40,159 bases of DNA. Origin: Oceanospirillaceae bacterium (GTDB lineage Bacteria > Pseudomonadota > Gammaproteobacteria > Pseudomonadales > Balneatricaceae). How positions within the stretch are numbered: position 1 is the stretch's first letter; each line of letters begins with the position of its first letter. The position numbers and the translations under genes are program-made. Below are positions 1-40,159 of this stretch, piece by piece. The DNA lies in contig JAIBDW010000009.1 of assembly GCA_024686035.1 (NCBI GenBank), forward strand, positions 1 through 40,159, written 5' to 3'. Under the pieces are notes generated by a model. The model was not told the DNA's origin, searched no databases, and worked only from the letters and a program-made list of their open reading frames with translations.

Positions 1-693
1 GAAGAGCGTTCTTTATTGGCTTTGCAAGGCCCAAAGGCCTGTGATGTGCTAGCTCGCATAGCTCCTGATGTCGAAGATATGCGTTTTATGGACGCTAGAT
101 CAGTGTCTATTTTGGGACACGAGTGCTTTATTGGTCGTGCTGGTTATACAGGTGAGGACGGGTTTGAAATCTCTGTCGCCAATGATCGGGCAGAAGCGGT
201 GGCTGCAAGTTTACTCGCCTTTGATGAAGTAGAGTGGATTGGTCTTGGGGCTCGCGATTCTTTAAGGTTGGAAGCCGGCTTGTGTCTGTATGGCCACGAT
301 TTAAATGCTCAAACGACGCCAATTTCAGCTAATTTAGCCTGGGGTATCCAGAAAAGTCGCCGTAAAGGGGGTGAGCGTGAAGGTGGGTTCCCTGGGGCAG
401 AAGCTGTTTTGCAGGAGATGGCCAATGGGCCCATGCGCCGCAGGGTTGGTTTACGGCCAGAAGGTAAAGCGCCAGTGCGTGAAGGCACCCAGTTAGTGAC
501 CGCGCAAGGTGATGTTATTGGGGAAGTCTCTTCTGGTGGATTTGGGCCAAGCCTGGGTGCACCTCTTGCAATGGGTTATCTTGATAGCGCCTATACTTCG
601 TTTGATAATCAAGTGTTTGCGCTAGTGCGCGGCAAGCAATTGCCATGCAGAGTGTGTAAGATGCCATTTGTAGAACAAACTTATCGCCGATAG
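1..693 (+). CDS. gcvT: Aminomethyltransferase (glycine cleavage T protein), 5' truncated by window edge
   Basis: Frame 1 is open from base 1 (EERSLLALQGPKACDVL...); GcvT motifs RAGYTGEDGFEI, GLGARDSLRLEAGLCLYGHDL; stop at 691-693. Confidence 0.9.
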   Translation, partial: EERSLLALQGPKACDVLARIAPDVEDMRFMDARSVSILGHECFIGRAGYTGEDGFEISVANDRAEAVAASLLAFDEVEWIGLGARDSLRLEAGLCLYGHDLNAQTTPISANLAWGIQKSRRKGGEREGGFPGAEAVLQEMANGPMRRRVGLRPEGKAPVREGTQLVTAQGDVIGEVSSGGFGPSLGAPLAMGYLDSAYTSFDNQVFALVRGKQLPCRVCKMPFVEQTYRR

Positions 694-723
694 TTGTCGG
701 CACAGCCTTTAAGGAACTTTCGC

Positions 724-2178
724 GTGGCATATCAACCGGACCAAACTCAAACATTGCTATGGCATGATTATGAAACTTTTGGTCTTGATTCTCGCTGGGA
801 TCGTCCTTCACAATTTGCAGCCATACGAACTGATCTAGAGTTCAACCAAATTGGCGAGCCTATGATGTGGTATTGTCGGCCGGCAGATGACTATCTGCCA
901 TCGCCAAGCGCCTGTCTGGTGACAGGCGTCACTCCTCAAAAATGCTTACAAGAAGGTTTGCCAGAAGTTGAATTCATGGCTCTAATTAATGAGCAAATGA
1001 GCAAGCCTGGCACCTGCAGTTTAGGCTACAACAGCTTACGATTTGATGACGAGTTTACAAGGTTTGGTTTGTATCGAAATTTGTTTGACGCGTATGCTCG
1101 TGAATGGCAAGGTGGCAATAGTCGGTGGGATTTAATTGACCTTGTCAGAACAGCTGCAGCTATTCGACCTGAGGGTATTAATTGGCCGCGTAATGAAGCG
1201 GGTGAACTGGTGCTGAAGTTGGACCAACTAGCACCAGCCAATGGTATTGAGCATGCTAATGCCCATGATGCCTTGGCTGATGTTCGTGCCACTATTGAAT
1301 TAGCTCGTTTACTCAAAAAATCTCAACCTCGACTATACAACTACGTCTTTCAACTAAAACATAAAGCCCACGTGTGGGGTCAATTAGATTTGCACATGCG
1401 CAAACCTGTGTTGCATGTCAGCTCGATGTATGGACGCGACAAAGGCTATTTGTCGGTGGTCGGTGCGTTTGCAAAGCACCCAAGCAACAACAACGGTGCG
1501 CTGGTATTTGATCTGCGTCAAGATCCCCGTATTTGGCATGGCTATAGTTCGGCACAGTTACAAGAGTTGTTGTTCAGTCGTAAAGATCAGCTTCCTTTGG
1601 ATGTTGTGCGTCCAGCAGTGAGCGAAATTCAGGTTAATAAATGTCCTGTGGTGTCGCCATTGCAGACCTTATCTGATGAGCAGGCTAAAGCCTTTGGTGT
1701 TGATAAAACCCAGTGTCAAAAATATTTACAGTATTTGCGTGAAGATCTAAATTTGTGCAAAGCACTAACCCAAGCCTATGCTAATCGGCCTGACTTCCCC
1801 GCAGTAGACCCAGATGCTGGGCTTTATGGGGGTGGCTTTTTTAACGATAACGATCGTAAGTTAATGGACACGGTGCATCAAAGTGACCCTTCCACCTGGG
1901 GTGAGGGAACGTTTTCCTTCACTGATAATCGCTTAGAGGCGATGCTCTTTCGTCTTAAAGCGCGTAATTATCCGCACTTGTTATCTGCTGACGAAATGCA
2001 AGCTTGGGAAGCCTTTCGTAGTGAACGTCTGCTTGATGCTAGTGCTTCTGGTGCTCGTACATATGAGCACTTTGCCAAAGAGCTCAATGAGTTAGGTGAA
2101 AAAACTAAAGAGCCAGCTCAAATTGCCATCCTTGAAGAGCTGCATATGTACGCAGAATCTATTTACCCAATGAGCTAG
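724..2178 (+). CDS. sbcB: Exodeoxyribonuclease I
   Basis: LWHDYETFGLDSRWDRPSQFAAIRTD exonuclease motif and NAHDALADVRATIELARL. ORF track starts at TTG 694, but GTG 724 is preceded by AAGGA (711-715) and is the better start. Confidence 0.93.
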   Translation: MAYQPDQTQTLLWHDYETFGLDSRWDRPSQFAAIRTDLEFNQIGEPMMWYCRPADDYLPSPSACLVTGVTPQKCLQEGLPEVEFMALINEQMSKPGTCSLGYNSLRFDDEFTRFGLYRNLFDAYAREWQGGNSRWDLIDLVRTAAAIRPEGINWPRNEAGELVLKLDQLAPANGIEHANAHDALADVRATIELARLLKKSQPRLYNYVFQLKHKAHVWGQLDLHMRKPVLHVSSMYGRDKGYLSVVGAFAKHPSNNNGALVFDLRQDPRIWHGYSSAQLQELLFSRKDQLPLDVVRPAVSEIQVNKCPVVSPLQTLSDEQAKAFGVDKTQCQKYLQYLREDLNLCKALTQAYANRPDFPAVDPDAGLYGGGFFNDNDRKLMDTVHQSDPSTWGEGTFSFTDNRLEAMLFRLKARNYPHLLSADEMQAWEAFRSERLLDASASGARTYEHFAKELNELGEKTKEPAQIAILEELHMYAESIYPMS

Positions 2179-2182
2179 AAGT

Positions 2183-2641
2183 ATGTCGTGGCTTAGTTTA
2201 TTTGTGTATAGCGCACTTGCGGCAACCTTATTGCCAGGTGGGTCTGAGGTTTTGTTGGTGGCTATGTTAATAGAGCAGCCCGAACATGGCTTTTGGCTAT
2301 GGCTTATTGCCACTTTGGGCAACAGTTTAGGCGCTTATGTGACCTTCTTTATGGGTGGCGTACTGGCCTTTAGGTTGCAACAGACTAAGCTTCAAACTAA
2401 AGTTAAGATGACTCTAAAGCGCAGGCTAGAAGGCATGTTTACTTTATCAGCGCATCGTGTAGATCAACTTCAAAGCTATGGTGTTTGGTTATTACTGCTT
2501 AGCTGGATGCCTATTGTTGGGGACGGATTTTGTTTAGCTGCTGGCTACTTAGGCTGGCCAAAGAAGCTATGCTTAAGCCTTATTGTGATCGGTAAGGCCA
2601 TCCGGTATGCACTGGTTTGGGTGTTTTTGGGATGGAACTAG
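2183..2641 (+). CDS. yqaA: YqaA/DedA-type (SNARE-associated) small membrane protein
   Basis: 152 aa hydrophobic protein; LFVYSALAATLLPGGSEVLLVAML and LLLLSWMPIVGDGFCLAAGYLGW are typical of the YqaA family. Confidence 0.8.
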   Translation: MSWLSLFVYSALAATLLPGGSEVLLVAMLIEQPEHGFWLWLIATLGNSLGAYVTFFMGGVLAFRLQQTKLQTKVKMTLKRRLEGMFTLSAHRVDQLQSYGVWLLLLSWMPIVGDGFCLAAGYLGWPKKLCLSLIVIGKAIRYALVWVFLGWN

Positions 2642-3415
2642 TTACATTTCTTCGCGTAAAAAGACCCATTGATCATGAGTGCTTTGTTGTTCGCTATAAT
2701 AATAACCAGATTGAGCAAAAGACTTAATTTGTTCCACCTCAGTGAGTTCATTTTCAATGATGTATCTGGTCATCATACCGCGGGCTTTTTTTGCAAAAAA
2801 ACTAATAATTTTATAATGACCATGCTTGCGATCTTTAAACACAGGGGTAATTATGCGAGCTTCCAAAGCCTTGTGCTTAATAGCTTTGAAGTACTCATTG
2901 GATGCTAAATTGATTAACACAGGAGCAGACTCTTGCACCATTAATGCGTTCAAACCTTCCGTCAGGGTATTACCCCAAAACTCATAGAGATCTTTGCCTT
3001 CAGGGGTGGCTAATTTGGTGCCCATTTCTAAGCGATAGGCTTGCATTAGATCTAAAGGTTTGAGTAAACCGTATAAACCAGACAAAATACGTAAGTGAGA
3101 TTGGCTAAAGGTGAGTTGGCTTTGAGTTAATGTATGCGCCTCTAATCCAGTATAAACATCTCCTTTGAAAGCCAAAATGGCTTGTTTTGCATTGTCTGTT
3201 GTAAAAGGTTGACTAAAACTTGCGTAACGAGCCGTATTAAGTGCTGCTAATTTATCACTCAATTTCATTAGCTGTGCGATATCTTGAGGCGCCATGGGTG
3301 CCAAGACATCGATTAATGCTTGAGATTGGCTAAGATACTCTGGTTGGCTAGACAGTGCGGTGTGGCTAGGCGTTTCAAAATCTAGGGTTTTGGCTGGCGA
3401 GATAACGATGAGCAT
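2642..3415 (-). CDS. yaaA: Peroxide stress protein YaaA (DUF328)
   Basis: [15 protein letters not shown]-terminus, [42 protein letters not shown]. Confidence 0.95.
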
Positions 3416-3582
3416 AGTTAGGAGCAGTTCACTTAAGGGCGCAAATAATTATGATATTAGGTAACAAAGCTTTTCAGTGCAAGTGTTACGGTGAAACTTT
3501 ACCTAAGCTTGGCTGTGCTAAACATGAACATGTTAACATCCTTATCTTGAATTTTTTACTAGAGGTTTTTTATGGGCCGCTT

Positions 3583-4179
3583 ATGTGGTTAAAGCAAATT
3601 CAACGTATGGCTGAATTGGCTCAAATCCAATATAAACACCATCCGCTTTTTGTCATTGCTATAGATGGCTGTGGCGGTGCTGGGAAATCGACTTTATGCC
3701 AAGTGTTAAAGCAAGAAATAGAGCCATGGGCCCACACACAAGTATTAAAATTAGATGACTTCTACTGTCCATTGACTAAGTTACAACAGCAAAATTTGCA
3801 CAATAATCATGCTAGAGACGCTTATTTCAATGCTACTGAATTTAAAGACAACATACTTCAGCCTTTGTCTAAGGGCATCAAAGCAAGTTATAAACCAGTG
3901 CATTGGCTTGATGGGCAAAGTGATGAGTGTATAGAGCTATTGCCTAAGGGAGTGTTGATTATTGACGGTGTGTTTTCTTTTAGCGAAGCGTTACGAGATA
4001 TGATCCACTTGTCACTTTTTGTAGAGACTCCCACATTGCTGCGCAAGCAGCGGATGCTAGCTAGGCCTCAACAGGATGTAGGGTGGGTAGACCACTGGCA
4101 AAGCACTGAATCTTGGCATCATCAGCATGAATCAACAGCTGATGAAGTTGAATGTGTGGTGCGTGGGGATCAAGCCTAG
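3583..4179 (+). CDS. Uridine kinase-like P-loop nucleoside kinase
   Basis: Walker A GCGGAGKST after FVIAIDG; LKLDDFY; LIIDGVFSF. The ORF extends to 3451, but homologous-looking sequence starts near ATG 3583. Confidence 0.7.
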   Translation: MWLKQIQRMAELAQIQYKHHPLFVIAIDGCGGAGKSTLCQVLKQEIEPWAHTQVLKLDDFYCPLTKLQQQNLHNNHARDAYFNATEFKDNILQPLSKGIKASYKPVHWLDGQSDECIELLPKGVLIIDGVFSFSEALRDMIHLSLFVETPTLLRKQRMLARPQQDVGWVDHWQSTESWHHQHESTADEVECVVRGDQA

Positions 4180-4199
4180 CCGCCGTGGCACCTTGTCAT

Positions 4200-5051
<852 letters not shown>

Positions 5052-5267
5052 CTAAAAATCCTTTAACTGCCATTAATACATGAGCAACTATTGTATCAGT
5101 CGGTTTGCGGCAAGCCTATATTTTCCGAATTGATACAGTGTATTTTTAAGTTTAAAAAATAATTGGAAGACTCCCAGCTGGAAAACCACAGCTGATGTAC
5201 CTTAGCAATTTGTCAAGCTAGATAGTTGAGTTTTAAATAATATTCGGCTTGATTTTATCTAGGCAAA

Positions 5268-5315
5268 TGTCTATATTTAGTGCCATATTGTGTAGTGAGG
5301 CACAATATATAGTGA
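5268..5315 (+). promoter_or_regulatory. Tandem NrdR boxes upstream of nrdA
   Basis: 5300-5315 gcacaatatatagtga and 5268-5283 tgtctatatttagtgc match the NrdR-box pattern acaCwAtATaTwGtgt; 32 bp spacing. Confidence 0.75.
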
Positions 5316-5420
5316 TTGTTTGTATTTTTTCACTATTTGCTTACACTGCAGAATATGTTAAGTCTTCGCAGGTAAGCCGCGCAAGAACAGTAAAAGTTAA
5401 CAACAAATATAGGCAAATCT

Positions 5421-7679
5421 ATGCAAGGTTTGATGGTCACAAAGCGTAACGGGCGACAAGAGAAAATCGACTTAGAGAAGATTCATCGTGTCATAGATTG
5501 GGCCGCAGAAGGCTTGGAAAATGTCTCGGTATCTCATGTTGAGCTTAAAGCTCATATTCAATTCTTTGATGGTATTCGTACGTCTGATATCCATGAAACC
5601 ATCATTAAATCTGCAGCTGATTTAATCTCTGAAGAGACGCCGGATTACCAATACATGGCGGCTAGATTGGCCATCTTCCATCTTCGCAAACGTGCCTTTG
5701 GCAGCTTCGAGCCACCTCATTTGGGTGAGCACGTTAAAAATATGGTCGCTCTTAAGCGTTATGATAGTGCCTTGTTAAAAGATTATACAGACGCTGAATT
5801 TGATCACTTAAACGAGTGTTTAGACCACTCTCGGGACATGAATTTCAGCTATGCTGCAGTGAAGCAAATGGAAGGTAAGTACTTGGTGCAAAACCGAGTG
5901 ACAGGTCAAATCCATGAAAGTGCCCAAATTTTGTATATGTTGGTAGGCGCTTGCTTATTCTCTAATTACCCTAAAGATACTCGACTTGGTTATGTGCAAC
6001 GCTTCTACGATGCAGTTTCTTTATTTAAGATATCGTTGCCGACGCCCATCATGGCAGGTGTACGCACGCCAACCCGCCAGTTTAGTTCATGTGTATTGAT
6101 AGAGTGCGGCGATTCATTAGATTCAATCAATGCCACTTCTTCTGCCATTATTAAGTATGTGAGTCAACGTGCAGGCATTGGCATTAACGCAGGTCGACTG
6201 CGTGCCTTGGGCAGCCCAATTCGTGGTGGCGAAGCATTTCACACTGGCATGATTCCATTTATAAAGCACTTTCAAACAGCCGTTAAGAGTTGCTCTCAAG
6301 GCGGTGTGCGAGGTGGTGCAGCCACCTTGTTTTATCCCATTTGGCACTTGGAAGTTGAATCTTTATTGGTATTAAAAAACAATCGTGGGGTAGAGGAAAA
6401 CCGTGCTCGGCATATGGACTACGGTGTGCAATTTAACCGCTTAATGTACACTCGTTTGATCAAAGGTGGCAATATTACTTTGTTCAGCCCGTCAGATGTA
6501 CCAGGCTTGTATGATGCTTTCTTTGCTGATCAGGATGAATTTGAGCGTTTATACGCTACTTACGAAGCCGATGAGTCTATCCGTAAGCGCACAGTTAAAG
6601 CCGCAGATCTATTCAGTAAGTTTGCACAAGAGCGAGCGCAGACAGGGCGTATATACCTGCAAAACGTAGATCATTGTAATACCCGAAGTGCCTTTGATCC
6701 TAAAAAAGCCCCCGTGCGAATGAGTAACTTGTGTTTAGAAATCACTTTGCCAACGGCTCCTTTAGACAGCATTGGTGATGCCAGTGGTGAAATAGCCCTG
6801 TGTACGCTATCCGCTTTCAACTTAGGTGCGTTAGATAGCCTAGATGAGTTGGAAAATTTGTCAGATCTTATCGTTCGTGCGTTGGATAGCTTACTTGATT
6901 ATCAAGAATATCCCGTACCAGCAGCTTATGAAGCTAGTATGAAACGTAGAACATTAGGTGTGGGCGTGACCAACTATGCCTACTATCTAGCGAAAAACGG
7001 AGCCAAGTATTCTGATGGCTCTGGTAACGCACTGACTCATCGAACGTTTGAAGCAGTACAGTATTACCTGTTGCAAGCTTCTAGCCGCTTAGCGCAAGAG
7101 CAAGGCGCATGCCCTGCTTATGATGATACGTTTTATGCTCAAGGTGTGATGCCTATTGATAGCTACAAAAAAGACGTGAACAAGTTTTGCGATCAAGAGC
7201 TCTTACTGGATTGGGATGCGCTACGCGAGCAAATTAAGCAACACGGCTTGCGTAATAGTACCCTCACTGCATTGATGCCCTGTGAGACGTCAAGTCAAAT
7301 AACTAACAGCACTAATGGTATTGAGCCTCCTCGGGGATTTGTCAGTGTTAAAGCGAGTAAGGACGGTATCCTTAAGCAAGTAGTGCCTGAATTTAAACGC
7401 CTACGTGATTCTTATGAGTTGCTTTGGAGCATTCCAAATAATGAGGGCTATTTACAACTTATAGGTATTATGCAGAAATTTGTCGATCAGGCTATTTCTG
7501 CCAATACAAACTACGATCCTGCACGTTTTGAAAATGAAAAAGTGCCGATGAAACTGTTGTTAAAAGACCTCCTTACAGCCTACAAGTATGGCGTGAAGAC
7601 TTTGTATTACCATAACACCCGTGATGGTGCTAACGACGATCAAGATGAAGGATGTGAAGGCGGTGCTTGCAAACTATAG
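5421..7679 (+). CDS. nrdA: Class Ia ribonucleoside-diphosphate reductase alpha subunit
   Basis: N-terminal ATP-cone (VTKRNGRQEKIDLEKIHRVIDWAAEGL), SQRAGIGINAGRLRALGSPIRGGEAFHTG, MPCETSSQITNSTNGIEPPR, C-terminal Cys pair CEGGACKL. Confidence 0.97.
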   Translation: MQGLMVTKRNGRQEKIDLEKIHRVIDWAAEGLENVSVSHVELKAHIQFFDGIRTSDIHETIIKSAADLISEETPDYQYMAARLAIFHLRKRAFGSFEPPHLGEHVKNMVALKRYDSALLKDYTDAEFDHLNECLDHSRDMNFSYAAVKQMEGKYLVQNRVTGQIHESAQILYMLVGACLFSNYPKDTRLGYVQRFYDAVSLFKISLPTPIMAGVRTPTRQFSSCVLIECGDSLDSINATSSAIIKYVSQRAGIGINAGRLRALGSPIRGGEAFHTGMIPFIKHFQTAVKSCSQGGVRGGAATLFYPIWHLEVESLLVLKNNRGVEENRARHMDYGVQFNRLMYTRLIKGGNITLFSPSDVPGLYDAFFADQDEFERLYATYEADESIRKRTVKAADLFSKFAQERAQTGRIYLQNVDHCNTRSAFDPKKAPVRMSNLCLEITLPTAPLDSIGDASGEIALCTLSAFNLGALDSLDELENLSDLIVRALDSLLDYQEYPVPAAYEASMKRRTLGVGVTNYAYYLAKNGAKYSDGSGNALTHRTFEAVQYYLLQASSRLAQEQGACPAYDDTFYAQGVMPIDSYKKDVNKFCDQELLLDWDALREQIKQHGLRNSTLTALMPCETSSQITNSTNGIEPPRGFVSVKASKDGILKQVVPEFKRLRDSYELLWSIPNNEGYLQLIGIMQKFVDQAISANTNYDPARFENEKVPMKLLLKDLLTAYKYGVKTLYYHNTRDGANDDQDEGCEGGACKL

Positions 7680-7733
7680 CAAGCACTGGTTTTTCAAACC
7701 CTTAAGATATAACTGTATAACGACGAGATATTC

Positions 7734-8864
7734 ATGGCTTACTCCACCTTCAGCAAGGTCAAAAATGATGCGTTAAAAGAACCGATGTTCTTTGGCCAAA
7801 ATGTTAACGTTGCCCGTTATGATCAGCAACGCCATGCAATTTTTGAAAAGTTAATTGAAAAACAGCTGTCTTTCTTCTGGCGTCCAGAAGAAGTGGACTT
7901 ATCCACTGACCGTAAAGATTTTATGGCGATGGCAGAGCATGAGAGGCATATATTCTTAAGTAATCTAAAATACCAAACGCTGCTTGACAGTGTGCAAGGC
8001 CGATCTCCCAACGTTGCATTCTTGCCTGTGGTGTCGTTGCCAGAGCTTGAGACTTGGCTTGAAACCTGGTCGTTTAGTGAAACTATTCATAGTCGCAGCT
8101 ACACTCATATCATTCGTAATGTGGTGGATAACCCAGGCACCGTATTTGATGACATTGTCGATAATGAAGAAATTGTAAAGCGTGCGGACTCAGTCACACG
8201 GTATTATGATTTATTCATTGAAATGTGTAGCCAATATAGTCTGCTTGGTGAAGGAGTCCATCAAGTTAATGGTGAAGAAGTGGTGGTGAGCTTGAGCGCT
8301 TTAAAGCGTCAGTTGTATCTTACCCTTGCTTCAGTAAATGTTCTTGAAGCTGTGCGTTTTTATGTTAGTTTTGCGTGTAGTTTTGCCTTTGCTGAGAGGG
8401 CCATTATGGAAGGCAACGCTAAGGTTATAAAACTCATTGCTCGTGATGAAGCTTTACATCTGGCTGGCACTCAGCACATGCTTAATTTAATGGCGAACGG
8501 CCAAGATGATCCAGAAATGGTAGCTATTGCTGCCTCATGCAAAGATGAAGTGATAGAGATCTTTCGAGAAGCCGCAGAACAAGAGCGAGAGTGGGCTAAA
8601 TATTTAGTCAAAGTCGGTTCAATGATTGGCTTAAACGCTGAAATTCTTAGCGATTACGTAGACTACATCACTAATGTTCGTTTACGAGGTTTGGGATTAG
8701 AAGAAATATTTGATATTCGGAGTAACCCTTTGCCGTGGATGAACGCTTGGTTGGTAAGTGATAACGTACAAGTTGCGCCTCAAGAAGCTGAAATAAGCTC
8801 ATACCTTGTGGGTGCCATCGACAGTAATATGGATGATGCAGATTTTGACGACTTCGACCTTTGA
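7734..8864 (+). CDS. nrdB: Class Ia ribonucleoside-diphosphate reductase beta subunit
   Basis: [51 protein letters not shown], acidic C-terminal tail. Confidence 0.97.
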
Positions 8865-8881
8865 TGGTCGAAGCGTCTTAA

Positions 8882-9151
8882 ATGCCGGTAACACAGCTAA
8901 TGAGTTCCACAGTCACTATTAATGACGTCCAAAGCTTTGCATATGACGAAGAATTTTCTTTGTTAGATAGCATGGAAGGGCACCAAATACCGGTGACGTA
9001 TAACTGCCGGGGTGGCTATTGTGGACTTTGTAAGGTGAAATTAACTTCAGGTAAGGTCAACTGGGTGCAAGATAGCTTGGTCTGCCTAGAGGATGGTGAG
9101 ATCTTAGTGTGCTGCTGTGTGCCAGATGGCCCTATCGGTTTGGCCATCTAG
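8882..9151 (+). CDS. yfaE: 2Fe-2S ferredoxin, YfaE-like (NrdB cofactor maintenance)
   Basis: CRGGYCGLCKVKL plus downstream Cys; immediately downstream of nrdB. Confidence 0.85.
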   Translation: MPVTQLMSSTVTINDVQSFAYDEEFSLLDSMEGHQIPVTYNCRGGYCGLCKVKLTSGKVNWVQDSLVCLEDGEILVCCCVPDGPIGLAI

Positions 9152-9166
9152 CAAAACTGATAAAAG

Positions 9167-10522
9167 CTAGCGATTAATTCGCGCTTGTTTAAGCGTATCA
9201 GAAATTAAGAAAGCCAGCTCTAGGGCTTGGTCTGCATTGAGCCTAGGATCACATGCTGTGTGATAACGCTCAGCTAGCCCTTCGGCTGTGATATCGTGCG
9301 CGCCGCCCATACATTCAGTGACATTTTGTCCGGTCATTTCAAAATGAACACCACCAGCATAAGTGCCTTCAGCATTATGTACATCAAAAAAGCTCTTCAC
9401 TTCACGCAATACGTCTTTCACTTGACGGGTTTTATAGCCTGTGTGGGTTTTAATAGTATTGCCGTGCATAGGATCACTACTCCACAAGACGTGACGTCCT
9501 TCTTTCTCCACGGCCCTGATTAAGTCAGGTAGGTAAGTCTCTACATTGTCTGCGCCCATGCGGGCAATTATATTAATCCGGCCCGCTTCATTCTCTGGGT
9601 TCAGGATATCCAGCAAACGCAACATATCGTCAGCTTTCATGGTGGGCCCAGCTTTGAAGCCTAAGGGGTTTTTTACACCCCGTAGGAACTCAACATGGGC
9701 GCCGTCTGTTTGTCGTGTACGGTCGCCAATCCAAAGCATATGTGCAGAACAGTCATACCAGTCATTAGTCAGACTATCCTGGCGAGTTAATGCTTGCTCA
9801 TAGTTTAAAAGTAGGGCTTCATGGGACGTATAAAGGCTGGTTTTGTGTAGCTGTGGCGTATTTTCAGCATTAACACCACAGGCATCCATAAAGTTCAAGG
9901 ACTGATCAATTTGTGTAGCCAGATTTTCATAACGAGCGCCAAGAGGGCTTGTGCGTACGAAATCTTGATTCCACTGGTGGACTTTGTTCAAATCTGCAAA
10001 ACCACCTTGCGCAAAAGCCCTCAGCAGGTTTAGCGTAGCTGCAGATTGGTTGTAGGCTTGCATCAAGCGTTCTGGGTTGGGTACGCGAGCAGCTGCAGTA
10101 AAGTCTGCGCTATTAATAATGTCGCCGCGATAGCTAGGAAGTTCTATGCTATTTAGCGTCTCAGTATCTGCAGATCTTGGTTTAGCGAATTGACCAGCCA
10201 TACGGCCTACCTTCACCACAGGGCAGCTGCCTGCAAAGGTTAATACCACAGCCATTTGTAACATTACTTTAAAAGTGTCTCGTATATTTGAGGCACCAAA
10301 TTCAGCGAAGCTTTCTGCACAATCCCCTCCTTGTAACAAAAAAGCCTTACCCATAGCGACTTGGGATAGTTGTTTTTTTAACGCGCGTGCTTCACCTGCA
10401 AACACCAAAGGAGGCACCTGGCCAAGCTGTTGTTCAATACGCGTGACCTCATGTAAATTTGGGTAGTTAGGTTGTTGTAAAATTGGAAAATCACGCCAGC
10501 TGGTTGGAGACCACGGTTTCAT
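9167..10522 (-). CDS. Class II (plant-type) 3-deoxy-7-phosphoheptulonate synthase
   Basis: [75 protein letters not shown] runs to 10570; Met at 10522 ([20 protein letters not shown]) is the likely start. Confidence 0.93.
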
Positions 10523-10689
10523 GAGTAGGACCAGAAAAGAGTAGTTTAGACAGTGCTTTAGGCAATGCATGGGAATATATATTTTATATCACGACTTACT
10601 GTTAGGTTCAATCTGAAGTTTTTATCATTTCTGAGATGAATGTGGCGGGAGTAATAATAAGCCCACTGACTGCATCCGTTTTTTGTGTC

Positions 10690-10716
10690 TTGACGATTTC
10701 AACATTAAGATATAAT
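10690..10716 (+). promoter_or_regulatory. Possible sigma70 promoter for the downstream cupin gene
   Basis: TTGACG (10690-10695), 15 bp spacer, TATAAT (10711-10716). Confidence 0.4.
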
Positions 10717-10790
10717 CTTGCAAGCATATTTTATTACAAGTCTATTTTGTAGGTAGACTATTGATTTAATATCCCTGCTGGTTTTCTTTA

Positions 10791-11222
10791 ATGCAGGTGG
10801 AATCTAAACTCTGGCAAAGGTTGAGAAAAATTTTGAATGACAGCATTGATGTATCAAAAATAATAATGATAGGTGATACAAAGCCGCTTTCTACGGAAGT
10901 AAAGGCTATACCCGCCACGACAGTACTTTTCGGTAACGCTGACACTCAAAACGAATTATATTTTATGGATAGTTCTAGGCAGTTCACAAGCGGTGTTTGG
11001 GAGAGGCCACAAAGCTCATATACAAAGACCAATAAGGCCGACGTGTTTTATTATATGATTGAGGGTGAAATTGTCATTCAGAATCAATACGGTGATTTTA
11101 CATTTATTTATCCAGGGCGAGCGTACATCGTACCTGCGGGCTTTTCAGGGCAATGGGATGTTGTTAAATTCACGCGACAATTCTACGCACGGCATCAACT
11201 TGAAAAGAGTGCTGGCGCATAA
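10791..11222 (+). CDS. Cupin-domain protein (cupin_3 / DUF861-like)
   Basis: FTSGVWERPQSS...YYMIEGEIVIQNQYGDFTFIYPGRAYIVPAGFSGQWDVVKFTRQFYA. Confidence 0.7.
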   Translation: MQVESKLWQRLRKILNDSIDVSKIIMIGDTKPLSTEVKAIPATTVLFGNADTQNELYFMDSSRQFTSGVWERPQSSYTKTNKADVFYYMIEGEIVIQNQYGDFTFIYPGRAYIVPAGFSGQWDVVKFTRQFYARHQLEKSAGA

Positions 11223-11325
11223 GGTTGATATAGCCAGGCAAACCTGAAGTATTCTTGAGTAGGGTGTTGGCCTGTGTATCTATGCCCGCCCGATAAGCAA
11301 AAAACCAGTACGCAAGCAAACGCAT

Positions 11326-12258
11326 CTATTGTTCGAACTCTTCAAATATCTTCATGATGGTATTGCGGTAAGATTTTGTGACCTCAAGAGGCTCTACAGC
11401 GTCCCCATTGAACACGATTTCCATCACAGAAGAGCTCTCTTTTAATGTCGCATGTTGAGGTAGAAGACGTTTATTCACATAGGTGGAGCGACTCACTTGG
11501 ATCATAGGGCAAAGCAACTGAGCTGCGGAGGCAACACTGGTTATGCTTCCGCGCAACTGTTGTGTTTTTTTGTTAATGTCCATAATGTGTGTGTAGGGAT
11601 GTTTATACCACATAATTAAACACTCATTAGTCACAGGAAACTTTTTCATATTATCTGCCACGATGGCAGCCATATGGGTGGTCTGAGCGGACAGGGCGTG
11701 GAATTTTCCAGCACCCACTGTAGCTTGCGTAACACTTTTAGCTAGATTTCTTTGGCAGCTAAAAAATATGTACACCATAATTAATAATTCAACGACCCAA
11801 ATTATGGCGATATAAGTCAAAAAAGGCGTTGGCTCAGGGTAAAAGTACACCCAGCTAATCTCCCCCACTCTAGATTGCTTGTCCATTACAGGTATGGTGC
11901 CAGACAACAACGGCTTTTTGCTGGCTAGAAACTCATGCATAGTCATATTAGTAGAGCAGTATTCTGTTATAGACACATCATCACTGTTTAACGTTTTGAG
12001 CTGCGTGCACAAAGGCGTCATTGTGAGATCTTCATGCTTATTTATAAATTCGCTTATTTTCACACGAGTTGTCTGTTTATTGCCTGCGATTACTCCTTCA
12101 ATAAAGAGGTCATTTTGGGCTAGCTGTTCTAAAAAATTTATGTCTGAGCGGCCATAGGTTTCTTTAGAAAATTCTTCGTAAGTAAGCCACAATAGTGAAG
12201 AATTCACTATTGTGACTAAAGTCGTAGTGAGTATGGATACCTTTATTAGAGGATTCAT
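11326..12258 (-). CDS. Putative membrane-anchored LytTR-type DNA-binding regulator
   Basis: TM1 near N-terminus (VSILTTTLVTIVNSSLLWL), extracytoplasmic region of about 120 aa, TM2 (FLTYIAIIWVVELLIMVYIFF), C-terminal LytTR-like pattern (IMDINKKTQQLRGSITSVASAAQLLCPMIQVSRSTYVNKRLL...EPLEVTKSYRNTIMKIFEEF). Confidence 0.55.
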   Translation of the reverse strand: MNPLIKVSILTTTLVTIVNSSLLWLTYEEFSKETYGRSDINFLEQLAQNDLFIEGVIAGNKQTTRVKISEFINKHEDLTMTPLCTQLKTLNSDDVSITEYCSTNMTMHEFLASKKPLLSGTIPVMDKQSRVGEISWVYFYPEPTPFLTYIAIIWVVELLIMVYIFFSCQRNLAKSVTQATVGAGKFHALSAQTTHMAAIVADNMKKFPVTNECLIMWYKHPYTHIMDINKKTQQLRGSITSVASAAQLLCPMIQVSRSTYVNKRLLPQHATLKESSSVMEIVFNGDAVEPLEVTKSYRNTIMKIFEEFEQ

Positions 12259-12521
12259 TTAAATTTACCTGTAATGTTATTTTTGTCAAAGTCAGCAGTC
12301 GGTGTAAATCTAGTGGTGTTATGTAAAGTCATTGGCGTGTCTCTTGATCCGCTATCTATTTTTTTGGTTGTCTAATTTTGTATTTTCATTAACAAAACCC
12401 CTGTATTAGATAACAAATACTAGTCTTCGTTAACTAAGATGTAAATATAGTTCATAAATATAGATCTGCAAGTTTATTTGTTGATAATTAGCGAATAAAA
12501 ATTACTAAGAGACTGATCGCT

Positions 12522-12869
12522 ATGATTCACATTGTTACTAACGCAGCACAAAACACTGCAATTGAACCCAATCCATGTATTGCAGTATCAGACCTCTTAG
12601 AGGTGATAGACGATTCTGTAGATTTTACCTACCACATTGGATCGACTTCTTATTCTTATAATGGCAGTCCTTCAGCATCTAAGGCAGCGACAACGTTAAC
12701 GTTGCAATATTATGATGCAGAATCAAAAGGTGAGCTCTATGCCATTATGTTTCCTGACATGCCAGCGTGGTTGATTAACCAAATTGAGCTGGGGAATTCT
12801 GTTAAGTTAGTCGATGCCGTGAAGCAGGTCACTATAGAATTGGCAAGCCAAGTGCGAGAGCTGAATTGA
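12522..12869 (+). CDS. Hypothetical protein (115 aa)
   Basis: Open frame with ATG; no family recognised. Confidence 0.5.
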   Translation: MIHIVTNAAQNTAIEPNPCIAVSDLLEVIDDSVDFTYHIGSTSYSYNGSPSASKAATTLTLQYYDAESKGELYAIMFPDMPAWLINQIELGNSVKLVDAVKQVTIELASQVRELN

Positions 12870-12935
12870 TCAGGGAAGTGGCAAAAAAGAAATGTCTAAA
12901 TGCAGATAGCAGCTCTAGCTTGTTTGAAGGGACTG

Positions 12936-13523
12936 TTACTTAAAAGCAACAGTCCCTTCGATGTCAAACCAAGGGCTAAGTTCGATTGGGTGCTTGCTAT
13001 ATACGCTTCCAACAGAGAGTGGGCCTACCGGTGACATGACTTGATAGATAAACAGCTCAACATTAGGGTAGTCGATCAAGAATGTATCAACCAAATCAAT
13101 TTGTGTTATTGGCTGGGGCAACTCAGGCTTTATCGGTGCGCCCGCTTCAATCATTCGTGTTTTCCATTGTGCCTTTATTTGAGACTTTAGGTCAGGACGT
13201 AAGCGAAGGGTGTTTAATACTTTGGACTGACTAATTAATATATCGTCTGAGTTAGTTCTTTCTTTTATTCCAGTATACCGTAAAGGGTACACGTCAAAGT
13301 CGAAGTCAACAGTCACTGCGCAGCAGCGTTGCCCCTCTTCTTTAAACATAGTGTCCAAGAAAGAGAACGCCTTACGGCTTGATGAAGCCCCATACAATCC
13401 AGTATACAAGGCACCTGGCGGCGTCTCTACACCAAGCATTGATAGCACAGAATGGTCTAATTCATGGTTGGTGTCAGAAGTGTCTGAGTTGTTAAACTTG
13501 GTGTAGAAAAGTAAACTTTGCAT
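12936..13523 (-). CDS. Hypothetical protein (195 aa)
   Basis: Open frame with ATG, divergent from the 13656 regulator-like gene; no family recognised. Confidence 0.5.
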   Translation of the reverse strand: MQSLLFYTKFNNSDTSDTNHELDHSVLSMLGVETPPGALYTGLYGASSSRKAFSFLDTMFKEEGQRCCAVTVDFDFDVYPLRYTGIKERTNSDDILISQSKVLNTLRLRPDLKSQIKAQWKTRMIEAGAPIKPELPQPITQIDLVDTFLIDYPNVELFIYQVMSPVGPLSVGSVYSKHPIELSPWFDIEGTVAFK

Positions 13524-13655
13524 ATATAATTTAGCACTGTATTATGAGACCAATTCACATCGGTGTTATGAAGCTATGACTAGTGATTTCCACTACGCTA
13601 ATGTAGTATATAATAGATTCAGTAAAATGTTAATGTTTTCCAATGTTAGGAATAA

Positions 13656-14201
13656 ATGAAATCTATGCGATCAAATTCATTGTCAGGAAAAGAGCTTAAA
13701 AGGCTATCTGTAGTATTAAACGAGCGTATTGCCTCACTGTCGTGGTTATTCGGTTTTTCTTCGGCCCAATGGGTGAAAAATGCTAATAGAGAAAAAGGTG
13801 AGCTACTTATACAGCACTCTTTGATGATACGAATGTTATTAGAACGCCCAGAGTTATCCCCGATACCCAAAGTGCCACTCATGCATGAGGTTTACGACCT
13901 TTTGGTTGCAATAGACCCCAGCCTTACGCATAACAAAATGGCTACTATTGTCGGTCTAAGTACAAAATCAACCAAACGAATTTTTGGTGACGGAGCTCCA
14001 ACAAGTACCGTGGGTCATATGTTACTGATCATAAAAAATGAGCTTACGCGGCTAAAGACGAAGCAAGAAAGGCGCGAATTTTACCATTTTTTACAGGACA
14101 ACATTAAGTCTGAGGCAGAATCTCGTGGTTACGATCCAGACAAGGTGTTGAATGAGCTAGGCTGGACGATTAACGCTAAGCCGTCTGATCTCCAAAGCTA
14201 A
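13656..14201 (+). CDS. Putative HTH regulator-like protein of a type seen on plasmids/ICEs
   Basis: SLSGKELKRLSVVL...; ELLIQHSLMIRMLLERPELSPIPKVPLMHEVYDLLVAIDPSLTHNKMATIVGLSTKSTKRIFGDGAPTSTVGHMLLII reads like a helical DNA-binding regulator. Confidence 0.45.
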   Translation: MKSMRSNSLSGKELKRLSVVLNERIASLSWLFGFSSAQWVKNANREKGELLIQHSLMIRMLLERPELSPIPKVPLMHEVYDLLVAIDPSLTHNKMATIVGLSTKSTKRIFGDGAPTSTVGHMLLIIKNELTRLKTKQERREFYHFLQDNIKSEAESRGYDPDKVLNELGWTINAKPSDLQS

Positions 14202-14495
14202 TCTCCTAGCACTCCATCAGTCTAAATAACTTCATTTGCTAATGCATTTTACTTTTGTAATGTTTTACGAGAGTAGAGGGGCTATTGTAAATGACTGAAG
14301 TTTGCCTTTGGGAAATAAACCTTAACAGGCCAAGTGAAAAATTCCCTTTTCGTATTTTATTTATATGCAAAATAACTCATAATAAAAAGTTAATATAAGT
14401 AATTTGTTAACAATGGCCCGTAACTAGTCGCTGATCATTAGCCAATAGTGTCTTAATCTGCGTTATTTGGTGGGCCTACTAGGTTTTAAAAAACA

Positions 14496-15053
14496 ATGAG
14501 TTTTGATAAAGACCCTCAACAACTTTTCCTAGAGTGTGCCGCTAAACCCACTCCTAATTCCTTTAAAGCACTATATGATGCAACTCAGATGCGTCTTTTT
14601 CCAGTATGTCTGCGTATATTAAAAGATCATGAGCTTGCACAAGATTGTCTTCAAGCAAGTTATGTCAAAGTTTGGCATAACTTGAATAACTACGATGCCC
14701 AAAAGAGTAAAGCGGTTACTTGGATGAGCCGGATTATTAGAAATCAAGCTTTAGATATGCTCAAACGAAAGAATTTTGTGGACTTTGTGGACGATGTGCC
14801 GGATATGATAGACCCTTCTTTACAGCATGAGGATCAGGTATTAGTGGCAGAACAGTCAGCATTATTAAAACAATGTTTAGCACAGCTTAAACCACAGGCC
14901 ATGCATTGTATTTTGGGTAGTTATTTTGATGGGTTAACTTTTCAGCAATTGGCGGATCAGCAGGTGCAGCCCCTTAGCACGATAAAAACTTGGGTACGTC
15001 GCAGCTTACCATTATTAAAAAAATGTTTGGAGCGAAGTTATGACCAACATTAA
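14496..15053 (+). CDS. ECF-type RNA polymerase sigma factor
   Basis: Region 2 (ELAQDCLQASYVKVWHNLNNYDAQKSKAVTWMSRIIRNQALDMLKR) and region 4 (CLAQLKPQAMHCILGSYFDGLTFQQLADQQVQPLSTIKTWVRRSLPLLKKCL). Confidence 0.92.
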   Translation: MSFDKDPQQLFLECAAKPTPNSFKALYDATQMRLFPVCLRILKDHELAQDCLQASYVKVWHNLNNYDAQKSKAVTWMSRIIRNQALDMLKRKNFVDFVDDVPDMIDPSLQHEDQVLVAEQSALLKQCLAQLKPQAMHCILGSYFDGLTFQQLADQQVQPLSTIKTWVRRSLPLLKKCLERSYDQH

Positions 15054-15744
15054 TACCTATAAATCTGAACAGAGGCTAGATGAGCTCGCCTTTAGGTATG
15101 CGTGTGGAAGCCTTAGCGAGCAAGAGCTTGATCAAGTTGAGCAAAATTTCATGCAAATGTTGAAATTTCAAACTCGACTTGCCTATTGGGAACGGTATAT
15201 CGCCGAATTAGACCACTCTCTAGAGGCTGTGCCAGCGCCACCTGCTGTTTGGCAAAATATTAACCAACACCTTCTCACTCAGCAAAGGGGCCAAAACAGT
15301 TCTTCACAATCTCTGGCGCAGCGCTTAAGTCAAATGCTGAAAGAGTTTTGGTTGGGCGTTAACGGCGCAACCCTAGGGCTCTCAGCAAGCGCAATGCTTA
15401 TCGTGCTAGTGATATTTTTTATACAGCCAAAAAATCCCGTGTATTTAGACGATCAATGGCTTGTGAGATCTAATATAAACAGCAGTGTGATTACATTAGT
15501 GGCTATTGCTCCAGACCCTATCTCAGCTGACATAAATTGTAATCTATGGATAACCAATAGCGATGGGGCTCTATTTGTAGCAACACTTCCCGAAACGGGG
15601 GAGGTTACGGTGGATTTATCAGCGTATCCAGAAGTATTAAAAAAACTTAATCGGCCAGGCTTATTGCAAGTGACCTTTGACCAAAAAGGTACTCAACCAG
15701 AGCGTATGGGAGCAGTCATGTTAGAAGCGAGCTGGTCTATATAG
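15040..15744 (+). CDS. Anti-sigma factor, RskA-like
   Basis: Overlaps the sigma gene by 14 bp; acidic N-terminal domain (LAFRYACGSLSEQELDQVEQ), single TM (LGLSASAMLIVLVIFFI), RskA-like C-terminal domain. Confidence 0.85.
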   Translation: MTNINTYKSEQRLDELAFRYACGSLSEQELDQVEQNFMQMLKFQTRLAYWERYIAELDHSLEAVPAPPAVWQNINQHLLTQQRGQNSSSQSLAQRLSQMLKEFWLGVNGATLGLSASAMLIVLVIFFIQPKNPVYLDDQWLVRSNINSSVITLVAIAPDPISADINCNLWITNSDGALFVATLPETGEVTVDLSAYPEVLKKLNRPGLLQVTFDQKGTQPERMGAVMLEASWSI

Positions 15745-15900
15745 CTTTCAAGTGATTTATTGTGAATATTTTTATTAAGTTGAATCTATCGTGCAACTCA
15801 TGTCGTAAGTACAAAAGAGACAGGTTAAACGTGTCTTTATAGGCCAAATTAAATTAACCAAGTTTGGCTCAATTAATGATTAGATGTTAAAGGAAGACTT

Positions 15901-16161
15901 ATGAAAATTTCACAAAAAATCGTCACCGCAACTGCACTCTCTGGTGTCTTAGCGGTTGGATTATCACTGGCTTCAACGGCTGCTTCAGCTGCTGAAAAAG
16001 AAAAGTGCTACGGTGTGGCGGCAGCCGGTCAAAATGACTGCGCAACTAACAACTCATCTTGCGTGGGAACATCAAAAACAGACAATCAAACAGATGCCTT
16101 TATCGCAGTACCAGAAGGTTTATGTGAGCGTTTAGCAGGCGGCTCGTTAATGTCTAGTTAA
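15901..16161 (+). CDS. bufA: Bufferin-type RiPP precursor (DUF2282)
   Basis: Sec-type signal peptide (MKISQKIVTATALSGVLAVGLSLASTAASAA), then EKCYGVAAAGQNDCATNNSSCVGTSKT...VPEGLCERLAGG with four cysteines; next to DUF692, DUF2063 and DoxX genes. Confidence 0.88.
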   Translation: MKISQKIVTATALSGVLAVGLSLASTAASAAEKEKCYGVAAAGQNDCATNNSSCVGTSKTDNQTDAFIAVPEGLCERLAGGSLMSS

Positions 16162-16169
16162 ACATCGAC

Positions 16170-16198
16170 ACCCATCTGAAGTTGACTTTCAGATGGGT
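16170..16198 (+). terminator. Strong intercistronic hairpin between bufA and bufB (partial terminator or mRNA-stabilising stem-loop)
   Basis: ACCCATCTGAA-gttgact-TTCAGATGGGT: perfect 11 bp stem, 7 nt loop, followed by CTTTTAA. Confidence 0.75.
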
Positions 16199-16255
16199 CT
16201 TTTAACTATGTCTGCTAACACTTTGTCTATTTCAATGCACATAGGAACATAAACC

Positions 16256-17098
16256 ATGGGGCACCAGTCGTACCTTTTAAATGGCGCCGGAATTGGTTTA
16301 AGGCAGCCTCATGTCGCGCATTTTATAGCAGGTCATCCGCCTGTTAATTGGCTTGAAGTGCACAGTGAAAACTACCTACAAGAGGATAGTAAGCGCCGTC
16401 ATCAATTACGCCATATTCGTAATGACTATGCTATTAGTTGTCATGGGGTTGGTTTGTCCCTAGGTTCTTCAGATTCTTTAAATCTTAGGCATATAGAATC
16501 GCTCAAAAAATTATTTGATGATATTTCTCCTTGTTTGGTTTCTGAGCACTTAAGCTGGAGCTCACTGGATGGACGCTTTTATAACGACTTATTACCACTG
16601 CCATACACCCGCGAGGCTTTATTACACATGATAAGTCGGGTGAATCAAACACAAGATTTGCTAGGCAGAGAGATTCTTATCGAAAACCCTTCTTCTTATT
16701 TAGCATTTAAGAATGTAGACATGAGTGAAGTAGAATTTCTCAATCAACTGAGTCATCACAGTGGCTGTAAATTACTATTAGATCTTAATAATATTTTTGT
16801 AAGTAGTCGTAACTTACATACAGACCCCTACAGTTATCTAGAAAATATTCACTGGCATCAAGTAAAGGAGATCCATTTAGCTGGCCACACCCTGAAACGG
16901 CTCCCGCAAGGAACTATTCGCATAGATACACATAACGACCATGTGTGCGAAGAAGTGTGGGAAATGGTACATACTTATAAAAAACAGCTAAAACATATTC
17001 CTTGTCTAATCGAGTGGGATGCTGATATCCCAAGCTTAGATATATTGATAGCTGAGGCTAGAAAGGCCGAAAAATGTTTGGGCATTAATCATGCTTAA
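16256..17098 (+). CDS. bufB: MNIO family (DUF692) multinuclear iron oxidative enzyme
   Basis: GAGIGLRQPH, WLEVHSENYL, SCHGVGLSLGS, LVSEHLSWSS, ILIENPSSYLAF, LLLDLNNIFVSS, EIHLAGH, DTHNDHV, CLIEWD. Confidence 0.92.
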   Translation: MGHQSYLLNGAGIGLRQPHVAHFIAGHPPVNWLEVHSENYLQEDSKRRHQLRHIRNDYAISCHGVGLSLGSSDSLNLRHIESLKKLFDDISPCLVSEHLSWSSLDGRFYNDLLPLPYTREALLHMISRVNQTQDLLGREILIENPSSYLAFKNVDMSEVEFLNQLSHHSGCKLLLDLNNIFVSSRNLHTDPYSYLENIHWHQVKEIHLAGHTLKRLPQGTIRIDTHNDHVCEEVWEMVHTYKKQLKHIPCLIEWDADIPSLDILIAEARKAEKCLGINHA

Positions 17099-17924
17099 AA
17101 CCACCAATTTGGCACAGTTGCAAGGGCACTTTGTTCAAAGTCTGCAACATGGGCTACTTGCACACACTTTAGATCAATCGAATCCTTCTCAAGTCGCTCA
17201 CTTAAATAATCTACTGGTAGACTCTCACTTCACGCCAGAACAGCTAATCAGCGTCTATCGCAATAATTTTCTGATCAGCCTAAAAGAGCTTTTAGAACAG
17301 CTGTTCCCAGTGACTAATGCTTTGATAGGAGGCGCTTACTTTGCTTATGTCAGCCGCCAATTTATTGCTGAAAACCCACTCATTCAGCCCCATTTAAACC
17401 AATATGGTGGTGAATTTGTGGATTTTCTAATGGCTGTGGCGCCACTGAAAAAAATGCCCTTTGTGGCTCAAATGGCTGAGTTAGAGTGGCACTTGGATCG
17501 TATTGGTCACTTGTACCATAAAACAAAATTCGATTTTGATCGTCTTTCACAAATAGACGAAAGCCAAGTCATGGGGATTCATTTTAATCTAGCACCTACG
17601 TGTTATTTAATGAGTTCTGATATCAATTTAATTGAGCTACACAAGCGTTTATCTAATCCAGACCAATCTATATCAACAGATATTATTGATGCAGCCGGCT
17701 ACCAACAACAAAGCTATATTTTAGTGTTGCAAAACCAACATGGAGACTCGGCACTCATGTCTTTAAACCATCAACACTGGCGGTGGCTAAAAGGCTTAAA
17801 ATGTGGCTTATCTTTGTCACAGCTTTGTGGTGTGGATGATACAGACCTGCAGCTATTAATGAATCAAGTTGCAGATTGGATAGCTTTGGGTTGTATTGAT
17901 GGCTTTGCTATTAATCCTAACTAG
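17091..17924 (+). CDS. bufC: DUF2063 partner protein of the MNIO enzyme
   Basis: LAQLQGHFVQSLQHGLL..., ISVYRNNFLISLKELLEQLFPVTNALIG; overlaps the DUF692 gene end by 8 bp. Confidence 0.88.
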   Translation: MLKTTNLAQLQGHFVQSLQHGLLAHTLDQSNPSQVAHLNNLLVDSHFTPEQLISVYRNNFLISLKELLEQLFPVTNALIGGAYFAYVSRQFIAENPLIQPHLNQYGGEFVDFLMAVAPLKKMPFVAQMAELEWHLDRIGHLYHKTKFDFDRLSQIDESQVMGIHFNLAPTCYLMSSDINLIELHKRLSNPDQSISTDIIDAAGYQQQSYILVLQNQHGDSALMSLNHQHWRWLKGLKCGLSLSQLCGVDDTDLQLLMNQVADWIALGCIDGFAINPN

Positions 17925-17971
17925 ACAACTAAATGACCAACCGCAAAATATAACGAACTTAAGGGGTACCT

Positions 17972-18409
17972 ATGAAAAGCTTGTTTAACACCTATCAACA
18001 GGCGGTAATAACATATAGTCCTGGTGTACAAAGTATTTTTTTATTGGCTTTAAGATTATGGGTATCATGGGTATTCATAAACGCAGGCTTAATAAAGTTT
18101 AATCATTGGGGCTCTACATTATTTCTGTTTGAATATGAATACCAAGTCCCTTTCGTGCCCTGGCTGGTGGCGGCGTACATTGGTACTGCAGCAGAAATTA
18201 TATTGCCGGTGTTTGTTGCTATAGGCTTAATGACCAGGCCTATGGCATTGGCTTTGTTTGTGTTCAATATTGTAGCTGTGATTTCGTACCCAACTATATG
18301 GGTCAGTGGTTTCTATGACCATCAGCTATGGGGGTTAATGATGCTAGTCGTGGTGTTATATGGCCCGGGACATTGGGCATTAGATCGGTTGTTAACCCAG
18401 CGCGATTAG
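17972..18409 (+). CDS. bufD: DoxX family membrane protein
   Basis: LRLWVSWVFINAGLIKFNHWGSTLFLFEYEYQVPFVPWLVAAYIGTAAEIILPVFVAIGL; last gene of the canonical bufferin cluster. Confidence 0.87.
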   Translation: MKSLFNTYQQAVITYSPGVQSIFLLALRLWVSWVFINAGLIKFNHWGSTLFLFEYEYQVPFVPWLVAAYIGTAAEIILPVFVAIGLMTRPMALALFVFNIVAVISYPTIWVSGFYDHQLWGLMMLVVVLYGPGHWALDRLLTQRD

Positions 18410-18491
18410 ATTTTGTATATTTTTTAGTCGTTTACTATTAGTATCTATTAGGCTTTACACGATAAAAAACTTAGGTTGAAAGGAATAGCTT

Positions 18492-19073
18492 GTGGGATTA
18501 CGTTGGTTACCTTTAGCAACACAAAGGCACTTGATGAACACAGGATTGTGTCTATTATTAATCTTAGGTTCATTCGAGGCAATAATGGGGCCTGATTTAG
18601 TATCAAACCTGCGAGATTTTACGGGAACCTATGGCGCATACTTATTAGTGGCTAGTTTACTTTTTACGCCTTTGAGTCATAGATTTAAATGGGTTAAGCG
18701 TAACCTATGGATGCGTCGTAATATTGGAGTATGGGGTTTTATCTATGCCGCAGCACACCTGGTTATATGGATCGTCCTTGAGTTTTACTTTGATTGGGCA
18801 CTAATGTTGGATGAAATCAAAGGAAATTTATTCATTTTGCTTGGCATTTTTGCCTTTTTTTTATTGGTACCCATGGCACTTACTTCTAACAATCGAGCGG
18901 TTAAGTTTCTCAGCTTTCGTAAGTGGCAATTGCTGCATTGCCTAACGTATTTAGCTATCCCTAGCGTAATTGCACATCATTTTATGGCACAAAAAACAGC
19001 TGAGTCAGAACCATTGTTTATGGGCCTAGTGTTAATTTTAGTATTTATTTGGAGGTATCGCCATGTCCATTAA
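18492..19073 (+). CDS. msrQ: MsrQ, heme-binding membrane subunit of the MsrPQ methionine sulfoxide reductase
   Basis: Ferric-reductase-like TM protein: GTYGAYLLVASLLFTPLSHRFKW, RRNIGVWGFIYAAAHLVIWIVLEFYFDW, KWQLLHCLTYLAIPSVIAHHF; GTG start with upstream AAAGGA. Confidence 0.9.
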   Translation: MGLRWLPLATQRHLMNTGLCLLLILGSFEAIMGPDLVSNLRDFTGTYGAYLLVASLLFTPLSHRFKWVKRNLWMRRNIGVWGFIYAAAHLVIWIVLEFYFDWALMLDEIKGNLFILLGIFAFFLLVPMALTSNNRAVKFLSFRKWQLLHCLTYLAIPSVIAHHFMAQKTAESEPLFMGLVLILVFIWRYRHVH

Positions 19074-20004
19074 GTCATCTGCAATCACACCAGAAAAAGT
19101 GTATAAAAGACGCCGTGTTTTAATGGCTGCAGGGGCTGGCGTATTAGGGGTGCCCTTGATCAATAAAGCCTATGGACTTTTTCAAGACAAGCAGGAAGTA
19201 GAAGCGCCATTTCCCCAAGTAGTGAGTTTACCAGGTGAGAAAAACCAGCCACTAATACCAACGCCTTATGAGACCATAACTACTTATAACAACTATTATG
19301 AATTTGGTGTTGGAAAAGATGACCCTTCCAAAGCGGCGAAAACATTAACCACCTCGCCGTGGAGTGTTGACATTGGTGGTGAGGGTTCAGATAAGCCTGG
19401 CAGGTATGATATTGCTGATATAAAAGGTGAATCGGCTATTGAGAATCATATCTATCGGTTTCGTTGTGTAGAGGCATGGTCCATGGTTATTCCCTGGAAT
19501 GGCATTAAGTTGTCTGATGTTATTAAATTTGCATTACCTAATAGTAAAGCTAAATACGTACGCTTCACCACCATAAATGATCCCCAGCAAATGCCTAATG
19601 CAGGTTGGGCTGGTGGGCCGTATGTTGAAGGGTTAACGATAGAAGAAGCCATGAATCCTTTGACATTATTATCTACGGGTATATATGACAAACCGTTAGA
19701 ACAGCAAAATGGAGCACCAATTCGATTAGTTGTGCCGTGGAAATATGGCTTTAAATATGCCAAGTCGATTGTAAAGATCGAATTAGTCGAAAAGATGCCA
19801 AAAAATACATGGTGGCTACAAAACAAAAGAGAATATGGTTTTTATGCGAATGTTAATCCCCAATTTAGCCATCCTCGCTGGACACAAGCGACAGAACGAG
19901 TGATTGGAGAGTTAGGTCGTAAACCAACCTTGTTATATAACGGGTATGCGCAGGAAGTTGCTCATCTGTATCCAGATTTGGATAACCGACTGTATTTTTA
20001 TTAG
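19063..20004 (+). CDS. msrP: MsrP, periplasmic molybdopterin methionine sulfoxide reductase catalytic subunit
   Basis: Tat-like N-terminus (YKRRRVLMAAGAGVLGVPL), TYNNYYEFG, YRFRCVEAWSMVIPWNGI, APIRLVVPWKYGFKYAKSIVKIE; SD GGAGG; overlaps msrQ. Confidence 0.95.
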   Translation: MSIKSSAITPEKVYKRRRVLMAAGAGVLGVPLINKAYGLFQDKQEVEAPFPQVVSLPGEKNQPLIPTPYETITTYNNYYEFGVGKDDPSKAAKTLTTSPWSVDIGGEGSDKPGRYDIADIKGESAIENHIYRFRCVEAWSMVIPWNGIKLSDVIKFALPNSKAKYVRFTTINDPQQMPNAGWAGGPYVEGLTIEEAMNPLTLLSTGIYDKPLEQQNGAPIRLVVPWKYGFKYAKSIVKIELVEKMPKNTWWLQNKREYGFYANVNPQFSHPRWTQATERVIGELGRKPTLLYNGYAQEVAHLYPDLDNRLYFY

Positions 20005-20156
20005 GCTTGAATAAGGCGCTTTGGCAGCGCGTGTGAAAATGTTTATTGGCAGATGCCTGGGCTTGATAGGTTAGGTGCGTTAGAGAGGGGCTTGATGATA
20101 TTTTTGTTCATTGGCTTTGAGTCTATAGCCTTAGCCGTCAATTTTTCACACGGATA

Positions 20157-20405
20157 TTAATTAAGATTTTCTTCACTAAGGTTTCTTTTTTTATTTAAGA
20201 TATACTTTCTAACGTAGCTTGCAAAGGTGCTGTACTGCACGGGCATCTTCCCTTTCTTGTGCAATATCCCCCACACCTCAGTCTGTAAGTAACCGGCTTC
20301 AAGCGCTGTTTGAATTTCATCGATTTGAGACAGAAATAATATACGTGCGTTACGTTTACCAAAACTATCTTCATGCTTTGATGTAAGCTCTTCTAGTAAT
20401 GTCAT
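20157..20405 (-). CDS. Small TraK-like (plasmid/ICE accessory) protein
   Basis: FLSQIDEIQTALEAGYLQTEVWGILHKKGKMPVQYSTFASYVRKYI resembles the core of TraK-family conjugation accessory proteins. Confidence 0.5.
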   Translation of the reverse strand: MTLLEELTSKHEDSFGKRNARILFLSQIDEIQTALEAGYLQTEVWGILHKKGKMPVQYSTFASYVRKYILNKKRNLSEENLN

Positions 20406-20439
20406 TGACTCACCTATATGATGAAATAATCTATGTCTA

Positions 20440-20760
20440 CAATCATTATAGTCAATAAATAATGGTTGTAAAACAGCTTAAAGCCAGTGAAATCAACAAC
20501 AAGTGTTATAACAAGCGAATATTGCGTCAAACTAAAGTAATATATGCTAATGTAGATATATTTAATTTAATTTGCTATATTCTTATGCTAAAGATCTAAT
20601 TAATTATATTAAAAACGCTTTGGCATATAAATTTTTTTTACAAAAATAAATACCTAACACTATTGTAATAATAAATAATATTATAGTGATATTAAAATAA
20701 TATTTTATTGATATGTGATTTATAATTTGTTTGAAATTTTTGTTATTAACATTTTAATCG
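20440..20760. other. Extremely AT-rich non-coding segment
   Basis: Long A/T runs (e.g. aataataaataatattatagtgatattaaaataatattttattg), no credible ORF; flanked by more balanced sequence. Confidence 0.7.
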
Positions 20761-21016
20761 GCTCCTAAAGTTAAAACCCCATTTTTACTAAGGCCGATGT
20801 CGAGTTTTTTTTTAGTCCCGCATAATATATTTTTTCCAGTGTTTTTATTTGAAGTGCATGGACTAAATGCCTATTGAGCTTGAAAATAAGTCATTTTATG
20901 ACTAAAAAGTCAAAATAGAGCCTGAACCTGCTGCAAAACAGCAACCTGTTAATTGGTCGTTTTGCACTGCTGCGCGTATTAATATGCATTTTGCGATTAG
21001 TGGATTTGAAAATAGG

Positions 21017-21091
21017 CCATTAGGGTAGGCGATCCCCTTTTCTGTTGCGTCACCGTTGTGGACTGGCCGGTGCCTACAACCTAATGGTGAC
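21017..21091. repeat. Overlapping imperfect inverted repeats
   Basis: CCATTAGGGTAGGC (21017-21030) pairs with GCCTAC-aa-CCTAATGG (21072-21087); GTCACC-GTTGTGG (21049-21061) pairs with CTACAAC-ctaat-GGTGAC (21074-21091). Confidence 0.7.
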
Positions 21092-21221
21092 ACAGCAAAG
21101 ATAGGCCTGAGGACTATCCCAACAAGGCTCAAGGCGCAGAGCTACCTCTTCATTAGAGTGAATGTGTTAGATATACTGGAAAATTAATAGACTATGGCCT
21201 ATTAAATGTGTGGGTAAGGTT

Positions 21222-22178
21222 TTAAAAATCACCTACCGGTGGCTTTAGAGGTTGGTCTTGCTGATCTGTTTGTTTTACTCCCACAAGCGTAGCCGATGAT
21301 GTTTGTCGAGCGGTATGCACAAAGTCGACAATGTACTGGGTGTCCGCTTGGTCACTGCGCACTGCCGCATAAAGCGTACACCAAATGCCTGTTTCACCCA
21401 TAGGCATAGCCGTTACATAGCCGCGGCTGCTATACTCTTCTAGTGCCCAGTTCGGTAACGCACACACCCCCCGATTACTGGCTACCAGTTGCATCATCAT
21501 TACCGTTAGCTCTGCATGCCTTATGGCGGCTGGCTCTACTTCTGCAGGGTCTAAAAACTGCACAAACACATCCAACATATCTTTATCTACGGGGTAGCAA
21601 ATAAGGGTTTGGTCCGCAATGTCTTGCGGCTCTATAAATGCTTTTTGGGCTAGTGGGTGGCGGTTGCTTACGGCAAGCACAGACTCGTAGCTAAACAACG
21701 GCACATAGCTAATGCCAGGCAAATCTTTGGGGTTGGCGGTAATCACAAGGTCTAGCTCACCACTGCGCAGTGCTGGCAGGGGGGCAAAATTAAAGCCACT
21801 GGCCAAATCTAGTTCTACTTCTGGCCAGTCAACTCGATAGCGATCTAAGCTTGGCATAAGCCACTGAAAGCAACTGTGGCACTCTATCGCAATATTAAGG
21901 CGGCCCACGGCACCTGCTGCCAAGCGGCCAAGCTCACGTTCAGTGTTGTTGATCTGCGGTAGCAAATCATCGGCTAGTAACAACAGCCTTTGCCCTGCTG
22001 TGGTGAATTCTACAGGTTTGGTTTTGCGAATAAATAGCTCTAAACCCAGTTTATGTTCTAGGTCTTTAATTTGATGGGATAAGGCAGACTGGGTGAGAAA
22101 CACTTTTTCAGCGGCCTCCACCAAGCTGCCAGTTTCTCTTAGGGCGGATAGGGTGCGTAGGTGTCTTAACTCAATCAT
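21222..22178 (-). CDS. metR: LysR-family transcriptional regulator MetR
   Basis: MIELRHLRTLSALRETGSLVEAAEKVFLTQSALSHQIKDLE HTH; IECHSCFQWLMPSLDRYR; LDLVITANP, typical of MetR. Confidence 0.9.
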   Translation of the reverse strand: MIELRHLRTLSALRETGSLVEAAEKVFLTQSALSHQIKDLEHKLGLELFIRKTKPVEFTTAGQRLLLLADDLLPQINNTERELGRLAAGAVGRLNIAIECHSCFQWLMPSLDRYRVDWPEVELDLASGFNFAPLPALRSGELDLVITANPKDLPGISYVPLFSYESVLAVSNRHPLAQKAFIEPQDIADQTLICYPVDKDMLDVFVQFLDPAEVEPAAIRHAELTVMMMQLVASNRGVCALPNWALEEYSSRGYVTAMPMGETGIWCTLYAAVRSDQADTQYIVDFVHTARQTSSATLVGVKQTDQQDQPLKPPVGDF

Positions 22179-22233
22179 TAGGTATATTTATATCTAGTGC
22201 TTTTCAGTTTAATACAAAGGCTAGGTTAGTGGG

Positions 22234-23160
22234 TTAGTGGGTTTGTGGGTGTAGCAGTAAAAATTCCATGAGGGCTTTTTGTGCATGCAAACGATTCTCT
22301 GCCTCGTCATACACCACGCTGCGCGGGTCATCAAACATATCGTGGCTAATTTCCAAGCCGCGATATGCCGGTAAACAATGCATAAACAATGCATCTGGTT
22401 GGGCCAAGTCCATAAGTGCTGGGTTGACTTGATGATTGTTAAAGGCTGCCTCACGAGCTTGCTTCTCGTCTTCTTGACCCATAGAGGCCCAAGTATCGGT
22501 CACCACTAAGTGGCTACCCACAACAGCGTGTTTGGGGTTTTGTATCAGCGTTACACGGTCTGCGTTACTGGCCATTAGTTGGGCATTGGGTAAGTAGCCG
22601 TCTGGGCAGGCGATATTAAGCTTAAAATCAAACTGTTTAGCGGCGTTCATAAATGAATGACACATGTTGTTGCCATCGCCGATCCAAGTGACGGTTTTGC
22701 CTTTAATGCTGCCACGGTGCTCGACAAAGGTTTGTATGTCGGCCAGCAGTTGACACGGGTGATAGTCGTCAGTAAGGGCGTTAATGACAGGCACTTTAGA
22801 ATGGGCTGCAAACTCTTCCACTTGCGCATGAGAAAAGGTGCGGATCATAATAATATCCACCATGCTAGAGATCACTTTGGCGCTATCTATAATAGGCTCG
22901 CCGCGGCCTAGCTGAGTGTCTTTTGAGGACAAAAATATAGCGTGGCCACCTAGTTGCGCCATGCCCGATTCAAACGAAACTCGGGTACGGGTGGATGATT
23001 TTTCAAAAATCATGCCCAGCACTTGGTTACGAAAAGGCTCGTACAGTGTGCCTTTTCGTCTAATTTTTTTAAGCTCTATGGCGCGATTAATCACCCAGTT
23101 GAGCTCATTTGGTGATAAGTCGAGCAAGGTTAAAAAGTGACGTGGTGAAGCGTGGGACAT
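22234..23160 (-). CDS. argF: Ornithine carbamoyltransferase
   Basis: [51 protein letters not shown]. Confidence 0.96.
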
Positions 23161-23321
23161 GGATTATGGCCGCCTAAACAGGAAATAATACGGCGAATAG
23201 CTCATGCTTGCAAATATCCAAGCCTATATCCAGCCGATAAGCCCTATAAATAGCGTAAATAGTTAAATATAGGGGTAAATACTTTAACATAGAGCCGCTG
23301 TGGTGCCTTATTCACCAAATA

Positions 23322-23355
23322 ATACCTGACTAAATTGGTAGGATCGGTTTATAAT
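23322..23355 (+). promoter_or_regulatory. IscR type-1-like site overlapping the grxD promoter
   Basis: ATACCTGACTAAATTGGTAGGATCG (23322-23346) closely matches ATASYYGACTRWWWYAGTCRRSTAT; TGACTA (23327-23332), 17 bp spacer, TATAAT (23350-23355). Confidence 0.65.
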
Positions 23356-23435
23356 TGTGGTATTGAATGAGCTGCTTTTATTGTGTGCTCAAAAACTATC
23401 GAACTAAGTCATTAAATCCCAGCGAGACCAATACT

Positions 23436-23768
23436 ATGGACACATTAGCCACGATTAAAGAACAGATTCAAAGCAATGCTATTTTATTGTATATGAAAGG
23501 CACGCCTAAATTTCCTCAGTGTGGTTTTTCGTCACAAACTGTGCAAAACCTAATGAACTGTGGTGAGCGTTTCGCGTTTGTAAATATTTTAGAACATCCG
23601 GATATTCGCGCAGAACTGCCTAAGTATGCAAACTGGCCAACCTTTCCACAGTTGTGGGTGAGTGGTGAGCTTGTGGGCGGATGCGATATCATCACAGACT
23701 TAGCCCAGTCAGGCGAATTAGCTACACTTATTAGTGCTGCAGCCCCAAAAGAGACTGACGCAGAATAA
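23436..23768 (+). CDS. grxD: Monothiol glutaredoxin (Grx4 / GrxD)
   Basis: IQSNAILLYMKGTPKFPQCGFSSQTVQ with CGFS active site; WPTFPQLWVSGELVGGCDI. ATG 23436 is the likely start; the ORF track extends to 23367. Confidence 0.95.
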   Translation: MDTLATIKEQIQSNAILLYMKGTPKFPQCGFSSQTVQNLMNCGERFAFVNILEHPDIRAELPKYANWPTFPQLWVSGELVGGCDIITDLAQSGELATLISAAAPKETDAE

Positions 23769-23824
23769 TTAACATCTATACAAAAATACAAAACCCAATA
23801 ACTCACTCCAATAGAGGAAACACT

Positions 23825-24430
23825 ATGAGCGTATTAGTAGGCAAGCAAGCCCCAGATTTTACAGTACCCGCTGTATTAGGCGATGGTACCATCGTTGATG
23901 ATTTTAACTTTAGTGCGGCCACAAAAGGCAAATATGCTTTGGTTTTTTTCTATCCACTAGATTTTACCTTTGTTTGCCCATCAGAGCTTATTGCTTTAGA
24001 TCACCGCATGGATGATTTCAAGGCTCGCGGCGTGGAAGTGGTTGGTGTGTCTATAGACTCTCATTTTACTCACAACGCATGGCGCAACACGGCTATAAAC
24101 GACGGTGGCATTGGCCCGGTTAAATACACTTTAGCAGCAGACATGGCCCATGATATTTGCCGTGCTTACGATGTTGAGCTGGCTGATGGTAGTGTGGCTT
24201 ACCGGGGTGCGTTTATCATTGACCGTGACGGTCAAGTGCGTTCACAAATTATTAATGATTTACCTTTGGGTCGCAACATGGACGAATTGCTACGTATCTT
24301 TGATGCGCTTCAATTCCATGAAGAGCACGGTGAAGTTTGTCCAGCGGGTTGGACTAAAGGTGATTCGGGCATGACAGACTCACCTGCAGGTGTGGCGTCT
24401 TACCTAAGTGAGAACGCAGACAAGCTATAA
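23825..24430 (+). CDS. 2-Cys peroxiredoxin (AhpC/TSA family)
   Basis: FFYPLDFTFVCPSELIALDHR peroxidatic Cys, HEEHGEVCPAGWTKG resolving Cys. Confidence 0.95.
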   Translation: MSVLVGKQAPDFTVPAVLGDGTIVDDFNFSAATKGKYALVFFYPLDFTFVCPSELIALDHRMDDFKARGVEVVGVSIDSHFTHNAWRNTAINDGGIGPVKYTLAADMAHDICRAYDVELADGSVAYRGAFIIDRDGQVRSQIINDLPLGRNMDELLRIFDALQFHEEHGEVCPAGWTKGDSGMTDSPAGVASYLSENADKL

Positions 24431-24440
24431 GCCTTGTGAT

Positions 24441-24479
24441 AAAAAGCCTCGCTAATCCAATCTTTAGCGAGGCTTTTTT
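24441..24479 (+). terminator. Rho-independent terminator
   Basis: aaaaaGCCTCGCTAA-tccaatct-TTAGCGAGGCtttttt: 10 bp perfect stem and T-tract. Confidence 0.95.
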
Positions 24480-24665
24480 GTGCCTAAATGTTGCCTAAAA
24501 ACGATGTAATAGATCGTATCTCTATGTTAAATGGGTTTTAAATAAGTGTTTAATGGCTGGCCCTGGTTTATGCTTGGTTATCATCATTGCATAACGCCAT
24601 AGGGGTGGTTAAAATTACTATCTGTTATACCCTTCGCACTACCTACTTTTTATAAGGCACCTTGC

Positions 24666-25736
24666 ATGGCCACTACTCCTGCTAAAACGAGCCCAAAAGT
24701 CACTGAGGCCCCTGTGCCTATGCGTTTTGTTGGTCCCATGAAAATCAGCGCTCAAAAAAGCGTGGATGATGCATGGCAAGACAAACTATCAGTGCCGCTG
24801 GCGACCTATGAAATTCCTTTGTGGCATTCAGTAGGGCGGGGTGCCAGGCTGTCTACTTTGTGTGATGAAGGTATTAAAACCACACTGGTAGATGAACGCA
24901 TGACGCGCTCTATTTTACTAGAAGCAAAAGATGCAAGCCAAGTGCTAAATGCATGGCGATCTATCGAAATGCGCCAAGATGAAATGCAATTAATCGTGCG
25001 CCAGACCAGTCGTTTTGCCAAGCTGATCGACATGAATATGCAGATTGTGGCCAATTTACTCTATTTGCGTTTAGAGTTTAAAACCGGTGATGCCTCGGGC
25101 CATAATATGGTCACTAAAGCAGCAGATCGCCTTATGCAGTGGGTTTTGGATGAATATCCATCGTTGTCTTATTCATCTATTTCGGGTAATTATTGTAGCG
25201 ATAAAAAAGCCACGGCAGTGAATGGTATTTTAGGCCGTGGGAAATATGTGGTGGCAGAACTAAGCGTGCCAAGAAGCCTTTGTGAGCGCAAACTTCTGAC
25301 CACGCCTGAAAAAATAGTAGAGCTAAATATTAAGAAAAACCTATTAGGCACACTCATGGCAGGCGGCTTGCGCAGTGCAAATGCCCACTTTGCAAATATG
25401 CTACTTGGTTTTTATTTGGCCACAGGCCAAGATGCTGCCAATATTATAGAAGGCTCACAAGGCATGGTGCATGCCGAAGTGCGAGAAGGAGATTTATACT
25501 TCTCGTGTACCCTACCTAATATTATTGTAGGCACCATAGGCAATGGCAAAGGGTTAGATTTTGTGACTCAAAACTTGTCCAAGCTTGGGTGTTCTGAAAA
25601 GGCTGAGTCTGGCGCGAATGCGCGTCGTTTAGCCCAAATATGTGCGGCCACGGTGTTATGTGGAGAGTTATCTTTATTAGCAGCACAAACTAATCAGGGC
25701 GAGCTGATGCAAGCCCATTTAACGTTAGAGCGATAA
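24666..25736 (+). CDS. mvaA: Hydroxymethylglutaryl-CoA reductase
   Basis: GDASGHNMVTKAAD, SGNYCSDKKATAVNGILGRGKYVVAE, NAHFANMLLGFYLATGQDAANIIEGSQ, GTIGNGKGL. Confidence 0.92.
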   Translation: MATTPAKTSPKVTEAPVPMRFVGPMKISAQKSVDDAWQDKLSVPLATYEIPLWHSVGRGARLSTLCDEGIKTTLVDERMTRSILLEAKDASQVLNAWRSIEMRQDEMQLIVRQTSRFAKLIDMNMQIVANLLYLRLEFKTGDASGHNMVTKAADRLMQWVLDEYPSLSYSSISGNYCSDKKATAVNGILGRGKYVVAELSVPRSLCERKLLTTPEKIVELNIKKNLLGTLMAGGLRSANAHFANMLLGFYLATGQDAANIIEGSQGMVHAEVREGDLYFSCTLPNIIVGTIGNGKGLDFVTQNLSKLGCSEKAESGANARRLAQICAATVLCGELSLLAAQTNQGELMQAHLTLER

Positions 25737-26765
25737 ATGAACGATCAAACAAATCGCCGAAAACGGCAACATATTGAAGTGATTGGCAAAGACGAAGGCG
25801 TGGAGCGTAATGGCCGTTTTTTTGATGCTATGCACTTACAACATCGTGCTATGCCCCAGATTAACTTAGCCGATGTAGACCCTAGCATAGAGATCATGGG
25901 TAAGCGTTTAAGCTTTCCTTTACTTATTTCATCCATGACAGGTGGTGATGATAAGTTGGTGGAGAAGGTGAATCAACGTTTGGCCCAAGCAGCTCAAATT
26001 ACTGGCGTAGCCATGGGTGTGGGCTCACAACGGGTGATGCTAGAGGACAAAAAAGCGGCAGCGAGTTTTGACTTGCGCAAATATGCGCCCGATGCACTGT
26101 TGTTTGCCAACATAGGTGCCATACAGTTAAATAATGGTATAGGGCCGGATCAGTTGCAGCAAGCTATTGATGTGTTGGGTGGCGATGCTATTTTTTTACA
26201 CCTTAATCCATTACAAGAAGCGGTGCAGCCAGAAGGCGATACTAATTTTGCGAACTTGGCCCAAGCGATAGGCCATGCGCAAGCCAGCCTTAATGTGCCT
26301 GTAGTGCTTAAAGAAGTAGGTGCGGGGCTTAGTATTGCAGATATAGAGCTAGGTATGCGCCATGGTATCAAATGGTTTGACGTAGCAGGACGCGGCGGCA
26401 CATCATGGGCGCGTATTGAACAACAGCGTAGGCAAGATACGCATACTTTAGGTTTTACCTTACAAGATTGGGGTATTCCTACACCACTGGCCATGAAAAA
26501 TGCACGTCCTTACATGCAAGATGCAAATTTCATTGCCAGTGGTGGTTTGCGCAATGGGCTAGACTTGATAAAGAGTGTTATCATGGGCGCTAAGTTAGGT
26601 GGCGTCGCTAAACCGCTTTTAGGGCCAGCCATGGAATCTACTGATGCCGTTGTGGATACTATTGAAGCCTTGAAAAAAGAGTTTGTTACTGCCATGTTTT
26701 TATTGTCTGCAACTAGTGTAGACGATCTGTATTTAAACGATACATTAGTGCTTAGTGAAGGTTAG
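25737..26765 (+). CDS. fni: Type 2 isopentenyl-diphosphate delta-isomerase (FMN-dependent)
   Basis: RKRQHIEVIGKD, LISSMTGGDDKLVEKVNQRLAQAAQ, MGVGSQRVML, HLNPLQEAVQPEGDTNF, VAGRGGTSWARIE. Confidence 0.95.
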   Translation: MNDQTNRRKRQHIEVIGKDEGVERNGRFFDAMHLQHRAMPQINLADVDPSIEIMGKRLSFPLLISSMTGGDDKLVEKVNQRLAQAAQITGVAMGVGSQRVMLEDKKAAASFDLRKYAPDALLFANIGAIQLNNGIGPDQLQQAIDVLGGDAIFLHLNPLQEAVQPEGDTNFANLAQAIGHAQASLNVPVVLKEVGAGLSIADIELGMRHGIKWFDVAGRGGTSWARIEQQRRQDTHTLGFTLQDWGIPTPLAMKNARPYMQDANFIASGGLRNGLDLIKSVIMGAKLGGVAKPLLGPAMESTDAVVDTIEALKKEFVTAMFLLSATSVDDLYLNDTLVLSEG

Positions 26766-26816
26766 TTAAGACATCTGCACTTTGTTCAGTTTTAGCAGGG
26801 AAGATAGAGAAGTTAT

Positions 26817-27998
26817 ATGCCCGTTGGTATTGATGATATAAGTTTTTATACGACTAATTTTAGCCTTGATTTGCAAGAATTAGCCGCTAATAATGGCTCT
26901 GATGCCGCCAAATACACTGTTGGTATAGGCCAAGAGCGTATGAGTGTGCCTGGTGCCGATGAAGATGTAGTGACTATGGCCGCCAATGCCAGTATGGCTT
27001 TAATTGACGGCATGAGCGCCCGCGGCGAAGATCCACAGGCCATCACCACTATTTTGTTTGCTACCGAAACAGGTATAGACCAATCCAAGGCTGCAGGAGT
27101 GTACTTACACTCTTTGTTAAAGCTTGGCCCTCGTTGTCGCGTGGTGGAGCTTAAGCAAGCTTGCTATAGTGCCACTGCAGCTTTATTACTTGCCACTGCC
27201 TGGGTGGCTCGCAAACCTAAAGAAAAAGTTTTAGTCATTGCCTCAGATATTGCCCGTTATGAACGCCAATCACCAGGTGAGGCCACCCAAGGTTGCGGTG
27301 CAGTGGCGATGATCGTGAGTGCAAACCCAAGGCTGATAGAACTAGACCCAGAAACAGGTATTCATACAGAAGATGTGATGGACTTTTGGCGGCCTAATTA
27401 TCGTTCCACTGCGTTGGTTGACGGCAAGTACTCTACCAAGGTGTATTTGCGTTCTGTGCGAGCAGCCTGGCAAGATTTCCAGCACCAAAGCGATTTAACC
27501 TTTGGTGATTTTGATTATTTTTGTTATCACTTGCCGTTTAGTCGTATGGCACAAAAAGCCCATAACCATTTGGCTAATGGCAATGCCCACAAGCTTAATG
27601 CGAAAGCTCTAGATCAGCAAATTAGCGCCAGCCTTATGTATAACCGTATTACCGGTAATAGCTATACAGCTGCGATGTATATTGGCTTGGTATCTTTGTT
27701 GGACAATACTTCAGCTGATCTGGCGGGCAAACGGATTGGCTTCTTTAGTTATGGCTCTGGCAGTGTGGGTGAGTTTTTCACAGGCACTTTGGTAAAGGGT
27801 TATCAAAACATGCTCCACCAGCAAGCTCACCAAACTATGCTAGATGCTAGGCAGCCGTTAAACTATGCAGACTACCAAAAGATGTATGCCTTTGAAGTGC
27901 CTACAGATGGTGGCGATCATGTTTTTGAGCAGCAAACTAATGGCAAGTTTCGCTTAACGGGGATTAGCCAACACAAGCGCCTTTATCAGGTGCGATGA
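26817..27998 (+). CDS. mvaS: Hydroxymethylglutaryl-CoA synthase
   Basis: MPVGIDDISFYTTN, catalytic Cys in ELKQACYSATAALLLA, YHLPFSRMAQKAH, FSYGSGSVGEFFTG. Confidence 0.95.
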   Translation: MPVGIDDISFYTTNFSLDLQELAANNGSDAAKYTVGIGQERMSVPGADEDVVTMAANASMALIDGMSARGEDPQAITTILFATETGIDQSKAAGVYLHSLLKLGPRCRVVELKQACYSATAALLLATAWVARKPKEKVLVIASDIARYERQSPGEATQGCGAVAMIVSANPRLIELDPETGIHTEDVMDFWRPNYRSTALVDGKYSTKVYLRSVRAAWQDFQHQSDLTFGDFDYFCYHLPFSRMAQKAHNHLANGNAHKLNAKALDQQISASLMYNRITGNSYTAAMYIGLVSLLDNTSADLAGKRIGFFSYGSGSVGEFFTGTLVKGYQNMLHQQAHQTMLDARQPLNYADYQKMYAFEVPTDGGDHVFEQQTNGKFRLTGISQHKRLYQVR

Positions 27999-29089
27999 TC
28001 GACTTTGATGCCACCTATGTAAGCCCCTCTTCAGGGCCTTTTTGCACTCGTGCAAAGGTTCCAGGCAAGGTGATCATCAGTGGCGAACATGCGGTTGTTT
28101 ACGGCGCACAAGCCATCGCTTGTGCAATCCAAAAATATGCCTTTGCCAAAGTTACTCATAGTGATTTTTTGGGTGTGCATCTTAGGGTGAACGCATTTGG
28201 CATAGATCAGAAATTCACGCCCGCACAGCTACTTGCTGTGGCCCAAAAAACTCAACTAGCTCATCAACAATACACTCTTGGTTTAGGCTCTTTGAGCGAT
28301 GTGGTTGCTGCCCCGGATGCTTTTTTTGCAGCGGCCATAGGTGCTAGTGGCTTGGTAGATGTGCTCCAAAGTAGAGGTGGCTTGCTTATAGAGCTCAGCA
28401 CTAACCTAGTGGCTGGAGGTGGTATGGGTTCATCTGCTGCCTTGGTAGCGGCTATGTTAGCTGCTGGTTTTAAACATTTAGGCCAGCCTTTAAGTGCGGC
28501 TGAGCTAGTGCTCAAAACCACCCAAAGTGAACACTGGCAACACGGGCGTTCTAGTGGTTTAGACCCTTACGTGTGTGTGATGGGTGGCTTGCAGCAATAC
28601 CCACAGCGGGATCAGCACGATAAAACGCTTCAAAATGCTGCTCACATTCCACAAGCTTTAACGCTACCCCCATGTTTTTTGATTAGTAGCGGCAAGCCAG
28701 AAAGCTCTACAGGTGATTGCGTGGAATTTGTGAAACAACAAAATTTTCCAAAAAGTATGTGGCAAAAATTTAATACAGTGCAAGTAAACCTACTTACAGC
28801 CTTGCAAGAAAATCAACAACATAACCTGCGGGTTGCCATAAAGGCCAATCATCAATTACTGTGCCACATCGGTGTGGTGCCTAAGCAAGTGAGTGAGTTT
28901 ATTGCCACTATAGAAGCTCATAAAGGCGCTGCAAAAATATGTGGTGCAGGCGGTGTGGCAGGAGATGCGGCTGGTTTGGTTTTAGCGGTGGGGCTTGAGC
29001 AAAAAATGTTGGCCACTTTGTGTAAAGAGCAAGGCTATGAAATGCAAGCCATGCAACCAGATTTTGTGGGGGTGGCTTATGACAACTAA
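27995..29089 (+). CDS. GHMP kinase, probable mevalonate-pathway kinase (mevalonate kinase-like)
   Basis: KVPGKVIISGEHAVVYGAQAIACAI, VAGGGMGSSAALVAAMLAAG, KICGAGGVAGDAAGLVLAV; ATGA overlap with mvaS. Confidence 0.82.
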   Translation: MIDFDATYVSPSSGPFCTRAKVPGKVIISGEHAVVYGAQAIACAIQKYAFAKVTHSDFLGVHLRVNAFGIDQKFTPAQLLAVAQKTQLAHQQYTLGLGSLSDVVAAPDAFFAAAIGASGLVDVLQSRGGLLIELSTNLVAGGGMGSSAALVAAMLAAGFKHLGQPLSAAELVLKTTQSEHWQHGRSSGLDPYVCVMGGLQQYPQRDQHDKTLQNAAHIPQALTLPPCFLISSGKPESSTGDCVEFVKQQNFPKSMWQKFNTVQVNLLTALQENQQHNLRVAIKANHQLLCHIGVVPKQVSEFIATIEAHKGAAKICGAGGVAGDAAGLVLAVGLEQKMLATLCKEQGYEMQAMQPDFVGVAYDN

Positions 29090-30119
29090 TATGAGTGTCG
29101 TTGTTTCTGCGCCTGCCAATACCATGCTTATGGGTGAACATGCGGTGCTTTTTGGCCACAGTGCTTTGGTGTGTGCTTTAACTATGCGCATCTATGTAGA
29201 GGCGCACGTACGCACTGATGGTCTTATCGTTATAGACTCTAAGCTTGGCCATTTTTCATGTGCATTAGCTGATTTGGCTATGCATTTAAGTCAACCCTGT
29301 GCTTTTAGTTTTGTGCTGCAGGCACTTGCAATCACTGCGCCTAAGCTTGGTGTGAGCCTAGTGATTGTGTCAGATTTTGAGCATACCCTAGGTTTGGGTT
29401 CTTCAGCGGCGGTGACGGTGGCCACTATTGGTGCTATGACGTTACTGACTAAGGGCCAGTTTGATCCCCAAGACGTGATGCAGCAGGGTATTCAGGTGAT
29501 TCGTCAAGTGCAAGGCAGTGGCTCTGGGGCAGATGTTTCGGCCAGTGCTTTGGGTGGTGTTGTGCAATTTAAAGCAAAGCCTGTGAGTGCGCAAAGAGTG
29601 CAGCTTGGTGAGCAAGCATGGCGTCATGCTCCTAAATTACGTTTAGTCTATTGTGGTTACAAAACCCCAACGCCAAAAGTGATCGCAAAGGTGACCTTAG
29701 CTGCTAAAAAAGCCCCCACTTTTTTTCAACACTGTTATGACAAGATGGGCGCTTGCGTTGACTCTAGCATTGCTGCGTTACACAAGGGACACTGGACAAA
29801 GTTTGCTTGCGCTATGGATCAATATCAAGATTTAATGAGGGACATTGGTGTGAGCGACGATGCCATTGAACGCATTATAAAATTGGGTCGTAATCAAATA
29901 AAAAGCCAAGTAAATGGCCAAGCAAACAAAGGCTTAAACGATGAAGCCTTGTTTGGGGCAAAAATATCTGGCTCTGGACTGGGAGATTGTGTTTTGTTAC
30001 TTGGCAGCCAAGCCATAGATTGGCCGCATCAACAAATCGGTGTACAAATAGACCCTCAAGGTTTACGGGAAGAATTTGCCATTCCAGACCAAACCAACAT
30101 CCTTAAAGAGACCATGTGA
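29079..30119 (+). CDS. GHMP kinase, second mevalonate-pathway kinase (mevalonate or phosphomevalonate kinase)
   Basis: SAPANTMLMGEHAVLFGHSALVCAL, HTLGLGSSAAVTVATIGAM, GSGSGADVSASALGG, AKISGSGLGDCVLLL. Probable start ATG 29079 (or 29091); the track start at 28995 lies inside the upstream gene. Confidence 0.82.
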   Translation: MTTNMSVVVSAPANTMLMGEHAVLFGHSALVCALTMRIYVEAHVRTDGLIVIDSKLGHFSCALADLAMHLSQPCAFSFVLQALAITAPKLGVSLVIVSDFEHTLGLGSSAAVTVATIGAMTLLTKGQFDPQDVMQQGIQVIRQVQGSGSGADVSASALGGVVQFKAKPVSAQRVQLGEQAWRHAPKLRLVYCGYKTPTPKVIAKVTLAAKKAPTFFQHCYDKMGACVDSSIAALHKGHWTKFACAMDQYQDLMRDIGVSDDAIERIIKLGRNQIKSQVNGQANKGLNDEALFGAKISGSGLGDCVLLLGSQAIDWPHQQIGVQIDPQGLREEFAIPDQTNILKETM

Positions 30120-31147
30120 TGGGCACGATCAAAGCTGCAGTAGCTCCTTCAAAAATCTCAGTCAAGCAATGGGTTGATCGTGTTTTAGATGACGCTAAAT
30201 TTAATGTACCAGCGGCAAAAGCCAGTGCTTATGCGCCTAGTAATATTGCCTTAAGCAAATACTGGGGTAAGCGAGAAGCAAGCTTCAACCTGCCTGTCAC
30301 AGGCTCCGTATCTATCTCCTTGGCAGGTCATGGCACTCATACTAAGCTTTGCGTCATAGATGGGCCAAAGCATCAAGTGACCTTGAATGGCAAAGGCTTG
30401 GATGAGCGTGATAGCTTTGTGATAAAACTTAGCCAGTGGCTAGATAGAGTGTTACCCAACAATTTAAAACTAGGTGTCACCACTGTTAATACAGTGCCTA
30501 CCGCGGCTGGGTTGGCTTCATCTGCAAGTGGTTTTGCCGCCTTAACCCTAGCGACAAACAACCTTATGGGCTGGAATTTGCCCCAACACCAGCTATCTGC
30601 ATTGGCTCGTTTGGGTAGTGGCAGTGCCAGCCGGTCTTTGTGGCATGGCTTTGTAAAATGGCATGCAGGGCAGCTGCCTGATGGCAGTGATAGTGTGGCG
30701 CATCCTCTAGAGCAACAATGGCCTAACTTACGGGTGGGTTTACTCACTGTTTCAAGTCATACCAAAGCGGTGTCTTCTCGAGAAGGCATGGCGCGTACGA
30801 TTGCTACATCTAAGCTATATAAACAATGGCCCCAACAAGCCCAAGATGACCTTGCTACTATTGAAGCAGCGATTGCTATGGGTGATTTTGAAACCATGGC
30901 TAAAACAGCAGAACACAACGCCATGAGTATGCACGCCACCATGGCTGCTGCTTGGCCGCCACTAGTCTATTGGCAGCCAGAGTCTTTAGCTCAGATGCAA
31001 AAGGTATGGCAATTGCGCGCCCAAGGGTTGCCACTGTATTTAACTATGGACGCGGGGCCAAACCTGAAATTATTGTTTGAAGCCAAACATCAGGCTGATG
31101 TAGTATCGGCGTTTGAAACAGTGGAAATCATCACGCCGTTTAGCTAA
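30119..31147 (+). CDS. mvaD: Diphosphomevalonate decarboxylase
   Basis: APSNIALSKYWGKREASFNLPVTGSVSISL, PTAAGLASSASGFAAL, RLGSGSASRSLWHGFVKW, MDAGPNLKLLF; TGATG coupling with the preceding kinase. Confidence 0.95.
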   Translation: MGTIKAAVAPSKISVKQWVDRVLDDAKFNVPAAKASAYAPSNIALSKYWGKREASFNLPVTGSVSISLAGHGTHTKLCVIDGPKHQVTLNGKGLDERDSFVIKLSQWLDRVLPNNLKLGVTTVNTVPTAAGLASSASGFAALTLATNNLMGWNLPQHQLSALARLGSGSASRSLWHGFVKWHAGQLPDGSDSVAHPLEQQWPNLRVGLLTVSSHTKAVSSREGMARTIATSKLYKQWPQQAQDDLATIEAAIAMGDFETMAKTAEHNAMSMHATMAAAWPPLVYWQPESLAQMQKVWQLRAQGLPLYLTMDAGPNLKLLFEAKHQADVVSAFETVEIITPFS

Positions 31148-31189
31148 GCTGATTCAGCCTGGTTTGGTGGTTTTTTAAGAGAATAAAGC

Positions 31190-31678
31190 ATGAAAAAACT
31201 TGCCTTAGATGCCATTGATCTGCGTATTTTATGTGCGGTGCAAGCACATGGAAAAATGAGCAAATTTAAACTGGCAGAGCTGGTTAATTTATCTCCTACA
31301 CCTTGTCGAGTGAGATTGGACAAGCTTACAAAAATGGGCATTATTAAGGCCTATCGAGCGGAGATAGATCTTGATCACTTACTAGACGTCACTCAAGTCA
31401 TTGTTACGGTTTCATTAAAAACTCATAAAAAATCTGACTTTGCACGTTTTGAATCTTATATTAATCAAGTGGAGGAAATCATTGAATGCTATGCCACAGG
31501 CGGTGGCTGTGATTATGTGATGACCATCATGAGTAGAAATCTTGCTAGTTTTCAAGCATTGATAGAACAGCTGCTTAGTGAAGAGATTGGTATCGACCGC
31601 TACTTTATTTACATTGTCACCAAACTCGTTAAAAAGACACCTCCTAACCTCATCGCACTGCTATCCCCCAGCGTTTAG
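31190..31678 (+). CDS. Lrp/AsnC-family transcriptional regulator
   Basis: LDAIDLRILCAVQAHGKMSKFKLAELVNLSPTPCRVRLDKLTKMGIIKAYRAEIDLDHL; RAM-like C-terminal domain (CYATGGGCDYVMTIMSRNLASFQALIEQLL). Confidence 0.92.
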   Translation: MKKLALDAIDLRILCAVQAHGKMSKFKLAELVNLSPTPCRVRLDKLTKMGIIKAYRAEIDLDHLLDVTQVIVTVSLKTHKKSDFARFESYINQVEEIIECYATGGGCDYVMTIMSRNLASFQALIEQLLSEEIGIDRYFIYIVTKLVKKTPPNLIALLSPSV

Positions 31679-31739
31679 GGCTATTAATAGAGTCTAAATA
31701 GACTGCTAGAATAGCTAATTCAGCCCATTTTTGGGACTT

Positions 31740-31761
31740 AGTTCACCTATAGTTCACTTAT
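31740..31761. repeat. 11 bp tandem direct repeat upstream of the DmdA-like gene
   Basis: AGTTCACCTAT / AGTTCACTTAT, one mismatch, head to tail. Confidence 0.8.
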
Positions 31762-31821
31762 CAGTTTCGTGATGGGCCTTGGCTTGTTATGTGATTTTTT
31801 AACTATAAAACGGACGATCTA

Positions 31822-32976
31822 ATGAGCGCACCTAAAGAATTTGGTTTTGGCACACAAATACGTAAATCACCTTATTTTGATGCAACCATCCGTTGGGGTG
31901 CTACAGATTTTTCTGTGTATAACCATATGTACATCCCTAGAGACTTTGGCAACCCTCAGCAAAACTTTTGGAATTTGGTTAATGACGTCATTTTGTGTGA
32001 TGTTGCGGTAGAGCGTCAGGTAGAAATCACAGGCCCAGATGCAGCAAAGTTTGTACAAAGGCTTATCTCACGCGATCTATCAAAATGTGCTGTAGGGCAG
32101 TGTAAGTATGTGTTGCTGACCAATGCCGCTGGTGGTGTTTTGAATGATCCCATTATGCTTCGTTTGGCCCAGAATCATTTTTGGATCTCCCTAGCAGATA
32201 GCGATATCTTATTTTGGGCACAAGGTGTGGCAGTGCATTCTGGTTTGGATGTGCACATAGCTGAGCCTGATGTGTCGCCGTTGCAGCTTCAAGGGCCTCA
32301 GTCTGGACAGGTGATGCAGGCGTTGTTTGGTGATGATATTGCGGATTTAAAATACTACTGGCTGCGTGAGTATGATCTGGATGGCATTCCCTTAATTGTG
32401 TCTCGCACTGGCTGGTCTAGCGAATTGGGTTACGAGCTATATTTACGCGATGGCTCTAAAGGTGATTTGCTATGGGAAAAGATAATGGCCGCAGGCAAAC
32501 CGTTTGGCATTAAACCTGGGCATACCTCCACTATTCGGCGCATAGAAGCGGGTATGCTGTCGTATCATGCAGACATGGATATTCATACTAATCCATATGA
32601 ACTAGGGCTTGATCGGTTGATCGACATTGATGCCAACTTTGATTTTATAGGCAAAGCTGCATTGCAAAAAATCCACCGTGATGGCGTTCAACGTAAGCAG
32701 GTGGGGTTGGTTATTAGTGGCGAGGCTATGGAAGGCTCTAATACTCGCTTTTGGGGGTTAGAGAAGGACGGTAAATTAATAGGTAAAGTCACCTCTGCAG
32801 TCTATTCGCCACGGCTTGAAAAAAACATAGCCCTAGCGATGGTTGATGTGAAAGGTGCTGCTCATTTAGCGGATATAGGGATGGAGTTTGTAGTGATCAA
32901 GCCTGATGGTGAGGCCTTGGCCACTGTAGTGGAGAAGCCATTTTTTGATCCTAAAAAGAAATTAGCAGCCAGCTAA
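31822..32976 (+). CDS. GcvT-fold aminomethyltransferase-family protein, DmdA-like
   Basis: CDVAVERQVEITGPDAAKFVQRLISRDL, CKYVLLTNAAGGVLNDPIMLRL, HFWISLADSDILFWAQGVAVHSGLDVHIAEPDVSPLQLQGPQ resemble DMSP demethylase-like proteins. Confidence 0.75.
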   Translation: MSAPKEFGFGTQIRKSPYFDATIRWGATDFSVYNHMYIPRDFGNPQQNFWNLVNDVILCDVAVERQVEITGPDAAKFVQRLISRDLSKCAVGQCKYVLLTNAAGGVLNDPIMLRLAQNHFWISLADSDILFWAQGVAVHSGLDVHIAEPDVSPLQLQGPQSGQVMQALFGDDIADLKYYWLREYDLDGIPLIVSRTGWSSELGYELYLRDGSKGDLLWEKIMAAGKPFGIKPGHTSTIRRIEAGMLSYHADMDIHTNPYELGLDRLIDIDANFDFIGKAALQKIHRDGVQRKQVGLVISGEAMEGSNTRFWGLEKDGKLIGKVTSAVYSPRLEKNIALAMVDVKGAAHLADIGMEFVVIKPDGEALATVVEKPFFDPKKKLAAS

Positions 32977-33143
32977 CACGGTCATGCCTTTACGCGTATT
33001 CAATAGCGGTGCTTTGCTGTTCTAGGTTTGATCATTTCTGTTATCATGCAAGCTTAGTCATTACCCAAAAGTAATGTCCCTAAAGAGCAAGGCATTCCCC
33101 CATGGCTTAGTCTCTTTACCCTTGAATAAAGCAGACAGGCTAC

Positions 33144-35531
33144 ATGACAATGAAAGGGTTTGTGCTATCTCGCCACAGCCACGATACTCCAAAGGGTATC
33201 CAGCTAACCTATTGGTTAGCCACAGATGATGGCCCTGTTTGCCTGCGTCAAACAAAGCAAGAAGCGGTATGTTTTTTGCCAAAATCTCAGGAGCCCCAAG
33301 CCCATGGGTTAATTGAAAAAATGGGGCTAGATCCTGCTATCTGGCGCTTTCAAACTTTACCCCTTAAAACCTTCCAAAATGAGCCCGCGGTGGCGCTTTA
33401 TATGCTTAATCATAAAGTGTTTCTAAATGTGTGCGGGGTTTTGCGAGAAGCAAATATTAGCCTAATGGAACAAGATATTCAGCCACAAGAACGCTACTTA
33501 ATGGAGCGCTTTATTAGTGCGGGTTTGGTGGCAGATGTGCCTGCTATTAATGGTATTTTAGAGGATGTAAGAGTAAAAACCTGTGACTATATCCCGGCTA
33601 TAAAGACGGTGTCTTTAGATATTGAAACCACTATGGATGGCAAAACCATTCATAGTATTGCAGTGTATGGCATGGCGCATGAGGGGGCTGAGCCTGAGCC
33701 TGTGGTATGGCTTCATTGGCCTGCTAGTATGCCTAAAGAAAGCATAAAAGACCTACCCCAGTATGTCCGAGTTTGCACTAACGAAAGGCAACTCCTAAAG
33801 CAATTTAGCCATTGGCTACAAGACTACAATCCAGATGCGATTATTGGTTGGGCTTTGGTACAATTTGATTTTCAAATCTTATGTGCTCGCGCCAGGGTGC
33901 TGGGTGTGCGTTTGCGCCTTGGCCGAGGTGGTGAGGAAATACGCTGGCGAGCAGGGCAAGGTAATCGCCCCGCAAAGCTTTATATGCCAGGCCGTGTGGC
34001 ATTAGATGGCATTGAAGTGATGCGCTCAGCGACTTGGCAGTTTGAATCTTTTTCATTAGAAAATGTGGCAAGGCAGCTGTTAGGCCGTGGCAAGGCGATT
34101 ACTAAACCTCAAGACCGGGGTGAAGAAATCCAACGCATGTATCGCCACGACCCAAGCTCATTAGCAAGCTATAACTTAGAAGACTGCCGTTTGGTATGGG
34201 ATATTTTCATTAAAGCTAAGTTGATGGCTTTTCTCATTGAGCGAGCAAGATTAACGGGTTTATCTATGGATCGACTGGGAGGCTCCTCTCAAGCTTTTGA
34301 CCACTTGTATTTGCCTCGGTTGCATCGGCAAGGTTATGTGGCCCCTGCATTTGCCTCGGGACAGGCAGGTGATAGCCCTGGTGGTTTTGTGATGGATTCA
34401 AAACCTGGGCTTTATCGTAATGTGTTGGTGTTAGATTTTAAAAGTCTGTATCCAAGTATCATACGTAGCTTCAAAATAGACCCTTTAGGGTTGATCCAAG
34501 GTTTGAAAGACAAAGACTCGTTAAACGGCTATAAAGGCGCTAAGTTTAGCCGCACTCAGAGTATTTTACCGGACATTATTGCAGAGCTTTGGGCTGCCAG
34601 AGATGTAGCTAAAGCCCAAAAAAATACACCTTTATCAACGTCTATAAAAATTGTGATGAATGCGTGTTATGGGGTCTTAGGCTCTAGTGTTTGCCGCTTT
34701 TATGACCAGCGTTTAGCCAGCTCCATTACCCTGCGTGGTCATGCCATTTTGAACCAAACTAAAGACCTAATACAGCAACAAGGTATGCAAGTGATCTATG
34801 GTGATACAGACTCGGTGTTTGTGTGGTTAGGTGATGAAACGATGGCTTTAAATGCGGTGCAAGAGCGTGGACATGCATTAGCAAAGATGCTCAATGGGTG
34901 GTGGAGTGAGCATCTACAAACACAATTTGACCTACAAAGTTATTTGGAAATTGAGTTTGAAACTTACTTTAGCCGCTTTGTCATGCCCACCATTAGAGGG
35001 CAAGAAACAGGCAGTAAAAAACGTTATGCAGGATTAACCGTTGCCCCTGATGGCGCCTCCAAAATGCTCTTTAAAGGCTTAGAGCAAGTACGCACAGATT
35101 GGACTAAGCTAGCCAAAGAGCTACAAGCGCAGCTTTACCAACGAATTTTTAATGATGAGCCCTATTTGGACCTTATTAAGCCTTTGATTAAGCAAGTAAG
35201 AAGTGGTGAATTAGATAGCAAGCTAGTCTACAGAAAACGCTTACGAAGGCCTTTAGCCGAATATCAAAAAAACGTGCCGCCCCATGTACAAGCAGCACGC
35301 AAAGCTGAAGCTTGGCGCATTAAAAACAAGTTCCCATCTGCTTATGCCAATGGTGGTTGGATAGAATACGTGATTACCCTTACGGGGCCTGAGCCTTTAG
35401 AGGTGTCCCCCACAAACTACGATTATCAACATTACATCGATCGCCAAATCGAGCCGGTGGTGGATGGTATTTTGCCTTTTCTCAATGACAGTTTTGCTAA
35501 TATTACCGAGCAGCAACTGGGTTTGTTTTAG
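33144..35531 (+). CDS. polB: DNA polymerase II (family B)
   Basis: Exo motif SLDIETTMDG; LDFKSLYPSIIRSFKIDPLGL; KIVMNACYGVLG; YGDTDSVFVWLG. Confidence 0.96.
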   Translation: MTMKGFVLSRHSHDTPKGIQLTYWLATDDGPVCLRQTKQEAVCFLPKSQEPQAHGLIEKMGLDPAIWRFQTLPLKTFQNEPAVALYMLNHKVFLNVCGVLREANISLMEQDIQPQERYLMERFISAGLVADVPAINGILEDVRVKTCDYIPAIKTVSLDIETTMDGKTIHSIAVYGMAHEGAEPEPVVWLHWPASMPKESIKDLPQYVRVCTNERQLLKQFSHWLQDYNPDAIIGWALVQFDFQILCARARVLGVRLRLGRGGEEIRWRAGQGNRPAKLYMPGRVALDGIEVMRSATWQFESFSLENVARQLLGRGKAITKPQDRGEEIQRMYRHDPSSLASYNLEDCRLVWDIFIKAKLMAFLIERARLTGLSMDRLGGSSQAFDHLYLPRLHRQGYVAPAFASGQAGDSPGGFVMDSKPGLYRNVLVLDFKSLYPSIIRSFKIDPLGLIQGLKDKDSLNGYKGAKFSRTQSILPDIIAELWAARDVAKAQKNTPLSTSIKIVMNACYGVLGSSVCRFYDQRLASSITLRGHAILNQTKDLIQQQGMQVIYGDTDSVFVWLGDETMALNAVQERGHALAKMLNGWWSEHLQTQFDLQSYLEIEFETYFSRFVMPTIRGQETGSKKRYAGLTVAPDGASKMLFKGLEQVRTDWTKLAKELQAQLYQRIFNDEPYLDLIKPLIKQVRSGELDSKLVYRKRLRRPLAEYQKNVPPHVQAARKAEAWRIKNKFPSAYANGGWIEYVITLTGPEPLEVSPTNYDYQHYIDRQIEPVVDGILPFLNDSFANITEQQLGLF

Positions 35532-35618
35532 TGACTTTGTGCATATTTTATTCCTTAGACTAAACTTAATTTTTAGTCATTTCATCTTGGTGGGTTTGAA
35601 CATAAGGAGAGGGTTTTT

Positions 35619-36347
35619 ATGAGTATTAAAGCATCAGTTGGGTCGTTGATAGTGGCGTTTTCGCTTTTTGTCACCAGCGTTTTAGCAGGGTATCAATCTG
35701 ACTCTCAATTATTTAACTTAGCCACTAAGCTTGCCAACACTGGTAACGCTTTGGCCCAATATAACTTGGGTATGATGTATCACAACGGTGTTGGCACGCC
35801 TAAAGATCAAGCTAAAGCGTTCGATTTGTTTGTCAAAGCGACCAAAGGCGGGGATCCTTTGGGGGCATTTAAGTTGGCTTGCTACTATGATGGCCAAGCG
35901 CCAAATGCGGTTAAACGTGATGATGTCTTGTCTTTTAAATATTACCTAGAAGCAGCGAAGGCAGGCTATAGCCTTGCACAGTTTTCTATTGCACAAAAGT
36001 ATGGTGCCCAAGAAAATATAGACAAGGCGTTGTTTTGGTTTAAAAAATCTGCAAGCCAAGGATACGATAATGCAATGTCTCATTTGTTTGTGCTCTATTC
36101 AGACCCTAAGTATGGCGTAGAAAATAAAGCTTTAGCTTATAAATATTTAAAACAAGCCCTAGCCGTGGCAGATACTAAGCATCATGGGGAAATAAATAAG
36201 TTATTAAAAAAATATACCAAATATCTCACAGCTACGGAACTTGCAGAGCTTGATACGCAGCAATATCAGCCTCAGCCAACACCTGTCACATTGAGAGTTA
36301 AGCGAGGTTTTGGTGAGATTTACGATTTAGCGCAGATAGATGGTTAG
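35619..36347 (+). CDS. Sel1-like repeat (tetratricopeptide-type) protein, secreted
   Basis: N-terminal signal-like segment (LIVAFSLFVTSVLAG), Sel1 repeats (GNALAQYNLGMMYHNGVGTPKDQAKAFDLFVKAT...). Confidence 0.85.
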   Translation: MSIKASVGSLIVAFSLFVTSVLAGYQSDSQLFNLATKLANTGNALAQYNLGMMYHNGVGTPKDQAKAFDLFVKATKGGDPLGAFKLACYYDGQAPNAVKRDDVLSFKYYLEAAKAGYSLAQFSIAQKYGAQENIDKALFWFKKSASQGYDNAMSHLFVLYSDPKYGVENKALAYKYLKQALAVADTKHHGEINKLLKKYTKYLTATELAELDTQQYQPQPTPVTLRVKRGFGEIYDLAQIDG

Positions 36348-36367
36348 GCGCGAGTTTGATTAACCTA

Positions 36368-37504
36368 TTAATCAATCAAGTGCTTAGGTAGGTCTTCAAC
36401 GCCCTCACAGCCTATTTGTTCCATGGTTTGCTGAAGCTGGCGTTTAAAAATCTCTAGCACTTGGTTGCCGCCTTGGTCTCCCATGGCGCAGGCGCCAAAC
36501 ATAGGCGCTCTGCCTAAAAAAGTGAATTTGGCACCGCAGGCTAAACTAGAGGCTACATCGGCCCCTGATCTTATACCGCCATCCATCATCAAGGTGACGG
36601 TATCGCTGTATTTTTGGGCCAGTTTGGAGAGGGATTTTATGCTGGATTCCCCCGCATCTAATTGTCTGCCTCCGTGATTGGAAACGATCAAGCCATCTAC
36701 GCCAAGCTTAATCGCTATTTCTGCGTCTGCTGGGTTCACAATGCCCTTGATTACCAAGTTGCCCTTCCACTGGTCTCTGATGGCCTTTATTTTGTCTGCA
36801 CTTAAGCGACCAGAAAAGGTTTCATTCATAAATAATCCTAAATGCTGCATATTCAGACCATTAGGCATATAGGGTTTCATGGTTTTAAATTCGGGCGAGC
36901 CTGCAAGGAGCTGTGCTATAGACCATCTAGGGTGAGTGGCCATTTGTAAAAAGTTGGAGAGGGTCATTTTGGGTGGAATAGACAGGCCGTTGCGGATTTC
37001 TTTTGGGCGGTAGGCAAAGGTTGGCGTGTCAGCTAGGAGCACTAATGTTTTGCAGCCAACTTGGTCTGCACGCTGGATCAGCTTGTCCCGCAATGATTTG
37101 TCTGCGGGGTGATAGAGCTGAAACCAAAAATCACCTTCAGTAATTTCTGCAATGGTCTCGATGCTTGCGGTGCCTACAGTACTAAGGCAAAAGGGCACAT
37201 TGTGCTGTTTGGCTGCTGTGGCCAAAATTTCACAAGACTTTGGCCACATAAGGCCTTGCAGGCCTACTGGGGCGATGCCAAAAGGGGCGTCGTAGGTTTT
37301 GCCAAATAGCGTGGTGTGTTGGCAAGCGCCATCAAAATCACGCAGGTAATGGGGCTTAAGCTGAACGTCTTGAATCTCTTGGGTGTTGCGGGCCAAATTA
37401 GTGTCAGAGAAACACCCTCCAGTAAGGTAGTCATAGGCAAAACCTGGCATGCGTTTTTTGGCGCGTGCTGCGAGTATTTCGATTGAGGGAAAACGTGAGT
37501 CCAT
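36368..37504 (-). CDS. FMN-dependent alpha-hydroxy-acid oxidase/dehydrogenase (L-lactate dehydrogenase-like)
   Basis: FAYDYLTGG, PFGIAPVGLQGLMWP, GLIVSNHGGRQLD, LMMDGGIRSGADV, FLGRAPMFG. Confidence 0.92.
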   Translation of the reverse strand: MDSRFPSIEILAARAKKRMPGFAYDYLTGGCFSDTNLARNTQEIQDVQLKPHYLRDFDGACQHTTLFGKTYDAPFGIAPVGLQGLMWPKSCEILATAAKQHNVPFCLSTVGTASIETIAEITEGDFWFQLYHPADKSLRDKLIQRADQVGCKTLVLLADTPTFAYRPKEIRNGLSIPPKMTLSNFLQMATHPRWSIAQLLAGSPEFKTMKPYMPNGLNMQHLGLFMNETFSGRLSADKIKAIRDQWKGNLVIKGIVNPADAEIAIKLGVDGLIVSNHGGRQLDAGESSIKSLSKLAQKYSDTVTLMMDGGIRSGADVASSLACGAKFTFLGRAPMFGACAMGDQGGNQVLEIFKRQLQQTMEQIGCEGVEDLPKHLID

Positions 37505-37830
37505 GTTTATTTCTCGCAGGGCTATTTTAACTTCATTCTAGCTGTTACTGGCTAATAAACCTTGTACAGTTACACTAGATAACCGCCATTATGCCCTTGG
37601 TGGCGTTTGGGCTCTAGTGTCTATAAGTCTTATATTTAAAGTGGCTGTTTTACTGAGCTTTTTTGGGCTTGTGATGGATTGTCTCAATGGGTCTTAAAGC
37701 TTGTTCTTAGGGTCTAATGAGGGTAAAATTAGCGCCTTATTTTTTACGCTGATGTGTTTGGGTTAAACAGTACAACAGCGTGTACACCAAGTGGCTTTTG
37801 GTAGGAGCCACCACTGAGCAAGGAAACTTA

Positions 37831-39750
37831 ATGCCTGTAATTACCCTTCCAGATGGCAGTCAGCGTGCTTTTGACGCGCCTGTATCTATTTATGATGTTG
37901 CTTTTGATATTGGCCCAGGCCTTGCTAAAGCAGCAGTAGCTGGCAAAGTAGCTGGCGAATTAGTGGATACTAGCTATGTCATCAACGAAGATACAGTTCT
38001 TGCTATTGTTACAGCCAAAGACGAAGAAGGCTTAGAAGTTATTCGTCATTCTTGTGCTCACATGATGGCCCAAGCTGTACAAGACGAATTTCCTGGTGCT
38101 CAGGTGACTATCGGTCCTGTGATTGAAGACGGTTTTTTCTACGATTTTGCCTATGAACGCCCGTTTACTCCAGAAGATTTGATTAAGATTGAAGCTCGCA
38201 TGAAGGCCCTGACTAAGGAAAACCTTAAAGTTGAGCGTCGCATCATGAGCCGTCCTGATGCTGTAGAGTTTTTTAAAGACCTTGGGGAAGACTACAAGGT
38301 AGAAATTATCGATAGTATCCCCGGCGAAGAAGACCTGTCTTTTTACAGCCAAGGTGGCTTTACCGATTTATGCCGAGGCCCACATGTGCCTTCTACGGGC
38401 CACATCAAGTCGTTTAAACTCATGAAAGTTGCGGGCGCCTATTGGCGTGGTGACTCTAACAACGCCATGCTAACACGTGTTTATGGCACTGCTTGGGCTG
38501 ATAAAAAAGACCTTAAGGCATATTTATTCCGTCTAGAAGAAGCCGAAAAGCGAGATCATCGTAAGCTAGGCAAAAAACTGGATTTGTTCCACACCCAAGA
38601 AGAAGCTCCAGGTATGGTGTTTTGGCACCCAAATGGCTGGACGATCTATCAGGTGGTAGAGCGTTACATGCGCGAGCGTCAGATTGAAGGCGGTTATCAA
38701 GAAGTAAAAACCCCTCAAGTGGTTGATCGAAGCTTGTGGGAGCGTTCTGGCCATTGGGATAAATTCTCTGACATGATGTTTACCACGTCATCTGAAAGCC
38801 GTGACTATGCGGTTAAGCCGATGAACTGCCCATGTCATATTCAGATCTTTAACCAAGGTTTGAAGAGCTACAAAGAATTGCCGATTCGTATGGCAGAGTT
38901 TGGCTCTTGTCATCGTAATGAGCCTTCAGGCACTTTGCACGGCATCATGCGTGTGCGAGCGTTTACCCAAGATGATGGCCATATTTTTTGCTCTGAAGAC
39001 CAGATGCAAGATGAAGTGGCTGGTTTTATCGACTTTTTGTACGACGTATACAAAGACTTTGGCTTTGACGATATTATTTTAAAGCTCTCTACGCGCCCAG
39101 AACAACGTGTAGGTGCTGATGATGTATGGGACCGTGCAGAGGCTGCTTTGGAAGAAGCCCTAAACGCTAAGCAACTTCCTTTTGATATTTTGCCTGGTGA
39201 AGGCGCTTTTTATGGCCCTAAGATTGAGTTTTCTTTGAAAGATTGCCTTGGACGAGTTTGGCAGTGTGGCACTATTCAAGTCGATTTCTCTATGCCTGGG
39301 CGTTTGGATGCGCAGTTTGTTAATGAAGCAGGTGATCGTGAAGTGCCAGTGATGTTACATCGGGCAACTTTAGGTTCATTTGAGCGCTTTTTGGGTATTT
39401 TGATTGAAAACTTTGCTGGAGCCATGCCGCCTTGGTTGGCACCAAAACAAGTGTCTATTTTGAATATTACCGACAAACAAGCGCCTTTTTGCAAAGAAGT
39501 GGCAGAAAACTTAACAAAAATGGGCTTTAGGGCCTCTGCGGACTTGAGAAACGAAAAGGTAGGCTTTAAAATCCGCGAGCACACAATTCTTAAGGTTCCC
39601 TATTTACTGGTTATCGGTGATAAGGAAGTTGAAACTCAGTCTGTCACTGTACGAACTCGTGCGGGTGAAGATTTGGGTAATATGAGTCTAGAGTCATTTG
39701 CCGATCTGCTTAATGCAGACATTGCAAAGCTAGGCCGCACTGAAGCGTAA
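37831..39750 (+). CDS. thrS: Threonyl-tRNA synthetase
   Basis: [22 protein letters not shown] domain, [59 protein letters not shown] track starts at 37780; ATG 37831 fits the ThrS N-terminus. Confidence 0.96.
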
Positions 39751-39760
39751 ATATACGCTT
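39743..39760 (+). repeat. Perfect hairpin overlapping the thrS stop codon
   Basis: AAGCGTA-AATA-TACGCTT, 7 bp stem with 4 nt loop. Confidence 0.75.
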
Positions 39761-39788
39761 TAAATTACGAATTAACGGAGATACCGAA

Positions 39789-40159
39789 ATTAAACGGGAA
39801 TATAACACTAAGGGCAAATCAAAACGCCCAACAATTAACGAACATATTGAAGCGACCGAATGTCGCCTCATCGGTGCTGACGGCGAACAAGTTGGTATTG
39901 TAACTGTAGCTGAAGCATTAGTGCTGGCAGAAGCCGCCAAGCTTGATCTAGTGCAGATTGCAGCCGATGCTGAGCCTGTGGTCTGTAAGATCATGGATTA
40001 CGGCAAACAAGTGTTTGAAGTAAAAAAACAAAAAGCGGCTGCTAAAAAGAAGCAAAAGCAGACGCAAGTGAAAGAAATCAAGTTCCGTCCAGGGACTGAT
40101 GTAGGAGATTATCAGGTAAAACTACGCAACCTGATCCGTTTCCTAGAAAATGGTGACAA
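39789..40159 (+). CDS. infC: Translation initiation factor IF-3 with ATT start codon, 3' truncated by window edge
   Basis: ATT AAA CGG GAA TAT AAC... = (M)[37 protein letters not shown]...[13 protein letters not shown]...[24 protein letters not shown] at 39777-39780. Absent from the supplied ORF track. Confidence 0.93.

Follow-up and report, generated by a model that had tools for sequence, protein, structure and literature searches.

A predicted ECF sigma-controlled bufferin operon extended by the methionine-repair genes msrQP in an Oceanospirillaceae bacterium

MNIO enzymes and their DUF2063 partners convert Cys residues to copper-binding thiooxazoles (PMC12452194, PMC13097082), and MsrPQ repairs periplasmic methionines and aids copper tolerance in Escherichia coli (PMC9302797). 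In Caulobacter crescentus, the sigma-F regulon includes msrP and two bufferin operons (DUF2282-DUF692-DUF2063, with DoxX present in one of them; PMC3511200), and its targets, msrQ included, are all induced by copper (PMC8224329); co-control of bufferins and methionine-sulfoxide (MetSO) reductase is therefore already known. The gig operon of Cupriavidus metallidurans is induced by copper and gold (PMC10304878). In a survey of MNIO clusters, a few of the Buf_EGKCG/oxazolin type carried Oxidored_molyb and ferric-reductase genes (PMC12452194), which are probably MsrP and MsrQ, an identification that is ours and not the survey's. Here, we describe a locus in an Oceanospirillaceae bacterium that we read, with a probability of about three in four on the strength of its sequence, as a bufferin (captophorin) operon to which msrQP has been added and which is under the control of a dedicated ECF sigma factor.

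The window (the whole stretch of DNA analysed, 40,159 nucleotides) is one entire contig (JAIBDW010000009.1) of a 2.1-Mb genome that is 94% complete. All eight genes named in the sequence-only reading were recovered (8/8), on the forward strand from 14496 to 20004, in the order ECF sigma, anti-sigma, DUF2282 precursor, MNIO, DUF2063, DoxX, msrQ, and msrP. The block starts with the sigma factor gene (14496 to 15053; 185 amino acids; Pfam Sigma70_r2 and Sigma70 r4_2), which overlaps by 14 bp the gene of an RskA-like anti-sigma factor (15040 to 15744; 234 amino acids). The buf genes follow, comprising bufA (15901 to 16161), a Buf1-type DUF2282 precursor (PF10048; 81 bits, Pfam cut-off 22.4); bufB (16256 to 17098), an MNIO maturase (MbnB_TglH_ChrH; 332 bits, Pfam cut-off 25) that is related to structure PDB 3bww and lies above the cut-off of the NCBIfam BufB equivalog (NF050167; 354 bits, cut-off 310); bufC (17091 to 17924), a DUF2063 (PME-type 1) partner protein (PF09836; 64 bits, Pfam cut-off 27); and bufD (17972 to 18409), a DoxX membrane protein (PF07681; 56 bits, Pfam cut-off 24). 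A gap of 82 bp (18410 to 18491) leads to msrQ (18492 to 19073; GTG start), the haem-binding membrane partner of MsrP (PF01794, Ferric_reduct; 55 bits, Pfam cut-off 28), and to msrP (19063 to 20004), a periplasmic protein-methionine-sulfoxide reductase (Oxidored_molyb, 93 bits, Pfam cut-off 24; NCBIfam equivalog NF003767, 390 bits, cut-off 207). Neighbouring genes overlap at three junctions (sigma/anti-sigma, bufB/bufC, and msrQ/msrP). The best NCBIfam match of the msrQ product is MsrQ, at 95 bits below the equivalog cut-off of 130, and its position in the operon is consistent with that assignment. MsrP residues 59 to 311 align with the solved MsrP/YedY structure 1xdq, and the twin-arginine residues R17 and R18 and the active-site C135 are invariant in the alignment.

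The four-Cys character claimed for the precursor also held, as C36, C47, C54, and C75 are all invariant among 13 aligned sequences; the BufA signal peptide was called by eye only. By sequence, the locus thus combines a four-Cys DUF2282 precursor, a BufB-type MNIO with a DUF2063 partner, and DoxX, the features of a Buf1 bufferin (captophorin) cluster. A hairpin 3' of bufA (16170 to 16198; fold z = -3.3) is a candidate attenuator or RNA-stabilising element; hairpins with z = -2.9 to -5.7 occur at the same position in three relatives, with differing sequence. An Rfam search gave no matches.

In an AlphaFold2 model (mean pLDDT, 76), the anti-sigma factor has helices on the cytoplasmic side, a single hydrophobic segment, and a beta domain in the periplasm, and in relatives its homologue follows the sigma gene. 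An RskA-type layout fits this predicted model and the 14-bp gene overlap; family and structure searches gave only weak or nonsignificant matches, with no Pfam match, an NCBIfam anti-sigma match below its cut-off, and no significant match in a structure search with the model.

Comparison of the regions before bufA in relatives yielded a rare promoter-like motif, TTGAATCYAT-N14-CGTA. In the window, it forms the predicted ECF promoter of bufA (TTGAATCTAT-N14-CGTAAGT; 15780 to 15810, forward strand), and it is conserved before bufA of relatives as well as before msrP2 and msrAB genes. A slightly looser pattern occurs zero to three times per genome in 15 genomes of the genus. Both matches in relative G102 lie upstream of genes, namely, bufA and a second, stand-alone msrP (msrP2); relative G090 has the same two sites and one extra, shorter-spacer match within a gene. 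The site upstream of msrP2, elsewhere on the chromosome, is exact in G090, G091, and G102 and carries one substitution in G101; G100 has a weaker form of the motif. Across 117 genomes of the family, 15 of the 23 sites with a 14-nucleotide spacer precede bufA, msrP, or msrAB (among them the secreted MsrAB gene of G059, from another genus), compared with 0 of 11 sites with spacers of 13 or 15 preceding buf or msr genes, and two further motif sites are upstream of genes for secreted Spondin_N proteins. Order- and class-wide matches are otherwise nearly all intragenic or before unrelated genes, and the order-wide frequency is close to that of a reversed control pattern.

The presence of the motif before bufA is suggestive of two transcription units, one for sigma/anti-sigma and one for buf-msr; the region upstream of the sigma gene lacks the bufA motif (best 11/17). 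Two candidates were set aside: an ECF16-like sequence (GTAACT-N16-CCAA) upstream of the sigma gene, which was spotted by eye and is unsupported by relatives, and motif-like strings in the sigma coding regions of relatives, all of which fall at one conserved protein stretch.

These anti-sigma and promoter features bear on whether the locus is just another SigF/NrsF (ECF16) regulon like that of Caulobacter, a reading that we hold to be very improbable. Its attraction is that the predicted target genes are the same (PMC3511200, PMC8224329), but NrsF has six membrane segments (PMC3511200), a feature absent from the window anti-sigma, which has a single hydrophobic segment, a beta domain at its C terminus, and no Pfam match, and the SigF promoter GTAACC-N16-CGAA is not found at the window bufA, which has TTGAATC-N17-CGTA instead. 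By its predicted anti-sigma and promoter, the window system is not a SigF/NrsF system, and the functional likeness stands.

The motif tracks the sigma factor. Relatives of the window sigma (matches of at least 120 bits) were found in 17 of the 117 genomes of the family, in most cases close to bufferin genes, and of the 13 genomes in which the motif precedes buf or msr genes, 11 also carry one. The co-occurrence has a Fisher p of 1e-9, which is uncorrected for relatedness and overstates independence because few genera are sampled. In two draft genomes (G091 and G098), the motif is present and no sigma was detected; in G102, the nearest sigma shares only 43% identity and is located apart from the buf operon. 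A genome of a distant family (G788) has three motif copies within 5 kb, before unrelated genes, and one of these lies beside a 34%-identical sigma. This speaks for sigma and motif belonging together and suggests a set of targets that varies among lineages. The initial proposal that one ECF sigma governs both a bufferin and a methionine-sulfoxide reductase of the periplasm is well supported by comparison, given that one rare motif stands before bufA and before the msrP2 of relatives and co-occurs with the sigma; the idea itself is not new. The strongest result is this motif common to bufA and msrP of relatives, rather than the adjacency of buf and msr genes.

What the sigma responds to bears on a further alternative, in which it is mainly oxidant-responsive (for example, to hypochlorous acid), with methionine repair as its core task and the bufferin added later to guard against metal-driven oxidation. 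G059, in which the sigma occurs together with motif sites upstream of msrAB and of a Spondin_N gene, with no MNIO among the matches listed, fits this alternative, as do the Neisseria and Haemophilus relatives of such logic that control msrAB (PMC7907618). We nevertheless think it the less probable account, as bufferin genes are kept by nearly all sigma-bearing genomes of the family, usually adjoining the sigma, and the Caulobacter regulon is copper-responsive (PMC8224329). A literature search for RskA together with Spondin found no paper.

The check set alongside the proposal, conservation of the buf-msrPQ adjacency, fails in close relatives. Among the matches listed for the 117 family genomes, which for MNIO are the stronger ones, msrP is next to bufB only in the window; msrQP is located elsewhere than buf in relatives, and in G102 about 414 kb separates the msrQP orthologue (82% and 73% identity) from the buf operon. 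In 369 genomes of the class, however, at least two further, distant lineages have bufferin and msrPQ genes together. One cluster (G536) carries, on one strand, two bufA genes, bufB, bufC, DoxX, an ECF sigma dissimilar to that of the window, an anti-sigma-like protein, msrP, and msrQ, with no promoter element common to its bufA and msrP; the other (G599 and G715, same genus) has bufB, bufC, msrP, and msrQ, with a BufA2-type precursor confirmed in G599 above the NCBIfam cut-off. The number of lineages is a lower bound, as the class-wide MNIO and MsrP comparisons rest on about 150 listed places each. As these clusters are unlike the window in gene order, precursor type, and sigma, the combination probably arose more than once. 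Among the matches listed, no plasmid record had both genes close together, a BufB scan of named genomes returned two loci, and a literature search for MsrQ together with DUF692 found no paper.

The setting of the block raises the question of chance. LysR and DAHP synthase genes lie about 100 bp apart in G102 and G090 and 10.6 kb apart in the window, which makes the block part of a lineage-specific insertion (10571 to 21221) absent from close relatives. Besides the complete block from sigma to msrP, the insertion contains a cupin gene, a DUF5338 gene, and orphans; its GC content is about 0.40, versus 0.44 to 0.47 for most of the flanks, and no direct or inverted repeats of at least 12 bp were found at its ends. 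In such a variable, lower-GC island, buf and msrQP could be chance neighbours, msrQP having arrived by rearrangement with its own regulation kept and the sigma governing buf only, as the other positions of msrQP in relatives would allow. We consider this unlikely: the genes share a strand, the bufD-msrQ gap contains neither an ECF motif (best 11/17) nor a terminator-like stem, another msrP stands under the bufA motif in relatives, and similar bufferin-msrPQ clusters occur in other lineages. The sequence permits a single transcript from bufA to msrP, with no motif and no clear terminator in the gap.

Under the preferred reading of an msrQP-extended bufferin operon with its own ECF sigma, the membrane anti-sigma would bind the sigma at rest, and stress in the periplasm, most probably from copper or an oxidant, would free it. 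The freed sigma would initiate at the putative TTGAATC-N17-CGTA promoter upstream of bufA, giving a transcript for the precursor and then, beyond the hairpin, for BufB, BufC, and DoxX; MsrQ and MsrP would be made by read-through across the bufD-msrQ gap, and the hairpin may allow an excess of precursor. Going by the known families, BufBC would alter the central Cys residues, which would enable the exported peptide to bind Cu(I), and MsrPQ would reduce oxidised methionines in periplasmic proteins. Sigmas of this class in relatives seem to act on unlinked msrP or msrAB via the same motif; in the window, msrQP instead lies behind the buf genes.

What is new in the window is the predicted sigma/anti-sigma type, the putative promoter, and the linkage of buf and msr in cis. 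We favour, somewhat less firmly than the operon reading, the view that a sigma/anti-sigma pair distinct from that of Caulobacter and using another promoter code independently took up the same task of turning on a copper-binding bufferin along with a periplasmic MetSO reductase, their genes forming a single operon in the window. If this is true, then together with the clusters of G536 and G599/G715 it would mean that the functional pairing of a chelator with methionine repair recurs in envelope defence. The tie between bufferins and periplasmic methionine repair under dissimilar sigmas points to a single stress behind both, namely, oxidation of the envelope, whether driven by copper or otherwise. 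A precise promoter motif is now available, along with testable targets (msrP, msrAB, and Spondin_N proteins).

Among described systems, the gig operon with rpoQ-rsqA of C. metallidurans shares DUF2282, MNIO, DUF2063, and DoxX beside an ECF sigma/anti-sigma pair (PMC10304878), but gigPABT as described is without msr genes. RpoE2 of Haemophilus influenzae likewise sets an ECF sigma over periplasmic MetSO reductases (msrAB, mtsZ) and a DoxX cluster (PMC7907618), and differs in its reductases and precursor type, its unlinked genes, and its response to HOCl. The Buf_EGKCG/oxazolin clusters have another precursor type, and sigma genes are reported for Buf1 clusters only. CusSR-msrPQ of E. coli also ties MsrPQ to copper defence through common regulation (PMC9302797), although by two-component control, with an efflux pump and no bufferin. 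SigF-NrsF of Caulobacter has the same gene set of bufferin operon and msrPQ as that predicted here by sequence, but its msrPQ genes are unlinked, in addition to its different anti-sigma and promoter.

Five of the compared genomes carry a second, stand-alone msrP (msrP2; L062 in G090, L063 in G102, L064 in G091, L065 in G100 and L066 in G101). No msrQ was found adjoining it at any of these loci, and upstream of each copy lies the motif found before bufA (the predicted ECF promoter element TTGAATCYAT-N14-CGTA), in exact or weakened form. The genome of the window contained no match to msrP2. Genome G059 has the same motif at two loci (L165, contig G059:C2, 6205-7463; L166, contig G059:C53, 841-1760), upstream of genes encoding MsrAB, in a secreted form, and a Spondin_N/PEP-CTERM protein. 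The ECF sigma factor is present in this genome, and no MNIO was among the matches listed.

Directly 3' of bufA is a hairpin (window 16170-16198), whose position, but not sequence, is conserved in four genomes of the genus; this pattern suggests attenuation or RNA stabilization of the precursor segment. Tandem bufA pairs ahead of a single bufB were seen at L042 (G056:C94) and L179 (G536:C18). At L170 (G098:C35, 7352-14566), bufA with the motif is separated from bufC and DoxX by approximately 6 kb of other DNA. No match to bufB was obtained, and the bufferin operon there looks broken.

In the window, the interval between the DAHP synthase and LysR genes holds a 10.6-kb insertion (10571-21221), which is not present in G102 and G090 and is replaced by approximately 1.8 kb in G097, G100, and G101. 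Besides the sigma-to-msrP block, the insertion contains orphans, a cupin protein, and a DUF5338 gene. A motif-like site with a 15-nucleotide spacer (13594-13621, minus strand) lies in the same island, approximately 70 bp upstream of an orphan gene (12936-13523), and may be a chance occurrence or an additional target. Elsewhere in the window, a gene run at 24666-31147, assigned by eye from translations, resembles a complete mevalonate pathway with a type 2 IPP isomerase, which is unusual in a gammaproteobacterium, and a GcvT-family protein (31822-32976) could be a DMSP demethylase.

The motif also precedes other genes. In two congeneric genomes, it was found 175 to 225 bp upstream of a conserved 270-aa protein that had no match in Pfam (L107, G110:C36; L113, G116:C27). 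Three copies occur within a 5-kb span of contig G788:C27 (L190, L196, and L197), one of them adjoining a sigma factor with 34% identity to that of the window. The genes downstream of these copies, named by eye, encode PAP2-like, lipase-like, and repeat proteins; the sigma class appears to have different targets elsewhere.
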